Assembly: GCA_017442785.1 (NCBI GenBank)
Contig: JAFRZB010000015.1
Location: forward strand, 33,873-97,872
DNA length: 64,000 nt
Source: Bacillota bacterium
GTDB taxonomy: Bacteria; Bacillota; Clostridia; Peptostreptococcales; Anaerovoracaceae
Direction: 5' to 3'
Under the pieces are notes generated by a model that did no database searches, had not been told where the DNA came from, and was given only the letters and a program-made list of their open reading frames with translations. Both the position numbers and the translations under genes were made by a program. Positions within the stretch are counted from its first letter, which is position 1. Every line of letters begins with the position of its first letter. Positions 1 through 64,000 of the stretch are shown here, piece by piece.

Positions 1-867
1 AAGCCCGCCGGAGACAGGGATTATCTCCTTGAGGCAGGACAGCGCTTCTACGATGATCTTTCGCCCGAGACATCAAAGTTCTTCAGCGTCATGCGCAGGA
101 TGGAGCTTATGGACCTGCTCTCCACCGAAGGAAAGCAGTCGGGAGGCTACTGCACAGCCATCCCGGATTACAAAGTTCCCTTCATCTTCGCCAACTTCAA
201 CGGCACCCAGCACGACGTGGAGGTTATAACCCACGAGGCCGGACATGCTTTCGAGGCCTGGATGAACATAGACCGCATCCCCAGCAGCTACGTATGGCCT
301 GGAATGGAATCCGCCGAGGTCCACTCCATGTCCATGGAGTTCTTCGGTGAGACCTTTGCCGAGGACTTCTTCGGAAAGGACGCCAGGAAGTTCCTGTACA
401 GCCACCTTGCCGGTGCCATCACCTTCATACCCTACGGCACCATGGTGGACCACTTCCAGCACGAGGTATACGCCAATCCGGACTGGACGCCCAGACAGCG
501 CCACGACTGCTGGAAGAAGCTGATGGGCATCTACACACCGTGGATAAAGCTGGACGGAGAGATCCCCTTCTACTCCGAAGGAGAGCACTGGCAGAGACAG
601 CACCACATCTACTCCAGCCCGTTCTATTACATAGACTACTGCCTTGCTCAGACGGTATCGCTGGAGTTCTGGTCCATGATACAGAAGGACAGGAAGAATG
701 CCTGGGAACACTACATGGCATACACCATTCAGGGCGGAAGCAGGACATTCACCGACCTTCTTAAGAACGCGGACCTTAAGAGCCCGTTCGAGGAAGAGAC
801 GCTGAGGAGCGTCTGCAGACAGGCGGAAAAGTTCCTGGACGATTTCGATCTTACGGGGATAGCTTAG
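1..867 (+). CDS. pepF: M3 family oligoendopeptidase, C-terminal part (5' end outside window)
   Basis: The reading frame is open from base 1, so the gene begins upstream and only about 288 C-terminal residues are seen. The zinc metallopeptidase signature HEAGH lies in VITHEAGHAFEAW, encoded near 219-255, as in thimet/oligoendopeptidase F enzymes, which cut short peptides in the cytoplasm. The remaining sequence (HSMSMEFF, then YSSPFYYIDYCLAQ) matches the conserved C-terminal half of this family, including the downstream Glu that usually completes the zinc site. The stop codon (865-867) overlaps the stop of the convergent U32 gene by 4 bases. The exact subfamily (PepF or another M3 group) cannot be fixed without the N-terminus. 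Confidence 0.9.
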   Translation, partial: KPAGDRDYLLEAGQRFYDDLSPETSKFFSVMRRMELMDLLSTEGKQSGGYCTAIPDYKVPFIFANFNGTQHDVEVITHEAGHAFEAWMNIDRIPSSYVWPGMESAEVHSMSMEFFGETFAEDFFGKDARKFLYSHLAGAITFIPYGTMVDHFQHEVYANPDWTPRQRHDCWKKLMGIYTPWIKLDGEIPFYSEGEHWQRQHHIYSSPFYYIDYCLAQTVSLEFWSMIQKDRKNAWEHYMAYTIQGGSRTFTDLLKNADLKSPFEEETLRSVCRQAEKFLDDFDLTGIA

Positions 868-2948
868 AGCAGATCTCTTAGATAAAGACCGGCCGTACGG
901 CGGCCGTCTATGGGGAGGCCTTCGATGAGGGCCTCCTTTATTTTTCTGCAGGTATCGGAGCTTTCGACCGTGAAATATAAAAGCTCGTGGTCCGCATGCG
1001 GCCTTCTGCGGTCCCCCGCATAAAGAGGCACGCAGTTTAAGATCTCGGAATACTGCTTTTCCCTGCAGATGACAGTAAACTCCTCGCCCTTTCTGTCCGT
1101 TAGCTTATTGATTCCGCTGCAGCGGCCGCAGCCGTTCCTTCCCTTTGCGGGACAGGCCCTGAACTTCATGAGAGGAAGGTATCCGTAAACGACGAGGCCG
1201 CAGGGGACGGCCCCCTTCTCATCCGCTCCGGACAGCGTCTCTTCCATGTCTTTAAACGGCAGCTCAAAGGACAGGAGGCAGTCCTTAAGACCGAGCCCGG
1301 AATACCTTAAAAGAGCCTCGGAGTTTGTGATATTGAGGAACATGCCTCCGTGGGCTGCCATATCGTATTCCTTCGATAAACGCAGTCCTCCCAGATTTTC
1401 TACATAAGCATCAGTTATGTTTAGTTCTTTTATTTTCAGCAATTGTCTTCTGACGCGTTCCATTCCGGAAGGCCAGACCACAGGAGGTATCTCCGCCATT
1501 ATCGTTTTGGCTCCGAGCTCTCTCGCCCTGTCCGCACAGCCCGGGTCCTCCGCCAGCCTGTGCAGCGGAAGTATCACTGTCTCCGGGCAGCCGGAAAACA
1601 GCTGATCTGGGCTCTCGAATCTTGTCCACAGGGCTGTTTCCCCTTTTCCGGGCTTCGGCGCTTCTGATGGCGTCTCAGGAGCTTTCAGAGGCATATGCGG
1701 GCGTTTCTCGAACTCCTTTATCCTTGCCTCGGCAAGGCTCTCCAGAGCCGACCTTCTGAGCTCGTTGAGCTGTGAGGACGGAAGCATCAGCCCTTCTCCC
1801 GCGATGAGCTTCAGGCTTCTCAGATAATAAGGGGTGCCGCCGGTCTTCGACAGGCTCCGCTGCGCGTATTCTTCTGTTATGGGCAGGGTCCTTGCGGCCT
1901 GAGGAACGGCGCCTTCGGCCCTTACGGAGATCTCTCCGCAGCTTACGGAAAGCACTGACGGCTTTCCCTCCTCCGCAGTAAGCACCATGTCCACGGGGAT
2001 GTTCTGAGGCTCCTTTTCGTAAAGAGCGGCAAGGTCTTTGAGCACGTCCGATGCGGCTGTGACGTCTTCCTTAGTCCTGTATCCGAACATGGAAAGATCC
2101 CTCTTTCCGGTAAGATATCCGTCGGTAAAGCCGCTCCTGGAGAAGACCGCCCTGAGAGCCTCCATGTCAGGCTCCCGTCCGTCAAGCACCGCCCTGCAGG
2201 CAGAGACAGATGCTGCCACATACTCGGGGCGCTTCATCCTTCCTTCTATCTTAAGGCTGCAGACGCCGGCGTTCGCCAGCTCTTCTATGTGCTTTATGTA
2301 CGAGAGGTCCTTAAGTGAAAGAGCGTGGTCCCTGCCGCAGACGCTGCAGTCCAGTCTGCAGGGCTGGGCGCAGAGCCCCCTGTTGCCGCTCCTTCCGCCT
2401 ATTATCGATGAGATGTAGCAGAGCCCGGAGACGCTCATGCAGTGAGCGCCGTGAACGAAGGACTCCAGCTCCATGCCTGTCTTTTCGTATATCTCCCTTA
2501 TCTCGGAAAGAGAGAGCTCCCTTGCCAGCACCGCCCTGGAAAAGCCCATCTCCTTAAGCATCAGTGTGCCCTCCGCGTTGTGGACGGCCATCTGGGTGGA
2601 GGCTATGAGCGGTACGTCAGGCCAGCGTTTTTTTGCGTATTCCGCCACGGCAAGGTCCTGGACTATGAGCCCGTCCGCGCGGTTTTCGCAGGCAGTGTCT
2701 GCCGCCCTTTTTACAGCGGAAAGCTCGCCCTCCTTTATGAGGGTATTGACGGTGATATATACCTTTACGCCCCTCTCGTGGCAGTAGTCCATGGTCTTTG
2801 GGAGCGCCTCGCCTGAGAAGTTGTCCGCGCTGCGCCTGGCGTTGAAATCCTGCAGGCCGAAATAGACGGCGTCCGCGCCGCAGCGCACTGCCGCCTTAAG
2901 CTGCTGCTCTCCCCCTACGGGAGCCAGGATCTCGGGCCTTCTCTTCAT
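864..2948 (-). CDS. U32 family protein with C-terminal extension (DUF3656 type)
   Basis: This 694-residue protein carries the U32 signature ESFVHGAHCMSVSGLC followed by GNRGLCAQPCR, the Cys-rich part that in RlhA/TrhP-type proteins is thought to hold an Fe-S cluster. The long C-terminal part, ending with a PLMKFRACP...CGRC motif, matches the large U32 proteins that carry a DUF3656-like insert. Characterised relatives hydroxylate RNA (23S rRNA C2501 by RlhA, tRNA U34 by TrhP). The old collagenase/protease name is probably misleading. The ATG overlaps the stop of the upstream U32 gene (ATGA), so the two are translationally coupled and may work on the same RNA. Which RNA is the target is not visible from sequence. 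Confidence 0.85.
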   Translation of the reverse strand: MKRRPEILAPVGGEQQLKAAVRCGADAVYFGLQDFNARRSADNFSGEALPKTMDYCHERGVKVYITVNTLIKEGELSAVKRAADTACENRADGLIVQDLAVAEYAKKRWPDVPLIASTQMAVHNAEGTLMLKEMGFSRAVLARELSLSEIREIYEKTGMELESFVHGAHCMSVSGLCYISSIIGGRSGNRGLCAQPCRLDCSVCGRDHALSLKDLSYIKHIEELANAGVCSLKIEGRMKRPEYVAASVSACRAVLDGREPDMEALRAVFSRSGFTDGYLTGKRDLSMFGYRTKEDVTAASDVLKDLAALYEKEPQNIPVDMVLTAEEGKPSVLSVSCGEISVRAEGAVPQAARTLPITEEYAQRSLSKTGGTPYYLRSLKLIAGEGLMLPSSQLNELRRSALESLAEARIKEFEKRPHMPLKAPETPSEAPKPGKGETALWTRFESPDQLFSGCPETVILPLHRLAEDPGCADRARELGAKTIMAEIPPVVWPSGMERVRRQLLKIKELNITDAYVENLGGLRLSKEYDMAAHGGMFLNITNSEALLRYSGLGLKDCLLSFELPFKDMEETLSGADEKGAVPCGLVVYGYLPLMKFRACPAKGRNGCGRCSGINKLTDRKGEEFTVICREKQYSEILNCVPLYAGDRRRPHADHELLYFTVESSDTCRKIKEALIEGLPIDGRRTAGLYLRDLL

Positions 2949-4165
2949 GCCTTCTTCCTTAAAATGTCCTGAGCCAGTATGCCCTCGGGGGCATTTATCG
3001 TAAGTATCCTCATGGGTACTGCGGAGCGCTCCATGGCATCTCCTGCCTCCCCTTCAATGCTCTCTATGACGAACTTCAGCGCGCGCTTTCCGGGGCTTAC
3101 GACTTCTATCTCGTCCCCGACGGCGAACGGGTTCCTGGTCTGTATCTTAAGCCTTCCGTCCCTGCTGTCCTCAATGGCGGTCCCAACGAAGAGCCAGTCT
3201 CTTATGTATCCTCTGGTGTCCGGGGCTATAGACTCCGGATCCCCCAGATAAAAGCCTGTGCAGAAAGGCCTGTGGCTGGTGGTCTTAAGCTCCGCCGTGG
3301 CCTCGGAAACACTTATCTTTCCGTCCAAAAGCATGCGGTAGGCATTCACGACCGTGGCTATGTAGAACGGGGTACGCATGCGCCCTTCTATCTTGAAGCT
3401 GCATATGCCTGCGTCCGCCATCCTCTGCAGTATGCCCGCGCAGCACAGCTCCTTGGAGGAGAGTATGGCCATGCCGTTTTCATCCTCATCCACCTTGAAG
3501 AACTCTCCGGGGCGCTTCTCCTCCATGAGGTAGTAGTTCCACCTGCAGGTCTGGGCGCACTGCCCGCGGTTGCCGCTCCTTCCGGCCAGGAAGGCGCTCA
3601 GCATGCACCTGCCGGAGTACGACATGCACATTGCACCGTGTATGAAGCCTTCAAGCTCAAGATCCGCGGGTGTCTTTGCCCTGAGCTCTGCTATCTTCTC
3701 CAGGGAGAGCTCCCTCGCAAGGACTATTCTGGAGGCGCCGAGATCCCTGTAGACGCCCGCCGCACGGTAGTTCATGCAGTTTGCCTGCGTGCTGACATGC
3801 ACGTCAAGATCCGGCACTGAGGCCTTTATCTCAGCAACGGCGCCTAAGTCGGACACTATCACCGCGTCCGCCCCAAGATCATTAAGGAACCTCGCGTATT
3901 CCGCCAGCCTCGGTATCTCATCGTTGTCTGCAAAGCAGTTGACTGTTACATACAGCCTCTTTCCCGCCGCGTGTATCAGCTCCGAGGCCTCCGCCAGCTT
4001 CTCTTCGTCAAAGCCTGCCGAAGAAGAGCGCAGCTGCATGAACGGTCCTCCGAGGTAAATGGCGTCCGCACCGTATCTGAGGGCGGTCCTCACCGCCTCC
4101 ATGTCGCCCGCGGGCGCAAGAAGCTCGGGCTTTTTCCCGCCCGGCATAAGTATGCTTTCGTACAT
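2945..4165 (-). CDS. U32 family protein, likely tRNA hydroxylation (TrhP-like)
   Basis: At 406 residues this is the standard-length U32 protein. The family signature is complete (GFIHGAMCMSYSGRC) and is followed by GNRGQCAQTCRW. The N-terminus ELLAPAGDMEAVRTALRYGADAIYLGG is the typical TIM-barrel opening. In Bacillus a comparable pair of adjacent U32 genes (trhP1/trhP2) makes 5-hydroxyuridine at tRNA position 34, and the tandem here suggests a similar job. The start has AGGAG 8 bases upstream. It lies 12 bases after the LTA-synthase-like gene, and its stop overlaps the next U32 start, so all three are probably one transcript. Confidence 0.87.
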   Translation of the reverse strand: MYESILMPGGKKPELLAPAGDMEAVRTALRYGADAIYLGGPFMQLRSSSAGFDEEKLAEASELIHAAGKRLYVTVNCFADNDEIPRLAEYARFLNDLGADAVIVSDLGAVAEIKASVPDLDVHVSTQANCMNYRAAGVYRDLGASRIVLARELSLEKIAELRAKTPADLELEGFIHGAMCMSYSGRCMLSAFLAGRSGNRGQCAQTCRWNYYLMEEKRPGEFFKVDEDENGMAILSSKELCCAGILQRMADAGICSFKIEGRMRTPFYIATVVNAYRMLLDGKISVSEATAELKTTSHRPFCTGFYLGDPESIAPDTRGYIRDWLFVGTAIEDSRDGRLKIQTRNPFAVGDEIEVVSPGKRALKFVIESIEGEAGDAMERSAVPMRILTINAPEGILAQDILRKKA

Positions 4166-4177
4166 GTATGTCCGCTC

Positions 4178-6019
4178 CTAATATCTGAAATTGGTCTGTT
4201 CGTAGTACTGCATATAGCGGAGGTCGTACAGCCTGCTCTGAAGCTCCAGGGGAGCCCCGTCCGCATAGACCGTGCCTTTTTCGTCCGCAAAGATCCCTGA
4301 AGAAAGAGTCACGGGCAGCTGAGCCGCGGCATCGGATGAAGCCTGCATAAGCGCCGGTCCCCTGTATCCGCACAGCTCAAAGAGCCTTGCCGTCAGGTAT
4401 TCCGCCGAGACGTACCCGGCGTCGCCCTTAAAGCTTCCTCCGAGCAGCTTCTTTGCCGCGCTGTTGGCCCAGATGAGATAGCTCGTGCTGTGCATCTCAA
4501 GGACGGACTGAGCGTCCTCTGCGGCGGTGTCCGTGCCGAAGACCTCGTACGCGTCATAAAAGTCCGGTCTGTGGTCCGAATAAATAAGCACGACCACCGG
4601 CTCGGCGTCAGCCTCCATGCGGTCCAGCATGCTCCTTATGTAGAAGAAGCTGTCCTTTACGCTCCCCAGGTAATTGCTTATCTCCGCCACTGCGGGCCCC
4701 GCTATGCCTTCGGTAAAGGATCCGTAGCGCAGTGTCTGGGTATCGTAGGGCGCGTGGCTCTGTGTGGAAGCGGCGAAAATGAACTGCCTGCCGTTTCCGT
4801 TTTCCAGGGCCTTCCTCCACGTGTCGTAGACCTCGTTATAGAGGAACCAGTCGGAATCCGGGTAAGCGCTCTCCTCTCCTCTGTTCTCGATATCGATGCC
4901 GTTTCCCAGATACCTGAAGTCCTCAAAGCCCAGGCAGGAGTTTATCCTTCCCCTTCCGTCCAGCCACCTGCTGCAGGTCTGTATCCCGCGGGTCTCGTAG
5001 CCCTGCGACCTCAGGTACCACACGTAAGAGCCCGTATTTTCCCTAATGGCGCCTGCTGCAGAGCAGCCGGTAAGGACCTGCCTCTGGGTAAGCATGTCGT
5101 CATTCAGCGCAGCATCCGAGACCAGTCTTCCGAAGACTGAGCGCGCCTTGATGTAGTTGTAGTCCGCGTACGCGGAGGCAAAGTCCACGCCTGCGGCATT
5201 CGTATATGAAAAGTCCTCAAAGGACTCCAGCTGAAGGGCAATGATGCTTACCGCCCTGTCGTCCGGGATGTCCTCCTTTTCGTAGCGCGCCAGCATCTCC
5301 TTTGCCTTGTCTGCCGAATAGCCTCCGGGCGGCTCCATGTCGTTCCTGTTCTGGGCCGAGAGCATCAGGGGGAACCAGAAGCCCCTGGCAGCGTACTCCA
5401 CGTGCTCGGGAGCAGCCTCCTGCTCCTTATATACCGAAAGCTCCGCGAATTCCGCGCTGTCTCTTACGTACCTGAAGCCGAAGAATCCGCCGGCCACAAG
5501 CACCGCAAGCAGCAGCACGCGCCCCCAGAACCAGGGGGACCTCCGCCTTATGAACATCACCAGGAGCAGCGTGGTGACGGCCACCAGGTATACCAGGCAG
5601 CCTATGCACAGAAGATCCAGGTGTATCTTGGAGGCTTCGTTTATGTACTGAAGGAACTCGCCGGAGAAAATGTCAGAGAGCCAGATGACGTCGGACACCG
5701 AGCTTATCTTGGCGCCCTCGGCGTAGGCAAGTGTAAAGACCGCCGCCGTGGACAGGAAGAACGACAGCCACGGCCGCCCGAATATCATGTAGACCATGAG
5801 GTGAAGCAGCACCACGGGAGCGATGTTCAGCAGAAGGAGCACGGGCTCCCTGAAATAAAGCAAAAAGAACGGCCTCAGCTCTGCTCCTGTGGCTATGCCC
5901 AAAGACAAAGCGCCGCTGACTGCACCGAACAGCGCCACCAAAAGGAAACCTGCAAGTGACAGGCGCCTCCTGGCCGGTTTTTTCTCCTTTTCCTTTTTTT
6001 TCTTTTCGTCAGCCTGCAT
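4178..6019 (-). CDS. LTA-synthase-like membrane sulfatase/phosphotransferase-fold protein
   Basis: The 613-residue protein has a Lys-rich cytoplasmic start, about five N-terminal membrane segments (residues 20-45, 52-80, 85-103, 133-158, 165-185) and a large extracellular sulfatase-fold domain from about residue 255. Metal-site motifs are recognisable: LQLESF (Glu265), TQSHAPY (His422) and YSDHRP (Asp482, His483). In LtaS-type enzymes a Thr nucleophile sits ten residues before the Gly of a conserved LTG. Here that position is Asp308 (NDDMLTQRQVLTG), with Thr311 three residues later. It may use a shifted Thr, have another chemistry, or be inactive as a glycerol-phosphate transferase. The ATG is one base from a perfect terminator hairpin and has no free Shine-Dalgarno. 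The U32 genes follow 12 bases downstream. Confidence 0.78.
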   Translation of the reverse strand: MQADEKKKKEKEKKPARRRLSLAGFLLVALFGAVSGALSLGIATGAELRPFFLLYFREPVLLLLNIAPVVLLHLMVYMIFGRPWLSFFLSTAAVFTLAYAEGAKISSVSDVIWLSDIFSGEFLQYINEASKIHLDLLCIGCLVYLVAVTTLLLVMFIRRRSPWFWGRVLLLAVLVAGGFFGFRYVRDSAEFAELSVYKEQEAAPEHVEYAARGFWFPLMLSAQNRNDMEPPGGYSADKAKEMLARYEKEDIPDDRAVSIIALQLESFEDFSYTNAAGVDFASAYADYNYIKARSVFGRLVSDAALNDDMLTQRQVLTGCSAAGAIRENTGSYVWYLRSQGYETRGIQTCSRWLDGRGRINSCLGFEDFRYLGNGIDIENRGEESAYPDSDWFLYNEVYDTWRKALENGNGRQFIFAASTQSHAPYDTQTLRYGSFTEGIAGPAVAEISNYLGSVKDSFFYIRSMLDRMEADAEPVVVLIYSDHRPDFYDAYEVFGTDTAAEDAQSVLEMHSTSYLIWANSAAKKLLGGSFKGDAGYVSAEYLTARLFELCGYRGPALMQASSDAAAQLPVTLSSGIFADEKGTVYADGAPLELQSRLYDLRYMQYYEQTNFRY

Positions 6020-6021
6020 TA

Positions 6022-6060
6022 AAAATACCCCCTGACTGCATCAGGGGGTATTTTATCATT
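6022..6060 (-). terminator. Perfect 14-bp hairpin terminator (bidirectional)
   Basis: The stem arms 6022-6035 and 6041-6054 are perfectly complementary (core TACCCCCTGA / TCAGGGGGTA) with the 5-base loop CTGCA and T-tracts on both strands. It ends the minus-strand SPFH/175-aa unit, whose last stop is at 6095. It reaches to within 2-3 bases of the ATG of the following membrane protein gene (6019). Confidence 0.85.
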
Positions 6061-6094
6061 CTTATGCTTCGGATGCAACCTCGGCGGCCTCTTG

Positions 6095-6622
6095 CTACCT
6101 GAACATCTCGCGGTTTACACCGTTGGTGTTGTGCCTCCTTACGTGGCTCTTTTTAAGATCATCCGCGTCGCAGTTTACGTCGTGAGTGGCGCCCAGATCA
6201 TAGACGCTGCCGCGCCTCTTGATGGCGGCCTCCTCCCTGAGCTGCTTTGCAAGCCAGTCGTTCCTGCGGTCCTCAAGCAGCACGGCATTCTCGCCGAGAG
6301 TGCCCGTCACCCTGGAGCCGAAGGACTTCTCTATCTTGCTCGCGGAGATCTTCCCGGGATTGGCTGTCCTGGCGAACGCTCCGGTGCCGTACACCTGCCC
6401 TGCGGACCTGGACTTGTTGTCCAGCCTCCTTACCTGGTCCATGCGCTCCTGCTGAGCGTCATAGGACTGGGGCGCCTGAGGGCGCGGTACATACTGCTGC
6501 GGGCGCTGCTGAGGCTGCCCGGGGCGGCTCGCCTGCTTGGCCTTCCTGGAGACGCCGCTGATCACGGAGATGATCAGTACTATCCAGATTATTCCGAAGA
6601 AAACGCTGAAAGCCTCGCCCAT
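6095..6622 (-). CDS. Small membrane-anchored protein of unknown function, SPFH partner
   Basis: This 175-residue protein is not recognised as a named family. One hydrophobic segment (about residues 7-24) is followed by a Gln/Pro/Arg-rich low-complexity linker (about 27-55), then a charged soluble tail containing DRRNDWLAKQLREEAAIKRRG, which is probably helical, and a His/Asn-rich end. The start lies 2 bases after the stop of the SPFH gene, so the two are coupled and the protein is probably a membrane partner of the SPFH oligomer. NfeD-type proteins are the usual SPFH partner in many bacteria, but no NfeD OB-fold is visible here. The gene is followed by a strong terminator. Confidence 0.7.
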   Translation of the reverse strand: MGEAFSVFFGIIWIVLIISVISGVSRKAKQASRPGQPQQRPQQYVPRPQAPQSYDAQQERMDQVRRLDNKSRSAGQVYGTGAFARTANPGKISASKIEKSFGSRVTGTLGENAVLLEDRRNDWLAKQLREEAAIKRRGSVYDLGATHDVNCDADDLKKSHVRRHNTNGVNREMFR

Positions 6623-6624
6623 AG

Positions 6625-7518
6625 CTACTTGGCGCTTTCCTTAAGCGCTGCTATGGTACCTGCAAGATTGGCGATGTCAGAGGGCACGATGAGCTTCGTG
6701 GCCTGGCCGTTAGCCATGACCTCTGCGGTCTCGAAGGACTTGAGCTTGATGTATCCGTCGCCCGGGTTCGCCTCGTTGATGAGCCTGATGGCCTCTGCCT
6801 TGGCCTGCTGTACTGCAAGCAGAGCCTGGGCTTCACCTTCGGCCTCACGGATGCGCTGCTCCTTAACGGCCTCGGCCTTGAGGATGGCTGCCTGCTTTTC
6901 ACCTTCTGCAAGGGTGATCGCGGACTGCTTCTTACCTTCGGCGGTAAGGATGGCTTCTCTCTTTTCACGCTCCGCCTTCATCTGCTTTTCCATCGCGTCC
7001 TGGATGCTCTTGGGCGGCTCTATGTTCTTTACCTCTACACGGCTTACCTTGATGCCCCACTTGTCGGTGGCCTCATCCAGGATGGCTGTTATGCGTCCGT
7101 TGATGTCGTCACGGCTGGTGAGGGTCTCATCGAGAGTCATCGAACCGATGATGTTACGGAGCGTGGTAGCGGAAAGGTTCTCGATGGCTGCTACAGGTCT
7201 TTCAACGCCGTATGCGAATGCCTTCGGATCGAAGATGTAGAAGAATACTACGGAGTCGACTCTCATCGTAACGTTATCCTTCGTGATAACGGGCTGAGGC
7301 TCGAAGTCGGCCACCTGTTCCTTCAGGGATACCTTCTTTGTTACTCTGTAAAGAATTGGCACTTTAAGGTGAAGGCCTGCGTGCCATGTGTCTCTGTACT
7401 TACCGAGAGACTCAATGACCCACGCGCTGGCCTGCGGTACTATGCAGATGCAGCTGAGCAGGATTATGATAATGATGATGATCACTAACGCAAGGATTAT
7501 CGTTCCCAGACCCGGCAT
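6625..7518 (-). CDS. SPFH/stomatin-prohibitin family membrane scaffold protein
   Basis: The 297-residue protein begins with a strong N-terminal membrane anchor (residues about 5-28) and continues into an SPFH domain (ESLGKYRDTWHAGLHLKVP; SVVFFYIFDPKAFAYGVERP; TLDETLTSRDDINGRI). A long Ala/Glu/Lys coiled coil follows (about 175-250). Length and order match the stomatin/QmcA group, which forms ring-like membrane oligomers and affects membrane organisation and protein quality control. The start has GGGAGGAG 6 bases upstream. The promoter has an extended -10 (TGATATAAT) with a 7-bp inverted repeat in the spacer, suggesting repression. The small membrane protein downstream is its likely partner. 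Confidence 0.9.
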   Translation of the reverse strand: MPGLGTIILALVIIIIIIILLSCICIVPQASAWVIESLGKYRDTWHAGLHLKVPILYRVTKKVSLKEQVADFEPQPVITKDNVTMRVDSVVFFYIFDPKAFAYGVERPVAAIENLSATTLRNIIGSMTLDETLTSRDDINGRITAILDEATDKWGIKVSRVEVKNIEPPKSIQDAMEKQMKAEREKREAILTAEGKKQSAITLAEGEKQAAILKAEAVKEQRIREAEGEAQALLAVQQAKAEAIRLINEANPGDGYIKLKSFETAEVMANGQATKLIVPSDIANLAGTIAALKESAK

Positions 7519-7571
7519 TTTTTTCTCCTCCCTATAGATCTATGAGTTTGGTGATAATTATTACTTTTTGG

Positions 7572-7597
7572 ATTATATCACAACGGTATGCGTTGTG
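7572..7597 (-). promoter_or_regulatory. Extended -10 promoter with inverted-repeat operator for the SPFH gene
   Basis: Reading the minus strand, TGATATAAT (TATAAT complement at 7572-7577) lies about 55 bases before the ATG. Directly upstream is a perfect inverted repeat CACAACG-GTATG-CGTTGTG (7579-7597) covering the spacer, where a bound repressor would block RNA polymerase. No consensus -35 is seen. Confidence 0.55.
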
Positions 7598-7644
7598 CTA
7601 CTGATTTCATTTTTTCTTCATAGAAACCACTCCTTTTAGTCACT

Positions 7645-7677
7645 TTGACATTGACTTTACACTCTATATTGTATAAA
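7645..7677 (+). promoter_or_regulatory. Likely promoter of the KamA-family gene
   Basis: TTGACA (7645-7650) and an overlapping second candidate TTGACT (7651-7656) precede TATTGT (7667-7672) and TATAAA (7672-7677), giving spacings of 16 and 15 bases. AAGGGGG then sits 7 bases before the ATG at 7712. Confidence 0.55.
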
Positions 7678-7711
7678 CTCTTATAAACAACACAAGTCAA
7701 GGGGGCATTTA

Positions 7712-8827
7712 ATGGCTGATGAAAAACAGTACAAAGGCGCTGTGAGCACCGCCAGACAGCTCTGCGATGCGATGGGCTACCCGGAAAGCGAAGTTGAAAG
7801 GTACGACCGCATCATAGAGCATTTTCCCATGCTCATAACGCCCTACTACCTGTCTCTTATAGATAAAAACGATCCCGATGATCCCATAGCGAGGATGTGC
7901 ATACCCTCCGACGCGGAGCTCTCCACCACCGGTTCCTTCGATACCAGCGGAGAGAAGCTCAACACCAAGCAGGAAGGCGTGCAGCACAAGTATGCACAGA
8001 CCGCTCTGATCCTCTCCACCAACGTATGCGCCACCTACTGCAGATACTGCTTCAGGAAGCGCCTTGTCGGAATATCCGAGGACGAGCTGGCCAAGCAGGC
8101 TGAGGACACCGTAAAATACGTAAAGGCCCACCCGGAGATCACGAATGTGCTCGTTTCCGGCGGAGACCCGCTCATGAATCCCAACAGGATCATAAAGAGC
8201 TATCTCGAAGGTCTCAGCGCCGTAGACACGCTGGATTTCATCCGTTTCGGCTCCAGAGTCCCCGTCACCTGCCCTCAGCGCATCTACGATGACAAAGAGC
8301 TTCTGGACATGTTCGCGGAATATGCCAAGAAGAAGACTCTCTACCTCATAACCCAGTTCAACCATCCCAGGGAGATAACCGAGGAGTCCGTAAAGGCAGT
8401 AAGGTGCATGCAGGAACGCGGCATACAGGTAAGGAACCAGACCGTTCTTCTGCGCGGAGTAAACGACGATCCCAAGGTCCTGGGCGAGCTTCTGAGGAAG
8501 TTCACTCGGATAAGCGTCGTGCCCTACTACATCTTCCAGTGCAGGCCGGTCACCGGCGTAAAGGAGAGGTTCCAGGTGCCGCTGCTCGAAGGCGTAAAGA
8601 TAGTCGATGCGGCAAAGAACATGCAGAACGGACCGGGCAAGGCGGTAAGATACGCCATGAGCCACCCGCTCGGAAAGATAGAGATACTCGGAGAGCTCTC
8701 CGAGGGCGAGATGCTTTTCAAGTTCCACCAGAGCAAGTATCCGAAGAACGCTTCCCGCATATTCACGGTAAAGCTCTCACCTGACACCGCCTGGCTGGAT
8801 GACGATCTCACCCCGCTGAAGAAATAA
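7712..8827 (+). CDS. KamA-family radical SAM protein (not a typical lysine 2,3-aminomutase)
   Basis: The 371-residue protein has the radical SAM motif CATYCRYC (Cys106, 110, 113), SGGDPL (SAM binding), and the KamA-type ending HPLGKIEIL, where Lys322 is the expected PLP lysine. It is shorter than lysine 2,3-aminomutases (about 416 residues). At the two positions that in clostridial lysine aminomutase are Asp and bind the substrate side-chain amine, it has Arg278 (QCRPVTG) and Ser317 (AMSHPLG). It therefore probably acts on another amino acid or a related carboxylated substrate, and an acidic side chain would suit the Arg. A single-gene unit is likely, with a good ribosome site and terminator. 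The exact substrate is unknown. Confidence 0.85.
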   Translation: MADEKQYKGAVSTARQLCDAMGYPESEVERYDRIIEHFPMLITPYYLSLIDKNDPDDPIARMCIPSDAELSTTGSFDTSGEKLNTKQEGVQHKYAQTALILSTNVCATYCRYCFRKRLVGISEDELAKQAEDTVKYVKAHPEITNVLVSGGDPLMNPNRIIKSYLEGLSAVDTLDFIRFGSRVPVTCPQRIYDDKELLDMFAEYAKKKTLYLITQFNHPREITEESVKAVRCMQERGIQVRNQTVLLRGVNDDPKVLGELLRKFTRISVVPYYIFQCRPVTGVKERFQVPLLEGVKIVDAAKNMQNGPGKAVRYAMSHPLGKIEILGELSEGEMLFKFHQSKYPKNASRIFTVKLSPDTAWLDDDLTPLKK

Positions 8828-8836
8828 CAGAATACC

Positions 8837-8896
8837 ACAGGGGACGGTCCCCGTGTCATCGGGAATGACATAGAGGACCATCCCCCTGTTTTTTTT
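8837..8896 (+). repeat. REP/RAYT-like inverted pair forming a terminator
   Basis: Two head-to-head copies of a GGGGACGGTCC-type palindromic unit (8837-8859 and, inverted, 8865-8889) form a long imperfect hairpin followed by eight T's, so it can terminate the KamA-family transcript. A single related unit follows fba at 30349-30371. GGGGACGG(T) repeats of this kind are known from many Firmicutes as REP elements mobilised by Y1 (RAYT) transposases. Confidence 0.6.
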
Positions 8897-8910
8897 GCAA
8901 AAAAAAGATA

Positions 8911-8955
8911 CTGCCGAAAAAGCCGTCAGGAGTGGAAATTGGCTTTTTTCGGCAG
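8911..8955 (-). terminator. Hairpin terminator at the end of the AraC-type gene
   Basis: CTGCCGAAAAAGCC (8911-8924) pairs with GGCTTTTTTCGGCAG (8941-8955) with one bulged base. On the minus strand it is followed by a T-rich run. It lies 30-75 bases after the AraC-type stop at 8987. Confidence 0.75.
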
Positions 8956-8986
8956 CATCCCGCACAGAAAGTATTGCTTCTAAAAG

Positions 8987-9874
8987 TTAGATTGTCTTCT
9001 TGTATTTGAGCGGCGTTATGCCCTCCGTCTGCCCGAACACCTTGGTGAAGTAGCTCTGGTCGGAGAACCCGCAGCGCCTTGCTGCCTCCGCTATCGGAAC
9101 GCCCTCCGCCAGGAGCCCTTTGCTCCTTTCTATCCTTACCTGGGTAAGGTAGGCGTTCACTGTGGTGCCGCACTCTCTCTTGTAGAGACGGCACAGATAG
9201 GATGTCGTCATCCCTGCATGTCTGGCAATGTCCAGAAGAGATATGTCTCTTCCGAAATTGGATCCGATGTAATCGTTCACCAGCTTTACAGTCTGGGCGG
9301 GGTCTATCCTGTTAGCCCTCTCCCAGGCTTCCGTATCCTCCAGCTCGGCCAGATAGGCCTCACCGCCCCTGTCTACTCCGCTGAGGAAGGCGGCGGAATA
9401 GACAAGGAGCTGAGAAAATGCGTTAACTTTTTTAGGATCTGCTACGGGCACCGGATCTATCCGGGACATTACGTTCCTGATATCCGAGGCAGACAGGTCT
9501 TTGAGCTTCGGAAGATCGAATTCCTCGAAATCCTGTTTGTCCTCCATGAGGAACGGTCCTGCCGTAAGCCGCAGGAGCTTTCCCTGGCCGCCGGATACCG
9601 CCGCTGTTATGTACGAAAGACCCAGAGGGCATTCATACAAGTATTTGCCGTCTCCGCTTCTGGAGACCTTTGCGGTAAAGGCGTGGAGCTTTTTGCAGTC
9701 CTCCCTGGAGATCCCTGTTCCGGCGCAGACATCGCACGCGCTGCAGCTGTAGCCGCTGGACGCTACGCTCTCGCCGTTCTGATGGCAGAGCTCGCAGCCT
9801 ATCTCGCTCGCTTCACGGAAAGCCTGGACGCAGCTCTCCGCGGATTCCAGATTGACTGCCAGAATGTCCGCCAA
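8987..9874 (-). CDS. AraC family transcription regulator with PocR sensory domain
   Basis: The 295-residue protein has an N-terminal PocR-type ligand domain (about residues 5-165) with clustered Cys residues (CELCHQNG, CSACDVC, YECPLGL) and a C-terminal double HTH AraC domain (about 190-295; ISLLDIARHAGMTTSYLCRLYKRE and IAEAARRCGFSDQSYFTKVF). PocR domains sense small ligands and often regulate cobalamin-dependent metabolism, such as propanediol use or corrinoid methyltransferases. That fits the divergent corrinoid-activator gene next door. The start is TTG at 9874 with AAGGAGG 5 bases upstream. The upstream region carries an inverted repeat over the promoter, suggesting self-control. The ligand is not known. 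Confidence 0.88.
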   Translation of the reverse strand: MADILAVNLESAESCVQAFREASEIGCELCHQNGESVASSGYSCSACDVCAGTGISREDCKKLHAFTAKVSRSGDGKYLYECPLGLSYITAAVSGGQGKLLRLTAGPFLMEDKQDFEEFDLPKLKDLSASDIRNVMSRIDPVPVADPKKVNAFSQLLVYSAAFLSGVDRGGEAYLAELEDTEAWERANRIDPAQTVKLVNDYIGSNFGRDISLLDIARHAGMTTSYLCRLYKRECGTTVNAYLTQVRIERSKGLLAEGVPIAEAARRCGFSDQSYFTKVFGQTEGITPLKYKKTI

Positions 9875-9925
9875 ATGAACCTCCTTGAAAAAACACTAAT
9901 GTTTTGATATCATCTATCTGTCGAT

Positions 9926-9954
9926 AATATATCACAAAATATGACGATTGTGAA
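9926..9954 (-). promoter_or_regulatory. Promoter and inverted repeat upstream of the AraC/PocR gene
   Basis: On the minus strand TTCACA, a 17-base spacer and TATATT form a sigma-A promoter. The inverted repeat TCACAA-N10-TTGTGA (arms 9932-9937 and 9948-9953 on the plus strand) lies inside it and is a candidate operator in the 193-bp divergent region shared with the corrinoid-activator gene. Confidence 0.5.
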
Positions 9955-10054
9955 CTACTTTGTTCAAAAAAATAATAATTTTTTCACGGAATTATTACAA
10001 AGATAGCGGTTTTTTATTGTCAAACTGCAAAATGAAAGCAGTAAGCATATAGTA

Positions 10055-10060
10055 TATAAT
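10055..10060 (+). promoter_or_regulatory. Consensus -10 box 7 bases before the ATG (possible leaderless transcript)
   Basis: TATAAT ends 7 bases before the ATG at 10068. There is no Shine-Dalgarno, and an in-frame TAG at 10050-10052 excludes an upstream start. No -35 consensus is present, as expected for an activator-dependent promoter. Transcription would begin at or next to the A of the ATG. Confidence 0.45.
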
Positions 10061-10067
10061 AATTGAC

Positions 10068-11486
10068 ATGGACGACAAGAAAATTAGAATCATCCACCAG
10101 GACGGAACAACAGACATAGCATTCAGCGGATCCCCCAGGTTAAGAGACCTGCTTGAGGCCAACGGACTTATGCCTGCCACGCCCTGCGGAGGCAACGGCA
10201 CCTGCGGAAAATGCAGCGCCTACCTCAACGGAAAGAAGGTGCTCACCTGCCAGGCCATGGCCGAAGAAGGCGAGCTCTACCTTCCCGAAAAGAAGATCCT
10301 GAGCAAGATCAAGACAGACGGCGAGATGCCGCAGTTCGACATTACGCCTCAGGAAGGCTACGGTCTTGCCGTGGACATCGGCACCACCACCGTAGTAGCA
10401 AGGCTCATCAATCTTAAGACCGGAGAACTCCTGCACGCGGTATCCAGGGAGAACCCTCAGCGCCTGCTCTCTGCGGACGTCATAGGAAGGATACAGGCCT
10501 GCATAGAAAAGGATAAGCTCCCGGTCCTCAAGGGGCTCATCAGAGAGACGATAACGGATCTTAGGGAGCACGCCTTAAAGATAAACAAGCTTAAAGAGGA
10601 AGACATAGTAAAGACGGTCATCACCGGAAACACCACCATGCTCTACCTCTACACCGGCAGGATGCCCACTACCCTCGCCTACACGCCGTTCATAGCGGAC
10701 TGCCTGTTCGGCTTTGAAGAAGATGGCGCGTACCTTCCACCCTGCTTCGGAGCATTCGTGGGAGCGGACATTTACACAGCCCTCACAGCCAGCGGCCTCA
10801 TAGCAAAAGACGAGACCGCGATACTGGTAGACCTCGGCACCAACGGAGAGATCTCCCTGTATCACGAAGGAAAGCTCGTGTGCTGCGCAACTGCCTGCGG
10901 TCCCGCATTCGAGGGCACCGGCATCAGCTGCGGCGGCCCTGCTGCGGACGGAGCCATAGACCACATCTGGCTGGAGGACGGAGAAGTTAAGTTCTCCACC
11001 ATAGGAGGTTCCGAGCCGTCGCACATATGCGGCAGCGGCATCATGGATGCGATAGCGGTCCTTCTGGACCTGGAGATCATAGACGAGACCGGCCAGATGG
11101 ACGATCCCTACGAGTTCGCACCCGGCGTGGTGCTGATGCCCAAGGACGTAAGGCAGGTGCAGCTCGCCAAGGCTGCCATCTGCGGAGGCATGAGGACGCT
11201 CCTTAAGCGCAGCGGCCTTAAGGAAGAAGACGTAAAGGTCCTCTACATAGCCGGAGGTTTCGGATCGTACATCGATCTGGACAGCGCTGCAAAGGTCGGG
11301 ATATTCCCCGCCGCACTCCGCGAAAGCGCAAAGGTCATAGGAAACGCCGCACTTGCCGGCGCGATAATGATCCTGCTCGGAGCAGACAAAAAGTTCGAGC
11401 CTTCCTCCGTGGAGACCGAATGCATAAACCTCGCACAGCAACCCGATTTTTCGGATCTGTATATGGAATCGATGTTCTTTGAGTAA
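10068..11486 (+). CDS. Corrinoid-protein reductive activator (ferredoxin domain plus ASKHA ATPase)
   Basis: The 472-residue protein starts with a 2Fe-2S ferredoxin domain (CGGNGTCGKC, Cys40/46/49, and Cys61) and continues into an ASKHA-fold ATPase (VDIGTTTVVARLI; ITGNTTML; VDLGTNGEI; ICGSGIMDAIA; YIAGGFGSY). This is the architecture of RACo/RamA-like proteins, which use ATP and an Fe-S electron to reduce inactive Co(II) corrinoid proteins to Co(I). It is shorter than the 600-residue RACo forms and has a compact linker. The start lacks a ribosome site (see the -10 box entry). The next gene, a URO-D-type methyltransferase, follows after 22 bases, so both serve methyl transfer. No corrinoid protein gene is in the window. 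Confidence 0.88.
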   Translation: MDDKKIRIIHQDGTTDIAFSGSPRLRDLLEANGLMPATPCGGNGTCGKCSAYLNGKKVLTCQAMAEEGELYLPEKKILSKIKTDGEMPQFDITPQEGYGLAVDIGTTTVVARLINLKTGELLHAVSRENPQRLLSADVIGRIQACIEKDKLPVLKGLIRETITDLREHALKINKLKEEDIVKTVITGNTTMLYLYTGRMPTTLAYTPFIADCLFGFEEDGAYLPPCFGAFVGADIYTALTASGLIAKDETAILVDLGTNGEISLYHEGKLVCCATACGPAFEGTGISCGGPAADGAIDHIWLEDGEVKFSTIGGSEPSHICGSGIMDAIAVLLDLEIIDETGQMDDPYEFAPGVVLMPKDVRQVQLAKAAICGGMRTLLKRSGLKEEDVKVLYIAGGFGSYIDLDSAAKVGIFPAALRESAKVIGNAALAGAIMILLGADKKFEPSSVETECINLAQQPDFSDLYMESMFFE

Positions 11487-11508
11487 ATTATAAAAAGAGG
11501 AGAAAACA

Positions 11509-12498
11509 ATGACACCAAGAGAAAATCTGCACGCATTCTTTGAAGGCGGAAACTGGGAGTGGAAGCCCGTAGGAACTGACAAAAAGTCCTTCCAGCCGAA
11601 GGAGATCTGTGAATACGTGGCACGTGCCTTCGTAAAGGAACAGGAGCCGTTCGACAACACCAAGGGCGGCGGCATGGGATGGTTCGGCATCGAGTGGGAA
11701 TATGAACCCGGCGCAGGTGGATCCATAAGCCTCAGGCCTATACTCGACGACGTTTCCGAGTGGAAGGACAAGATGGTATTCCCGAATCTCGACGAGATAG
11801 ACTGGGAAGACATAGCAAAGAGGAACGCAGATTACCTCAACACCGATCTCGGCATAGAATTCACGGTATTCACCGGATACTTCGAGAGGCTCATCTCCCT
11901 GCTCTCCTTCGAGGAAGCAGCCATGGAGCTGATCATGGAAGACTACGAGGAAGACATCCAGGAGCTCTTCACCGCTCTTACAGATTTCTACATCGACTTC
12001 GCTCAGAGGTTCCGCAAGTGGTTCGGCGCCGACTGGTGCATAATCCATGACGACTGGGGCACCCAGAGGTCCGCATTCTTCTCGCCGGCAGTGCACAAGA
12101 AGATGATAGTCCCCCACCTCACCAGGTTCGTTGAGGAATGCCACAAGGTAGGGCTCCTCGTTGAGATGCACTCCTGCGGATTCATCGAAGAGCTCATCCC
12201 GAACCTCATCAGCACCGGTATCGACAGCTGGGCGGGCCAGGGCATCGTAGACAAGAGGAAGCTCATCAACCTCTACGGAGACCAGTTCAAGTTCGAGGTC
12301 ATCACCAACCCGGCCAAGCCGTTCACCGAAGACCAGATCGAAGAAGCAGAGCAGTTCGCTCACGACATATTCGATGAGTTCAAGGACAAGAACATCATGT
12401 TCTGGACCAGCCCCAAGAGGTGCGGCAACATGAAGGTCTACCAGGCTATCTGCAAGGTCCTCAAGGAAGAAGGCATCAAGTACAGAAAGGGTGCTTAA
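11509..12498 (+). CDS. Uroporphyrinogen decarboxylase family methyltransferase (MtaA/CmuA-like)
   Basis: The 329-residue TIM-barrel protein of the URO-D superfamily contains EMHSCGF, in which His221 and Cys223 plus a later Cys305 (SPKRCGN) resemble the His-Cys-Cys zinc site of MtaA/MtbA-type methylcobamide methyltransferases. Haem-pathway UroD enzymes lack this motif, so tetrapyrrole decarboxylation is unlikely. Partnered with the corrinoid activator upstream, it probably moves methyl groups to or from a corrinoid protein, perhaps with a thiol or tetrahydrofolate acceptor. GAGGAG lies 8 bases before the ATG, and a strong hairpin terminator follows. The methyl donor is not identifiable. Confidence 0.85.
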   Translation: MTPRENLHAFFEGGNWEWKPVGTDKKSFQPKEICEYVARAFVKEQEPFDNTKGGGMGWFGIEWEYEPGAGGSISLRPILDDVSEWKDKMVFPNLDEIDWEDIAKRNADYLNTDLGIEFTVFTGYFERLISLLSFEEAAMELIMEDYEEDIQELFTALTDFYIDFAQRFRKWFGADWCIIHDDWGTQRSAFFSPAVHKKMIVPHLTRFVEECHKVGLLVEMHSCGFIEELIPNLISTGIDSWAGQGIVDKRKLINLYGDQFKFEVITNPAKPFTEDQIEEAEQFAHDIFDEFKDKNIMFWTSPKRCGNMKVYQAICKVLKEEGIKYRKGA

Positions 12499-12533
12499 GC
12501 ATAAGGCATATCTTTCCAACAGACACTAAAAAT

Positions 12534-12566
12534 GACCCCGCGCATGTCATATGCGCGGGGTCTTGT
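12534..12566. terminator. Bidirectional hairpin terminator
   Basis: GACCCCGCGCAT (12534-12545) and ATGCGCGGGGTC (12551-12562) form a perfect 12-bp stem with loop GTCAT. It lies between the convergent methyltransferase gene (end 12498) and cupin gene (end 12581). The U-run is short (TCTTGTG), so termination strength is uncertain. Confidence 0.75.
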
Positions 12567-12580
12567 GTATTAATATCACT

Positions 12581-13081
12581 TTACTTTGTAACTTCAGCCT
12601 CGTAAGAACTCTGCATCACACAGGAGAAGTGGAATACCGGCCTGTCGATCTTCTGTATCACCAGGGGACCGTGCTCAAGACCTGCAGGGAGGAATATCAT
12701 GCAGCTTTTAGTGAACACGTGCTTTTCTCCTCCGATGTAGAAGATGATCTCACCATTGAGCGCTTCGGGATGCCCGGGGTCTGAACCGTAGAACGCCACT
12801 ATCTCATCGACATCATGCTTGTGCGGCTCAAGGAACTTAGCTCCGGAATCCGCAGCCTCGCTGATGATATACATGTTCGGCCTGAAATACCATGATGCAT
12901 TGAGCTGGAAAGAACCCTGGACAACGTTGTCATCTATCCACAGTATACGCTTTGCGTACCTTTCATAAGATGCTACAGCTTTGGGATCGGCCTGAGCCGG
13001 AGGAAGCTGCAGAGTATTGCAGACATACTTTCCGTATTCTCCTTCGCTGTCATAGAATGTCTTGTCGTTTATAACATCCAT
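12581..13081 (-). CDS. Cupin-domain protein, last gene of the glycyl-radical operon
   Basis: This 166-residue protein has a cupin core with PHKHDVDE (His87, His89, Glu93) and PAGLEHGP (His137), the classic metal-binding set of small cupins. The function is unknown; it could be an isomerase, epimerase, lyase or metal-dependent decarboxylase acting on the pathway's substrate. The ATG at 13081 was chosen over upstream starts because AAGGAGG lies 6 bases before it and because upstream codons overlap the preceding gene in another frame. It follows the 3-hydroxyacid dehydrogenase gene by 11 bases and ends at the shared terminator. Confidence 0.8.
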   Translation of the reverse strand: MDVINDKTFYDSEGEYGKYVCNTLQLPPAQADPKAVASYERYAKRILWIDDNVVQGSFQLNASWYFRPNMYIISEAADSGAKFLEPHKHDVDEIVAFYGSDPGHPEALNGEIIFYIGGEKHVFTKSCMIFLPAGLEHGPLVIQKIDRPVFHFSCVMQSSYEAEVTK

Positions 13082-13092
13082 GGTCGTCCTCC

Positions 13093-14049
13093 TTACAGTT
13101 CCTTCTCGGGGAAATTCCAGGAAAGCATGCTCCAGTACGGTGCTGTCACTCTTTCCGAGAACGCTTTCATATCTACGTTGTTCCAGTCGTAGAATCCCTG
13201 CTTTTTCTCGCTTCTGGCGCCCATTCTGCCCTCTTCCATGAGTTTTTTCATGACGTCGGGTATCTCTGTCCTGTTGGACAGTATCGGCCATATGTTGCGG
13301 CATGTCGCCGCATTGAGCTCGAGTCCGCCGTTGTCGAAGTGCTCGAAGATCCCAATGGAGGTGTACCTCGGGCAGAAGCTGTACTCAAGGCAGGTGTCCA
13401 CGTCCTCGGGGTCGCAGATGCCTTCTTCGACAAGAGCCAGCGCCTCCCGCCAGAGCGCGAACTGCAGACGGTTTCCTATGAAACCGGGCGTAGGTTTTTT
13501 CAGCACGACAGGCTTTCTGTCCATCTCCTCGAGGAAGCTGCAGGCGTATTCTATTGCCTCGGCAGCAGTGCTGTCCGCTCCGCAGATCTCGAAATACGGG
13601 ACCATGTGAGGCGGGTTGAAGGGATGCGCGACAAGTATCCTGTCCGCGTACTTTCCTGCGCCTTCGGCAAGAACGTTAGGCACTATGGAAGAACTTACAG
13701 AGCAAATAGCCTTTATTTCAGGGCAGTTCTCCAGAAGCTTTTCAAACACCTCGTATTTGGCGTCCGTAGTCTCCAGGACCGACTCAAAGACCATCTCCGC
13801 GTCCTTCATTTCGCTGTAATCGAGCGCATACTTTATATAGCTCTTGCAGATCTCCGCCTTCTTCCCGTCGATAAGGCCTCTTTCGACCATCTGTCCGTAA
13901 AAACCGTCGACCACGCCCATGCATCTGTCGATGGATCTCTGGCTCCTTGCGAAGACTACTGTCTTCCATCCGTGTCCGGCTGTAAGCACCGCCATGCTGC
14001 TTGCTATCATTCCGGTACCGACTATTCCTACTGTTCTTACGTTTTCCAT
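13093..14049 (-). CDS. 3-hydroxyacyl-CoA dehydrogenase-fold NAD-dependent dehydrogenase
   Basis: The 318-residue protein has a Rossmann start GIVGTGMIASSMA, the VFESVLET helix, AHPFNPPHMVPYFEI around the catalytic His, and a C-terminal dimerisation domain (TPGFIGNRLQFALWREALALVEEG). The AHPFNPPH version of the active site resembles carnitine dehydrogenase and L-gulonate 3-dehydrogenase (lambda-crystallin) more than beta-oxidation enzymes, so a free 3-hydroxy acid is a plausible substrate. It lies in the operon with the glycyl radical enzyme, 62 bases after the CapA-like gene and just before the cupin. The oxidised 3-keto acid would then be an intermediate of the pathway. Substrate identity is inferred only. 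Confidence 0.82.
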   Translation of the reverse strand: MENVRTVGIVGTGMIASSMAVLTAGHGWKTVVFARSQRSIDRCMGVVDGFYGQMVERGLIDGKKAEICKSYIKYALDYSEMKDAEMVFESVLETTDAKYEVFEKLLENCPEIKAICSVSSSIVPNVLAEGAGKYADRILVAHPFNPPHMVPYFEICGADSTAAEAIEYACSFLEEMDRKPVVLKKPTPGFIGNRLQFALWREALALVEEGICDPEDVDTCLEYSFCPRYTSIGIFEHFDNGGLELNAATCRNIWPILSNRTEIPDVMKKLMEEGRMGARSEKKQGFYDWNNVDMKAFSERVTAPYWSMLSWNFPEKEL

Positions 14050-14072
14050 TGTATTCCTTCCCTGAAACAGTC

Positions 14073-14100
14073 ATGGGGCAATGTCTGCGCACTGCCCCAT
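14073..14100 (-). other. Intercistronic hairpin between the CapA-like and dehydrogenase genes
   Basis: ATGGGGCA (14073-14080) and TGCCCCAT (14093-14100) form an 8-bp perfect stem with a 12-base loop. No U-tract follows, so it is more likely a processing, stability or attenuation element than a full terminator. Confidence 0.5.
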
Positions 14101-14111
14101 ATCACTTTGAA

Positions 14112-15245
14112 CTATTCGGTCACTATGCGGACCTCATCGCCCTCGATCGCGAAGCACGGCTTGATATTCTGGTTAACGGTGATCTCTTCAACGTAGTCGA
14201 TGACTTCCTTGAACCTGGGGTTCTCGTGGGTCAGGACTTCCGGAACGAAGGTATCGTCGTCGATCCATACAGGAACGTAGGTGAACTTGTCGATCTTGCC
14301 GTCCTTAAGATACATCTTTGCAAGTATGGTCTTGCAGGAGTCGAAAGGCATGGTGCGCTTCGGGTTCTTCTTGAAATCCTCGTTCAGCTTGCGGATGTCG
14401 GCGTGGCGGGAGTCATTGATGAGTCCGTTCTTGCCTTCGAAGTAAGCTGCCGGGCCTTCGGTGGCGAAGTTGGCCAGCGAGTAGAATATCGGCTTGCCTT
14501 TGTACACTTCTATACCCTTGAGTATGTGGGTGTGATGTCCGATGACTACGTCCGCGCCCTCGTCCAACGCGTAGTGTCCTACTATCCTCTGGTAGTCGGC
14601 TATGACTGCCGGAGTGAAGTGGATGCCCCAGTGCTGGGATACGACAAGGATGTCTACCAGCGGACGGAGCTTGTGGATGTCCTCGATCATGTTGTTGAGG
14701 TCATCTATGTGCGGCCAGCTGAAGATCCTTACCGGAGTACCGGGCTGGTCGTGCTCAATGCACGGAGCCGCGGTAATGCCGCGCATGGGGTTGGCGCCGG
14801 GTCTGTCTTTGAGTGCCCAGTAATCCTGGGGCAGTATGGAGCAGTATCCCAGGAAACCGATCTTGGTTCCGTCGTCCAGGGTCCTGATTATGGGCTGTCT
14901 GGCCTCTTCCAGGTCGTTGCCTGCACCGACGATATCGACGCCGGATTCCTTCATTATGCGCATGGTGTCGTAGAAGCCTTCGAAGCCCCAGTCCATGACG
15001 TGATTTCCGGCATTGGACATTACGTCGAATCCGGCTTTCTTAAGGCAGGGACCTGCGGACGGATATATACGGAGCGGCAGTCTGCACTGGCAGGCCGGGG
15101 CTCCCTTGTCTGTGACTACCGCTTCAAGCTGTCCGAACAGAAGATCGCAGTCATGAATATAATCGTTGGTCTTCTCGAATATGCTGTCCATATCAGGACG
15201 CTTGGGGGCGGTGTCGCCGACGAAATACACTTTTTTATTAGCCAT
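14112..15245 (-). CDS. CapA family (calcineurin-like fold) protein, cytoplasmic
   Basis: The 377-residue protein has PGA-cap/CapA motifs: VGDTA near the start, FGQLEA, SNAGNHVMDWG, VVSQHWG and VIGHHTH, which are metal-binding blocks of the metallophosphoesterase fold. No signal peptide or membrane anchor is visible, unlike the poly-gamma-glutamate export protein CapA, so a cytoplasmic hydrolase acting on a small substrate is more likely. It sits inside the glycyl-radical operon between the carrier and the dehydrogenase. AGAGGAT lies 6 bases before the start. Its reaction is unknown; amide or phosphoester hydrolysis are possibilities. Confidence 0.8.
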   Translation of the reverse strand: MANKKVYFVGDTAPKRPDMDSIFEKTNDYIHDCDLLFGQLEAVVTDKGAPACQCRLPLRIYPSAGPCLKKAGFDVMSNAGNHVMDWGFEGFYDTMRIMKESGVDIVGAGNDLEEARQPIIRTLDDGTKIGFLGYCSILPQDYWALKDRPGANPMRGITAAPCIEHDQPGTPVRIFSWPHIDDLNNMIEDIHKLRPLVDILVVSQHWGIHFTPAVIADYQRIVGHYALDEGADVVIGHHTHILKGIEVYKGKPIFYSLANFATEGPAAYFEGKNGLINDSRHADIRKLNEDFKKNPKRTMPFDSCKTILAKMYLKDGKIDKFTYVPVWIDDDTFVPEVLTHENPRFKEVIDYVEEITVNQNIKPCFAIEGDEVRIVTE

Positions 15246-15278
15246 TTCAGATCCTCTTGTATTATATCATAACACTAA

Positions 15279-16589
15279 TTACATCGTAACGCCGAGTATT
15301 GTAAGGATGATGCCGCCGACCACTACGCCGATAAGGCATACTACCAGCTGGCCGGTAACAAGTCTCTTCGCCTGGGATTCGTCGCGGTTCATACCCATGA
15401 ACACAGCGCCGCCGGTGCTGAACGGGGACATTCCGGTAAAGTGAGCGCCCAGAACAGCAGCAAGGAAGAGTACCATAGCGTTCAGCGCTCCGCCGGAAGA
15501 CTGTACCAGCTGCGGTACGATAGGAGCCACCATCGGGAATACGACGGTGATGCCTCCGGAGAAGGAAGACAGGAACGCACCGAGCAGACACATGAAGAAC
15601 GGCAGCAGCCAGTTGGGAATGGTAGCCGTGAGCCAGTCGGAGATGATCTTGATGGCGCCGGCCTTAACGCCTACGCTCATAAGCATGGATATACCGGCCA
15701 GAAGGAGAAGCGTGTTCCACGGGCACTTGTTGATGACCTCTCTGGGGTTGGCCAGCTTGAGGAAGTGAGCGATTATGAATCCTATAAGGCACAGCACCTG
15801 GATGTCGCAGAAGCCGGAAAGAGACTTCATGAATGCTCCGCCTATCTTCCAGGTAACGAGCATGCCGGGTACTACAGCGAAGAATACCACAACGAGTATA
15901 AGGGTAAGTGTTCCCTTCTGTTCTCTTGTAAAGGGCGCGGGCTGCTCCATTCCGACGATCTCTTTTACTCTATAGCCCTTCCAGATGAAGAAGCAGAGGA
16001 CCATAACAAGAATGGATATAACAACACTGAGTCCGAAGATGCTCCAGGTATAACCCATAGCATCCGCCTCATAACCGTTAGAAGCAATGGTGGATTCGAT
16101 GATGGCTCCGGAAGCGCCCCAGCGGATGAATGAACCTGCGTTGCAGGAATAGCCAAGGGATGCGCAGATGAGCGGATCCACACCGGACGGAACTGCGATG
16201 GTGAAGCCCATTACAGCAAGGATAGCGCCAGCGGCCGGGGGTACGCAGCCGAGGATTCCGAGAGCGAAACCGATGACCATGAGCATGAATACGAGCATGT
16301 ACGGTCTTTTTCTCGTCGCGTACAACATCTTTTTAGCGATCGCTTCCATCGTGCCGTTTACTACACCTACGCCGAAGAACAGCGACAGTGACAGGACCTG
16401 GAAGAAAACGCTTGTCGGAAACATCGCGATGACTTCTTTCACGCGAAGCTTCATGAAAAGCACGCCGATGATGAATGCGAACACCATGGCGGAGATGCCC
16501 ATCTGCAGGTTGAACTTGTAGCTGAGGAAGATAGCCAGAGCTACGCCCACCAGACAGAGGATCACGATTGTGCCATTAACAGCTTCCAT
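15279..16589 (-). CDS. MatC-like dicarboxylate/anion carrier
   Basis: The 436-residue integral membrane protein has about 11-12 hydrophobic segments. Its N-terminal half (MFPTSVFFQVLSLSLFFGVGVVNGTMEAIAK) resembles the MatC/ion-transporter superfamily. It probably imports a carboxylate across the cytoplasmic membrane. An ATG at 16589 with AGGAGG 8 bases upstream is preferred to one 45 bases earlier. It follows the glycyl-radical activase gene by 41 bases, so it likely supplies the substrate of that enzyme. The substrate cannot be read from the sequence, but a small organic anion is most plausible. Confidence 0.82.
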   Translation of the reverse strand: MEAVNGTIVILCLVGVALAIFLSYKFNLQMGISAMVFAFIIGVLFMKLRVKEVIAMFPTSVFFQVLSLSLFFGVGVVNGTMEAIAKKMLYATRKRPYMLVFMLMVIGFALGILGCVPPAAGAILAVMGFTIAVPSGVDPLICASLGYSCNAGSFIRWGASGAIIESTIASNGYEADAMGYTWSIFGLSVVISILVMVLCFFIWKGYRVKEIVGMEQPAPFTREQKGTLTLILVVVFFAVVPGMLVTWKIGGAFMKSLSGFCDIQVLCLIGFIIAHFLKLANPREVINKCPWNTLLLLAGISMLMSVGVKAGAIKIISDWLTATIPNWLLPFFMCLLGAFLSSFSGGITVVFPMVAPIVPQLVQSSGGALNAMVLFLAAVLGAHFTGMSPFSTGGAVFMGMNRDESQAKRLVTGQLVVCLIGVVVGGIILTILGVTM

Positions 16590-16630
16590 TTTTAAAACCT
16601 CCTGGAATCGTAATGATGATTGCGCGGCCT

Positions 16631-17539
16631 TCAATGCATAGTGCAGTCAAGACCAGATTCAGTGAATATACGTTTATAACTCTCTTTCTGTTCTGCAGTG
16701 GGAGAGGAAACGTCTGTGAGCAGGTACGGCATGTCGAGCATCTTGTACTTGCCCAGGCCGAACCTGTGGTAAGGAAGAAGGTCCACGTGCAGCGACGGAT
16801 CCAGATCCTTTACGAACCGGGCTGTTGCCGCAAGGTCTTCTTCCGAGTCGTTGTACCCCGGAATGACCGGGATGCGTATGAATATCTTTACCGGATACTC
16901 ATGGATAAGCTTAAGATTCTGAAGTATCAGCTCATTGCCGAAGCCTGTGTATTCCCTGTGCTTTTCACTGTCCATGTGCTTAAGGTCGTAGAGCACAAGG
17001 TCCGTAAACGGCAGGACCTTTTTTATGTTCTCCGAGGGGAACTGTCCGCAGGTGTCAAGGGTAGTGTGTATCCCCTGCTCTTTACACCTTCTGAAGAGCT
17101 CCGCAACGAAGTCGGCCTGGAGCATGCATTCTCCTCCGGAACAGGTGACCCCTCCGCCGGAGCTTTCGTAAAATCCTTTATCCTTCATGACTTCTTCAAA
17201 GACCTTATCTATGGTCTTCTCTTCACCGTAGAAGAACATGGCATGAGACGGGCAGACGTTTACGCAGGTGCCGCAGGAAACACATTTGCTGCGGTCTATG
17301 CTTACGGCGCCTTCCTTAACGCTGAGAGCTTCCTGAGGGCAGTTTCTGATGCAGTATCCGCATTTGACGCATATCGGCGCCCTGTGCGCCAGCTGCCTTG
17401 TTCCCTTCTGAGACTCGGGGTTGGCACACCACAGGCACTTCAGGGGGCAGCCCTGGAGGAATACCGTAGTCCTCACTCCGGGGCCGTCCTCGGTTGAAAA
17501 ATGCTGTATATTGAATACTTGTCCGGTTAGCTGAGACAT
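16631..17539 (-). CDS. Glycyl-radical enzyme activase (radical SAM)
   Basis: The 302-residue protein has the radical SAM motif CPLKCLWC (Cys31, 35, 38) and an inserted two-cluster ferredoxin domain: CVKCGYCIRNCP (Cys57-67) and CVSCGTCVNVCP (Cys86-96). This layout is typical of activases for glycyl radical eliminases and decarboxylases, whereas PFL-activating enzyme lacks the insert. YESSGGGVTCSGGE is the SAM-binding loop. It abstracts a hydrogen from the Gly796 of the enzyme encoded 9 bases upstream. The pair is translated together and functions only without oxygen. Confidence 0.93.
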   Translation of the reverse strand: MSQLTGQVFNIQHFSTEDGPGVRTTVFLQGCPLKCLWCANPESQKGTRQLAHRAPICVKCGYCIRNCPQEALSVKEGAVSIDRSKCVSCGTCVNVCPSHAMFFYGEEKTIDKVFEEVMKDKGFYESSGGGVTCSGGECMLQADFVAELFRRCKEQGIHTTLDTCGQFPSENIKKVLPFTDLVLYDLKHMDSEKHREYTGFGNELILQNLKLIHEYPVKIFIRIPVIPGYNDSEEDLAATARFVKDLDPSLHVDLLPYHRFGLGKYKMLDMPYLLTDVSSPTAEQKESYKRIFTESGLDCTMH

Positions 17540-17548
17540 CCTTTTCTC

Positions 17549-20011
17549 CTAGATAGCTTCGCTCGTTCTGGATATGATCTCGTTCCTGAGGCTCTTGGGC
17601 AGATCTACGAAGAATGCGCTGTATCCAGCGACGCGGACCATAAGGTTCGGGTGCTTTTCCGGGTGTTCGCTGGCTTCGACGAGCAGATCCTGGTCGATGA
17701 TGTTGATCTGGACGTGGAATCCGCCGTGTGTGAAGTACTCCTCGAGCATGGCGCCCAGGTTCTTTATGTTTTCAGGATTGTTGAACAGCCTCTTGTCGAA
17801 CTTCATGTTCATGAGAGCCGCGGTAGAGTTGTCGACGTGGACAGCCTTGGATGCGGAATTGAACACGCAGGTAGGACCGTGGGTGTCGCAGCCCTGGGAG
17901 GGCGAGCAGAAACCGTCAGCGATGGGTTCTCCGTCCTTGTGACCGCTGGGGAGCGGGCCTGTCCTCTTTCCGAAGGTAACGTGAGCCATGGCTCCGGACC
18001 TTCCGGCCCACAGCGGGGTTCCGAACGGGTTCTTTTCATTCCACATACGGTCCTGCAGCCATACTGAAAGATCCGTGAAGATCTGATCCGCGTAATCGTC
18101 GTCGTTTCCGTACTTAGGAGCAGCCTTGAGCATCGCTCTTTCATACTCGTAGCCCTCGAAGTTGTGATCCATTGCCTCTATGATGCGGTCAACGGTGAGC
18201 TTCCTGTCGTCGAATACGAGCTTCCTGATAGCAGTGAGAGAATCCGCTGCGTCCTGCAGTCCGCGGTCAGCCACGTGATACAGGAAGGAGGGATACCTTA
18301 CACCGCCAGCTCTGGCATCCATGCCCTTTTCGATGCAGTCACCCAGAAGAGCGGACAGATACGGGGTGTGGAAGCTGTTGATGTCTACGTATGCAGAGAC
18401 TCTTGCTGCCTTTGCCATCATAGTGATGAGGTAGTCGAACTGAGCCTTGAAAGCATTTACGAAATCCTCGATGCTGCTGAAGTTCCTGGGATCTCCGGTG
18501 TGCGGTCCGATCTGAACGCCGGTCTTGGGGTCCCTGCCGTCGTACATCACGTACTCCATGATCTTTGCGAGGTTGATGTAGTTGATGCCAAGAGATCCGC
18601 CGTGCGTGGAATATCCGCCGATAAGTGATCCCGCGCAGCCAAGAGCGCTCCAGTTGCGGGCGTCTTCTATGGTTATTCCCCTCTTAAGGAAGCCGGGGAT
18701 ACGAGTCTCGTCGCTCATGTAGGCGGGGTTGCCGTCTCCTCTGCGGACGTTTACTTCTATGGCTTTGTACCATACGCGCTTATCTATGTTCTTGTGATAG
18801 CGGACGTAGATAGGCGGCTGGGGCAGGTTGACCTGAGCCTGGCACTCAAGGATGAGATAGGACAGCTCGTTGGAAGCGTCCCTGCCGTCAGCGGTCTGAC
18901 CGCAGATAGTGGTCGCCTGCAGAGTCGTGCCGGGGATGTTGTTCTTTTCGTAGTTGTTCTTAACTACGCAGATCTCGTTGATCTTTACAAGCACCAGCGC
19001 GAACAGTTCCGCTGCGTCCTGACGGGAGAGGCTGCCCTTAATGACATCTTTCTCGTACATCGGGTACAGATACTGGTCTATGCGGCTGGGAGACTCGGCC
19101 TGGAAGGAGCATTCCAGGTTCTCGCAAAGGTGGGTGAACCAGAATGACTGGCAGGCTTCGTGGAAGTTCCTGGCCGGCTTTGCCGGAACGTGCTCGCATA
19201 CCTCGGCTATCTTAAGGAGCTCGGCCTTTCTGACAGGATCAGCCTCAGTCTCAGCCATCTGCTTTGCCAGCTCTGCGTGGCGCTTTGCAAATGTGATCGC
19301 GCCTTCCAGCGCGTAGATCACGCCAGTATAGAAATTGTATTTTTCGTTGTCGGACTTCGGATCTGCCGTGAAATCCAGACTGTCTCTTAAGGTCCTTGCT
19401 TCTTCGATGATGCTTTCAAGTCCTCTGTCTATTACCCAGCCGTAGTTTACGTTCTTGGCTCCGGGAGGCATTCCGGCCTTTCCGCCGTTGATGAGGCCCG
19501 ATCTGTCCCACTCTCTGATCCAGGGGAACATGGAATCGTTGTTCTTGAGGACCTGGTCGGAAGTGGATCTGCCCTTCCAGTACTCCGCACACTCTTTAAG
19601 GATCTTTCTTTCTTCCAGGCTGATGGCTCCGGACTTGGTCTCGTCATAGTCAGTGGTAACGCCTTCGAAGCTCTTGAGCGCGTCGATGGCGACCTGGGGA
19701 TTGTAATCCAGGCACGGAGATGCGCCTAAGAGATACTTGGACTGGGAGCCTACGATGAGCTCGCCTTCGTGGATGCTTACCGGATTCTTTTCCATGATAG
19801 CCTTGAAGAGCTTTCCTCTTCTGATGTCGAGCGGCTCACCGTCTGTTTCCTTCCAGGACTCGGTGACTATCTGTGCTCTTTCTACAGCGATATGCTCGAC
19901 CGCTTCCTGACGGTCCTTGAGACGCTTTGCCACTCTCGGCGTGATGGCGTTGACTGCATCACATGCAGCAGTGTCTATCGGATTCTCGTAGATGGTCCTT
20001 ACATTTTCCAT
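17549..20011 (-). CDS. Glycyl radical enzyme of unassigned subclass (GCAGS active site)
   Basis: The 820-residue protein has the PFL-like fold. The glycyl radical site is intact (VRVAGYSAFF, Gly796), and the catalytic Cys is Cys459 in ALGCAGSLIGGYS. In most characterised C-N, C-O, C-S and C-C eliminases of this family the Cys is followed by Val-Glu-Pro, and the Glu is a base. Here the matching residues are Ala-Gly-Ser, so the standard eliminase base is absent. It is unlike PFL, which has CCVSP. The start is ATG 20011, with AAGGAG 7 bases upstream, chosen over one 39 bases earlier. It heads a six-gene operon with activase, carrier, CapA-like protein, dehydrogenase and cupin, and faces a LysR gene. 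The substrate is unknown. Confidence 0.93.
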   Translation of the reverse strand: MENVRTIYENPIDTAACDAVNAITPRVAKRLKDRQEAVEHIAVERAQIVTESWKETDGEPLDIRRGKLFKAIMEKNPVSIHEGELIVGSQSKYLLGASPCLDYNPQVAIDALKSFEGVTTDYDETKSGAISLEERKILKECAEYWKGRSTSDQVLKNNDSMFPWIREWDRSGLINGGKAGMPPGAKNVNYGWVIDRGLESIIEEARTLRDSLDFTADPKSDNEKYNFYTGVIYALEGAITFAKRHAELAKQMAETEADPVRKAELLKIAEVCEHVPAKPARNFHEACQSFWFTHLCENLECSFQAESPSRIDQYLYPMYEKDVIKGSLSRQDAAELFALVLVKINEICVVKNNYEKNNIPGTTLQATTICGQTADGRDASNELSYLILECQAQVNLPQPPIYVRYHKNIDKRVWYKAIEVNVRRGDGNPAYMSDETRIPGFLKRGITIEDARNWSALGCAGSLIGGYSTHGGSLGINYINLAKIMEYVMYDGRDPKTGVQIGPHTGDPRNFSSIEDFVNAFKAQFDYLITMMAKAARVSAYVDINSFHTPYLSALLGDCIEKGMDARAGGVRYPSFLYHVADRGLQDAADSLTAIRKLVFDDRKLTVDRIIEAMDHNFEGYEYERAMLKAAPKYGNDDDYADQIFTDLSVWLQDRMWNEKNPFGTPLWAGRSGAMAHVTFGKRTGPLPSGHKDGEPIADGFCSPSQGCDTHGPTCVFNSASKAVHVDNSTAALMNMKFDKRLFNNPENIKNLGAMLEEYFTHGGFHVQINIIDQDLLVEASEHPEKHPNLMVRVAGYSAFFVDLPKSLRNEIISRTSEAI

Positions 20012-20059
20012 TTTTATGCTCCTTTCCTTGAGATACGGAATTATTACCAAACTGCAAAT

Positions 20060-20089
20060 ATATTATTACTCAAGAGGGATGGATATCAA
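20060..20089 (-). promoter_or_regulatory. Candidate promoter of the glycyl-radical operon
   Basis: On the minus strand TTGATA (complement at 20084-20089), an 18-base spacer and TAATAT (complement at 20060-20065) lie about 50 bases before the ATG at 20011. This is the best match in an AT-rich region, so support is modest. Confidence 0.35.
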
Positions 20090-20161
20090 AATCCAAGATG
20101 CTGTATATATTTCCAATATAAAAATCAATACGTCAAATGGGCCCAATTTTCGGCATAATGA

Positions 20162-20279
20162 TGATCATTTAGTAAATCTATAGCAGAGTTTTTCTCCTTG
20201 ATCATCCGGATGCAGTCAGCATTGATTTTCATAACGGAAATGTTATAATGATCATGAAGATCTATCCCCGCGATCATGA
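20162..20279. promoter_or_regulatory. Repeated TGATCA-type sites in the LysR/glycyl-radical divergent region
   Basis: GATCAT occurs at 20163, 20200, 20250 and 20272, three of the four inside the palindrome TGATCA. The last two are direct repeats of GATCATGA exactly 22 bp apart, two helical turns. They flank the LysR promoter and are candidate binding sites for the divergent LysR protein. Confidence 0.4.
20222..20249 (+). promoter_or_regulatory. Promoter of the LysR gene
   Basis: TTGATT (20222-20227), 16-base spacer, TATAAT (20244-20249). The transcript would have a leader of about 50 bases with AAGAAGAGG 6 bases before the ATG at 20307. Confidence 0.65.
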
Positions 20280-20306
20280 TGAGAATATCCAAAGAAGAGG
20301 TACGCA

Positions 20307-21239
20307 ATGACTACTGAAGAGATAGCCCTTATCTGTGAGCTTCCCAATTACACAAGCTTTCTTGATGCATCGTATTACCTGCCCTATTCACCGTCTGTCA
20401 TCACCAAATACGTCTGCAGCGTTGAAGAAGAATTGGGAATAAAACTGTTCATACGCAGCAATAAATCCAGGACTCTTCAATTGTCAGATGAAGGGAAGGT
20501 CCTGATCGAATCATTCAACCGTGTAAATGACGACTGGTCCTACCTGAAAAAGCAGGTCGAGGACATAAAGACTGCAGAGCACCACAGCATTCGTATAGGG
20601 TCTCAGCCAAGATTCGGCAATATACATGAGCAGAAGATAATCACGGAATTCCTGTTCTGCAGCCCTCTGGCACAGGTCAGCATGACAAAATCCCCGGCTG
20701 ACGAGCTTATCAGGAATCTGGTCGCGGGAAAGCTCGATGCGGCCTTCATAACCTTTAACAAGTCTCTTGATCTTGACGATTATTTTGCGGCGCACGGAGA
20801 TAAGATCCTTGCAATCCACATAGCAAGTGAAAACGAGATGTATACGGGGATCTCCGAGAAATACTTCAGAGGGCAAAATGAGGTGTGCCTTAATGATCTG
20901 AAAGATTTTACATTCGCGTTTCCTTTTCCCAACGAAAACGATATTCAGAGCGCTCGTGCCGCTCAGTCCTGGAAGTCGATAGCGGCAGAAAAAGGCATCG
21001 AGCTTAAATATATAAACCTTCAGGGATATGACAGCACGGTCTTTGAGATGGCCAGACAGAAAAAAATAGCCGTTACCACGACACGCGTGCCTTCGGCCAG
21101 TTATGAGGGTGTTAAATTCGTTAAGATATCAGACTGGACCGGAGGAACCAATCTTTACTTCCTGCACTGCCCGTCCAACAGGCACCCTGCCATAAGACAG
21201 CTCAAGCAGTGCGTGGAGGATTATCGGGATTCCCTGTAG
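20307..21239 (+). CDS. LysR family transcription regulator
   Basis: The 310-residue protein has an N-terminal winged HTH (about residues 5-65; YSPSVITKYVCSVEEELGIKLF) and a periplasmic-binding-like effector domain (about 90-300). It is divergent from the glycyl-radical operon with 295 bp between the starts, the normal arrangement for a LysR activator controlling its neighbour. The first helix (ALICELPNYTSFLDASYYLPYSPSVI) departs from the standard LysR opening. Base use is somewhat more AT-rich than that of neighbouring genes. The effector is probably the substrate or an intermediate of the operon. Its last 19 bases overlap the end of the opposite-strand Cys-rich gene. Confidence 0.88.
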   Translation: MTTEEIALICELPNYTSFLDASYYLPYSPSVITKYVCSVEEELGIKLFIRSNKSRTLQLSDEGKVLIESFNRVNDDWSYLKKQVEDIKTAEHHSIRIGSQPRFGNIHEQKIITEFLFCSPLAQVSMTKSPADELIRNLVAGKLDAAFITFNKSLDLDDYFAAHGDKILAIHIASENEMYTGISEKYFRGQNEVCLNDLKDFTFAFPFPNENDIQSARAAQSWKSIAAEKGIELKYINLQGYDSTVFEMARQKKIAVTTTRVPSASYEGVKFVKISDWTGGTNLYFLHCPSNRHPAIRQLKQCVEDYRDSL

Positions 21240-21370
21240 CTGCAGTCCTTTTCGCAGTCCCGGCAGCCGCAGCTGCAGCCGCCGTTCTTCTTCATCTTGA
21301 TGACTTTTCTTATCGCTGATGCAAAGCAGAGGACTATCGCAGCTATCAGGATAATATCTATAAGATCCAT
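21221..21370 (-). CDS. FeoB-associated Cys-rich small membrane protein
   Basis: This 49-residue product has one N-terminal membrane segment (LIDIILIAAIVLCFASAI), a short basic stretch (RKVIKMKKNGG) and a Cys-rich tail with the pattern CSCGCRDC then KDC. Such proteins are recurrent FeoB neighbours in Firmicutes and are proposed to bind iron at the membrane. GGAGGG lies 6 bases before the ATG, and the start is 9 bases after the feoB stop. Its 3' end overlaps the convergent LysR gene by 19 bases. Confidence 0.85.
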   Translation of the reverse strand: MDLIDIILIAAIVLCFASAIRKVIKMKKNGGCSCGCRDCEKDCSYRESR

Positions 21371-21379
21371 ACAGCCCTC

Positions 21380-23731
21380 CTATCCCAGGCCTAAGGCCAT
21401 GCCTATCAGTCTTACTATGAGCGCCGCCGCCCAGGCCACCGCGCACTGCCAGATGACCACGTACAAAGCGCTCTTCCTGCCGAGCTCCCTCCTGATGGAT
21501 GCTATCGCAGCCACGCATGGAGTATAGAGCAGGCTGAATGCCAGAAGCGATGCCGCTGCAAGAGGCGACATCACCGAGGATACCCCGCCCTGCGCTCCGA
21601 ACAGCACCTCGAGCACGGACACCACGCTCTCCTTTGCCATAAATCCGCTTATAAGTGACGTCACTATCTGCCAGCTGCCAAGGCCCAGAGGCCTGAAGAC
21701 CGGAGCAAGGATCCCGGCTATAGCTGCAAGTATGCTCTGTCCCGGATCTTCCACCAGATCGAACCTGAAATCGAAGCTCTTGAGGAACCAGACCACGATA
21801 GAAGCTATGAGTATCACCGAGAACGCCCTCTGCAAAAAGTCCTTGGCCTTCTCCCAGAGGAGCTGCAGTACGTTCTTTGCGCTCGGTATGCGGTAATTGG
21901 GCAGTTCCATAACGAAAGGCACGGCCTCCCCTTTGAACCAGGTCTTTTTATAGAGCAAAGCCACAAGTATGCCCACGATTATGCCGCCCAGGTACAGGCA
22001 TATCATCACGAGAGCCTTGTACCTTGCAAAGAACGCGTTTACGAAGAAAGCGTAGATCGGGAGCTTTGCGGTGCAGCTCATGAAAGGCGTAAGGAGTATA
22101 GTCATCCTGCGGTCCCGCTCGCTCGGAAGCGTCCTTGAGGACATCACCGCGGGCACCGTGCAGCCGAAGCCTATAAGCAGCGGCACTATGCTGCGCCCGG
22201 AAAGGCCCAGCTTTCTCAGGAGCTTATCCATGAAGAAAGCCACACGGGCTATGTAGCCGCTGTCCTCCAGAAGAGACAGGAAGAAGAACATAGTCACTAT
22301 AATGGGAAGGAAACTCAGGACGCTGCCCACGCCTTCGAAGATGCCGCCTATTATAAGCCCGTGCAGTATCTCGTTGACGCCTCCTGCAGTAAGGGCGTTG
22401 TCCACCACCACCGTAAGGGCATCCACTCCCCTTGCCAGAATATCCTGAAGGAAGGCTCCTATGACTCCGAACGTCAGGAAGAACACCAGGCCCATGACGA
22501 TGATGAACACCGGTATGGCTGTGTACTTTCCGGTAAGCAGGCTGTCGAGCTTCCTGCTCCTTGCGTGTTCCTTATTCTCGCGGGGCTTTATGACGCAGGC
22601 GCTGCAGACGTTCATTATGAAGGAAAAGCGCATGTCCGCCATGGCGGCGCTGCGGTCCAGGCCCCTCTCCTTTTCCATCTGGAGCGTGATGTGCTCCAGC
22701 ATCTCCTTCTCGTTCTGATCAAGGCCCAGCTGATCAATTATCAGCTGATCCCCTTCTATCACCTTGGACGCGGCAAAGCGCACCGGAAGACCGGCGGCCT
22801 TCGCGTGGTCGTCTATGAGGTGTATGACGGCGTGCAGGCACCTGTGCACTGCTCCGCCGTGGTCGCTCTCATCGCAGAAATCCTGCCTTGCGGGGCGCTC
22901 CTGATATTTGGCTATGTGCACGGCGTGTTCCACAAGTTCGCTTATGCCCTGGTTCCTGATGGCCGCGATAGGCACCACCGGGACTCCCAGCATGGACTCC
23001 ATGGTGTTCACGTCTATGGAACCTCCGTTGCCCGTCACCTCGTCCATCATGTTCAGGGCTATCACCATCGGTATGCCCATTTCAAGGAGCTGGATGGTAA
23101 GGTAGAGGTTCCTCTCTATGTTGGTGGCGTCGACGATGTTTATTATCGCCCTGGGCTTTTCCTTAAGGACGAAGTCCCTTGATACCAGCTCCTCGCTGGA
23201 ATACGGGGACATGGAGTATATGCCCGGAAGGTCGGTTATGAGGGTATCGTCCTGCCCTATGATAGCGCCGTCCTTCCTGTCCACGGTGACTCCCGGGAAG
23301 TTCCCCACGTGCTGCCTGGAACCGGTAAGCTGGTTGAACAGGGTGGTCTTCCCGCTGTTCTGGTTACCCACAAGGGCAAAGGTAAGGGTCGTACCCTCCG
23401 GAAGAGGATCTCCGCTGCCCTTGGGATGGAACCTTCCTCCTTCTCCGAGGCCCGGGTGCTCGTTCTTCCTGTCTGGGGTGCGGACCGCGCCGGAAGAAGA
23501 GCTTGCCTCGCACGGCTCCACGCCTATCTCCGCGGCGTCGTCCAGCCTTAAGGTGAGCTCGTAGCCGTGGATCATTATCTCCACGGGGTCCCCCATCGGG
23601 GCGTATTTAACGACAGTAACTTCCGCGCCGGGTATTATGCCCATGTCCAGGAAATGCTGGCGCAGAGCGCCGCTCCCCCCTACGGAAGTTACGGATGCAG
23701 TATTCCCTATTTTAAGGTCTTTAAGTGTCAT
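21380..23731 (-). CDS. feoB: FeoA-FeoB fusion, ferrous iron transporter
   Basis: The 783-residue protein begins with a FeoA SH3-like domain (residues about 1-72), then a low-complexity linker, then FeoB: G1 GNQNSGKTTLFN, switch GNFPGVTVDRK, G3 DLPGIYS, G4 NMMDE, and a membrane part with Gate motifs (PFMSCTAKLPIY; YTPCVAAIAS). It moves Fe(II) into the cytoplasm using a GTPase cytosolic domain. FeoA and FeoB are usually separate genes, but fusions occur in anaerobes. The ATG lies one base after the glpK stop with only a weak ribosome site, so translation is probably coupled to glpK. A Cys-rich partner follows. Confidence 0.95.
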   Translation of the reverse strand: MTLKDLKIGNTASVTSVGGSGALRQHFLDMGIIPGAEVTVVKYAPMGDPVEIMIHGYELTLRLDDAAEIGVEPCEASSSSGAVRTPDRKNEHPGLGEGGRFHPKGSGDPLPEGTTLTFALVGNQNSGKTTLFNQLTGSRQHVGNFPGVTVDRKDGAIIGQDDTLITDLPGIYSMSPYSSEELVSRDFVLKEKPRAIINIVDATNIERNLYLTIQLLEMGIPMVIALNMMDEVTGNGGSIDVNTMESMLGVPVVPIAAIRNQGISELVEHAVHIAKYQERPARQDFCDESDHGGAVHRCLHAVIHLIDDHAKAAGLPVRFAASKVIEGDQLIIDQLGLDQNEKEMLEHITLQMEKERGLDRSAAMADMRFSFIMNVCSACVIKPRENKEHARSRKLDSLLTGKYTAIPVFIIVMGLVFFLTFGVIGAFLQDILARGVDALTVVVDNALTAGGVNEILHGLIIGGIFEGVGSVLSFLPIIVTMFFFLSLLEDSGYIARVAFFMDKLLRKLGLSGRSIVPLLIGFGCTVPAVMSSRTLPSERDRRMTILLTPFMSCTAKLPIYAFFVNAFFARYKALVMICLYLGGIIVGILVALLYKKTWFKGEAVPFVMELPNYRIPSAKNVLQLLWEKAKDFLQRAFSVILIASIVVWFLKSFDFRFDLVEDPGQSILAAIAGILAPVFRPLGLGSWQIVTSLISGFMAKESVVSVLEVLFGAQGGVSSVMSPLAAASLLAFSLLYTPCVAAIASIRRELGRKSALYVVIWQCAVAWAAALIVRLIGMALGLG

Positions 23732-23732
23732 T

Positions 23733-25220
23733 CTATCTTGTCATTGCCTGGCGCACGGCATGGTGCCAGCCCTCCATCGCCGCGCTGCGGTCCGCATCGC
23801 TTATGCCTCCCTCGAACACGCGGTCGATCTGCCAGTTCTGCTTAACTTCATCTGTGCTGCTCCAAAAGCCCGTGGAGAGCCCTGCCAGATAGGCCGCTCC
23901 AAGGGCGGTGGTCTCTATGCATGAAGGCCTTACTACCGGCTTGTTCGTCATGTCGGCCTGTATCTGCAGCAGCATGTCGTTTGCGGAGGCTCCGCCGTCC
24001 ACCTTCAGGGCGGAAAGGCTGATCCCGCTGTCCTGTTCCATGGCCTTAAGGACGTCGCAGGTCTGGTACGCCATGGATTCCAGCACCGCGCGGGCTATGT
24101 GATCTCTGGTGGTGCCGCGGGTGATGCCTGTGATCATTCCCCTTGCGTAAGGATCCCAGTACGGAGCGCCGAGCCCAACGAACGCGGGCACCATGTACAC
24201 TCCGCCAGTGTCGGGCACCCTGGAGGCAAGCTCGCTCACCTGATAGCTGTGCTCGAAGAAGTCCATCTCGTCCCTGAGCCACTGTATGGCCGCTCCGGCC
24301 ACGAAAATGGAGCCCTCCAGCGCGTAGGTGACCTTTCCGTCCAGTCCCCACGCTATCGTCGTTACAAGGCCGTTTTTGGAGCTTACAGGGGCATCTCCGG
24401 TGTTCATAAGAAGGAAGCCTCCCGTGCCGTAGGTGTTCTTTACCTCGCCGGGCTTAAAGCAGGTCTGACCGAAAAGGGCGCACTGCTGGTCTCCCGCGGC
24501 GCCGCTCACCGGGATGGGTCCGCCGAATATGGCAGGATCCGTATCGCCGTATATCTGAGAGCTCTGCACGGGCTTAGGCAGCATGCAGCGCGGGATGCCC
24601 AAAAGCTCAAGTATCTCTTCGTCCCATTCGAGGGTGTGTATGTTGAACATCATGGTGCGGCTGGCGTTGGAGTAGTCCGTAACGTGGACCTTTCCGCCCG
24701 TCAGCTTCCATATCAGCCAGGAGTCTATGGTCCCGAAGAGCAGCTCGCCCTTCTCCGCCCTCTCCCTTGCGCCGGGCACGTTCTCAAGTATCCAGCGGAG
24801 CTTGGTCCCGGAGAAGTAAGCGTCTATGAGAAGACCTGTCTTTTCTCTGATCTTATCCGACCACCCCGCCGCGGCAAGGCTGTCGCAGTACTCCGCGGTG
24901 CGCCTGCACTGCCAGACTATGGCGTTGCATACCGGCTGTCCGGTGGCCCTGTCCCAGACTACGGTGGTCTCGCGCTGGTCCGTGATGCCTATACCGGCTA
25001 TCTCCTCCGCCTTGGCGCCTATCTTTTCCATGGCCTCCCTGGCCACGCCTATCTGCCTTGCCCAGATCTCGGTGGCGTCGTGCTCCACCCAGCCGGGCTG
25101 CGGATATATCTGCTTAAAGCCCCTCTGGGACATGCTCTTGATGTTTCCTGCCTTATCGAACAGGATGCAGCGGACGCTCGAAGTTCCCTCGTCCAGGGCC
25201 ATTATGTATTTCTTTTCCAT
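23733..25220 (-). CDS. glpK: Glycerol kinase
   Basis: At 495 residues this has the normal GlpK length. FGGY-kinase motifs are clear: [47 protein letters not shown], and the C-terminal signature [18 protein letters not shown]. It phosphorylates glycerol to sn-glycerol 3-phosphate in the cytoplasm. Pairing it in one transcript with feoAB (1-base gap) is unusual, since glpK normally neighbours glpF or glpD. TATAAT (complement 25283-25288) lies about 60 bases upstream, with GGGAG 7 bases before the ATG. Confidence 0.95.
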
Positions 25221-25282
25221 TGCATTGCTCCCGATGCCGTCTCTGCGGCGCTGTGGTTATGCGGCTCTTGACCGTTTAGATG

Positions 25283-25288
25283 ATTATA
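25283..25288 (-). promoter_or_regulatory. -10 box upstream of glpK-feoAB
   Basis: The complement reads TATAAT, about 63 bases before the glpK ATG. No consensus -35 is seen, which suggests activator dependence or a weak promoter. Confidence 0.4.
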
Positions 25289-25314
25289 CAACTTTTTGTA
25301 CCTGCGTGCACGCT

Positions 25315-26982
25315 TCAGCGGTCTATGTAATAGGCATAGTACTCCTCGAAGGTAATGCCCCAGCTCATAATGTTCGCGGCATGCTCCGGACCTACGTACC
25401 TGTAGTGCCAGGGCTCGTAGATGTAGCCCGTGATGTATTCCTTTCCCTGCCTGTAGCGGAGTATGAATCCGTACTTGGCGCAGTTCTTCTGAAGCCAGGC
25501 GTATTCCGGAGTCTTCTCAAAGTGATCGTAGGTCTCCGCTGTGTTTATGTCCACTGCAAGGCCCGTCTGATGCTCCGAGCTTCCTGCTCTTGCGGATTCC
25601 CTGTCAGCGGCTGCCTCGCCGAGCTTTCTTACATAGTAGTTATGGACGCTCTTCTGAGTTCCGTAGCTCCTGTAGGGGGATACTGCCCTGAGGTTCATCC
25701 CGTCCGCCTTGGCGGCGTCCACCATCTTCATGAAAGCCGCGGCTGCGGTGGCCTGCATTGAGCCTCCTCCGTATTCCTTGGGAAGGCTCTTCAGGTTGGG
25801 GACGTATCCCGAGCTCAGGTAGTTGTACTTGTTCACGAGCATCAGTGTGCCCTTGCCCGTATCAGTCGGCTTCATGTCCGTATAGAAGGGCTTGTCTATG
25901 CCCGTGTTTATTATCTGCACCACCGCGGATGCCTTCTTGTCCTGATGCCACATCCCGTAGGATATGTACTTGTCCAGGTTCTTCTCCAGATACATGGATA
26001 CCGCGCTGTACTTTTCCCTGAGCTGAGCCTTCTCCTCGGCTGTCATGTTCTCAAGAGCAGCTCTTATCTCAGCCTCCCTGGCGGCCTTTTCCGCGGCTTC
26101 CTTTTCGGCCTTTTCGCGTGCCGCCTTCTCGCGGGCCTCGCGCTCCGCCTTTGCCTTTGCAGCCCTTTCCGCAGCCTCGCGCGCGGCCTTTTCCTCAGCG
26201 GTAAGGCGGGCCTCCTTATGCTGCGCTATGAGAGCATTCTTGGCGTCCTTTTCCTCCTGCGTGGCAGGCTCGGCTGTCAGCATGGTGTCCGTACCCGTAA
26301 GGAAGCACTCCCACTTAAGATCCTTTGAGGGCAGCGTGCCCGGCGTTATCTCCCCGTTCTTTCCGCAGGGGAAGAACATGCCGTACTCGCTTCCCTTTAC
26401 CGAGCAGAACCTGTAATATCCTGCAGCATCCCCCTCTCCTATGCTCAGCACGCCTTCGTCACTTACGGAGACCTCTCCGAGGCTGCTCACCACGCGGTAG
26501 CTGACATCCTTGTCGGACGCGTAGAGCTCCGCGGGCGCGGGAGTCCCGGGCTTTACGGGGTCCTCACCCGTGAAAAAGTTCTGAGCGGAAACAGTCTGAA
26601 GGATGTCCCCTGCGCTCCTCTTCGGATAATCCGGCACTGTAGACGCGACCCTTATGAAGCCGTAGCCTGTCTCTATCGGGAAACGCATCCCTCTGAAGGC
26701 GGAATCCGCGACGGTATCCTTTCTAGCGCAGATGCGCTGCTCCACGTTTCCGTCTTCGGAGAAGAAGGCGTAGACGTCACAGGTACTGCCGTCCAGATCC
26801 ACGCTGTAGACCTTGCTGTACCAGGACGGAACAAGGCCTTCGGGAGCGGCGTCCGGGCTGTATATGTCGGAATAGAAAGCGTCTACAGGGATACCGATAT
26901 AATATTCATCTATGAACTTTACGCCGAAGTACACCGCGGCGAACACCGCGCATACTGCTAAAAATCCGGCGATCTTCTTCAT
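25315..26982 (-). CDS. Membrane-anchored D,D-carboxypeptidase (VanY family) with helical stalk
   Basis: The 555-residue protein has an N-terminal membrane anchor (about 4-24), an unrecognised beta-rich extracellular part (about 30-235), a long Ala/Glu/Lys/Arg-rich stalk (about 240-325) likely to be a stable helix, and a C-terminal VanY domain (about 385-545). Zinc and catalytic residues are in place: SSEHQTGLAVD (His471, Asp478) and EPWHY (Glu523, His526). It should trim D-Ala from peptidoglycan stem peptides. The unusual parts are the N-terminal module and the stalk, which could lift the catalytic domain towards the wall. Its ATG overlaps the stop of hemW (4 bases). No van resistance genes are nearby. 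Confidence 0.88.
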   Translation of the reverse strand: MKKIAGFLAVCAVFAAVYFGVKFIDEYYIGIPVDAFYSDIYSPDAAPEGLVPSWYSKVYSVDLDGSTCDVYAFFSEDGNVEQRICARKDTVADSAFRGMRFPIETGYGFIRVASTVPDYPKRSAGDILQTVSAQNFFTGEDPVKPGTPAPAELYASDKDVSYRVVSSLGEVSVSDEGVLSIGEGDAAGYYRFCSVKGSEYGMFFPCGKNGEITPGTLPSKDLKWECFLTGTDTMLTAEPATQEEKDAKNALIAQHKEARLTAEEKAAREAAERAAKAKAEREAREKAAREKAEKEAAEKAAREAEIRAALENMTAEEKAQLREKYSAVSMYLEKNLDKYISYGMWHQDKKASAVVQIINTGIDKPFYTDMKPTDTGKGTLMLVNKYNYLSSGYVPNLKSLPKEYGGGSMQATAAAAFMKMVDAAKADGMNLRAVSPYRSYGTQKSVHNYYVRKLGEAAADRESARAGSSEHQTGLAVDINTAETYDHFEKTPEYAWLQKNCAKYGFILRYRQGKEYITGYIYEPWHYRYVGPEHAANIMSWGITFEEYYAYYIDR

Positions 26983-28172
26983 TTGCTGCCTCCAAGTGCT
27001 CCGATGAGCTCTTCCATTACGGGATTCGTCCTGTCCAGACCTTCGGGAGTAAAGCGTATTACCTTCCCGGGATGCGTACCGCAGGAGCCCTCCTCTGCGC
27101 TGAGCAGTCCTTTACCTATAAGTTCCTCCAGCGGCTCCCTGAGCTCCTCGAAGATGTCGCTTCCGAACATGCTCTTCCAGTCCGCGGCATAAAGCCCCCG
27201 GGTGAGCCTGAGCCCGGTGAAAATGAAATCTCCCTTGAGCTCCTCCTCCGTCTCCTCCTTAAGCCCGAGCGTGCTGCCTTTGCAGTAATCCGCCTCTCCC
27301 CTGCGCCCTTCTATGAAGCTGTGCGCGGAGGTCCCGAAGCCGAGGTAAGGCTGCATGCTCCAGTATTTAAGGTTGTGCCTGCATTCAAAGCCCGGAAGAG
27401 CCGCGTTGCTTATCTCGTAGTGATGATACCCGGCGGCCTTAAGCGTTCCCAGTGCGTAACGGTACATCTCCCTGTTCAGCTCCCAGGGCGGAAGGTCCGC
27501 CCTTCCGGATGTGTAGTCCTTATAAAGAGGCGTCCCCTCCTCCAGCTGCAGGCTGTAGAAGGATATGTGCTCCGGACGCATGGATATCACCTCGTCCAGA
27601 GTATCCTTCCATGATTTAAGCTCCTGCTCAGGAGCGCCGAATATCAGATCCAGGTTTATGTTGTCAAAGCCTGCTTCCCGCAGGGCGGCATAGGCTTTCC
27701 TTGCCCTGTCTGCGCCGTGGATGCGCCCCATGGCCTTAAGGACCTTGTCATCCAGGCTCTGAACGCCCATGCTCACCCGGCTGAAGCCCAGAGCCTTAAG
27801 CTCCGAGGCCTTCCCGGCGGTAACAGTCTCCGGATTCATCTCTATGGTCATCTCGGCATCCGGACTAAGCTCAAAGGCATTTCTTATAGCGTCAAGGACC
27901 GTGCCCAGCTGCTCCTTTGAGGCAAGGCTCGGAGTGCCTCCTCCGAAGAATACGGTATCCGCGGAGGGCTTCCTGCCGGCCGTTCCCAAAAGCCCGGCCG
28001 CGGCATTTGCGCCTTTTTCAATGTCCTGCGCAATGCGCCGGAAATACTCGTCCTCGGGAGCCTTCTCAAAGGACACGAAATCGCAGTACCTGCACTTCCT
28101 TATGCAGTACGGCACGTGTACGTATATACCGAGAGGCCCGGTCTTTTTTGCGGGATCTATGCGTTCATACAT
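26979..28172 (-). CDS. hemW: HemW-like radical SAM haem chaperone (coproporphyrinogen oxidase family)
   Basis: The 397-residue protein has YVHVPYCIRKCRYCDF. This is the CxxxCxxCxF version seen in HemW, whereas HemN has CxxxCxxCxC. FFGGGTPSL, then NPETV and DLIFGAP are typical further motifs. HemW proteins bind haem and insert it into target proteins, and earlier annotation as oxygen-independent coproporphyrinogen oxidase is often wrong. It is often next to lepA, which is about 2.6 kb away here. The promoter is TCGACA-17-TATAAT. It is first in a transcript with the VanY-type gene. Confidence 0.92.
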   Translation of the reverse strand: MYERIDPAKKTGPLGIYVHVPYCIRKCRYCDFVSFEKAPEDEYFRRIAQDIEKGANAAAGLLGTAGRKPSADTVFFGGGTPSLASKEQLGTVLDAIRNAFELSPDAEMTIEMNPETVTAGKASELKALGFSRVSMGVQSLDDKVLKAMGRIHGADRARKAYAALREAGFDNINLDLIFGAPEQELKSWKDTLDEVISMRPEHISFYSLQLEEGTPLYKDYTSGRADLPPWELNREMYRYALGTLKAAGYHHYEISNAALPGFECRHNLKYWSMQPYLGFGTSAHSFIEGRRGEADYCKGSTLGLKEETEEELKGDFIFTGLRLTRGLYAADWKSMFGSDIFEELREPLEELIGKGLLSAEEGSCGTHPGKVIRFTPEGLDRTNPVMEELIGALGGSK

Positions 28173-28197
28173 TATAATGCGCCTCTTTGGCTATTAT

Positions 28198-28226
28198 ATT
28201 ATAATCTCCGGTTTGTGTTTTGTCGA
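28198..28226 (-). promoter_or_regulatory. Promoter of hemW
   Basis: On the minus strand TCGACA (complement 28221-28226), 17-base spacer, TATAAT (complement 28198-28203). It overlaps the divergent promoter of the aldolase gene, so the two compete for RNA polymerase. Confidence 0.6.
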
Positions 28227-28241
28227 CCGCTGCGGTACAAT
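28213..28241 (+). promoter_or_regulatory. Promoter of the threonine-aldolase-type gene
   Basis: TTGTGT (28213-28218), 17-base spacer, TACAAT (28236-28241). It overlaps the hemW promoter on the other strand. GGAGG follows 8 bases before the ATG at 28275. Confidence 0.55.
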
Positions 28242-28274
28242 TAAACAGTAAGGGGAAAACACGGAGGACATATC

Positions 28275-29315
28275 ATGACAGGCAGCAAAAAGCTATCATT
28301 CACATCCGATTACATGGAGGGCGCTCACCCCGCCATACTCAGAAGGCTGGCAGAGACCAACATGGCAAAGACCGCAGGCTACGGGCTGGACGAATACTCC
28401 GAAGCCGCAAGGGACAAGGTACGCAGGGCCTGCTGCGCCCCGGACGCGGAGGTGTTCTTCCTTGCGGGAGGCACCCAGGCAAACGCCGTAATGACAGGCG
28501 CGCTCCTGAGGCCCTACCAGGGCGTCATATCCGCGCAGACCGGACACATCAACGGACACGAGGCGGGAGCCATAGAGGCCGGAGGCCATAAGGTCCTGGC
28601 ACTTCCCCACAGGAACGGAAAAGTAAGCGCCGAAGACGTAAGAGGCCTTATCGAGGGCTACCTGAAGGACGAGAACCGGGACCACATTGTCATGCCCGGC
28701 ATGGTATACACCTCCCAGCCCACGGAGTACGGCACTCTCTACTCCCTGGAGGAGCTGAGCGCGCTAAGCGGTGTCTGCCGCAGCTGCGGCATGCCGCTCT
28801 ACATGGACGGGGCCAGGCTCGCCTACGCCCTGGCCTGTCCGGAAAACGACGTCAGCCTTCCTGACATCGCAAGGCTCTGCGACGCGTTCTACATAGGCGG
28901 CACCAAGTGCGGAGCGCTTTTCGGGGAAGCCGTGGTGATCCCGAAGAGAGGCTTCATACCCCATCTCTTTACAATGATAAAGCAGCACGGCGCCCTGCTT
29001 GCAAAGGGCAGGATAAGCGCGCTTCAGTTCGACGCCCTGTTTACGGACGGGCTGTATCTTGAGATAGGAAGGACGGCCATTGCCGCCGCGGACAGGATAC
29101 GCGCCTGCCTTGCGGACAAGGGCTACGAGCTTGCCATAGACTCCCCCACCAACCAGATATTCGTCATCCTGGACAGTAAGCAGGCGGAAAGGCTTCTTGA
29201 GAAGCTGGATCTGGGATTCTGGGAGAACCTGCCTGACGGCAGGACGGTCTACAGGATAGCCACCAGCTGGGCGACGCAGGACGAAGACATAAACAGCCTG
29301 CTTGCAGTGCTGTAA
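28275..29315 (+). CDS. Low-specificity threonine aldolase / beta-eliminating lyase family (PLP)
   Basis: The 346-residue PLP enzyme has FFLAGGTQANAVM, HINGHEAGAIEAGGHKV, YMDGARLAYAL (the Asp contacting the PLP ring) and GGTKCGALFG, where the Lys carries PLP. This matches the threonine aldolase group of the aminotransferase fold, which cleaves L-threonine or L-allo-threonine to glycine and acetaldehyde. Closely related beta-eliminating lyases cannot be excluded. It is a single-gene unit, monocistronic with its own promoter, and fba follows after 98 bases with a separate promoter. Confidence 0.86.
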   Translation: MTGSKKLSFTSDYMEGAHPAILRRLAETNMAKTAGYGLDEYSEAARDKVRRACCAPDAEVFFLAGGTQANAVMTGALLRPYQGVISAQTGHINGHEAGAIEAGGHKVLALPHRNGKVSAEDVRGLIEGYLKDENRDHIVMPGMVYTSQPTEYGTLYSLEELSALSGVCRSCGMPLYMDGARLAYALACPENDVSLPDIARLCDAFYIGGTKCGALFGEAVVIPKRGFIPHLFTMIKQHGALLAKGRISALQFDALFTDGLYLEIGRTAIAAADRIRACLADKGYELAIDSPTNQIFVILDSKQAERLLEKLDLGFWENLPDGRTVYRIATSWATQDEDINSLLAVL

Positions 29316-29336
29316 GACCCGTGCGGAATTCACGAT

Positions 29337-29364
29337 GGAACGCGTTCCCTAAAGGTGATATAAT
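29337..29364 (+). promoter_or_regulatory. fba promoter with perfect palindrome in the -35/spacer region
   Basis: Extended -10 TGATATAAT (TATAAT 29359-29364) has no good -35. In its place sits a perfect 12-bp palindrome GGAACGCGTTCC (29337-29348), a candidate operator that would block or recruit polymerase. The transcript would begin about 45 bases before the fba ATG. Confidence 0.55.
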
Positions 29365-29413
29365 TAGTTTTGGTAATTAGAGATAACTCAGCTTTCAAAA
29401 CGGAGGTAATGAC

Positions 29414-30349
29414 ATGCCATTAGTAACAAGCAAAGAGATGTTCGCAAAGGCCTACAACGGCGGATACGCGATCGGAGCTTTTAACGTAAACAACATGGAG
29501 ATAGTCCAGGGAATCACCGAGGCAGCCAAGGAGCTGGAAGCTCCGCTGATACTTCAGGTATCCAAGGGCGCTCGTGCTTATGCCAACCACACATATCTCA
29601 TAAAGCTCGTTGAAGCCGCAATAATAGAGACAGGACTTCCCATCGTACTGCATCTGGACCACGGCGACAGCTTCGAGACCTGCAAGAGCTGCATAGACGG
29701 CGGTTTCACCTCCGTAATGATAGACGCCTCCTCCAAGCCTTTCGAGGAGAACATAGAGATCACCCGCAAGGTCGTTGAATACGCTCACGACCGCGGCGTA
29801 GTGGTAGAGGCAGAGCTTGGCACCCTGGCCGGCATAGAGGACGAAGTAAAGGTAAGCGCGGAGGATTCCTCCTACACCAGACCGGAAGAAGTGGAAGAAT
29901 TCGTAAGCCGCACCGGCTGCGATTCCCTGGCCATAGCCATAGGCACCAGCCACGGCGCTTACAAGTTCAAGCCCGGCACCAAGCCGCAGCTCAGGTTCGA
30001 CGTTCTGGAAGAAGTATCCAAGAGGCTCCCGGGCTTCCCGATAGTCCTCCACGGATCCTCCTCCGTACCGCAGGATCTGGTTGAAAAGATCAACAAGTTC
30101 GGCGGAGCCATGCCCGGCGCCATAGGCGTTCCGGAGGATCAGCTGAGGCACGCCGCATCCCTTTCAGTCTGCAAGATCAACATCGACTCCGACCTTCGCC
30201 TTGCAATGACAGCTACCATCCGCGAGTTCCTTGCCCTGCATCCGGACAAGTTCGACCCCAGAGAGTACCTGAAGCCGGCAAGAGCAGCCATAAAGGAGCT
30301 TGTAGCACACAAGATCGTAAACGTCCTCGGCTGCGACCACAAGATATGA
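29414..30349 (+). CDS. fba: Class II fructose-1,6-bisphosphate aldolase
   Basis: The 311-residue protein has the metal-dependent aldolase pattern: AIGAFNVNNME, LHLDHGDSFE (zinc His), EAELGTLAG, IGTSHGAYKF (zinc His) and VLHGSSSV (zinc His). It cleaves fructose 1,6-bisphosphate to dihydroxyacetone phosphate and glyceraldehyde 3-phosphate in glycolysis. GGAGGT lies 8 bases before the ATG. The stop overlaps the first base of a REP-like palindrome, and a terminator follows. The closely related tagatose-bisphosphate aldolases are the main alternative, but a stand-alone gene favours FBA. Confidence 0.93.
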   Translation: MPLVTSKEMFAKAYNGGYAIGAFNVNNMEIVQGITEAAKELEAPLILQVSKGARAYANHTYLIKLVEAAIIETGLPIVLHLDHGDSFETCKSCIDGGFTSVMIDASSKPFEENIEITRKVVEYAHDRGVVVEAELGTLAGIEDEVKVSAEDSSYTRPEEVEEFVSRTGCDSLAIAIGTSHGAYKFKPGTKPQLRFDVLEEVSKRLPGFPIVLHGSSSVPQDLVEKINKFGGAMPGAIGVPEDQLRHAASLSVCKINIDSDLRLAMTATIREFLALHPDKFDPREYLKPARAAIKELVAHKIVNVLGCDHKI

Positions 30350-30371
30350 CATAGGGGACGGTTCTCTATGT
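30349..30371 (+). repeat. REP-like palindrome of the GGGGACGGTTCTC type
   Basis: ACATAG (30349-30354) pairs with CTATGT (30366-30371) around a GGGGACGGTTCT core. It is the same core as the inverted pair after the KamA-family gene (8837-8889), about 21.5 kb away. It sits right at the fba stop. Confidence 0.6.
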
Positions 30372-30373
30372 TA

Positions 30374-30408
30374 AAAACAGCGTCCCAGCCGGGCGCTGTT
30401 TTGTTTTT
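30374..30408 (+). terminator. fba terminator
   Basis: AAAACAGCG (30374-30382) and CGCTGTTTT (30394-30402) form a stem, with extra CCC/GGG pairing inside, followed by GTTTTT. Confidence 0.8.
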
Positions 30409-30608
30409 CCGGAAAATCCTACGTATTTATGCTCATTTCAGGATTTTTGCGGAAAATGTTTTTGTAATATCGGTCAGTTTGACAGTTTTATACGCCTCAT
30501 GACAACACTTATGATAGATCCTCCCTTTTTCATACGCTGCAGCGGAGAATTATTGCTGTAATTTCGCTCAGATCGATGGCAAAAAACGGATCACTCGAGA
30601 TAAAAAAG
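30409..30608. other. Non-coding stretch between fba and lepA
   Basis: About 200 AT-rich bases without a credible ORF on either strand. No tRNA, riboswitch or strong promoter was recognised. It is bounded by the fba terminator and the lepA terminator hairpin. Confidence 0.5.
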
Positions 30609-30650
30609 TCCCTTTCAGAAGCAGACGCTCTTCCGAAAGGGATAAAACTT
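30602..30650 (-). terminator. lepA terminator hairpin
   Basis: TCCCTTTCAGAAG (30609-30621) pairs with CTTCCGAAAGGGA (30630-30642), 12 of 13 positions. On the minus strand it is followed by a T-tract (ACTTTTTTAT). It lies about 100 bases after the lepA stop. Confidence 0.7.
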
Positions 30651-30747
30651 TAAATTTCGTTGTCAGCAACGCCCGGGTTTACCTTAGCTGACCGAAAACG
30701 CGTAAACAAGCCTAAAGAACAGGTATGAATCAGGGATCTTCTGATTA

Positions 30748-32559
30748 TTATTTCCCGTCGTCGTACTTAAGCACTGCCGTAAACGCCTCCTGAGGCACCT
30801 CCACGCTTCCGAACTGGCGCATGCGCTTCTTGCCTTCCTTCTGCGTCTCCAGCAGCTTCTTCTTTCTGGAGATGTCGCCGCCGTAGCACTTTGCGAGGAC
30901 GTCCTTGCGGTAGGCGCGTATGGTCTCGCGGGCTATGATCTTCTGCCCTATTGCAGCCTGCACGGGCACCTCGAACTGATGCATGGGGATGACTTCCTTC
31001 AGCTTCTCGCAGACGAACTTGCCGCGGGTGTAGGCCTCGGATTCGTGCACTATCATGGAGAACGCGTCCACCATCTCCTTGTTCAGGAGTATGTCCAGCT
31101 TTACCAGGTTGCTCTTCTCGTAGTGGTCGAACTCGTAGTCCAAAGAGCCGTAGCCGCGGGTCTTGGACTTTAGGGCGTCGAAGAAATCGTAGATGACCTC
31201 GTTGAGCGGCAGCATGTAGTGCAGCCCCACCCTCTCCGGGGTTATGTACTCCATGTGCTCCATCACTCCGCGCCTTCTCTGGCAGAGATCCATTATGGAA
31301 CCGACGTAGTCCTTGGGGACCATTATGGTAGCCTTTACCATGGGCTCCTCCAGGTGATCGTACTGGGTCGGGTCCGGCAGGTTGCTGGGGTTTTCTATGT
31401 ATCGCTCGGAGCCGTCGTGCTCCACTATCTTGTATATTACGGAAGGCGAGGTGGTTATTATCTCAAGATCGAACTCCCTCTCAAGGCGCTCCACTATTAT
31501 CTCCATGTGCAGGAGCCCCAAGAATCCGCACCTGAAGCCGTAGCCCAGGGCCTGCGAGGTCTCAGGCTCGAACACGAAGGCCGCGTCGTTTACCTGCAGC
31601 TTTTCCAGGCAGTCCTTTACGTTCTCGTACTTTTCGTCCGGGGTAGGATAGATGCCGCAGTAGACCATGGGCTGGACCTTCTTGTAGCCCTTGAGGGGCT
31701 CTGCGGCAGGCCTTTCCGCAAGGGTGATGGTATCGCCCACGCGGGCGTCGCGGACCTGCTTTATCGAAGCGCAGACGTAGCCTACTGCTCCGGCGGACAG
31801 CTCCTTTACCGGGGTCTGGTAAGGCGCGTTGACGCCTACCTCCGTCACCTCGTACTTCTTGCCGGTGTTCATCAGAAGTATGGTGTCCCCGGCCCTGAGA
31901 CTTCCGTCCATAATGCGCGTGTATATGACAACGCCCTTGTAGTTGTCGTAGTAGGAGTCGAAGATGAGAGCCTTGAGCGGGGCCTGCGGATCTCCTGAGG
32001 GAGCAGGCACGTTAGCCACTATGTCCTCCAGGACGTCCTCTATGTTTATGCCTTCCTTGGCGGATATGCACGGGGCCTCGGAGGCGTCAAGACCTATTAC
32101 GTCCTCTATCTCCTTTCGGACCTCCTCCGGGTGGGCCGAGGCAAGGTCTATCTTGTTGAGCACGGGAAGTATCTCAAGATCCTCGTCCAGAGCAAGGTAA
32201 ACATTGGCAAGGGTCTGTGCCTCAACGCCCTGGGTGGCGTCCACAACAAGGACCGCTCCCTCGCAGGCCGCAAGGGATCTGGATACCTCGTAGTTGAAGT
32301 CCACGTGGCCCGGAGTGTCTATGAGGTTGAGTATGTATTCGTTGCCGTCCTTGGCCTTGTAGACCAGGCGCGTGGTCTGAAGCTTAATGGTTATGCCGCG
32401 CTCGCGCTCCAGGTCCATGTTGTCCAGGAACTGCTCCTTCATGTCGCGGCTTGCAACAGTGCCGGTCTTTTCTATGAGACGGTCCGCCAGAGTGCTCTTG
32501 CCGTGGTCTATGTGGGCTATTATGCTGAAATTCCTTGTATACTTCTGTTGATCGTACAT
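30748..32559 (-). CDS. lepA: Elongation factor 4 (ribosome back-translocase)
   Basis: At 603 residues this matches LepA length. G1 [13 protein letters not shown], switch RERGITIK, G3 DTPGHVDF and G4 NKIDL are present, and the C-terminus contains the LepA-specific domain ([43 protein letters not shown]). The ATG at 32559, followed by [15 protein letters not shown], is chosen because it gives the family start and has GAGGGA 5 bases upstream. A longer frame to 32766 adds a hydrophobic N-terminus that does not belong. It is divergent from rpsT, a common arrangement in Clostridia. The promoter is TTGCGA-17-TATAAT. Confidence 0.96.
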
Positions 32560-32587
32560 TGCTTCCCTCTTTTTTGTTATTGGTAAT

Positions 32588-32616
32588 ATTATAAAAAAAA
32601 ACTTGTAATATCGCAA
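32588..32616 (-). promoter_or_regulatory. lepA promoter
   Basis: Complement TTGCGA (32611-32616), 17-base spacer, TATAAT (32588-32593). It is back to back with the rpsT promoter. Confidence 0.65.
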
Positions 32617-32631
32617 CTGCCGTAGTATACT
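32603..32631 (+). promoter_or_regulatory. rpsT promoter
   Basis: TTGTAA (32603-32608), 17-base spacer, TATACT (32626-32631), giving a leader of about 30 bases. Confidence 0.65.
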
Positions 32632-32668
32632 CTTGCTTGCGATATTTTGCGAAAGTGGGGTGAAATCA

Positions 32669-32941
32669 ATGGCAAATATCAAGTCCGCCAAGAAAAGGAT
32701 AGGCGTAATCAACAAGAAGACCGCAGCCAACAGGCGCATAAAGAGCAGCCTCAAGGCAGTGATCAAGAACTTCTACAAGGCTCTTGACGCAAAGGACTTC
32801 GGGACCGCAAAGGAAAAGCTCGTACTTGCCGAGAAGAAGCTTATGCAGGCTGCTGCAAAGAATACTATTCACAAGAACGCTGCTTCCAGGAAGGTCTCCA
32901 GGATGAACGCCGCTTTCAACAAGGCAAAGGCAGCAGAGTAA
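32669..32941 (+). CDS. rpsT: Ribosomal protein S20
   Basis: The 90-residue product begins [22 protein letters not shown], the standard bS20 N-terminus, and is Lys/Ala-rich and helical throughout. The ATG at 32669 is chosen to give this N-terminus; an upstream in-frame ATG would add 12 residues not found in the family. The ribosome site is weak (GGGGTG), as is common for S20, which represses its own translation in other bacteria. A terminator follows. Confidence 0.97.
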
Positions 32942-32983
32942 ATCTCACCCGTCCCCACAAGTGCATAAGTTAAATGCATGAAA

Positions 32984-33018
32984 AAAAAACCGGAAGTGTC
33001 TCTCCGGTTTTTTATTTT
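32984..33018. terminator. Bidirectional terminator between rpsT and a MATE gene
   Basis: AAAAAACCGGA (32984-32994) pairs with TCCGGTTTTTT (33003-33013). A-tract and T-tract on both sides serve the convergent rpsT and MATE transcripts. Confidence 0.85.
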
Positions 33019-33019
33019 C

Positions 33020-34462
33020 TCAATTTTCTTCCCTAAGCTCCGTCCCCTGCTCTTTCTTCTTCTGCAGGGCGCTGAGAGCTTTTTTCATGGTCACGCGGAC
33101 AAGGATTATGGCGACCAGAGCTCCAAGAAGCTCCGCAGCCGGAAGCGCCGCGGCAAGACCGTTGGCTCCGAAGATCTTGTCCAGTATGTACATGAACGGG
33201 ATGTAGAATATCACCTGCCTGGCTATGGCGTGTATCATGGTTCCGCCGCCGTTGCCCATGGCCTGCATGCAGTAGGAGCTGCTGTAGTTAAGGAAAGCGA
33301 ACGGCGATGCCACGCAGCGTATCCTCAGGAACGTAGCCGCGAACGCCACCGTGGCAAGAGCTGCTGCGGAATCTCCGCTGGAAGTGCTCAGGAACAGGTT
33401 CGTGACCGGCTTTGCGAATATCTCTAGCAGGAGTATGCAGACGCAGGAAGTTACTACGCCGCACAGCCTTGTGAAACTGATGGCCTTGCGCATGCGCTCG
33501 TGGTCCCCGGAAGCGAAGTTGTAAGCCACGAGAGGAAGCATTCCCTGGCTGAGTCCTACGTTAACGCCGTTGGGTATGCGGTCTATCTTCATTACTATGC
33601 CTATGCCGGCAAGGACCAGATCTCCGTGCACTGCAGCCAGTCTGTTCATCACCATGTTGGAGACGTCGAAAAGTCCGGTAAGGATCGCGGACGGAACACC
33701 TACGGCAAAAAGCTTCCTGGTATTGTCCCTGCTGATCTTCTTAGCGTCGGAGGGCTTAAGGCTCAGGGGAGCTGTCGCGGACGCTTTTTTGACCGCAAAG
33801 AGCAGATATAAGCAGGAGCATACGTTGGAGATAAGCGTTGCAACGGCAGCGCCTGTCACCTCCATGCCCCGGGGCAGTATCACGAACATGAACAGAGGGT
33901 CCAGGACCATGTTGAGGATGCCTCCTCCGGAAAGGCCTATGCTGGCCTTTGCGGAATAGCCGGTATTCCTTAAAAGGAACGCGAGCGTCATGGAGAGCGT
34001 CGAGAACAGGCAGCCGAATACGACCACATAGAGGGTGTACTGGCTGGCAAAGCCTATGGTGTCGTCCGATGCGCCGAGGAACCTCAGCACAGGATGGAGG
34101 AATATCCCTATGAGAAGCGAGTAGAGCAAGGCTATGGCCGCCGCGCCGTATACGCTGAAGGCGCAGACGTTCTTCGCCTCCTCGGTTTTTTGCTGGCCCA
34201 GGAGCCTTGCCATGAGGCTTCCGCCCCCTATGCCGAACAGGTTGGAGAACGATATGTTGAGGAGCATTACCGTAAGGGATACCGACGTTGCCGCCAGCAT
34301 CAGAGGATTGCCTGCGCGCCCTATGTAGAACGTATCCACCATGTTGTAGATGACGCTTATCATCTGGCTTATTATCGTAGGCACCGCAAGAGTAGCAAGC
34401 GCCCTGGGTATGGGCATGCTCTCGAATAGTTCCTTCTTATCGTTTTTTACCGCTTCCGCCAT
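33020..34462 (-). CDS. MATE family efflux transporter
   Basis: The 480-residue protein has about 12 membrane segments. It opens with the MATE motif around IPRALATLAVPTIISQMISVIYNMVDTFYIGRAGN and contains GGGSLMARLLGQQKTEEA and the second-half repeat (VGVPSAILTGLFDVSNMVMNRLA). It exports cationic compounds with Na+ or H+ exchange across the cytoplasmic membrane; the substrate cannot be predicted. A TATAAT (complement 34512-34517) lies about 50 bases upstream. The nearest AGGAG is about 14 bases from the ATG, farther than usual. Confidence 0.9.
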   Translation of the reverse strand: MAEAVKNDKKELFESMPIPRALATLAVPTIISQMISVIYNMVDTFYIGRAGNPLMLAATSVSLTVMLLNISFSNLFGIGGGSLMARLLGQQKTEEAKNVCAFSVYGAAAIALLYSLLIGIFLHPVLRFLGASDDTIGFASQYTLYVVVFGCLFSTLSMTLAFLLRNTGYSAKASIGLSGGGILNMVLDPLFMFVILPRGMEVTGAAVATLISNVCSCLYLLFAVKKASATAPLSLKPSDAKKISRDNTRKLFAVGVPSAILTGLFDVSNMVMNRLAAVHGDLVLAGIGIVMKIDRIPNGVNVGLSQGMLPLVAYNFASGDHERMRKAISFTRLCGVVTSCVCILLLEIFAKPVTNLFLSTSSGDSAAALATVAFAATFLRIRCVASPFAFLNYSSSYCMQAMGNGGGTMIHAIARQVIFYIPFMYILDKIFGANGLAAALPAAELLGALVAIILVRVTMKKALSALQKKKEQGTELREEN

Positions 34463-34511
34463 TTTTTGACCAAACGCTCCTGTCTGTCCCTGTTTTGCAA
34501 ATACAAAGGGT

Positions 34512-34517
34512 ATTATA
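34512..34517 (-). promoter_or_regulatory. -10 box upstream of the MATE gene
   Basis: The complement reads TATAAT, about 50 bases before the ATG at 34462. No matching -35 is evident. The gap back to the carB-dapF stop (34579) holds no clear terminator. Confidence 0.4.
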
Positions 34518-34578
34518 CCACCGAAGAGAACGCTTTTCCTGTATAAAATACTTAACTGCCTGAAAATTTAAACCTGCT

Positions 34579-37500
34579 TCAGTACTCGAAGCTGCCCTCG
34601 TAGACTGCCTGGGCGCTTCCGGTAAGTATCACTCTCTCGTCCGTATAGTTGACGGTAAGATCTCCTCCGGGAAGGCTTACCTTTATGTCCCTGCCCTTTT
34701 CCACGCGGCCGGTCTCCGCCGCGGCTATCACGGCGGCACAGGCTCCGGTGCCGCAGGCAAGCGTCTCTCCGCTTCCGCGCTCCCAGACCTTTACCCTGAG
34801 GCTGTCAGGTCCGAGCTGCCTTACGAACTCCGCGTTTACGCGGTCCGGGAAGAGCTCAGAATATTCGAATTTGGGGCCTGTCGATGCCACGTCCAGGGCC
34901 TCAAGATCCTCAACAAAAACTACGCAGTGCGGATTTCCCACGGATACGCAGCTTATGCCGTATTCCTTTCCGCCTATCGACACCTGCTGGTCCAATACCG
35001 GCTGAGGCTGTACATTTCGCCACATTGACGGAATCTTGTTTATGTCTACAGGCACTTTGGCGGGGTCAAGCTCCGCTTTTCCCATGTCCACCGCAACGGA
35101 GCTCACCTTGCCGTCCCTTATGAACAGGCTCAGCTTCTTTGTTCCGCCTGCGGTCTCGACCGTCATGCTGCGGCTGGTTACGTAGCCCTTGTCGTACATG
35201 TACTTTCCTATGCAGCGCAGGTTGTTTCCGGCCATCTTTCCTTCGCTTCCGTCGCGGTTGAAGCTGCGCATCTTAACATCCGCGGTCTCCGAACGCTCCA
35301 TAAGCACTATGCCGTCCGCGCCTATGCCGTAGTGCGGCCTGCATAGTATCACGCAGAGCGCCTCCGGACAGGTTATGCTGCCGTCGAAGTTCTCTATGAA
35401 GATATAGTCGTTGCCGCAGTCCTGCATCTTGGTAAAGCTTATGTGCTGCGGCTGCGTGCGCATGTCGTTGATGTCCACCAGCTCCGTGTTGCCCAGGTTG
35501 AACCTGCTGGCCATCATATCCGCCAGGGCGTTGGCGGTATCCAGGGATGTAAGGCATGGTATACCGAGCATCATTGCCCTTCTGTGCAGGGCAATGAAAT
35601 CTCCCATCGTGGCGTCCTTTACTGCACCGGTGTAGATTATGTACTTTATCTCGCCCTGTTCCATAAGGTCCGTGATGGTGCTGCTCCTTGCGGCGTTGTC
35701 AACGGATGTTACGGGAAGGCCTGCAGAGGCTATGGCGGCCGCGGTGCCTGTGGTGGCAAAGAGCTTAAGGCCAAGCTCCTCGAGCCTTCTTGCGAGCGGT
35801 ATAATCTCCTGATAATCCTCGGTCTCAACGCTCAGCAGCACTCCCGCGGAGTTTCTGTCGTAAGCGGGCGGAACGGTGAATCCCGCGGATGTAAGCCCCT
35901 TGAACAGAGCCTCCGCAAGCGTCCTTCCTATGCCCAGGACCTCACCCGTGGACTTCATTTCGGGGCCGAGTATGGAGTTGGCATCGTTGAGCTTTTCGAA
36001 GGAGAAGACCGGCACCTTTACCGCGTAGTAAGGCGGTGTCCTGTAAAGACCCGTGCCGTAGCCCAGGTCCGCCAGCCTGGCGCCCAGCATCACCTGCGCG
36101 GCAAGATCCACCATCGGGACGTTCGTTACCTTGCTTATGTAGGGGACCGTTCTGGACGCCCTGGGATTGACCTCTATTACGTACAGCTCGTTGTCGTATA
36201 TAAGGTACTGGATGTTTACCAGGCCCTTTGTTCCGAGCGCCAGCGCCAGCTTTACGGAGACCTCGCATATTCTTTCCAGGAAAGCGTCGCTTAAGTTATA
36301 CGGCGGGTAGACCGCGATCGAGTCTCCGCTGTGGACGCCCGCGCGCTCTATGTGCTCCATTATTCCGGGGATCAGCACGTCTTTGCCGTCGGAGATGACG
36401 TCCACCTCCAGCTCCGTCCCGGGCATGTACTTGTCCACCAGCACGGGGTTTTCTATGCCGCCGGCCAGTATGCCCTTCATGTAGCGCTCGGTGGTCTCGC
36501 GGTTTCTGGAGATGGTCATGTTCTGGCCGCCTATTACGTAGGAGGGACGCAGGAGAACCGGGTAGCCCAGCTCTTCCGCCGCCTCAATGGCTTCCTCCAG
36601 GGTGCGCACGCCCTTTCCCTTGGGACGGCTTATTCCGAAGGTCTCCAGCAGCGCGTCGAAACGGGCCCTGTCCTCCGCAAGGTCTATGCCGTCCGCGGAG
36701 GTGCCCAGGATGGGCACGCCCTTCCTGTCCAGGAACTGCGTAAGCTTTATCGCTGTCTGGCCGCCGAAGGCCACGACTACGCCTACAGGCTTTTCCACCT
36801 GTATGATGTTCCATACATCCTCTTTGCAGAGGGGCTCAAAGTACAGCCTGTCCGCGGTGTCATAGTCCGTGGAGACGGTCTCCGGGTTGTTGTTTATGAT
36901 AACTACGTCGTAGCCCATCTTGCGGAGCATCCAGACGCAGTGTACGGAGCTGTAGTCGAACTCTATGCCCTGCCCTATCCTTATTGGTCCGGAGCCTAGC
37001 ACTATCACCACGGGCTTTCCGCTCCTGGGGAACTCCCGGCTCTCGCATTCGCCTCCGAAGCAGGAATAGAAATAAGGCGTCTCGGCGTCGAACTCCGCGC
37101 CGCAGGTGTCCACCATCTTGTAGCTCATCAGAGCCTCGGGAAGGACCTCCGCTCCGCTTATGCGCTTTACCGCCTCGTCCGTGTAGCCGAAGCTCTTTGC
37201 CTTCTGCCAAAGCTCCTCGGTAAGGCCTCCGGAAAGCTCCTTCTCAAGCTCTGCCATGCCGGCGAGCTTTGCAAGGAACCACTTGTCTATCTTAGTGAGG
37301 GAATGGATCTCGTCTATTGAAACTCCGGCCTTTATGGCCTCGAACACCGTAAAGAGCCTCCTGTCGTCCTGCTCCAGGAGCCTCTCCTTAAGAGGCTTTC
37401 CGTTTACAGGGGCGGCGTTAAGAGTATCCAGGGAAACTTCCGCGCCGCGCACAGCCTTCATCAGAGCCATCTCAAAGGACGGCGCAATGGCCATCACTTC

Positions 37501-38640
37501 GCCGGTGGCCTTCATCTGCGTGCCGAGCTTTCTGGAAGAGCCCGCGAACTTGTCGAAGGGCCACTTGGGAAGTTTCACCACGACGTAGTCCAGCGCAGGC
37601 TCAAAGCAAGCGCAGGTCTTGCCGGTGATGTCGTTCTTTATCTCGTCCAGGGTGTAGCCGAGGGCTATCTTGGTGCTTATCTTTGCTATCGGGTAGCCGG
37701 TGGCTTTGGATGCCAGAGCCGAAGACCTGGATACCCTGGGGTTCACCTCTATCACGGCGTACTCGAAGCTGTCGGGGTTTAATGCAAACTGGCAGTTGCA
37801 GCCACCCACTATGCCTATCTTGCTTATGATGTCCAGCGACGCCGAACGCAGCATCTGGTACTCCTTGTCGGAGAGCGTAAGCGCGGGCGCCACTACTATG
37901 GAATCGCCTGTGTGTATGCCTACGGGGTCGAAGTTCTCCATGGAGCAGACCGCGATCACGTTTCCGGCGGAGTCTCTCATTGTTTCGAACTCTATCTCCT
38001 TCCAGCCGGAGATGCAGCGCTCTACGAGTATCTGCGTTATGGGAGAAAGATCCAGGCCGTTCCTGGCTATGGTCTTAAGCTCCTCCGCATCCGCGGCTAT
38101 ACCGCCGCCTGTTCCGCCGAGGGTGAACGCGGGGCGCACTATCACCGGGTAGCCTATCTTTTCCGCGGCGGAAAGCGCCTCTTCAACGGTCTGGGCTATC
38201 TCGGAGGGGACCACGGGCTGGCCCATCTCCTTAAGGGTGTCCCTGAACAGCTCCCTGTCCTCAGCCCTGTCTATTGCGTCTATGTCGGATCCAAGCAGCC
38301 TTACTCCGTACTTTTCAAGCACTCCGGCCTTCGCAAGCTGCATCGCTATTGTAAGGCCTGTCTGGCCGCCCAGCCCCGCAAGCAGTCCGTCCGGGCGCTC
38401 CTTTTCTATTATGCGCTCCACGGTCTTTGCAGTAAGAGGCTCCAGATATATGGCGTCCGCAAGGTTCTTGTCCGTCATTATGGTAGCCGGGTTGGAATTG
38501 ACGAGCACCGTGTCTATGCCCTCGCTCCTGAGAACCCTGCAGGCCTGCGCGCCGGCGTAGTCGAACTCCGCCGCCTGGCCTATCACTATGGGGCCGGAGC
38601 CTATCACCAGCACCTTTTTTATGCTTAAGTCCTTAGGCAT
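34579..38640 (-). CDS. carB-dapF: Carbamoyl-phosphate synthase large subunit fused to diaminopimelate epimerase
   Basis: The single 1353-residue frame has CarB at residues 1-1059. Both ATP-grasp halves are complete (SGPIVIGQAAEFDYAG; GSGPIRIGQGIEFDYSS), and the MGS-type allosteric domain includes KLFATTGTAAAI. Residues about 1060-1353 are DapF: FTKMQDCGNDYIF, GADGIVL, NRDGSEGKMAGN, SVGNPHCVVF and LACGTGACAAV. CarB makes carbamoyl phosphate with CarA; DapF interconverts LL- and meso-diaminopimelate for lysine and wall synthesis. In DapF the first catalytic Cys position is Ala1137 (MAGNN for the usual MCGNG), while the second (Cys1296) is kept. There is no stop or obvious frameshift at the junction. 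A Met at 35463 could be an internal start. The start overlaps carA by 8 bases. Confidence 0.92.
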   Translation of the reverse strand: MPKDLSIKKVLVIGSGPIVIGQAAEFDYAGAQACRVLRSEGIDTVLVNSNPATIMTDKNLADAIYLEPLTAKTVERIIEKERPDGLLAGLGGQTGLTIAMQLAKAGVLEKYGVRLLGSDIDAIDRAEDRELFRDTLKEMGQPVVPSEIAQTVEEALSAAEKIGYPVIVRPAFTLGGTGGGIAADAEELKTIARNGLDLSPITQILVERCISGWKEIEFETMRDSAGNVIAVCSMENFDPVGIHTGDSIVVAPALTLSDKEYQMLRSASLDIISKIGIVGGCNCQFALNPDSFEYAVIEVNPRVSRSSALASKATGYPIAKISTKIALGYTLDEIKNDITGKTCACFEPALDYVVVKLPKWPFDKFAGSSRKLGTQMKATGEVMAIAPSFEMALMKAVRGAEVSLDTLNAAPVNGKPLKERLLEQDDRRLFTVFEAIKAGVSIDEIHSLTKIDKWFLAKLAGMAELEKELSGGLTEELWQKAKSFGYTDEAVKRISGAEVLPEALMSYKMVDTCGAEFDAETPYFYSCFGGECESREFPRSGKPVVIVLGSGPIRIGQGIEFDYSSVHCVWMLRKMGYDVVIINNNPETVSTDYDTADRLYFEPLCKEDVWNIIQVEKPVGVVVAFGGQTAIKLTQFLDRKGVPILGTSADGIDLAEDRARFDALLETFGISRPKGKGVRTLEEAIEAAEELGYPVLLRPSYVIGGQNMTISRNRETTERYMKGILAGGIENPVLVDKYMPGTELEVDVISDGKDVLIPGIMEHIERAGVHSGDSIAVYPPYNLSDAFLERICEVSVKLALALGTKGLVNIQYLIYDNELYVIEVNPRASRTVPYISKVTNVPMVDLAAQVMLGARLADLGYGTGLYRTPPYYAVKVPVFSFEKLNDANSILGPEMKSTGEVLGIGRTLAEALFKGLTSAGFTVPPAYDRNSAGVLLSVETEDYQEIIPLARRLEELGLKLFATTGTAAAIASAGLPVTSVDNAARSSTITDLMEQGEIKYIIYTGAVKDATMGDFIALHRRAMMLGIPCLTSLDTANALADMMASRFNLGNTELVDINDMRTQPQHISFTKMQDCGNDYIFIENFDGSITCPEALCVILCRPHYGIGADGIVLMERSETADVKMRSFNRDGSEGKMAGNNLRCIGKYMYDKGYVTSRSMTVETAGGTKKLSLFIRDGKVSSVAVDMGKAELDPAKVPVDINKIPSMWRNVQPQPVLDQQVSIGGKEYGISCVSVGNPHCVVFVEDLEALDVASTGPKFEYSELFPDRVNAEFVRQLGPDSLRVKVWERGSGETLACGTGACAAVIAAAETGRVEKGRDIKVSLPGGDLTVNYTDERVILTGSAQAVYEGSFEY

Positions 38641-39700
38641 CTCTGCCGTCCTCCATCATCTTTATAAACCTGTCGAAAAGGAACTCGGTATCGTGAGGAC
38701 CGCCGCTGGCCTCCGGGTGGAACTGCACGGTAAAGCAGTTCTTATCCGGGTAGTCCATGCCCTCGCAGCTTCCGTCGTTGGCGTTTATGAAGCTGACCGT
38801 CCCAAGACCATCCATGCTCTTTATGTCCACGGCATATCCGTGGTTTTGGCTGCTTATGAAGGTCCTGCCGTCCGAAAGCCTTTTTACGGGCTGGTTTGCG
38901 CCTCTGTGTCCGTACTTAAGCTTGTATGTGCTGCCGCCTATGGCAAGAGCCGTAAGCTGATGACCCAGGCATATCCCGAACACCGGTACCTCTCCCAGAA
39001 GATGCCTTATCTGAGCAATCTCCTGGGTGTTCTCCGCGGGGTCTCCGGGACCGTTGGAGAGCATCACGCCGTCCGGACTGAGCGCCAGGACGTCGTCCGC
39101 GTGCATGTTGTGCGGAACGGCCGTCACCCTGCAGCCCCGCTTCTGAAGACAGCGTATTATGTTCCTCTTTGCGCCGTAGTCGAAGAGCACCACGTGGAAG
39201 CGTTCCTTCCCTTCCGGAGGGAAGTCCTTTATATCCCTGCGGCTCACCTGAGCCACGACGCCTGTCACCTTGTAGCCCTTTATTTCCGAAAGATCGTCCG
39301 GGACCTCGGAGCATATCCGGGCGTTCATCACGCCCTGCTCGCGTATCATCCTTGTTATCTCCCTGGTATCCACGCCGCAGATCCCGGGTATGCCCTTTTC
39401 CTTAAGGAAGCTGTCGAGATCCCCTTCGGACCTGAAATTGCTCGGGGCATCGCAGATCTCCCTTACGACGTAGCCCTTTGCGAAGCAGTCCCCCTCGAAA
39501 TCCTGAGGGATCACTCCGTAATTACCTATAAGCGGGAAGGTCTGCATTATAATCTGCCCCGCGTAGCTGGGGTCCGTAAGGGTCTCCAGGTACCCCTCCA
39601 TGCCGGTCGTAAAAACAAGCTCGCCCAAGCTGTCCTTCGGCGAGCCTATGCGCTTTCCTCTGAATACCTTTCCGTTTTCAAGCACCAGATATGCGTCCAT
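38633..39700 (-). CDS. carA: Carbamoyl-phosphate synthase small (glutaminase) subunit
   Basis: At 355 residues it has the class I glutaminase triad region GICLGHQLTALA (catalytic Cys) and FHPEASGGP (His/Glu), plus the N-terminal CarA domain (LVFTTGMEGYLETLTDPSY). It supplies ammonia to the large subunit whose gene overlaps by 8 bases. It lies 7 bases after argF in the arginine operon, so the carbamoyl phosphate made here is tied to arginine control. A GAGGT site lies 6 bases before the ATG. Confidence 0.97.
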   Translation of the reverse strand: MDAYLVLENGKVFRGKRIGSPKDSLGELVFTTGMEGYLETLTDPSYAGQIIMQTFPLIGNYGVIPQDFEGDCFAKGYVVREICDAPSNFRSEGDLDSFLKEKGIPGICGVDTREITRMIREQGVMNARICSEVPDDLSEIKGYKVTGVVAQVSRRDIKDFPPEGKERFHVVLFDYGAKRNIIRCLQKRGCRVTAVPHNMHADDVLALSPDGVMLSNGPGDPAENTQEIAQIRHLLGEVPVFGICLGHQLTALAIGGSTYKLKYGHRGANQPVKRLSDGRTFISSQNHGYAVDIKSMDGLGTVSFINANDGSCEGMDYPDKNCFTVQFHPEASGGPHDTEFLFDRFIKMMEDGRDA

Positions 39701-39707
39701 CTTTACC

Positions 39708-40691
39708 TCACAGTGTGGCTGCCATGACAGCCTTTATGGTATGCATGCGGTTCTCTGCCTCATCGAAGACTATGGACTGGGGGCTCTCGAAGACCTCGTC
39801 CGTCACCTCCATGCAGTCGATGCCGTACTTTTTGTACATTTCCTCGCCGGTCTTTGTCTTAAGATCGTGGAAGGAAGGCAGGCAGTGCATGAACCTGCAC
39901 TGCTCCCCGGCGGCGTCCATGAGCTCCTTTGTGACCCTGTAGGGAGTAAGCTCCCTTATGCGCTCCTCCCATACGGACTCGGGCTCTCCCATAGATACCC
40001 AGACGTCCGTGTAGATGACATCCGCTCCCTGAACGGCCTTCATCGGATCCGTCTCGAACTCCAGAACGGCTCCGCTCTCCTGCGCTATCGCCGTACAGGT
40101 CTCCACGAGATCCTTTGCCGGGAAGTATTTCTCCGGCGCGCATGCCACGAAGTGCATGCCCATCTTTGCGCAGCCCACCATAAGGGAGTTGCCCATGTTG
40201 AAGCGCGCGTCTCCCATGTAGACCAGCTTGCGGCCCTTAAGGCCCCCGAAATGCTCGCGTATGGTCATGAAGTCCGCCAGTATCTGGGTGGGATGGAACT
40301 CGTCCGTAAGGCCGTTCCACACCGGGACCCCCGCGAACTTTGCAAGCTCCTCCACTCTCTCCTGGCCGAAGCCTCTGTATTCTATGCCGTCGAATATCCT
40401 TCCCAGGACCCTTGCGGTGTCCGCTATGCTCTCCTTTTTCCCGAGCTGGGAGGAAGACGGGTCCAGATACACCGGGTGCATCCCCAGATCCGCCGCCGCC
40501 ACCTCGAAGCTGCAGCGGGTGCGGGTGCTGGTCTTTTCGAATATGAGGGCTATGTTCTTGCCCTCGCATATCCTGTGCTGAAGACCGCTCTTTTTAAGAG
40601 TCTTAAGATCGTCGGCATAGTCCATCAGATAGTTTATCTCTTCCGCGGAAAAGTCCAGCAGCTTTAAGAAATTCTTTCCCTTAAGAGTCAT
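39708..40691 (-). CDS. argF: Ornithine carbamoyltransferase
   Basis: The 327-residue protein has the carbamoyl-phosphate loop [16 protein letters not shown], the ornithine/carbamoyl site HCLPSFHD and VWVSMGEP. It converts ornithine and carbamoyl phosphate to citrulline in the cytoplasm. It is placed between argD and carA, matching the flow of carbamoyl phosphate from CarAB. STRTR and the late HCLP distinguish it from aspartate carbamoyltransferase. The start is 18 bases after the argD stop. Confidence 0.97.
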
Positions 40692-40709
40692 CTCGTCCTC
40701 CTGTATGCT

Positions 40710-41870
40710 CTAAGCGCAGACTTCCTTTATTACGTCTACGGCCTTCTTAAGAAGCTCATCCGGTATGTTGAGCGCCGGAAGCAGCCTCACCTTGTCCTTG
40801 GCGGTTATGCAGAGCACGCCCTTCTCCATGCAGGCCTTTACCACCTCGCCTGCGGGCTTTGCGGTCTTGATGCCTATCATAAGACCGAGGCCCGAGACGC
40901 TCTCTATGCCCTTTGCGCCTTCCAGCGCGCCGAAGATGTAAGCGCTCTTCTTCCTTACACCCTCAAGGAGCTTCTCGTCTATGCGGCTTAAGATGTTAAC
41001 GGCGCCGGCGCAGACCGCGGGGTTTCCTCCGAAGGTGGAGCCGTGGTCTCCGGGACCGAGAACGTCCTGGAGCTTTTCTCCCAGCATCACCGCGCCTATG
41101 GGAAGGCCTCCGCCAAGTCCCTTTGCCGTGGATACCGCATCCGGAAGGACTCCGAATGTCTGGTAGGCGTAGTACTGTCCGCTGCGGCCGTTTCCGGTCT
41201 GGACCTCGTCCACCATGAAGGCTATGTCCTGCTCACGGCAGAAGGCCTCTATGCCCTTTACGAAGTCCGCGTCGAGGGCTATGACGCCTCCCTCTCCCTG
41301 TACGCACTCTATGAGTATGCCCGCAGCCTTCTTTTCGAGAGCAAGCTTCTTTATCCCTTCAAGATCGTTGGCAGCGGCGCTCTCAAAGCCCGGCGTCAGC
41401 GGATTGAAGAGCTGGTGGAACTTGTCCTGCCCGGTGGCCGCCAGCGTGGTGAGCGTCCTTCCGTGGAAGCTGTTCTTAAGGGTTATTATCGTATACCATT
41501 CAGGGCCCTTCTTCTCGGCGGCGTATTTTCTTGCCGCCTTGATTATGCCCTCGTTGGCCTCCGCTCCGGAGTTTCCGAAGAAGATCTTCTTCATGCCGCT
41601 CTTTTCGCAGAGGAGCTGAGCCAGCCTGGCGCAGGGCTCTGTATAGTAGAGGTTGGACATGTGCTGCAGCTTTCCGAGCTGTGCAGTGACTGCCGCCACC
41701 CACTCGTCGTCTGACACGCCGAAGGTATTTACCGCTATTCCGGTGCCCAGGTCTATGTACTCTTTGCCGGTCTCGTCGTATACCAGCGATCCCTTGCCGG
41801 AGACTATCTCCAGCGGGAACCTTCCGTAGGTATGTGCTATGTACTTTGCATCAAGTTCTTTGGTATTCAT
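40710..41870 (-). CDS. argD: Acetylornithine aminotransferase
   Basis: The 386-residue class III PLP aminotransferase contains FFGNSGAEANEGIIKAARKY, FHGRTLTTLAATGQDK, FMVDEVQTGNGRSG and VSTAKGLGGGLPIGA, where the Lys binds PLP. It makes N-acetylornithine from the semialdehyde and glutamate. ArgD enzymes often also serve as succinyl-DAP aminotransferase, which is notable with a dapF domain in the same operon. It follows argB by 13 bases. Confidence 0.96.
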   Translation of the reverse strand: MNTKELDAKYIAHTYGRFPLEIVSGKGSLVYDETGKEYIDLGTGIAVNTFGVSDDEWVAAVTAQLGKLQHMSNLYYTEPCARLAQLLCEKSGMKKIFFGNSGAEANEGIIKAARKYAAEKKGPEWYTIITLKNSFHGRTLTTLAATGQDKFHQLFNPLTPGFESAAANDLEGIKKLALEKKAAGILIECVQGEGGVIALDADFVKGIEAFCREQDIAFMVDEVQTGNGRSGQYYAYQTFGVLPDAVSTAKGLGGGLPIGAVMLGEKLQDVLGPGDHGSTFGGNPAVCAGAVNILSRIDEKLLEGVRKKSAYIFGALEGAKGIESVSGLGLMIGIKTAKPAGEVVKACMEKGVLCITAKDKVRLLPALNIPDELLKKAVDVIKEVCA

Positions 41871-41883
41871 CGCTTAAATTCCT

Positions 41884-42741
41884 TTACACGAACATCGTTC
41901 CTGCGCCTTCGTCGGTCAAAAGCTCCATGAGTATCGAGTGCGGCACCCTTCCGTCCATGATAATGGCCTTGCGCACGCCGCGCTTGAGGGCGGTTATGCA
42001 GCACTCCACCTTGGGTATCATGCCGCCGGATATGACGCCTTTGTCGAAGAGCTCCTTGGCCTGGATGACGGAGAGCTCCCTTATGAGGGAGTTGGGGTCG
42101 TCCTTGTCCATCATAACGCCCGCTATGTCCGTAAGCATCAGGAGCCTCTTGGCCTCAAGCGCTCCGGCTATGTAGGCCGCCGCGGTGTCTCCGTTGATGT
42201 TGTAGGTGTTGCCCTCGGAGTCGCAGCCTATCGTGGAGACAACGGGGATGTAGCCCTTCTCAAGAAGGTCTGTCACGGGTGCGATGTTGATCTTGGTGAC
42301 GCTTCCCACGTATCCGAGCCTCTCGTCCTTCATCTTGCACTCAATGAGCCTTCCGTCAAGGCCGGAGAGCCCTATGGCGCGTCCGCCCTTTGCCTCAAGG
42401 AGGTTTACGAGGGTCTTGTTGACCTTGCCGGCAAGCACCATCTGGACTATGTCCACGGTCTCCTTATCGGTCACCCTCAGGCCGTCAACGAATTCGGCTT
42501 TCTTGCCGAGCTTTCCCATCAGCTCGCTGATCTCCGGGCCGCCTCCGTGCACCAGGACCACCTTTACGCCTATCAGCTGGAGAAGGACTATGTCCTCCAT
42601 CACCTGCTGACGGAGCTGCTCATTGATCATGGCGTTGCCGCCGTACTTGACGACGACCACCTCGCCTACGTATTTCTCGATGTAGGGCAGTGCCTCTACA
42701 AGTATCTGCGCCCTTTCGGCATTGGAAAAATCTGTGTTCAT
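41884..42741 (-). CDS. argB: Acetylglutamate kinase
   Basis: The 285-residue amino acid kinase fold has VVVKYGGNAM, VHGGGPEIS, GLSGLDG and NINGDTAAAYIAGAL. It phosphorylates N-acetylglutamate, the usual feedback point for arginine. The N-terminal helix (DFSNAERAQILVEALPYIEKYVG) is the extension typical of hexameric, arginine-inhibited forms, so feedback inhibition by arginine is likely. The start overlaps the argJ stop by one base (TGATG). Confidence 0.97.
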   Translation of the reverse strand: MNTDFSNAERAQILVEALPYIEKYVGEVVVVKYGGNAMINEQLRQQVMEDIVLLQLIGVKVVLVHGGGPEISELMGKLGKKAEFVDGLRVTDKETVDIVQMVLAGKVNKTLVNLLEAKGGRAIGLSGLDGRLIECKMKDERLGYVGSVTKINIAPVTDLLEKGYIPVVSTIGCDSEGNTYNINGDTAAAYIAGALEAKRLLMLTDIAGVMMDKDDPNSLIRELSVIQAKELFDKGVISGGMIPKVECCITALKRGVRKAIIMDGRVPHSILMELLTDEGAGTMFV

Positions 42742-43955
42742 CAGGTCCTGTAATCTCCGTTTATCTTTACATAGTCATATGTGAGGTCGCAGCCCCAGGC
42801 GGTGGCTTCGAAGCTGCCGCTCTTAAGGTCTACGAGTATGTCTATCTCCTTTTCGTGGAGTATCTCGGCCGCCTTCTCCTCGGAGAACGGGATGCCGGCT
42901 CCGTTCCTGCAGAGCTCTATTACCCCTGCCTTGGACTTAAAGCTCAGGTCCACCTTGCTCACGTCCACGTCCGCACCGCTGTAGCCTATGGCGCACAGCA
43001 CGCGTCCCCAGTTGGCGTCCTCACCGAACATCGCGGCCTTAACGAGGCTGGAGCAGATGACGCTCTTGGCGACTCTCCTTGCCGTTTCAAGCGTTTCCGC
43101 GCCTTTTACCACGCACTCGAGGAGCTTGGTTGCGCCTTCTCCGTCAGCGGCTATGCTCCTGCAGAGGTGCATGTTTACGGTGTTGAGGGCCTTCATGAAG
43201 GTATCGAAGTCCTCTCCCTCCCGAGTGATCTGCGGGTTTCCCGCAAGACCGTTGGCCATCAGCACTACGGTGTCGTTAGTGGAGGTATCACCGTCGACGC
43301 TGGTCATGTTGAAGGTCGCCTTTATGTCCTCGCTGAGAGCCTTCTGCAGCATCTGCGCGCTTACAGCCGCGTCCGTGGTTATGAACACCAGCATGGTAGC
43401 CATGTTAGGGTGTATCATGCCGCTGCCCTTGGCTATCCCGCCCATGCGGCAGACCTTGCCGCCGAGCGTGAACTCCACGGCTATCTCCTTAGGTACTGTG
43501 TCCGTGGTCATTATGGCGTGGCAGGCGTTGAGGCTTCCGTCAGAGGAGAGCGAGGCCACAAGACTGTCCATGCCCTTTTCTATTGGAGCGAGGCTCAGCG
43601 GCTCGCCAATGACGCCCGTAGACGCTACTACAACGTCGTTTGCCGCTATGCCGGTGTGCTTTTCCACCAGCGCTGCCATGCCCTCAGCTATCTCTATGCC
43701 GTCGGCGTTGCAGGTGTTGGCGTTTCCGCTGTTGCAGATGACCGCCTGAGCCTTACCGTCCGCCAGGTGCTTCTGATCCACTATTATGGGGGCGCCCTTT
43801 ACCAGGTTGGTGGTATATACCGCCGCCGCGTTTGCAGCGCATTCGCTGACGATAAGGGCCAGATCCTTTTTGCCGGGGTTCCTGCGTATGCCGCAGTGCA
43901 CTCCCCCCGCCTTATATCCTTTCGCGGCGCATACGCCGCCGGAAACTGTCTTCAT
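42741..43955 (-). CDS. argJ: Bifunctional ornithine acetyltransferase / N-acetylglutamate synthase
   Basis: The 404-residue protein self-cleaves at the Ala-Thr bond in KGSGMIHPNMATML, which is intact; further motifs are VDGDTSTNDTVV and GANWGRVLCAIGYSG. It moves the acetyl group from acetylornithine back to glutamate, the cyclic arginine route, which explains the absence of argA and argE here. Whether it also uses acetyl-CoA (bifunctional form) cannot be told from sequence. It follows argC by 25 bases and is coupled to argB. Confidence 0.96.
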   Translation of the reverse strand: MKTVSGGVCAAKGYKAGGVHCGIRRNPGKKDLALIVSECAANAAAVYTTNLVKGAPIIVDQKHLADGKAQAVICNSGNANTCNADGIEIAEGMAALVEKHTGIAANDVVVASTGVIGEPLSLAPIEKGMDSLVASLSSDGSLNACHAIMTTDTVPKEIAVEFTLGGKVCRMGGIAKGSGMIHPNMATMLVFITTDAAVSAQMLQKALSEDIKATFNMTSVDGDTSTNDTVVLMANGLAGNPQITREGEDFDTFMKALNTVNMHLCRSIAADGEGATKLLECVVKGAETLETARRVAKSVICSSLVKAAMFGEDANWGRVLCAIGYSGADVDVSKVDLSFKSKAGVIELCRNGAGIPFSEEKAAEILHEKEIDILVDLKSGSFEATAWGCDLTYDYVKINGDYRT

Positions 43956-43980
43956 CGATTCCTCCGCCTTTCTCCTGTCC

Positions 43981-44919
43981 CTATACCGTAAGTCCCGTGT
44001 CCTCGGGGAGCCCCAGAAGTATGTTCATGTTCTGGATGGCAGCGCCGCTGGCGCCTTTTCCGAGGTTGTCGAAGCAGGATATGAGGAGTATGCGCTCCTC
44101 GTTTCCCGCTATCGTCACTGTCATGTCGTCCCGTCCTGTCAGAGCGTTTCCGTAGATGCCGCTCTCCGTGCAGGGTTCAAAATGCAATAACTTTCCGTAA
44201 TACGTGCTTCTGTAAAGTTCTTCTATATCCTTAACTTCTCCCTTAAGGTCCTTCGCAAACAGAGGTACGGTGACCGTCATGCCGCTGTAGAAGTCCGCAA
44301 CTATGGGGCAGAACACCGGGGCAATATCCAGACCGCTTATCTTCTGCATCTCCTTAAGGTGCTTATGGCTCTGGGTAAGTCCGTACTGCTTCGGGGAATC
44401 CAGAGGATCTGTCGTCCCTTCCTCCGCAAGGTCCAGCCTTGCGTCTGACTCGTAGTCGGCTATCATGCTCTTTCCGCCTCCGGAGTAGCCGGTAACGGAG
44501 AAGCATGTAAGCGCCGTATCGGGGGCTATGAGCCCTTCCCTTACGAGCGGAGCCACCAGGGCTATGAAGCCGCTGGCGTGGCATCCGGGGTTTGCTATCC
44601 TGTTTGAGGATGCTATCCTCTCCCTGTATCCGGCAAGCTCGGGCATTCCGTAGACCCAGCCCTCGGAGGTCCTGTGCGCCGTGGATGTGTCTATTATCCT
44701 GGTATCGGCTCCGGCAAGCTCCGCCGCCTCGACGGCAGCCGCGTCCGGAAGGCACAGGAACGCTATGTCGGCCTCTGCAAAGGCCCCCTTCTTAGCTTCG
44801 GGGTCCTTTCTCAGCTCATCGGACAGAGTTATGAGCTCTATGTCCTTCCTCTCCTCCAGCCTCTCGTATATCCTAAGGCCCGTGGTGCCGGCCTTTCCGT
44901 CTATGAAGACCTTTGTCAT
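43981..44919 (-). CDS. argC: N-acetyl-gamma-glutamyl-phosphate reductase (type 2)
   Basis: At 312 residues this is the shorter type 2 form. It has FIDGKAGTTGLRIYERL for NADPH, and the active-site Cys in ANPGCHASGFIALVAPL, with SVTGYSGGGKSMI after. It reduces acetylglutamyl phosphate to the semialdehyde. Its start overlaps the argH stop (ATGA, 4 bases), so translation is coupled. A type 2 enzyme in a Firmicute operon alongside otherwise ordinary arg genes is not exceptional among Clostridia. Confidence 0.96.
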   Translation of the reverse strand: MTKVFIDGKAGTTGLRIYERLEERKDIELITLSDELRKDPEAKKGAFAEADIAFLCLPDAAAVEAAELAGADTRIIDTSTAHRTSEGWVYGMPELAGYRERIASSNRIANPGCHASGFIALVAPLVREGLIAPDTALTCFSVTGYSGGGKSMIADYESDARLDLAEEGTTDPLDSPKQYGLTQSHKHLKEMQKISGLDIAPVFCPIVADFYSGMTVTVPLFAKDLKGEVKDIEELYRSTYYGKLLHFEPCTESGIYGNALTGRDDMTVTIAGNEERILLISCFDNLGKGASGAAIQNMNILLGLPEDTGLTV

Positions 44920-46280
44920 ATCTCAAGCTCCTTAAGCTGCTTTGCCGCGGAGGCGGACGATGCTCCGCCCTCCGACGTCCTCTTTTCCATGCAGTTCCTT
45001 ATGTCTATCTCGGGGAAGAGATCCTCTCCGAAAAGCTCCGAAAAGCCTTTGTATTCCTCAAGGCTCAGGTCCTCCAGGACCTTCCCCTTCTCCGTGCAGC
45101 ATGCTACTATCTGCCCGGATATCTTGTACGCGCTCCTGAACGGCATGCCCTTCCTTACCAGGTAGTCCGCCAGGTCCGTGGCGTTAATGAAGCCCTCCCT
45201 GGCAGCCTTGAGCATGTTCTCCGGAAGCACAGTCATGGTATCTATCATGGGGGCCATAACCTTAAGGCACATCTTTGCGGTGTCCACAGCGTCGAATACA
45301 GCCTCCTTGTCCTCCTGCATGTCCTTGTTGTAGGCAAGAGGCAGCCCCTTAAGCGTTGTGAGCAGTGCGGCAAGGTCTCCGTAGACCCTTCCTGTCTTGC
45401 CCCTTATGAGCTCCGCCATGTCCGGGTTCTTCTTCTGAGGCATTATGGACGAGCCCGTGGTAAAGGCGTCCGACAGCCTTACGAACCTGAACTCCCAGGA
45501 GGACCATAGTATCAGCTCCTCCGAGAGCCTTGAAAGGTGCATCATCATTATGGACAGGGCGCTCATCAGCTCCAGGCAGAAATCCCTGTCGGAGACGCCG
45601 TCCATGCTGTTAGCGCACACTCCGTCAAATCCCAGAAGCTCCGCCTCCATGGCGCGGTCCGTATCGTAGGTGGTGCCCGCCAGCGCGCAGCTTCCTATGG
45701 GAGAGACGTTCATCCTTGCCCTGCAGTCCGAAAGCCTTCCGCAGTCCCTTTTCAGCATCTGCACGTAGGCCAGAAGATGGTGCGCGAAGTTTATCGGCTG
45801 AGCCCTCTGAAGGTGGGTGTAGCCCGGCATTATGGTCTCCGTGTGCTTTTCCGCCTGCCCCGCAAGAGCCCTCATGAGCTCCTTTATGAGCTGCGTTATT
45901 CCGTCGGTCTCGTCCCTCAGATAAAGACGCAGGTCCAAAGCTACCTGATCGTTCCTGCTGCGGGCTGTGTGGAGCCTCTTTCCGGCCTCTCCTATGCGCT
46001 CGGTGAGGACCTGTTCCACGAACATGTGTATGTCCTCGCAGCTTAAGTCGAAGGCCAGGGCGCCGGACTCGAGATCCGTAAGGATACCCTCAAGGCCTGA
46101 CGTTATCAGCCTGCAGTCCTCTTCCGAGATGATCCCCCTGGATGCAAGCATGGCAGCATGAGCCATGCTGCCTTTAATGTCCTGCTTATAGAGTCTTTTA
46201 TCAAAGCTTATGGAGGAATTGAAGTCGTCCGCCAGGCTGTCAGTCTGTCCGGCCGTTACGCCCTCCCACATCTTTGCCAT
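44916..46280 (-). CDS. argH: Argininosuccinate lyase
   Basis: The 454-residue fumarase/aspartase-superfamily protein has the signature TGSSIMPQKKNPDMAE, HTARSRNDQVALDLRLY and GYTHLQRAQPI. It splits argininosuccinate to arginine and fumarate. It is separated from argG by 278 non-coding bases with strong local structure, the only large gap in the operon, so argH and downstream genes may be separately controlled. AAGGAAG lies about 6 bases before the ATG. Confidence 0.97.
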   Translation of the reverse strand: MAKMWEGVTAGQTDSLADDFNSSISFDKRLYKQDIKGSMAHAAMLASRGIISEEDCRLITSGLEGILTDLESGALAFDLSCEDIHMFVEQVLTERIGEAGKRLHTARSRNDQVALDLRLYLRDETDGITQLIKELMRALAGQAEKHTETIMPGYTHLQRAQPINFAHHLLAYVQMLKRDCGRLSDCRARMNVSPIGSCALAGTTYDTDRAMEAELLGFDGVCANSMDGVSDRDFCLELMSALSIMMMHLSRLSEELILWSSWEFRFVRLSDAFTTGSSIMPQKKNPDMAELIRGKTGRVYGDLAALLTTLKGLPLAYNKDMQEDKEAVFDAVDTAKMCLKVMAPMIDTMTVLPENMLKAAREGFINATDLADYLVRKGMPFRSAYKISGQIVACCTEKGKVLEDLSLEEYKGFSELFGEDLFPEIDIRNCMEKRTSEGGASSASAAKQLKELEI

Positions 46281-46558
46281 AATGATTCTTCCTTTTTTGT
46301 TATCCTGTAATTCTCAGAGTGATCCGACCGGAGCTTACAGCACATCGCGTGCTCAGCATCATGCATAAAGCACTTTGCGCATGCAGCAGGTGTTCAAAGG
46401 ACTGTCAGGGAACCCGGTCCTTAGCGACTGGCAAGTCCGCAGGACGCAGACAGAGCTTAGTACCGCTGGGAGGGTCCCCTGCCAAGCGGGAGCGTGTCCG
46501 TGAATACCGGCTGTACGCGCAGTATTGTTTTTCGGACGACGCTGATCACACTTGCCGC
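46281..46558 (-). ncRNA. Structured non-coding spacer between argG and argH (candidate leader RNA)
   Basis: On the minus strand the 278-nt gap contains a two-part hairpin: GTCCG/CGGAC (complements 46533-46537 and 46496-46500) enclosing AATAC/GTATT (46522-46526 and 46503-46507). A second stem pairs CCGCTTGG with CCAGCGG (46482-46489 and 46463-46469, one bulge). Several smaller hairpins follow, for example AGCAC/GTGCT and GTCC/GGAC. No ORF is credible, and no known riboswitch or T-box core was recognised. It may attenuate or process the transcript before argH. Confidence 0.4.
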
Positions 46559-47773
46559 TTATTTGCCGTTTATCATCGCCTGGACCTTTATCGGAAGCCC
46601 GAAGAGGTTGATGAATCCGGCGGAATCCTTCTGGTCGTAATCGCTCTCGCCGAAGGTGGCTATATCCTCGCTGTAAAGGGAGTTGGGGCTCCATACACCT
46701 GCATTGATGATATTGCCCTTGTAGAGCTTAAGCTTCACCTTTCCGTTGACCGCTTCCTGGGTCTTGTCCACGAATGCGGACAGCGCCTCCCGTAAGGGTG
46801 TGAACCACTGGCCGTTGTATACCAGCTCGCCGAAGGTGATGGCCAGCTTCTGCTTTTCGTGCATGGTCATCTTGTCCAGGGTTATGGTCTCAAGGACCTG
46901 ATGGGCCTTGTAGAGTATGGTGCCGCCCGGGGTCTCATAGACGCCGCGGGACTTCATTCCCACGAGCCTGTTCTCTACTATGTCCAGAAGACCTATGCCG
47001 TTGGCTCCGCCTATGTTGTTGAGGTGGAGTATTATGTCCTTGGCGCTCATCTTATGACCGTTGAGAGCTACGGGGATGCCCTTCTCGAACTCCAGCTCCA
47101 CATAGGTGGGAGCGTCCGGAGCCTGGATCGGAGATACGCTCATCTCCAGGAAGCCCGGCTTCTCGTACTGAGGCTCGTTGCCCGGATCCTCCAGGTCCAT
47201 GCCCTCGTGCGAGAGGTGCCAGAGGTTCTTGTCCTTAGAATAGTTTGTCTCGCGGTTGATCTTAAGGGGAATGTTGTGCGCCTCAGCGTAATCTATCTCC
47301 TCGTCCCTGGACTTGATGTCCCATTCTCTCCAGGGGGCGATTATAGGCATGCTCGGAGCAAAGTGCTTTATCGCAAGCTCAAAGCGTACCTGATCGTTTC
47401 CTTTTCCGGTGCAGCCGTGGACTATGGCGTCCGCCTTCTCCTTAAGAGCTATCTCCACCAGGCCTTTGGCTATGCATGGCCTTGCGTGGCTGGTGCCCAG
47501 GAGATAATCCTCGTAGGTGGCTCCCGCCTTTACGCACGGTATGATGTAGTTGTCCACGTAGTCCTCTGTAAGGTCCAGAACGTAAAGCTTGGAAGCTCCG
47601 GTCTTAAGAGCCTTCTCCTCCAGGCCATCAAGCTCGTCCGCCTGCCCCACGTTGCCGGAGACCGCTATGATCTCGCAGTTGTTGTAGTTCTCCTTGAGCC
47701 AGGGGATGATTATGGAGGTATCAAGTCCTCCGGAATACGCAAGCACTACCTTTTTTATCTTATTCTTATCCAT
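46559..47773 (-). CDS. argG: Argininosuccinate synthase
   Basis: The 404-residue protein has the PP-loop [17 protein letters not shown] and the family motifs [15 protein letters not shown] and [16 protein letters not shown]. It joins citrulline and aspartate with ATP. It is the first gene of the arginine operon, with a TTGACA/TATAAT-type promoter and ArgR-like boxes just upstream. GGGAGG lies 9 bases before the ATG. Confidence 0.98.
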
Positions 47774-47803
47774 TTTACAGTTCCTCCCGAAAAGTATATG
47801 CGT

Positions 47804-47832
47804 ATATTATAGAAAAACTCCGCGCATGTCAA
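47804..47832 (-). promoter_or_regulatory. Promoter of the arginine operon
   Basis: On the minus strand TTGACA (complement 47827-47832) precedes overlapping -10 options TATAAT (complement 47806-47811, spacing 15) and TAATAT (complement 47804-47809, spacing 17). Confidence 0.75.
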
Positions 47833-47841
47833 GCGGATAAT

Positions 47842-47887
47842 TGCATATTTTTGCAATAAATTGGGCAAAATTGTGTATTTTTATGCA
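47842..47887 (-). promoter_or_regulatory. Two ArgR-type (ARG box) operators upstream of argG
   Basis: TGTATTTTTATGCA (47874-47887) fits the ARG-box pattern TGNATNNNNATNCA exactly, and TGCATATTTTTGCA (47842-47855) fits with one mismatch. Their centres are 32 bp apart, about three helical turns, and the proximal box abuts the -35 region, as expected for repression by hexameric ArgR with arginine. No argR gene is in the window. Confidence 0.7.
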
Positions 47888-47931
47888 TTATCTGCCAATC
47901 ATTCGGCGGTTTTATGCAATTGTTATACGAT

Positions 47932-48579
47932 TCACAGTTTCTTGAACTGCCTTACCCTCTCCGGAACGTCCTCAGCCTTGAAGACCGCGCTTCCGGCTAC
48001 CAGTATGTCCGTGCCTACAGCCTCAAGAGCCCTGGCGTTGTCGAGGCTGACGCCGCCGTCCACCTCGATGACAAAATCCAGCTCCTCGGACTTTCTGATC
48101 TCGTCCAGCTCGCTGATCTTTACCATGGCCGAGGGTATGAACTTCTGCCCGCCGAAGCCGGGGTTTACCGACATCACGAGGACCATGTCTACGTCCGCAA
48201 GTATGTATTCAAGAGCGGAGACGGGTGTGGCGGGATTAATGGCAACGCCCGCCTTTACGCCCAGGGACTTTATCTGCTGCACCACCCTGTGCAGGTGAGT
48301 GCAGGCCTCCTGGTGCACGGTTATGAACTCGGTCTGGGGCGTAATGAAATCCTGAAGGCGCTGCTCCGGATGCTCTATCATAAGGTGGATGTCGAAGGGC
48401 AGCGAGGTCCTTCCGGCCATGCTCTGTACCACCAGGCCTCCGAAGGTGATGTTGGGCACGAAAGCTCCGTCCATCACGTCCATGTGGACGTAGTCGGCGC
48501 CGCCCTGCTCTATGAGGCTCACCTGCTCGGCGAGCCTGGAAAAATCCGCTGAAAGTATGGAAGGTGCAAGCTTTATCAT
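47932..48579 (-). CDS. rpe: Ribulose-phosphate 3-epimerase
   Basis: The 215-residue TIM barrel has LAPSILSADFSRLAEQV, HMDVMDGAFVPNITFG, VLVMSVNPGFGGQ and VDGGV, which place the catalytic Asp and metal-binding His residues. It interconverts ribulose 5-phosphate and xylulose 5-phosphate in the pentose phosphate pathway. It closes the prkC-rsgA gene run, with AAGGGGG 8 bases before the ATG. No strong terminator is visible between it and argG. Confidence 0.97.
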   Translation of the reverse strand: MIKLAPSILSADFSRLAEQVSLIEQGGADYVHMDVMDGAFVPNITFGGLVVQSMAGRTSLPFDIHLMIEHPEQRLQDFITPQTEFITVHQEACTHLHRVVQQIKSLGVKAGVAINPATPVSALEYILADVDMVLVMSVNPGFGGQKFIPSAMVKISELDEIRKSEELDFVIEVDGGVSLDNARALEAVGTDILVAGSAVFKAEDVPERVRQFKKL

Positions 48580-48591
48580 CTGTTTCCCCCT

Positions 48592-49446
48592 TTATCTTAG
48601 CCTCTTTTCGGTTTCAAGCAGCTCAGAATAGATGCTCCTGTACGAATCGTAGCGGCTGGGGCTTATCTCTCCCCTCTCAAGAGCCGCCTTTACGGAGCAG
48701 TCAGGCTCCGATATGTGCCTGCAGTCCGCGAACCTGCAGCCGCCCTCAAAGCGGGCGATGTCCGGATACAGCCCCGCAAGCTCCGCGGAAGCTATGTCTT
48801 CAATATCGAAGGACGTAAAGCCCGGGGTGTCGAATATCATAAGGCCGTCCGCGGTAAAGAGCTCGCAATGCCGGGTGGTATTCTTCCCGCGCCTGAGCCT
48901 TTCGCTTATCTCTCCCGTGGCGCTTCTTTCGGACCCCAGGAGGGCATTAGCGAGAGTCGACTTTCCGGCGCCCGAGGGCCCCGCCAGGGCCGTCTTCCTG
49001 CCCCTTATCCTCTCCTTAAGCTCCTCCACGCCCCTTCCGTCGGGCGCGCAGACCGTAAGCACCGGATATGCGTTCCTGTAGTGCTCCTCTATGTTTACGG
49101 ATACGCCGTCGTCAGCCAGATCAGTCTTGCTGACGCATATGAGCACCTCGGTATTCCGCTTTTCCGCGGCTATGGCGACCCTGTCCAGAATGGAAAGCGA
49201 GGGCTCCGGGTCCTTTACCGGCGCCACTATCACCATCAGCTCCACGTTGGCAACAGGCGGCCTTTCAAAGCTGTTGAGCCTGGGGAGTATACTCTCCACC
49301 GCTCCTTCGCCGAATTCCACCTCGTCACCAACCAGAGGAGTCTGCTTCCTGTTCCTGAAGGCTCCCCTTGCCCTGCACTCGAAGGTCTCTCCCTCCGAAA
49401 GCACGTAATAGAAGCCCGACAAAGCCCTTACGATAGTTCCCCTCAT
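48592..49446 (-). CDS. rsgA: Small ribosomal subunit biogenesis GTPase RsgA
   Basis: The 284-residue protein is a circularly permuted GTPase: an OB fold (about 1-60), G4 SKTDL before G1 GPSGAGKSTLANAL and G3 DTPGF, then the zinc domain with CRFADCRHISEPDC. It acts late in 30S assembly. It sits between prkC and rpe, the classical Firmicute order, and starts 3 bases after the prkC stop. In Bacillus, RsgA is a substrate of PrkC, matching the neighbourhood. Confidence 0.96.
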   Translation of the reverse strand: MRGTIVRALSGFYYVLSEGETFECRARGAFRNRKQTPLVGDEVEFGEGAVESILPRLNSFERPPVANVELMVIVAPVKDPEPSLSILDRVAIAAEKRNTEVLICVSKTDLADDGVSVNIEEHYRNAYPVLTVCAPDGRGVEELKERIRGRKTALAGPSGAGKSTLANALLGSERSATGEISERLRRGKNTTRHCELFTADGLMIFDTPGFTSFDIEDIASAELAGLYPDIARFEGGCRFADCRHISEPDCSVKAALERGEISPSRYDSYRSIYSELLETEKRLR

Positions 49447-49449
49447 AGG

Positions 49450-51399
49450 CTACTTTACCGTCCCGGCCTGGAAATCCACTGTATATTCGAAGGCGTTGTC
49501 TATGCTGCCGCTCTCGTAGGCGAACACTATCCTCACCTTTGCGTTCTGGCTCATTCCCCTCAGCTCCAGGCTGTCCGAAGGAGAAGTCCTGGTGCGCTTC
49601 TCCACAAAGACGTTGGAGGAGGTATCTCCGTCCTGAAGAGTGACAGTCACCTGAAAGCTGTCCTCTTTTGCCTTAGAGTAGTCTATAGTGATCTTTACCC
49701 TTCCCTCCTTGGGAGCGGGCGGGCCTGTGCTTATTATTAGGTCTACGGCAGTATCCTTCTCTGCCTGGCTTCCGGGAGACAGGGACTGGCTGATGATGAT
49801 CCCGGCCAGCACCGTGGTGCTCTGCTGCTCGGTCACATTGCCGAGCTTAAGTCCTGCCTTAGTTATCTCTATCCTTGCGACGTCCAACGTCTTTCCGGTA
49901 AGGGGCGGAACTGTCACCAGTGACTGCTTGTCCCCTGATTCATCCGGCCCGAGGCTTACGACGATGCTTACGGATGAGCCCGGCTCGACGACGGAGCCGG
50001 CCTCAGGATCCTGGGATATCACGAAGCCCTTCGGAACGGTGTCGCTCTTTTCTCCGCGCACCTCTCCCAGCTTGTAGCCCAGAGCCTCCAGGGCGTTCTT
50101 GGCCCCGGCCTGGGTCTTTCCGGCGAGCACCGGGACTGCGTTCGCGTCCGCTCCGCGGCTGACGTTCACCTTTATGGTCTGCCCGGGCTTTACCATTGTA
50201 TCCTCCACGGGAGACTGGCTTATTATGGTCCCCGCGGGCTCCTCGCTTATCAGCTCCAGCTCTATCTCCGCCTTCAGATCGAAATCCTTGAGGTACGTCA
50301 GCGCCTCGTTGTACGTCATGCCTATAAGGTAGGGCGCCGGGAAGCTCCTGCTGTTTCCCCTGGTTATTATCTTTCCTATTATGAGCACCAGCGCCACTAT
50401 CAGCGCCACGACGCCCACGCCTATGCCGAGCTTCCTGAGGAGCTTCTTTCTCCTCTCCGCCCTCTTCTCCGCCCTTATGCGGGCGCGCTTCTCCTCCGGG
50501 GTCTCGTCGGACTTTTCATCCGTATCCCTGTCCGCAGTCCCCTTGGCAAGGGATACCGCGTAATCAGACGGCCTGGAATACTTTACGAAGCTCAGATCCG
50601 TTATCATCTCGTCCGCGCTTGCGTAGCGGTTTGTCTGGATCTTGGCCGTAGCCTTCATGATTATGTCCTCAAGGTCCTGAGGGATGTCCGGGTTGAGCCT
50701 TGACGGCGGCACCATGGGCTCGTTCATGTGCTTTAAGGCCACCTCGACGGCGGTCTCACCGTCGAAAGGCACCTGCCCGGTGAGCATCTCGTAGAGCACT
50801 ATGCCCAGGGAGTAGATGTCGGACCTTTCGTCCACGTAGGCTCCCCTTGCCTGCTCCGGCGAGAAGTAGTGTATGGAGCCCATCACGGAATCCTTGCGTT
50901 CCGTGCTCATGGCCTCGGACGGGTCCACCTTTATGGCAATGCCGAAGTCCGAGATCTTGGCTGTGTCGCCCTCGGATATGAGTATGTTGTGGGGCTTTAC
51001 GTCCCTGTGTATCAGCTGATGCTTGTGAGCAGTGGACAGCGCCATGGCTATCTGCCTGGTTATGGATACTGCGCGCCTCGGATCCAGAGGAGCCTCCCTC
51101 TTTATGATGTCCGACAGCGGCTCTCCCTCCACCAGCTCCATTACTATGTAGTAGATGTTGCCTTCCTTGCCTACGTCGTAGACGTTGACTATGTTGGGAT
51201 CCACGATGCTTGCGGCCAGCTGGGACTCCTTCCTGAAGCTGTCTATGAACATCAGGTCCTTGGTGTACTCCGGACGCAGTATCTTAATGGCAACATTGCG
51301 GTCCAGCAGTCTGTCCCTTGAACGGAACACGACAGCCATACCGCCTTCGCCTATCCTCTCATTTAGTTCGTACCTTCCGGCTAAGATCCTTACTGCCAC
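49450..51399 (-). CDS. prkC: Serine/threonine protein kinase with PASTA domains
   Basis: The 649-residue protein has a Hanks kinase domain (about 10-270; GEGGMAVVF, HRDVKPHN at 131-138, DFGIA at 151-155), a charged juxtamembrane part, one membrane segment (about 325-346) and three extracellular PASTA repeats (about 351-416, 420-484, 495-558), followed by a beta-rich tail of about 90 residues. PASTA domains bind muropeptides and link wall state to phosphorylation. The tail beyond the PASTA set is unrecognised. It starts 9 bases after the stp stop. Confidence 0.96.
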   Translation of the reverse strand: MAVRILAGRYELNERIGEGGMAVVFRSRDRLLDRNVAIKILRPEYTKDLMFIDSFRKESQLAASIVDPNIVNVYDVGKEGNIYYIVMELVEGEPLSDIIKREAPLDPRRAVSITRQIAMALSTAHKHQLIHRDVKPHNILISEGDTAKISDFGIAIKVDPSEAMSTERKDSVMGSIHYFSPEQARGAYVDERSDIYSLGIVLYEMLTGQVPFDGETAVEVALKHMNEPMVPPSRLNPDIPQDLEDIIMKATAKIQTNRYASADEMITDLSFVKYSRPSDYAVSLAKGTADRDTDEKSDETPEEKRARIRAEKRAERRKKLLRKLGIGVGVVALIVALVLIIGKIITRGNSRSFPAPYLIGMTYNEALTYLKDFDLKAEIELELISEEPAGTIISQSPVEDTMVKPGQTIKVNVSRGADANAVPVLAGKTQAGAKNALEALGYKLGEVRGEKSDTVPKGFVISQDPEAGSVVEPGSSVSIVVSLGPDESGDKQSLVTVPPLTGKTLDVARIEITKAGLKLGNVTEQQSTTVLAGIIISQSLSPGSQAEKDTAVDLIISTGPPAPKEGRVKITIDYSKAKEDSFQVTVTLQDGDTSSNVFVEKRTRTSPSDSLELRGMSQNAKVRIVFAYESGSIDNAFEYTVDFQAGTVK

Positions 51400-51408
51400 G
51401 GTTCTCCT

Positions 51409-52140
51409 TTACTGTATGCGTATGCACACGACCGAGATGTTGTCCTCGCCGCCCTCCTGGTTTGCCATGTCCACCAGCGCCCTGGAAAGGCCGTGCATGG
51501 TCTTGGAGCGGCTTGCCATGGCGGCTATGAGCTCCTCGTCTACCATGCCGTACAGCCCGTCCGTGCACAGGATGATGGTGTCTCCGGGATAGGTCCTGAA
51601 CGTGAAGAAATCGGGCCTTACGGTGGGTTCTCCCCCGACAGCCCTGGTGATGACGTGCTTTTCGGGATGATCCGCGGCCTGCTCGGGAGTGAGCTCTCCG
51701 CTGTCTATCATCTCCTGGATAAGGGTGTGGTCCGTGGTGATCTGCATTATCTTTCCGTCCCTTACGAGGTAGGCCCTGCTGTCACCCACGTTAACGACAT
51801 ACGCGGTGTCATCGCGAAGATAGCAGATGACGGCCGTGGTGGCCATTCCGGTGCTCCCGGGCTCGCTGTAGGCCTTGCCGAATATGAGCTCGTTGGCTCC
51901 CGAAAGCAGGGACATGAAGTACTGCTTAAGAGCCGCGCCTTCCCTGACCATGGCCACGGGATGCAGAGCAGCAAACTGAGCCATGTAGCCCACGGCCGTG
52001 CGGCTGGCGAGCTCTCCGTTGTTCTGTCCGCCCACTCCGTCGGCGACCATGTACAGGTTCCTGTCCGGAAGGACGAAGACGGCGTCCTCGTTGTCCTGCC
52101 TTGTCAGTCCCTTGTCCGTCTTAAAGCCTATGCTTATCAT
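51409..52140 (-). CDS. stp: PP2C-type serine/threonine phosphatase (Stp/PrpC)
   Basis: The 243-residue PPM-family phosphatase has GLTRQDNEDAV, VADGVGGQNNGELAS (metal Asp), CTDGLYGMVDEE and GGEDNISVVCIR. It reverses PrkC phosphorylation; the two genes are adjacent and probably co-expressed. Its start overlaps the end of rsmB by 20 bases in another frame, showing tight packing. Confidence 0.95.
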   Translation of the reverse strand: MISIGFKTDKGLTRQDNEDAVFVLPDRNLYMVADGVGGQNNGELASRTAVGYMAQFAALHPVAMVREGAALKQYFMSLLSGANELIFGKAYSEPGSTGMATTAVICYLRDDTAYVVNVGDSRAYLVRDGKIMQITTDHTLIQEMIDSGELTPEQAADHPEKHVITRAVGGEPTVRPDFFTFRTYPGDTIILCTDGLYGMVDEELIAAMASRSKTMHGLSRALVDMANQEGGEDNISVVCIRIQ

Positions 52141-53404
52141 CTGATCTCCTTATCACGCAGCTGTAGAATCCGTCCGGTCCGTCCTCGGATGGATAGATCT
52201 GCTGCTGTTTTTCTATGGAATATCCCGGATGCTCCGAGATGAATCCTTCTGTTATCTGCTCGTTCTCGAAGGGATCTACCGTGCAGGTGCTGTAGAGTAC
52301 CCTTCCGCCCTCTTTTACGTAGCGCGCGGCGTTCTTCAGTATCTCCCTCTGCGTAAGCGCCAGCTCCGCTATGTACTTTTCCGCCTCTCCGGGGCTCATC
52401 TCCTGGAGCTTTATCTCCGGATTCCTGGACAAGGTCCCCAGACCGCTGCAGGGAACGTCCGCTATCACGGCGTCCCAAAGGCCCTCGAGCGAAGGCTCGA
52501 ACACCGAGGCATCCATTGTCCCGGTGACTATTATCCCGTGTCCCAGCCTTTCGGCCTCTTTCTTTATGAGCTCCGCCCTGTGGGCGTAGACGTCGAAGGC
52601 TGCTATGCGGCCTCTGTCCTCCATCATCTCCGCTGCGGCGCAGGTCTTTCCTCCGGGTGCCGCACAGAGGTCCAGGACGGACTCTCCCGGAAGAGGAGCC
52701 AGAAGCTCAACGGCGTTTGCCGAAGCCTCCCCCTGCACGGAGAACAGCCCGTTCTTATATTCTTCCGTCTCAAGCGTCCCGCCGCCCTTTACGGTAAGGC
52801 AGCGTTTCGAGAGCGCACTGTCTTCGGCTTCCAGGCCGAGAGCCCTGAGCCTTTCCGCAAGAGCGTCCCTGCTTATCCTTACGGTGTTTGCCCTTATCGT
52901 AAACGGCGCAGGCCTGCAGGAGGCCTTCATGAACTCCTCCGCGCGCTCCGGTCCGTAGGCTTTGGTCCAGAGCCGCTCTATCCAGTCCGCGCAGGAATAC
53001 CTGACCGCGCATCCGTCGTCAAGGAGCCGTTTTCCGTCCCTCTGAAAGCTCCGAAGGACTGCGTTTATGAAGCCCTGACGGCCCTTCATGAAGGCGGATG
53101 CCAGAGCCACTGTCTCGTTTACTGCCGCGTGGTCCGCCACGCCGTCCATTAGGGCCAGCTGGAAGAAGCCCATGCGCAGGAGCACCCTTTCCGTCGTCTT
53201 AAGACGCGGAGATCTTAAGAAGCGCTCTATGTTGAAGTCCAGAAGCTTCTGGTTCCTTATGCACCCGTAGACGAGCTCCCTTACGAAAGCTTCGGACGAC
53301 GCCTTCTGCGATGAAAGCGCGTCCTTTACCGCAAGGTTGGACCACGTCCCCTTCGATGAGATCTCTTTTAATATCAGAAAAGCAAGGCGCCTGTCCTTAT
53401 CCAT
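52121..53404 (-). CDS. rsmB: 16S rRNA (cytosine967-C5)-methyltransferase
   Basis: The 427-residue protein has an N-terminal NusB-like RNA-binding domain (about 5-130; AVNETVALASAFMKGRQGFINAVLRS) and a C-terminal SAM methyltransferase with CAAPGGKT, ADVPCSGLGTL and YSTCTVDPFENE, carrying the two catalytic Cys. It modifies C967 of 16S rRNA. It is ordered between fmt and stp as in many Firmicutes. Confidence 0.96.
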   Translation of the reverse strand: MDKDRRLAFLILKEISSKGTWSNLAVKDALSSQKASSEAFVRELVYGCIRNQKLLDFNIERFLRSPRLKTTERVLLRMGFFQLALMDGVADHAAVNETVALASAFMKGRQGFINAVLRSFQRDGKRLLDDGCAVRYSCADWIERLWTKAYGPERAEEFMKASCRPAPFTIRANTVRISRDALAERLRALGLEAEDSALSKRCLTVKGGGTLETEEYKNGLFSVQGEASANAVELLAPLPGESVLDLCAAPGGKTCAAAEMMEDRGRIAAFDVYAHRAELIKKEAERLGHGIIVTGTMDASVFEPSLEGLWDAVIADVPCSGLGTLSRNPEIKLQEMSPGEAEKYIAELALTQREILKNAARYVKEGGRVLYSTCTVDPFENEQITEGFISEHPGYSIEKQQQIYPSEDGPDGFYSCVIRRSDDKHRL

Positions 53405-53409
53405 TTATT

Positions 53410-54342
53410 TTACCCTAAAACGGTACCGATTTCAATTTTATTGCCCAGCAAATATGCCGCGGCATCCATGGCTTTTTTGCCCGGCATCTGGATGTTCGTA
53501 AGCAGCACGCTTCCGTCCCCGCAGGAGACCTCTATGCCTCTCTTTCCGCAGGAGATCACCGTTCCGGGAGCCTTGCCCGTCGGAGCTGTCTTTCCCTCCT
53601 TTGCCATGTGGACCTTCATCACCTGCCCGTCCAGCAGCGTGGACGCGGTGGGCCAGGAATTAAAGCCCCTTACCAGACAGCATATCTGCCTCGCGCTCTT
53701 CGAGAAGTCAATGACGCCCTCTTCTTTAAATACCATGGGCGCGTAGCTTGAGAGGCTGTCGTCCTGAGGCGTCCTTACGACGCTGCCGTCCTCTATGCGC
53801 GGAAGGGTCTCAACTATGAGCTTTGCTCCGAGCTCCGCAAGCTCCTCATGCAGCTGAGCCGTGGTCTTTTCGCCTATCTCCGTTTCGGCCTGAGCCAGCA
53901 TGTCGCCGGTATCCAGGCCCTCCTCCATGCACATTATGGTCACTCCGGTCTTCTCGCAGCCGTCGATCACTGCTCTGTGTATGGGCGCGGAGCCCCTGTA
54001 TGCAGGCAGAAGAGAAGCATGGATGTTGACGCAGCCCAGGCGAGGCAGCTCAAGCACCGCCTTAGGGAGTATCTTTCCGTAGGCGGCAACCACTATGATG
54101 TCCGGATCCGCATCAGAAAGCGCCTTCAGGAACTCTTCGTTCCCCTTTAACCTCTCCGGCGTCTCCACTTTTATCCCGAGCTCCAGCGCGGCGAGCTTTA
54201 CGGGGCAGGACTGCAGCTTCTTGCCGCGGTCCTTCGCCCTGTCAGGCTTGGTAACGGCAAGGACGACGTCGTGCCCCGCGGCGCACAGAGCCCTAAGAGG
54301 CGGCACCGCAAAGTCCGGTGTACCCATGTATACTATCTTCAT
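53410..54342 (-). CDS. fmt: Methionyl-tRNA formyltransferase
   Basis: The 310-residue protein has the folate-binding signature NIHASLLPAYRGSAPIHRA and MCMEEGLDTGDML, and a C-terminal OB-fold. It formylates Met-tRNAfMet with 10-formyl-THF. It is coupled to def (3-base gap), the deformylase that removes the group after initiation, and 5 bases separate it from rsmB. Confidence 0.97.
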   Translation of the reverse strand: MKIVYMGTPDFAVPPLRALCAAGHDVVLAVTKPDRAKDRGKKLQSCPVKLAALELGIKVETPERLKGNEEFLKALSDADPDIIVVAAYGKILPKAVLELPRLGCVNIHASLLPAYRGSAPIHRAVIDGCEKTGVTIMCMEEGLDTGDMLAQAETEIGEKTTAQLHEELAELGAKLIVETLPRIEDGSVVRTPQDDSLSSYAPMVFKEEGVIDFSKSARQICCLVRGFNSWPTASTLLDGQVMKVHMAKEGKTAPTGKAPGTVISCGKRGIEVSCGDGSVLLTNIQMPGKKAMDAAAYLLGNKIEIGTVLG

Positions 54343-54345
54343 CTG

Positions 54346-54819
54346 CTATTCTTCCTCGCTGTCGGCATAGTGTATGTCGTCGGCCTTCTTCGTGTAGAGT
54401 ATGCCGTCCAGATGGTCGTATTCGTGCATGAAAGCGCGCGCCAAAAGCTCCTCTCCTTCGTACTCTACAGAATCACCGTTTCTGTCAAGTCCTTTTATTT
54501 TCACGTAGTTCGGGCGCTTTACCATCCCCACATATCCGGGGACTGACAGGCAGCCCTCCTCGCCGTACTGCTCTCCGGAGGTCTCTACAATCTCCGGATT
54601 TATGAGCTCGTACATGGGCCCTTCGGGGTCGATCTGCACTATGAACATGCGTCTTGGGATGCCTACCTGCGGCGCGGCCAGGCCTACGCCGTTAGCGTCG
54701 TGCATGGTGTCCGCCATGTCGTCGAGTATCATCCTTATGCGGTCCGTCACCTCTCCTACGGGCCTGCAGACCTTGGTAAGTGTCTCGTCTCCTTCTGTAA
54801 GGATCTTTCTGAGAGCCAT
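54346..54819 (-). CDS. def: Peptide deformylase
   Basis: The 157-residue metalloenzyme has the three Def motifs: GVGLAAPQVG, EEGCLSVPG (metal Cys) and MHEYDHLDG (HExxH). It removes N-formyl groups from new proteins. It starts 10 bases after the priA stop. The length and the EEGCLS form fit the Clostridial type. Confidence 0.97.
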   Translation of the reverse strand: MALRKILTEGDETLTKVCRPVGEVTDRIRMILDDMADTMHDANGVGLAAPQVGIPRRMFIVQIDPEGPMYELINPEIVETSGEQYGEEGCLSVPGYVGMVKRPNYVKIKGLDRNGDSVEYEGEELLARAFMHEYDHLDGILYTKKADDIHYADSEEE

Positions 54820-54829
54820 ATTGTTCCTC

Positions 54830-56833
54830 CTAAATGAATGAGTATGGGTTGATATCCACCGTCAGCAGCTGCGCTACGTCCTTCGCCCCCGCGAAGACCT
54901 CCTTCAGCTCCCTGACTGTCCTGCTGGTGTCCTTCCTGCTCCCCGCCGGGGATTTTATCAGGACCTGGAAACGGTACATGCCGTTGCCCTTTACCAGCAC
55001 TCCGGGCGCAGGGCCCAGCACTGCGGCCTTTCCCTCCAGCTTCCTTCTGAGCCACACGGCGCATCTTTTTGCGGAGCTGTAGGCCAGCTCCTCGTCCTCA
55101 TCTGCCACCACTATCTGGTATATGTCCGAAAAAGGCGGATAGCCGGCGGCCTTCCTTATGCCTATCTCGCGCCTGTAAAAGCCCTTGTAATCGTGGGATG
55201 CCGCAAGCACCAGGGCGGCGTTCTCCGGGTCGTTGGTCTGTACCACCACGCTTCCCGGCTCGTCTCCCCTTCCGGAGCGGCCCGCCACCTGCGTCACAAG
55301 CTGGAAGGTCCTCTCCGCGCTGCGGAAATCCGGTATGTTGAGGGACACGTCCGCGGATATGACGCCCACCAGACCCACGTTCGCGAAATCCAGTCCCTTT
55401 GCAACTATCTGAGTTCCTATCAGTATATTTATCTTTCCCCTGCCGAACTTTTTCAGCACGGACTCCAGACTGCCCTTTTTATTTACCGTATCCAGGTCCA
55501 GACGGGCCGTCTGAGCGTCCGGGAACAGCTCTTTGACCTTTTCCTCCACCTGCTCCGTTCCGGCCCCGAAACCGCCGAAAAAACGGCTCCCGCACTCGGG
55601 ACAGACCTTTGGCATGGGCGTCTTCCTTCCGCAGTAGTGGCAGAGCAGAGCGCCTTCCTCCCTGTGGTACGTAAGCGTTATCCCGCACTCCGGGCAGCGC
55701 ATGGTGTGGCCGCACTCCCTGCAGGATACGTAGGAGGAGTAGCCTCTGCGGTTCAGGAAGAGTATTATCTGCCTGCCCGCCTTAAGCTGGCTGTCCATCT
55801 TCTCAAGAAGGCTGCGGGAGAACAGCCCCTTGTTCCCCGCCTTTATCTCGGCGGTCATGTCTACTATCTCAACCCTGGGCAGAGGGTTGCTGTTGTAGCG
55901 CTCCGTAAGCTCCAGCCTTGTGAACAGCCCGCTCTCGCTCCTGCTGTAATCCACTATCGAGGGCGTGGCGCTTCCGAGGATCATGGGAGCCCTGTGCCAC
56001 AGGGCGCGCTTCTCCGCTATCTCAAGCGTATCGTATTTGGGGCTCTTGTCGGACTTGTAGGATGTCTCGTGCTCCTCGTCCATGACTATCAGCCCTATGT
56101 CCTTAAGAGGCGCGAATATGGCGGATCTTGCCCCCACCACGAGCTTAACCTCTCCGCTCTCTATCCTTTTGTACTGTACGGCTCTCTGGACCGGGGTCAG
56201 CCTGCTGTGCAGCACTGCTACGCTGTCTTTTCCGAAACGGCTCATGAAACGGCTGACGAGCTGAGGCGTAAGGGATATCTCCGGCACCAGTACTATGCCC
56301 TGCCTTCCGGAATCCGCCACCTTTGCCATTGCCTGAAGGTAGACCTCCGTCTTTCCCGAGCCCGTAACTCCGTGCAGCAGGAATATCCTGTTCTCCCGCG
56401 CGTCTAAAGCCGCGCTTATCTCCTTAAGGGCCTTCCCCTGCGCAACGGTAAGCTCCTTCGGGTCCGAAGGCTCCGCTTCGAGCCCCTCGAAGGGATCCTT
56501 TGAGCGTCCCCTTACCTCGGATACCGGAAGGAAGCACTTTATCGCCTCTATGTACCTGCAAAGGTACCTTCCGCGCATCCAGAGCGCCGTGCTGACAGCC
56601 TCCTCGGTAAGCCTTACGTCATCGCAGACCGAAGCGATGTTCTTGAACCTGCTGACGCCCTCCGGGGGATCGTCCGATACGCTTACTATGTAGCCGTCCG
56701 CCATGCGGTCGTGCACGGAGAAAGGCACCCTCACCTTCTGCCCCACTGCTATGTCCGGGATATCCGTCCTGTAGGTGTAGACGGCGTCCGTGGCGTTGGT
56801 ATTGTTGTCTACTACTACGCCGGCGTACTTCAT
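54830..56833 (-). CDS. priA: Primosomal replication restart helicase PriA
   Basis: The 667-residue protein has the N-terminal 3'BD domain, helicase motifs GVTGSGKTEVYLQ (Walker A) and VMDEEHETSYK (DEEH), an intervening zinc region with eight Cys (CRECGHTMRCPECG, CHYCG, CPECGS), and GRSGRGDEPG. It restarts stalled forks. The ATG at 56833 is chosen because AGAGGG lies just upstream and the next 57 upstream bases are not typical PriA; it overlaps the queH stop (ATGA). Confidence 0.96.
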   Translation of the reverse strand: MKYAGVVVDNNTNATDAVYTYRTDIPDIAVGQKVRVPFSVHDRMADGYIVSVSDDPPEGVSRFKNIASVCDDVRLTEEAVSTALWMRGRYLCRYIEAIKCFLPVSEVRGRSKDPFEGLEAEPSDPKELTVAQGKALKEISAALDARENRIFLLHGVTGSGKTEVYLQAMAKVADSGRQGIVLVPEISLTPQLVSRFMSRFGKDSVAVLHSRLTPVQRAVQYKRIESGEVKLVVGARSAIFAPLKDIGLIVMDEEHETSYKSDKSPKYDTLEIAEKRALWHRAPMILGSATPSIVDYSRSESGLFTRLELTERYNSNPLPRVEIVDMTAEIKAGNKGLFSRSLLEKMDSQLKAGRQIILFLNRRGYSSYVSCRECGHTMRCPECGITLTYHREEGALLCHYCGRKTPMPKVCPECGSRFFGGFGAGTEQVEEKVKELFPDAQTARLDLDTVNKKGSLESVLKKFGRGKINILIGTQIVAKGLDFANVGLVGVISADVSLNIPDFRSAERTFQLVTQVAGRSGRGDEPGSVVVQTNDPENAALVLAASHDYKGFYRREIGIRKAAGYPPFSDIYQIVVADEDEELAYSSAKRCAVWLRRKLEGKAAVLGPAPGVLVKGNGMYRFQVLIKSPAGSRKDTSRTVRELKEVFAGAKDVAQLLTVDINPYSFI

Positions 56834-57423
56834 CCCTCTTCCTGCCTTGCTTTTCTGTATGCCTCGGCCTCCCGTAAGGAGAAGACACATCCGCAGTAGT
56901 CCTGCCTGTAGAGCCCGTATTCCTTAGAGAGCTCTATGGAGCGCTTAAAGCCGTCCTTTTTCTTGTAGTTTCCGGCCAGGAACTCCACGCCGTACCTGTA
57001 GGCGAAGGTGTCTCCGGCCGCCTTTATCTTGTCGTAGTTCTTGTGAGGGCTCACGGAAAGAGTGGTATCGAAGCAGTCGAAGTTATACTCCGCAGCCACC
57101 CATGCCGCAGCCTCGAGCCTTATTGCAAAGCAGAGCTCGCAGCGCTTTCCGCCTTCGGGCTCGTCCTCGTAGCCGGACACTGCCTCCAGGAACTCCTGGG
57201 GCTCGTAGAAGCCGTCCATGAACTTTATGTCCTCACCCTTTTTCCTGAGCTCCTCTATGAGCCTTATCTGCTCGGACTTCCTGTGCTCGTATTCGGCGGG
57301 GTCCGTTATGTTCGGATTGAAATAGAAAACGGTTATATCGTAACCCTCTTTAAGGAGCCTCTCTATGACTGCCGTGGAACAGGGTCCGCAGCAGGAATGC
57401 AGCAATAATCTCTTTCCGGCCAT
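56830..57423 (-). CDS. queH: Epoxyqueuosine reductase QueH
   Basis: The 197-residue DUF208 protein has LLLHSCCGPCSTAVIE near the N-terminus, then KRCELCFAIRLEA and DYCGCVFS. These Cys groups bind a 4Fe-4S cluster and a second metal site in QueH, which reduces epoxyqueuosine to queuosine in tRNA. The stop overlaps priA by 4 bases. It replaces QueG in many anaerobes, which is consistent with the rest of the window. Confidence 0.93.
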   Translation of the reverse strand: MAGKRLLLHSCCGPCSTAVIERLLKEGYDITVFYFNPNITDPAEYEHRKSEQIRLIEELRKKGEDIKFMDGFYEPQEFLEAVSGYEDEPEGGKRCELCFAIRLEAAAWVAAEYNFDCFDTTLSVSPHKNYDKIKAAGDTFAYRYGVEFLAGNYKKKDGFKRSIELSKEYGLYRQDYCGCVFSLREAEAYRKARQEEG

Positions 57424-57426
57424 ATC

Positions 57427-58107
57427 TTATAGTTTACCAAGAATATCCGTAAGTATCAAAGCATTTCCGTCCACACGGAACTTTATTTCCCTTCCCCTGA
57501 AGGAAAACCCATAGACTCGTTCGGGATCGCTGTGGTAGGAGGGCCTTGGATCCTGAGCCAGAAGCTCACTTAGAGTTCCTGCGTCCTCCTCCGGAAGGCA
57601 CGCTAAAAGTCCCTCCGGATCCTCTACGGAGAGCGGAGTCCACTCCGCGGCCTTTGAAAAGCCTCCGAAGGCGTCCGCGGGAGCCTCGGTGTCCGGAAGG
57701 TAGGGCTTTATGTCGTAGACCGGCGTTCCGTCAGCCATGTCAGCGCCGGAGACCGTAAGCACCGTGCCGTCCTTAGTACCGAACTCAACTGAAAGGAGCC
57801 TTACCAACGACAGCCCCAGCATGTTCGGCCTGAAGGGAGACCTGCTGGCGAATACTCCCACTCGGGTGTTTCCGCCAAGCCTCGGGGGCCTTACCGTGGC
57901 GGACCAGCCTGCGTCCTCGTTCCTGGAAAAGCCCCAGATGATCCATACGTGTGACCAGTTCTCCATGCCCCGGAATAGGTCCTCACCTGAAAAGCCCTTC
58001 TCCATGACTATCCTTGCTGTAAGAGACGGCACAACGCCGCTCTGCCTGGGCAGCCCGAACTTGGTCTCAAGGCCGGTATATGCAGTTGCTATCTTTTCTA
58101 TTTCCAT
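57427..58107 (-). CDS. trmO: tRNA (N6-threonylcarbamoyladenosine37) methyltransferase TrmO-like
   Basis: The 226-residue protein has the YaeB/TsaA-type fold: KFGLPRQSG, ENWSHVWIIWGFSRN, RVGVFASRSPFRPNMLGLSLVRLL, and a C-terminal part with DIKPYLPDTEAP. TrmO methylates the t6A at position 37 of some tRNAs using SAM. It starts 3 bases before queH, so both tRNA-modifying genes head the operon. No Shine-Dalgarno is visible at the ATG, and TATAAT lies only 2 bases upstream, an odd arrangement. Confidence 0.88.
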   Translation of the reverse strand: MEIEKIATAYTGLETKFGLPRQSGVVPSLTARIVMEKGFSGEDLFRGMENWSHVWIIWGFSRNEDAGWSATVRPPRLGGNTRVGVFASRSPFRPNMLGLSLVRLLSVEFGTKDGTVLTVSGADMADGTPVYDIKPYLPDTEAPADAFGGFSKAAEWTPLSVEDPEGLLACLPEEDAGTLSELLAQDPRPSYHSDPERVYGFSFRGREIKFRVDGNALILTDILGKL

Positions 58108-58220
58108 ACATTATAGGATAACACAAAAAGCGCCGCTGCGCCCGAAAAGTTGTGGAAATCCTGCCGGCAAGCGGTTATAATAATGGCTGTTTTGACAGAA
58201 AGAAGAAATACGGTAGACAA

Positions 58221-59591
58221 ATGAGCAACGACATTAAAAAAGCAAATCTCTTTACCAGCGGGCCCATATTCCTGCCCCTGATAAAGTTCGCGGTGCCTAT
58301 ACTGGGGGCGCTGATACTTCAGTCCCTCTACAGCGCCGTGGATCTTTGGGTGGTTGGACAGTACGGCGTTACAGCGGACATCTCCGCTGTGGCCACGGGC
58401 TCCCAGCTGATAATGACCATAACGAATATAATCATAGGCCTTGCGGTGGGAACATCTGTAATGATAGGCCAGAACATAGGCGCGGGCAACAGGGACGCCG
58501 CCGGTGACGTGCTGGCCGCCGGAATAAAGCTCTTCACCTGCCTTGCGGTAGTCGTGATGATAGCCCTTCCGATAGCTGCACCCTCGCTTGCCGGAATCCT
58601 CAACGCCCCGGCAGATGCCTTTGAAAAGACAGTAGGCTACGTAAGGATATGCGCCCTGGGCGGGATATTCATCATAGGTTACAACCTCCTGAGCAGCATC
58701 TTCAAGGGCATGGGAGATTCCCGCACGCCCCTTCTTTCCGTAGCGATAGCCGCGGTGCTCAACATCATAGGAGACGTGGCCTTTGTAAAGGGCCTTGGAA
58801 TGGGAGCCTCCGGAGCTGCCCTTGCCACCGTGATATCCCAGGCAGTTAGCGTGGTGATATGCCTTCTGATAATAAGCAGGCGCGGGCTTCCGTTTGAGTT
58901 CTCGGTCAGCAAGATAAAAAAGAAACAGGGCGGAAACATAAAGAGGACGGTAAAGCTGGGCGCGCCCATAGCGCTGCAGAGCATACTCGTCAACATCTCC
59001 TTCCTTGTGATCACTTCCCTGATAAACGACATAGGACTTACGGAGTCCTCCGGCCTTGGAGTTGCGGAAAAGCTCTGCGGCTTTATTATGCTGCTTCCGG
59101 CGGCGTTCTCGCAGGCTCTGTCCTCCGTGGTGGCGCAGAACATAGGCGCCGCAAAGCCCGAGCGTGCCAGAAAGGCTCTCCTGATAGGCATGCTGTCGTC
59201 CTTTGCCCTAAGCCTCGTGGTGGCTTACTTCGCCTTCTTCCAGGGGCAGCTGCTGGCGTCCATATTCACAAGGGACACAGCGGTAATGGCAGCTGCGGCG
59301 GACTACCTCAAGGCTTACGCCATAGACACCCTGCTGGTATCCTTCCTGTTCTGCTTCATAGGCTACTTCAACGGCTGCGGATACACGCTCTTTACAATGA
59401 TCCAGGGCATAATAGGCGGGATACTCATAAGGATACCGGTATCCATCATCATGAAATCCATAGTCCCGGTGTCGCTCTTTCGGATAGGGCTGGCAACGCC
59501 CTGCTCCTCCATAGTGCAGCTGATCTTCTGCCTGGTGGTATTCATCATCAAGAACAAAAAGACCTTGCCCGTCAAAGCGGATAAGGTCTGA
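58221..59591 (+). CDS. MATE family efflux transporter (second copy)
   Basis: The 456-residue protein has about 12 membrane segments and the MATE motifs IKFAVPILGALILQSLYSAVDLWVVGQYG and ASGAALATVISQAVSVVI. It is only distantly similar to the first MATE protein of the window (33-34 kb), so this is not a recent duplicate. The ATG at 58221 is preferred to a GTG at 58152, because a TATAAT at 58176-58181 lies between them. The ribosome site is weak. The function is drug or metabolite export, substrate unknown. Confidence 0.88.
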   Translation: MSNDIKKANLFTSGPIFLPLIKFAVPILGALILQSLYSAVDLWVVGQYGVTADISAVATGSQLIMTITNIIIGLAVGTSVMIGQNIGAGNRDAAGDVLAAGIKLFTCLAVVVMIALPIAAPSLAGILNAPADAFEKTVGYVRICALGGIFIIGYNLLSSIFKGMGDSRTPLLSVAIAAVLNIIGDVAFVKGLGMGASGAALATVISQAVSVVICLLIISRRGLPFEFSVSKIKKKQGGNIKRTVKLGAPIALQSILVNISFLVITSLINDIGLTESSGLGVAEKLCGFIMLLPAAFSQALSSVVAQNIGAAKPERARKALLIGMLSSFALSLVVAYFAFFQGQLLASIFTRDTAVMAAAADYLKAYAIDTLLVSFLFCFIGYFNGCGYTLFTMIQGIIGGILIRIPVSIIMKSIVPVSLFRIGLATPCSSIVQLIFCLVVFIIKNKKTLPVKADKV

Positions 59592-59595
59592 AGAT

Positions 59596-59628
59596 AAAAG
59601 CAGCGGGGAAGCTCCCCGCTGTTTTCAT
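59596..59628. terminator. Hairpin terminator after the second MATE gene
   Basis: CAGCGGGGA (59601-59609) and TCCCCGCTG (59613-59621) form a perfect stem with A/T-tracts around it. It ends the MATE transcript and overlaps the end of the convergent phosphatase gene (stop 59625). Confidence 0.8.
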
Positions 59629-60347
59629 TCTCTGTCATTTGTCCTTGAGTAGAACTCCTCTCCGCTGTCCAGACACAGCGCCGCAAGCCTTCCCCCGGGG
59701 AAGCACGCACCGCAGTCTATCAGCACGTGGCCGTCGGTCCTGTATATATAGCCCGGCCTGGGGTTACCCTCTATGCTCTGCGTGGGAGTGTGGCCGTTCA
59801 CCACAAGGATGTCGTCCCAATACCTTACGCCGAGGTCCGCCCTGTCCCAGACGAGCTCCTTTAAGGTATAGTCCTCTATGTCCTTGTCCGCGGAGAAGTT
59901 CGACGGCCCGGAATGCACCAGCAGGTAGTCCTGCCCGCCGGCCTTCAGCTCCTCGTAGATCAGGAAATCCCTCATGTATTCCGTCACCTCGCGGCGGTCC
60001 TCGGGGCTCAGCGCCCTGAACTCCTTTAAGGTGCTGCCGCTGCCGTTCATCTGCCAGCCTGCGAGGTTCCTTATCATGCGGGCGTCAAAGGCCGCCGCGC
60101 TCTGCTCGGTGATCTCCCTGCACAGGTAGTCCAGGCACTCAAGAGCCATAAGCTCGTGGTTTCCCGCAAGGCAGACGGCGTTGGGCATGGACATGAGCCT
60201 TTGCAGCACCTTCACCGGGTGCGGTCCCCTGTCCACTACGTCCCCCAGTATGTAAAGGGTGTCGCTGCCCTTAAGAGCGATCCTGTCCAGAAGCTCCTCG
60301 AATAGATCAAGTTCACCGTGTATGTCGGATATAACGTATGACGCCAT
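59625..60347 (-). CDS. PPP-type metallophosphatase
   Basis: The 240-residue protein has the PPP motifs SDIHGELDLFEELL, LGDVVDRGPHP, GNHELMALE, LLVHSGPS and NGHTPTQS. It fits bacterial serine/threonine phosphatases or diadenosine-polyphosphate phosphatases of the calcineurin-like fold. It immediately follows the Gx transporter gene (0-base gap). The substrate is unknown. The length is close to the E. coli PrpA/ApaH size class. Confidence 0.85.
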   Translation of the reverse strand: MASYVISDIHGELDLFEELLDRIALKGSDTLYILGDVVDRGPHPVKVLQRLMSMPNAVCLAGNHELMALECLDYLCREITEQSAAAFDARMIRNLAGWQMNGSGSTLKEFRALSPEDRREVTEYMRDFLIYEELKAGGQDYLLVHSGPSNFSADKDIEDYTLKELVWDRADLGVRYWDDILVVNGHTPTQSIEGNPRPGYIYRTDGHVLIDCGACFPGGRLAALCLDSGEEFYSRTNDRE

Positions 60348-60953
60348 CTATTTCCCCGCAGTCCTCAGCCTGCTTATCACAAGGCCGCTTATTACCCCTA
60401 TGACTATCCCCGCCGCCATGCCGGAGAGCACCAGCACAGGCGAGTAGACGAACACCTGAACGCTGCCCGCAAGCACCGCCGCCGCGCAGAGCTGCCCTGC
60501 GTTGTGCAGCACTCCTCCTGCCATGGATACGCCCGCGATGCTGAACGCTCCTGTCTTTTTGAGCAGCACCATTCCCGCGAGGCTCACCAGCCCTCCGCAG
60601 AGAGCATACAGGCCGGAAAAGAGGCTCCCGAAAAGAAGAGCAGCCAGCGCTATCCTTACGACGTTTATCACCAGCGCATACTTAGGCCCCAGCCTGTACA
60701 GCGCCATCACGGCCGCAATGTTTGCAAGCCCTATCTTGATCCCCGGCAAGCCTATGTTTAAAGGCAGCAGGAATTCTATGTATGACAGTATGAGCGCTGC
60801 CGCTGTCAGCAGCGCGCAGACTGTAAGAGTTTTCGTGTCCAGGCTGCGCCTGCGGACCGGAGGCTGCTCCTCCGTTCCGAACGGATCCGCGGAAGGGCCT
60901 CTTAATTCGTCCACATGGCGTGCGTAGCGATCGATGCGTTTTTCCCTCAGCAT
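60348..60953 (-). CDS. Gx transporter family membrane protein
   Basis: The 201-residue protein has a basic N-terminus and about five membrane segments with Gly-rich pairs (INIGLPGIKIGLANIAAVMALYRLGPKYAL; GGLVSLAGMVLLKK; GGVLHNAGQLCAAA). It belongs to the family previously annotated as heptaprenyl diphosphate synthase component I and now called Gx transporter. It usually travels with a NusG-domain-II protein, as here 3 bases upstream, and often with Rnf or ApbE genes, which are not in view. The solute is not known. Confidence 0.85.
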   Translation of the reverse strand: MLREKRIDRYARHVDELRGPSADPFGTEEQPPVRRRSLDTKTLTVCALLTAAALILSYIEFLLPLNIGLPGIKIGLANIAAVMALYRLGPKYALVINVVRIALAALLFGSLFSGLYALCGGLVSLAGMVLLKKTGAFSIAGVSMAGGVLHNAGQLCAAAVLAGSVQVFVYSPVLVLSGMAAGIVIGVISGLVISRLRTAGK

Positions 60954-60956
60954 ACC

Positions 60957-61328
60957 CTACCTCACTACCACGTCCGGACCTTCTTCGCCGCCCTCTACCG
61001 TCACCGAAAGGTGGTGCGGAAGACAGAGTATGACGCTGCCGCTGCTTGCTGCAGGGGCAAAGCGCGTGCAGTCGCCGCCGGGGCAGTCTGCCTCGGAGAC
61101 CCTCACCTTTCCGTCCTCTATCACCACGACATTCCTGCCGTATTCCGTCACTATCTCAACTGTCCTGTCCTCCGAAAGGCTGTAGGTCCCGTACACCTTT
61201 CCGTCCACGCGCACAACCGCGGAGCCGCCGCTTCCGCCTAAAGCGCGCGGCAAAAACAGGCCGCCCATCCCAAGGATCAGCAGCACTGCGGCAAGCAATA
61301 TGTCGGCTTTTTTGAACAGTTTGCTCAT
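60957..61328 (-). CDS. NusG domain II-containing membrane-anchored protein
   Basis: The 123-residue protein has one N-terminal membrane segment (about 8-30) and an extracellular domain with VRVDGKVYGTYSLSEDRTVEI, CPGGDCTRF and ILCLPHHLSVTVEG, the NusG-II pattern. Such proteins accompany Gx transporters and electron-transfer operons. The ATG at 61328 fits the family start. A longer frame runs back to 61448, but its extra residues are unlike the family. No Shine-Dalgarno is seen, only an AT-rich TATTAT about 10 bases upstream. Confidence 0.82.
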   Translation of the reverse strand: MSKLFKKADILLAAVLLILGMGGLFLPRALGGSGGSAVVRVDGKVYGTYSLSEDRTVEIVTEYGRNVVVIEDGKVRVSEADCPGGDCTRFAPAASSGSVILCLPHHLSVTVEGGEEGPDVVVR

Positions 61329-61465
61329 TTCAGGAAATATAATACCATCCCAGCCGGCTTTTTTAAACATTCGGCAGGCAAAACTCAAAAAAACTTCAAA
61401 AACTATCCCCCCGGGGAGCTTACGCGGGGAAAAAACGTCTGCTATCATAATGCCAGACTCATTGC

Positions 61466-61515
61466 GCCCGCGCAGCTGTCATTGGGGAAGACAGCGTGCG
61501 GGCTGTTCCTTTTTG
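61466..61515 (+). terminator. Hairpin with T-rich tail upstream of the P1 peptidase gene
   Basis: GCCCGCGCAGCTGTC (61466-61480) pairs with GACAGCGTGCGGGC (61490-61503), with an internal mismatch, followed by CCTTTTTG. No plus-strand gene lies upstream, so it may be an attenuator or an insulator before the TATAAT at 61519. Confidence 0.45.
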
Positions 61516-61518
61516 TAG

Positions 61519-61524
61519 TATAAT
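61519..61524 (+). promoter_or_regulatory. -10 box of the P1-family peptidase gene
   Basis: TATAAT lies 42 bases before the ATG at 61567. No convincing -35 is seen, and the hairpin lies in its place. Confidence 0.45.
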
Positions 61525-61566
61525 TACGATAAGATATCGATTTTCCTGAGAACAGGCAGGCATACC

Positions 61567-62538
61567 ATGAAAGAAATAAGCATCAGATCGTTTGAAGGTG
61601 TAGGCATAGGACAGACGGAGAACGCAAAGGCCGGGACGGGCTGCACGGTATTCGTTCTGGGAGACGGAATGCCGGCAGGCCTTGACGTGCGCGGCGGAGG
61701 TCCTGCGTCAAGGGAACCGCTTCTTTTGGACCCTCTCACCGCGGCACAGAAGATAAACGCGATATGCATAGCCGGAGGCAGCGCTTTCGGGCTCGGGGCT
61801 TCGGACGGAGTAATGAAGTGCCTGGAGGAACGAGGCATAGGCTATGACGTGGCGGTCACAAAGATTCCTCTCGTCTGCCAGTCGGACATTTTCGACCTTA
61901 CCGTCGCGGACGCCTTTACAAGGCCGGACGCTGCCATGGGATACGAGGCCGCAAGGCTGGCCCTGGACGCGCCCAACTACCGCGACGGGAACTTCGGGGC
62001 AGGCTGCGGCGCCACTGTCGGAAAGATAGCCGGCATGCAGTACTGCATGAAATCCGGAATAGGAAGCTTTGCCGCAGACTATGACGGCCTTATGGTAGGG
62101 GCAGTCGTCGTGGTAAACGCCCTGGGCGATGTTTTCGACAGCGATACGGGAAAGCAGATCGCGGGCCTGCGCTCAGAAGACGGCAGCCTCAGAAGCACGC
62201 TCGAATACATGGAAAAGAACTCCAGCCTGCCGGGCGACAAGTTCACCGGCAACACCACCATAGCCGTAGTCCTTACCAATGCTGCGTTCTCCAAGCCGCA
62301 GCTATGCAAGATAGCCGGCATGGCGCACGACGGCATGGCAAGATCCATAAGGCCGGTCCACACCTCCGCGGACGGGGACAGCATCTACGCGGTCTCCGCA
62401 GGAAATGTCGAGGCGGACATGGATCTTGTGGGGGCATTGGCCGCAGAAGCCGTAAGCAAGGCCATAACCAGAGCCGTAAAAAGCGCCGCCGGAGCGTACG
62501 GGTACCCTTCCGCAGCGGACCAGGAGGCGAGCCATTAA
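61567..62538 (+). CDS. P1 family peptidase (DmpA/NylC-like)
   Basis: The 323-residue protein has GAGTGCTVF-like and GGSAFGLGASDGVM blocks, GAGCGATVGK, DYDGLMVGAVVVVNALGDV, and GNTTIAVVLTNAAF, in which a Thr after Asn is the probable autoproteolytic nucleophile. This is the Ntn-like P1 family, which includes DmpA aminopeptidases, beta-peptidyl aminopeptidases and nylon oligomer hydrolase. It probably trims N-terminal or beta-peptide bonds in the cytoplasm. The stop overlaps the convergent gene by 4 bases. A weak CAGGCAGG site lies before the ATG. Confidence 0.87.
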   Translation: MKEISIRSFEGVGIGQTENAKAGTGCTVFVLGDGMPAGLDVRGGGPASREPLLLDPLTAAQKINAICIAGGSAFGLGASDGVMKCLEERGIGYDVAVTKIPLVCQSDIFDLTVADAFTRPDAAMGYEAARLALDAPNYRDGNFGAGCGATVGKIAGMQYCMKSGIGSFAADYDGLMVGAVVVVNALGDVFDSDTGKQIAGLRSEDGSLRSTLEYMEKNSSLPGDKFTGNTTIAVVLTNAAFSKPQLCKIAGMAHDGMARSIRPVHTSADGDSIYAVSAGNVEADMDLVGALAAEAVSKAITRAVKSAAGAYGYPSAADQEASH

Positions 62539-63404
62539 AGCATGTAGGCATCACGGATCACTGCTTCAATCAGCCTGGTATTTATGTTGCCTTCGGGATC
62601 ATCGTAGGTATAGATGAGATTGTCCCCCGGATAGATATCCGCGCTGGCATACAGCCCGGACTTCCAGTCGCTGCGAGCCCTGTAAGACTCCGAGTTCAGC
62701 CCGCAGTGCTCGTGGAAAACAAGCCTCCCGTCTGCCCGTGCGCCAATGAAATCAGGAGATAGCTGCCTAGAACCTATCGTAATAGTCTCATCGTAGTGGA
62801 ACGGCAGCCCCAGCGACATATAGATCTCAAATATCAAAGCTTCTGATTTTGAACGGCAATAAAGGCCCGATCTTGTAAGATGAGTTTTGCTCTCCAGATG
62901 GTCCGTGTTTTCACTGTACGGCTCCGCCGCCCATTCCCAAACATCTTGTGAACCAATGCTCAGCCTTGCCTCGTCAGGATAAACACTTCTGGACGGGTTG
63001 GGATAGGAATAATCGCGTAATACCCTTTTGGGCTCTAAAACAGAATCCGGAGATAGAAGATCATAATGCGCGGGCAAAGCGCGCAGTATGCTGTTATAAT
63101 CCAGCGGCAGCATAGCATTCAGGGCCGCGGAAAGCAGATCTCGATCCACACGAAGACGGCGCGCGTATTCTTTTATATACGCTTTGTGTGCAAGCCTGTA
63201 GATACGCTCCTTGTCCTTATTGATAAGCCGCCTTACGCGCCTTCCGTTTTTATACGTAACGGCAATATACTCCGTACGCCCCCGGTAATCCGTTATCATA
63301 AGCCGCGTTCTGTCGGGTGTGTTTGCAAAACTTCGGACAGTTCGATACTTTGCAGTTATTGCTGACAACAAATAATTCAATTCATTCAGAAAAGTATTGT
63401 CCAT
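62535..63404 (-). CDS. Hypothetical protein with PD-(D/E)XK-like nuclease features
   Basis: This 289-residue protein is not a named family that I recognise. The N-terminal half is basic and helical (residues 1-110). The C-terminal half contains SKSEALIFEIYMSLGLPFHYDE, LSPDFIGAR and LVFHEHCG, a pattern like the Glu-helix, Asp and Glu-X-X arrangement of PD-(D/E)XK nucleases (Glu188, Asp218, Glu232). Lys is replaced by Cys or His in the last motif, so nuclease activity is an inference. The ATG at 63404 is preferred; TTG at 63413 is possible, and neither has a Shine-Dalgarno. An AT-rich upstream region with repeats and IS-like ends suggests acquisition. Confidence 0.7.
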   Translation of the reverse strand: MDNTFLNELNYLLSAITAKYRTVRSFANTPDRTRLMITDYRGRTEYIAVTYKNGRRVRRLINKDKERIYRLAHKAYIKEYARRLRVDRDLLSAALNAMLPLDYNSILRALPAHYDLLSPDSVLEPKRVLRDYSYPNPSRSVYPDEARLSIGSQDVWEWAAEPYSENTDHLESKTHLTRSGLYCRSKSEALIFEIYMSLGLPFHYDETITIGSRQLSPDFIGARADGRLVFHEHCGLNSESYRARSDWKSGLYASADIYPGDNLIYTYDDPEGNINTRLIEAVIRDAYML

Positions 63405-63864
63405 AACGTTCAAAAAAGAGAAAAAAATGGCTGTTTTGCGGAAAATATACCATTTTCAGGCTCGCTTTTCTACCACTTTTTACCATTTTGAACAATATCG
63501 GTACCATTTTCATTATTTGTGTTGTCAACAAATAAAACGCAGGCACCGATTGACCGAAATAACGTAAACATGTACCCTTAAATGAGCACAATTGACCACT
63601 AAAAAGGGTTTAGAGAGAAATAGTTAAGAGTATATACCGCTGAAAGGCGTTCTGGCGCAGGAGGTGGGATCGCTCAGCTCTCGCCTCAGGCTCCGCTTCG
63701 CGTGAACACACGTACCCCTTGAGGTAAATAGTTTTCGAGTTTTTGAAGGTACTGTTCCCCGCTGTGCGGCAGAGTGCATTTTCTGTGCGTTTCATCCCGC
63801 CGAAAACCCAGGTATTTCAAGGCTTTCCGCCGTTTTTCCTTGGAATCACGGGGCTTTCCTAAAA
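63405..63864. other. AT-rich intergenic region with short direct repeats
   Basis: No credible gene. TACCATTTT occurs at 63448, 63481 and 63502, with a near copy at 63471, just before the nuclease-like gene. TTATTTGT/ACAAATAA forms a hairpin near 63515-63540. A possible IS end, TGTACCCTTAAATGAGCAC, lies at 63571. The rest looks like remnant non-coding DNA. Confidence 0.45.
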
Positions 63865-64000
63865 TGTACCCTGTAAATCGGACACTTAAGGTTTTTAAAA
63901 ACCCTAGAGATTGGACACATTATCTTTTTCAAAAAACAGAGATGTAGTATAATGTCCGAAATGGAGGGTTTGTATGGCAGCATCCAAATTTACAGAAGAT
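63865..64000 (+). mobile_element. Start of an IS-like element, cut by the window edge
   Basis: The segment begins with TGTACCCTGTAAATCGG, contains a second GGACAC, and leads into a TATAAT (63948-63953), GGAGGG and an ATG at 63974. The end sequence resembles those of IS3-like elements, but only 136 bases are visible. Confidence 0.5.
63974..64000 (+). CDS. 5' end of a probable transposase gene (partial)
   Basis: Only nine codons are visible, reading MAASKFTED. This resembles the first residues of IS3-type orfA proteins (for example a KFTEEFK start). GGAGGG lies about 5 bases upstream. The family call rests on this short run plus the terminal sequence, so it is tentative. Confidence 0.4.

Follow-up and report, generated by a model that had tools for sequence, protein, structure and literature searches.

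We found, in the 64,000-nucleotide stretch of rumen-bacterium DNA analyzed here (the window), a six-gene operon built around a glycyl radical enzyme (GRE) whose catalytic Cys loop lacks the CxE glutamate of GRE eliminases. We propose, with a probability of roughly 0.4, that this operon ferments an imported organic polyanion anaerobically, most likely a di- or tricarboxylate, by non-CxE radical chemistry, and that the product leaves as a hydroxyacid.

Gene content and integrity of the operon

The six genes form a transcription-unit-like array under purifying selection. The operon and its surroundings contain the following features:

17549..20011, minus strand: GRE, 820 amino acids, with a GCAGS Cys loop (C459), the radical Gly796 (RVAGYS) and the clade-specific R583 and D587
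16631..17539, minus strand: GRE-activating radical SAM enzyme with a 4Fe-4S ferredoxin-like insert (domain and NCBIfam matches)
15279..16589, minus strand: MatC/CitMHS-type dicarboxylate carrier (MatC_N PF07158, 88.5 bits against a cut-off of 23; CitMHS, 73 bits, above cut-off)
14112..15245, minus strand: cytoplasmic CapA-like (PGA_cap) calcineurin-fold protein, with the MslH peptide epimerase as its closest match among solved structures
13093..14049, minus strand: 3HCDH-family NAD-dependent dehydrogenase (HCDH), with 73-86% relatives in L043, L125 and L127
12581..13081, minus strand: metal cupin, 166 amino acids, with a 66% relative in L125
20307..21239, plus strand: divergent LysR-type regulator, with a relative that also points away from the GRE in L036 and L041
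12534..12562, no strand assigned: hairpin with 12-13 pairs that separates the converging cupin and UroD-like genes and resembles a terminator on either strand
11509..12498, plus strand: UroD-like protein that weakly matches models of MtaA/CmuA-type methyltransferases; conserved neighbor, candidate pathway role only
10068..11486, plus strand: RACo-type corrinoid-protein reductive activator; conserved neighbor, candidate pathway role only
8987..9874, minus strand: PocR-sensor AraC-type regulator; conserved neighbor

The intergenic gaps across the array are 9, 41, 33, 62 and 11 bp. The GRE starts at the internal ATG at 20011, and its relatives start at the equivalent Met; the cupin starts at 13081 (an ATG behind AGGAGG) rather than at the raw ORF's 13303, as does its L125 relative. 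Neither terminator-like sites (8 in the whole scan versus 6.3 ± 2.6 in shuffles) nor promoters (8 versus 5.8 ± 2.5) showed a clear excess. Pairwise dN/dS against goat-omasum orthologs (L036) was 0.066 for the GRE, 0.082 for the activase, 0.092 for MatC and 0.069 for CapA, and that of HCDH against L043 was 0.054. Because these values are low (0.05-0.11 over the six genes computed, with the cupin outside the computation), the genes are kept genes and not chance ORFs; together with the intact frames, they rule out a decayed locus.

Every gene named in the original prediction (GRE, activase, MatC-like carrier, CapA-like protein, 3-hydroxyacid dehydrogenase, cupin and divergent LysR) was recovered, as were the 820-residue length, Cys459, Gly796 and the GCAGS motif of the GRE. 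The LysR call is weak, with both domains slightly under cut-off (24.5 of 28 and 24.7 of 26.6 bits). The gene order recurs, with variation, in other members of the genus, and literature searches showed no described pathway with this gene set, as had been supposed.

The GRE and its clade

Both GRE domains scored far above cut-off (PF02901, 574 bits; PF01228, 93.3 bits against 22.2), and G796 in RVAGYS, C459 in a PFL-like domain and a cognate activase place the protein in the GRE superfamily. The activase carries radical-SAM and 4Fe-4S domains and matches TIGR02494 at 361 bits (cut-off 174). However, none of the NCBIfam GRE models reached its cut-off: the GRE scored 514.8 of 1100 bits for HypD (NF043068), 517 of 1000 for HpsG, 450 of 1050 for choline TMA-lyase, 432 of 1100 for indoleacetate decarboxylase, 350 of 1150 for HPA decarboxylase and 106 of 994 for PFL. 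A PDB search placed glycerol dehydratase on top. The original prediction had counted on the absence of a closely similar GRE of known substrate and of a Glu base supplied by the same loop. No close characterized GRE was found with the NCBIfam models, the PDB search or the residue comparison, and the 23 residues after the Cys contain neither Glu nor Asp.

Residue comparison separates the enzyme from the eliminases it resembles. Glycerol dehydratase E435, H281, S282, H164 and D447 align with G461, Q304, A305, A185 and G475. The essential HypD residues D278, D339 and E436 align with Gln (Q304), Thr and Gly, whereas Y450 is kept; H160 falls outside the alignment. The GRE shares with glycerol/propanediol dehydratase, HypD, CutC, HpsG/HpfG and IslA the fold family, the Gly loop, the catalytic Cys, a cluster-type activase and its best HMM and PDB scores, but it retains 0 of 8 compared polar residues, carries R583 and D587 of its own and reaches no more than about half of the curated equivalog cut-off scores. 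In PMC7077986 and PMC8473560, the CxE motif on the Cys loop is described as a mark of GRE eliminases; the window's GRE has C459-A-G461 instead. Since Gly precedes C459, there is no PFL-type Cys-Cys pair. According to PMC12358834, the X-succinate synthases bind fumarate through an Arg 15 residues past the Cys (BSS Arg508, MASS Arg492). This position is Leu in the window's GRE and Arg in 0 of 15 clade rows, which argues against fumarate addition; nor was an accessory-subunit or hydrocarbon gene recognized in the operon, although TutD was the second-ranked match to a 203-residue segment that surrounds R583.

The original prediction took the loss of the Glu to mean different chemistry. The loss itself stands, but taken alone it is no proof of a different chemistry, because the Cys+2 position varies widely among uncharacterized GREs (29 CxE, 22 CxD and 34 neither, over 85 rows).

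In a midpoint-rooted quick tree of these 85 rows, the enzyme fell within a 15-row clade (SH-aLRT 100) with the loops GCAGS, GCLGY, GCVWP, GCVYP and GCSQP, none of which (0 of 15 rows) has Glu or Asp two residues after the Cys. R583 is Arg in 15/15 clade rows and 0/70 others, the clade having been defined on the same rows, and D587 is invariant across the 15. In a sequence alignment to TutD, R583 lies beside pocket residues of benzylsuccinate synthase; its predicted position near the pocket comes through this alignment only. GCAGS and GCLGY enzymes did not group as a single GCxG clade (SH-aLRT 23), support being confined to the wider CxE-less clade. ORFs below 400-450 residues were omitted from the trees, as were five repeats or near-duplicates (L004, L005, L007, L010 and L011) from the first and additionally L025 (long branch, radical Gly missing) from the second.

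Relatives of 89-93% identity occur in four other genomes, all of the same genus, and the next best among 296 family genomes reach 39-41%. With profile A3, 15 genomes of the class sample (391 genomes) and 13 of the phylum sample (299 genomes) matched at E ≤ 1e-170; besides the own genome, G948 alone held a clade member among these matches, at a threshold that would miss more distant ones. In the class of G948, one of four genomes, G948 itself, matched at 1e-200. One scan of genome contigs used two peptide patterns and was non-exhaustive. One member of the genus has 15 GRE matches.

Partner enzymes in the operon and in related loci

The CapA-like protein matches PF09587 (PGA_cap) at 197.8 bits (cut-off 27) and, by eye, has no signal peptide. 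When chains were ranked by Foldseek, MslH was its only close solved relative, at 24% identity; this rank says little about the reaction, because MslH is the sole PGA_cap relative among the solved chains. The two share a fold and 7 of 8 MslH active-site residues, but His261 is Gly, the MslH epimerase model (NF038314) gives 83.9 of 700 bits, no peptide substrate is in sight and the CapA-like protein sits in catabolic operons. Phosphoesterases share most of these residues. The hydrolysis originally assigned to this protein found no support: its only close solved relative is an epimerase, and its residues fit either role. Within 6 kb of a GRE lie 8 of 15 CapA matches in the genus, as do 13 of 20 MmgE/PrpD matches, orthologs included in both; adjacency was the distance between hit starts, with the expectation from uniform placement and rounded genome sizes. 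In the clade, CapA was found only beside GCAGS enzymes, the stretches around GCVWP, GCLGY, GCVYP and GCSQP having no CapA match; outside it, CapA adjoins CxD GREs in L113, L114 and L117.

HCDH exceeds the cut-offs of 3HCDH_N and 3HCDH. Its carnitine/gulonate-type label holds for the superfamily only, with L-carnitine 3-dehydrogenase at 125.9 of 592 bits and no gulonate model among its NCBIfam matches. The cupin is sub-threshold in Pfam (Cupin_2, 16.6 of 27.2 bits) and shows both metal motifs by eye (HKHDVDE and PAGLEH).

The 13 GRE-adjacent MmgE matches fall into roughly four kinds of locus, one of them assigned through its coordinates only. MmgE replaces HCDH and cupin in L036, L042 and L120, and one sister-type operon combines GRE, HCDH, cupin, two MmgE and MatC. 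In L125 and L127, another GRE from this clade has HCDH (73-76%) next to it, in one case with the cupin (66%), and HCDH and MmgE occur in one operon, so they are not simple alternatives. The window's operon has no MmgE, and the two MmgE genes of its genome are on contigs that carry no GRE. Among solved structures, IDS-epimerase comes closest to the sister MmgE (E 1e-31), ahead of chains of IRG1 and cis-aconitate decarboxylase (about 1e-20); 0 of 3 MmgE proteins tested reached the curated PrpD model, which sets them apart from known MmgE/PrpD systems such as 2-methylcitrate dehydratase. The GCLGY GREs adjoin glutamate-mutase-like genes in L079, L045, L047 and, in part, L012, with MmgE where the contig is long enough (L079 and L045). 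The L079 mutase keeps three Arg of the glutamate mutase site, and the amino-binding Glu aligns with Pro; for this reason, it may not use glutamate. A literature search for MmgE with glycyl radical gave no genuine co-mention, its sole match being spurious ('mmgenome'). The MmgE/PrpD link and the GRE clade were invisible to the original prediction, which had the window's sequence alone.

Proposed pathway, alternatives and significance

In the proposed pathway, MatC would import the organic anion, and the CapA-like enzyme, with a metal and the two His/Asp dyads of MslH, may reset the configuration at the carbon beside a carboxylate. The G796 radical would generate a thiyl radical on C459, the substrate carboxylate would be held on R583, and the GRE would eliminate or cleave a substrate bond without a Cys-loop Glu. 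The putative hydroxycarboxylate product would be oxidized by HCDH and processed further by the cupin; in sister species, MmgE/PrpD, a family of hydroxyacid hydro-lyases, epimerases and decarboxylases, would act in the same slot or operon. Several points count against this scheme: each enzyme family allows several reactions, CapA is equally possible as a hydrolase since metallophosphoesterases use much the same residues, no CapA match was found beside the clade's non-GCAGS GREs, the window's activase as query found no match in L125, L127, L128 and L040, and the window's operon lacks MmgE. The original prediction is supported in part: the absent Glu, the lack of a close characterized GRE and the recurring order stand, whereas hydrolysis, the carnitine/gulonate label and a chemistry deduced from Glu loss alone are weakened.

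The GRE could instead be a conventional 1,2-eliminase that dehydrates a hydroxycarboxylate, its base moved to D587 or H470, so that glycerol or hydroxyproline dehydratase chemistry acts on a new substrate. Its top specific families are indeed eliminases (HpsG, 517 bits; HypD, 515 bits; glycerol dehydratase in the PDB), Cys+2 varies as described, D587 is invariant in the clade and, according to PMC7077986, even in HypD the role of the Glu differs from that in other eliminases. The remaining compared polar residues of HypD and glycerol dehydratase are also lost, though, HypD Y450 excepted, and we regard this reading as possible but on the unlikely side. We consider it improbable that the enzyme makes or breaks C-C bonds, as a decarboxylase or by adding or removing fumarate, and feeds a carbon-skeleton mutase in sister-clade species. 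Alkane degradation follows the logic of a GRE plus a B12 mutase, which the GCLGY relatives beside glutamate-mutase-like genes and MmgE match; against it stand the missing Arg at Cys+15 in all 15 clade rows, decarboxylase scores far under cut-off, the Gly before C459 and an operon without a mutase gene.

In another reading, the GRE is a C-N lyase whose substrate, an amino polycarboxylate substituted on its nitrogen, resembles an opine or iminodisuccinate, and CapA and the sister MmgE/PrpD epimerize its alpha-carbons. In its favor, the nearest solved relatives are IDS-epimerase for MmgE and, for CapA, MslH, which epimerizes the C-terminal residue of a peptide, and C-N cleaving GREs do exist (CutC). 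Identities are low, however, each of the two families spans a wide range of functions, the operon shows neither an amidase nor an amino-acid gene and HCDH has no obvious place, which leaves this reading little probability. Replacement of HCDH and cupin by MmgE in three loci might also mean that the pathway comprises GRE, activase, carrier and CapA, with HCDH and cupin as unrelated 3' passengers; we find this very improbable, given their position beside the second GRE in L125 and L127 and the low dN/dS of HCDH.

Several of the most demanding reactions in the anoxic gut are catalyzed by GREs. Beyond the window's operon, we offer as a speculation more likely wrong than right that a CxE-less GRE clade, present in both Bacillota and Chloroflexota, has replaced the Glu of the Cys loop with an Arg/Asp pair that binds carboxylates, and that it cleaves polycarboxylates by a radical reaction new among characterized GREs. 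Its partners would be MmgE/PrpD, HCDH or a carbon-skeleton mutase, joined within the window's genus by a CapA-family epimerase located in the cytoplasm. Because the clade lacks the CxE Glu and has an Arg and an Asp of its own, it allows a direct test of which residue takes over from the base and which bond the enzyme breaks. The recurrence of CapA-like and MmgE/PrpD proteins as neighbors would assign cytoplasmic members of the CapA family to catabolism and hints at an unrecognized use of organic acids in the rumen. If true, a polycarboxylate-cleaving CxE-less clade would represent an entire unassigned family of anaerobic pathways that has multiplied within a single genus of the ruminant gut.

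The operon and its glycyl radical enzyme

As originally predicted, six minus-strand genes with a divergent LysR gene were located at 12581–21239. They encode, in order, a glycyl radical enzyme (GRE), an activase, a MatC-type carrier, a CapA-like protein, a 3HCDH-type dehydrogenase (HCDH) and a metal cupin, with 9–62 bp between them.

17549–20011 (−): GRE, start at 20011
13081 (−): start of the cupin gene
Behind the six-gene operon: hairpin of 12–13 pairs

The GRE proved intact (820 aa, with C459 and G796), and its Cys loop reads GCAGS. Pairwise dN/dS against genus relatives was 0.05–0.09 for five operon genes, the cupin left out, showing that these five are kept. Elsewhere in the window (34579–38640, −), a single 1353-aa open frame holds a carbamoyl-phosphate synthase large chain and a diaminopimelate epimerase domain, through fusion or an assembly effect.

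The source assembly comprises 1.73 Mb in 50 contigs (estimated 80% complete). Among 296 sampled family genomes, the GRE recurred at 89–93% in four further genomes, all of its own genus; the next best GREs reached 39–41%, and family matches of 450–510 bits corresponded to 34–41% identity. Scanning a one-genome-per-species collection with two peptide patterns recovered relatives at 90% in omasum assemblies from sheep and goat, one at 83% that breaks off after residue 169 in an assembly from water-buffalo rumen, and otherwise only sequences at 32–33%. None of the solved or curated GREs was close, the best PDB match being glycerol dehydratase (481 bits), so that no closely similar characterised enzyme emerged against the original prediction.

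One genus member has 15 GRE matches overall. Eight of them lie on a 38.5-kb contig (L123, L124), where their neighbours are FAD-binding and CCG-domain oxidase-like genes together with ADH, ALDH and a gene for a MatC-like carrier. A GRE homolog from the same family (L025, 1501–3840) reads RVATYS, with Thr replacing the radical Gly; noncanonical aminoacyl radical enzymes (PMC11528403) offer a comparison.

The clade and its marker residues

We aligned 85 GREs, and a quick maximum-likelihood tree placed the window enzyme within a 15-row clade (SH-aLRT 100).

Clade rows by Cys-loop motif
GCAGS: 4 rows, window's genus
GCLGY: 6 rows, window's genus, its family and one genome from another class of the phylum
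GCVWP: 3 rows, window's genus
GCVYP: 1 row, Oscillospiraceae assembly
GCSQP: 1 row, Chloroflexi assembly

The argument that a missing Glu implies different chemistry held in part. No clade row (0/15) carries Glu or Asp at position Cys+2, but the 70 rows outside divide into 29 CxE, 22 CxD and 19 other; because this position commonly varies there, the motif alone is weak evidence. R583 occurs in 15/15 clade rows vs 0/70 others (one gapped there), none of the 70 has Lys or Arg in columns 580–586, and D587 occurs in 15/15 vs 9/70. Aligned with TutD, a benzylsuccinate synthase (BSS) sequence, the R583 segment directly follows the counterparts of Trp613 and Ile617, the latter assigned to the BSS substrate pocket in PMC12583861. 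From sequence, we infer that R583 holds a substrate carboxylate.

The trans-4-hydroxy-L-proline dehydratase HypD has essential polar residues D278, D339 and E436, all replaced in the window GRE, whereas Y450 is retained as Tyr (the alignment did not reach H160). Also replaced are five polar residues of glycerol dehydratase, H164, H281, S282, E435 and D447, and the Arg that binds fumarate in BSS and in MASS, another X-succinate synthase, is absent. The window GRE is thus not a standard eliminase, nor does it conform to the standard fumarate-adding type. The main rival reading is ordinary elimination by a GRE with a displaced base, which we rate somewhat less probable than the pathway proposed below.

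Gene neighbourhoods

Gene order recurred only partly in stretches from other genomes (L numbers). GRE, activase, MatC and CapA are repeated in L036 (goat omasum), behind LysR, and in L043; MmgE/PrpD replaces HCDH and cupin in L036, while HCDH follows in L043, which stops ~300 bp beyond. L042 and L120 match L036 over the parts they hold. Across 20 stretches around clade GREs searched with the same queries, CapA stood only beside GCAGS enzymes (window, L036, L042, L043, L120). MmgE appeared in eight (L036, L042, L120, L125, L127, L128, L079, L045); of the remaining 12, many are short.

Two genus members (L125, L127) carry a second clade GRE (GCVWP), then HCDH (73–76%), two MmgE and a MatC-like gene, L125 additionally holding TctC and a cupin (66%); L128 combines GRE with two MmgE and MatC but lacks HCDH. 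HCDH and MmgE thus belong to one gene pool shuffled among clade-GRE operons. The GCLGY relatives add a glutamate-mutase-like partner: GRE, activase, GlmE, GlmS, MmgE and two hydantoinase/caprolactamase-type subunits in L079; GRE, activase, fused GlmES, GlmL, MmgE, alcohol and aldehyde dehydrogenases and a lactonase in L045; and GRE, activase and mutase in L047 and in L012, which is cut short. By eye, L050 holds only GRE, activase and an MFS-like carrier. In L040 a solute-binding protein and an epimerase-family protein follow the GRE. Queried with the window activase, L125, L127, L128, L040 and L038, which stops at the GRE's end, gave no relatives.

PocR/AraC, RACo and UroD-like genes (window 8987–12498) also adjoin the operon in L036 and L042, a possible link with corrinoid methyl transfer. 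The genus shows an expansion of UroD-like relatives, with 57 matches across 10/11 genomes (E ≤ 1e-10), one of them adjoining MmgE, CapA and TctA in L116. The window's own genome also groups MmgE, a Mem_trans-type carrier and a CapA-like gene without a GRE (L088, 8401–11883), and places a CapA-like gene, 54% to the window's, beside a citrate-synthase gene (L111, 5244–7723).

A putative polycarboxylate pathway

Operon anatomy, clade and gene associations are established, and our preferred reading of them is an anaerobic polycarboxylate pathway (probability about 0.4), each reaction of which is conjectural. A polycarboxylate would first be imported, and the CapA-like enzyme would reset its stereochemistry. 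The GRE would then perform radical elimination or cleavage with the substrate carboxylate on R583, and the hydroxyacid would leave through HCDH and cupin in the window operon and through MmgE elsewhere. Open-paper searches found no description of such a gene set. The window GRE belongs to an uncharacterised subfamily whose active site is markedly altered, without yet being a new kind of enzyme.
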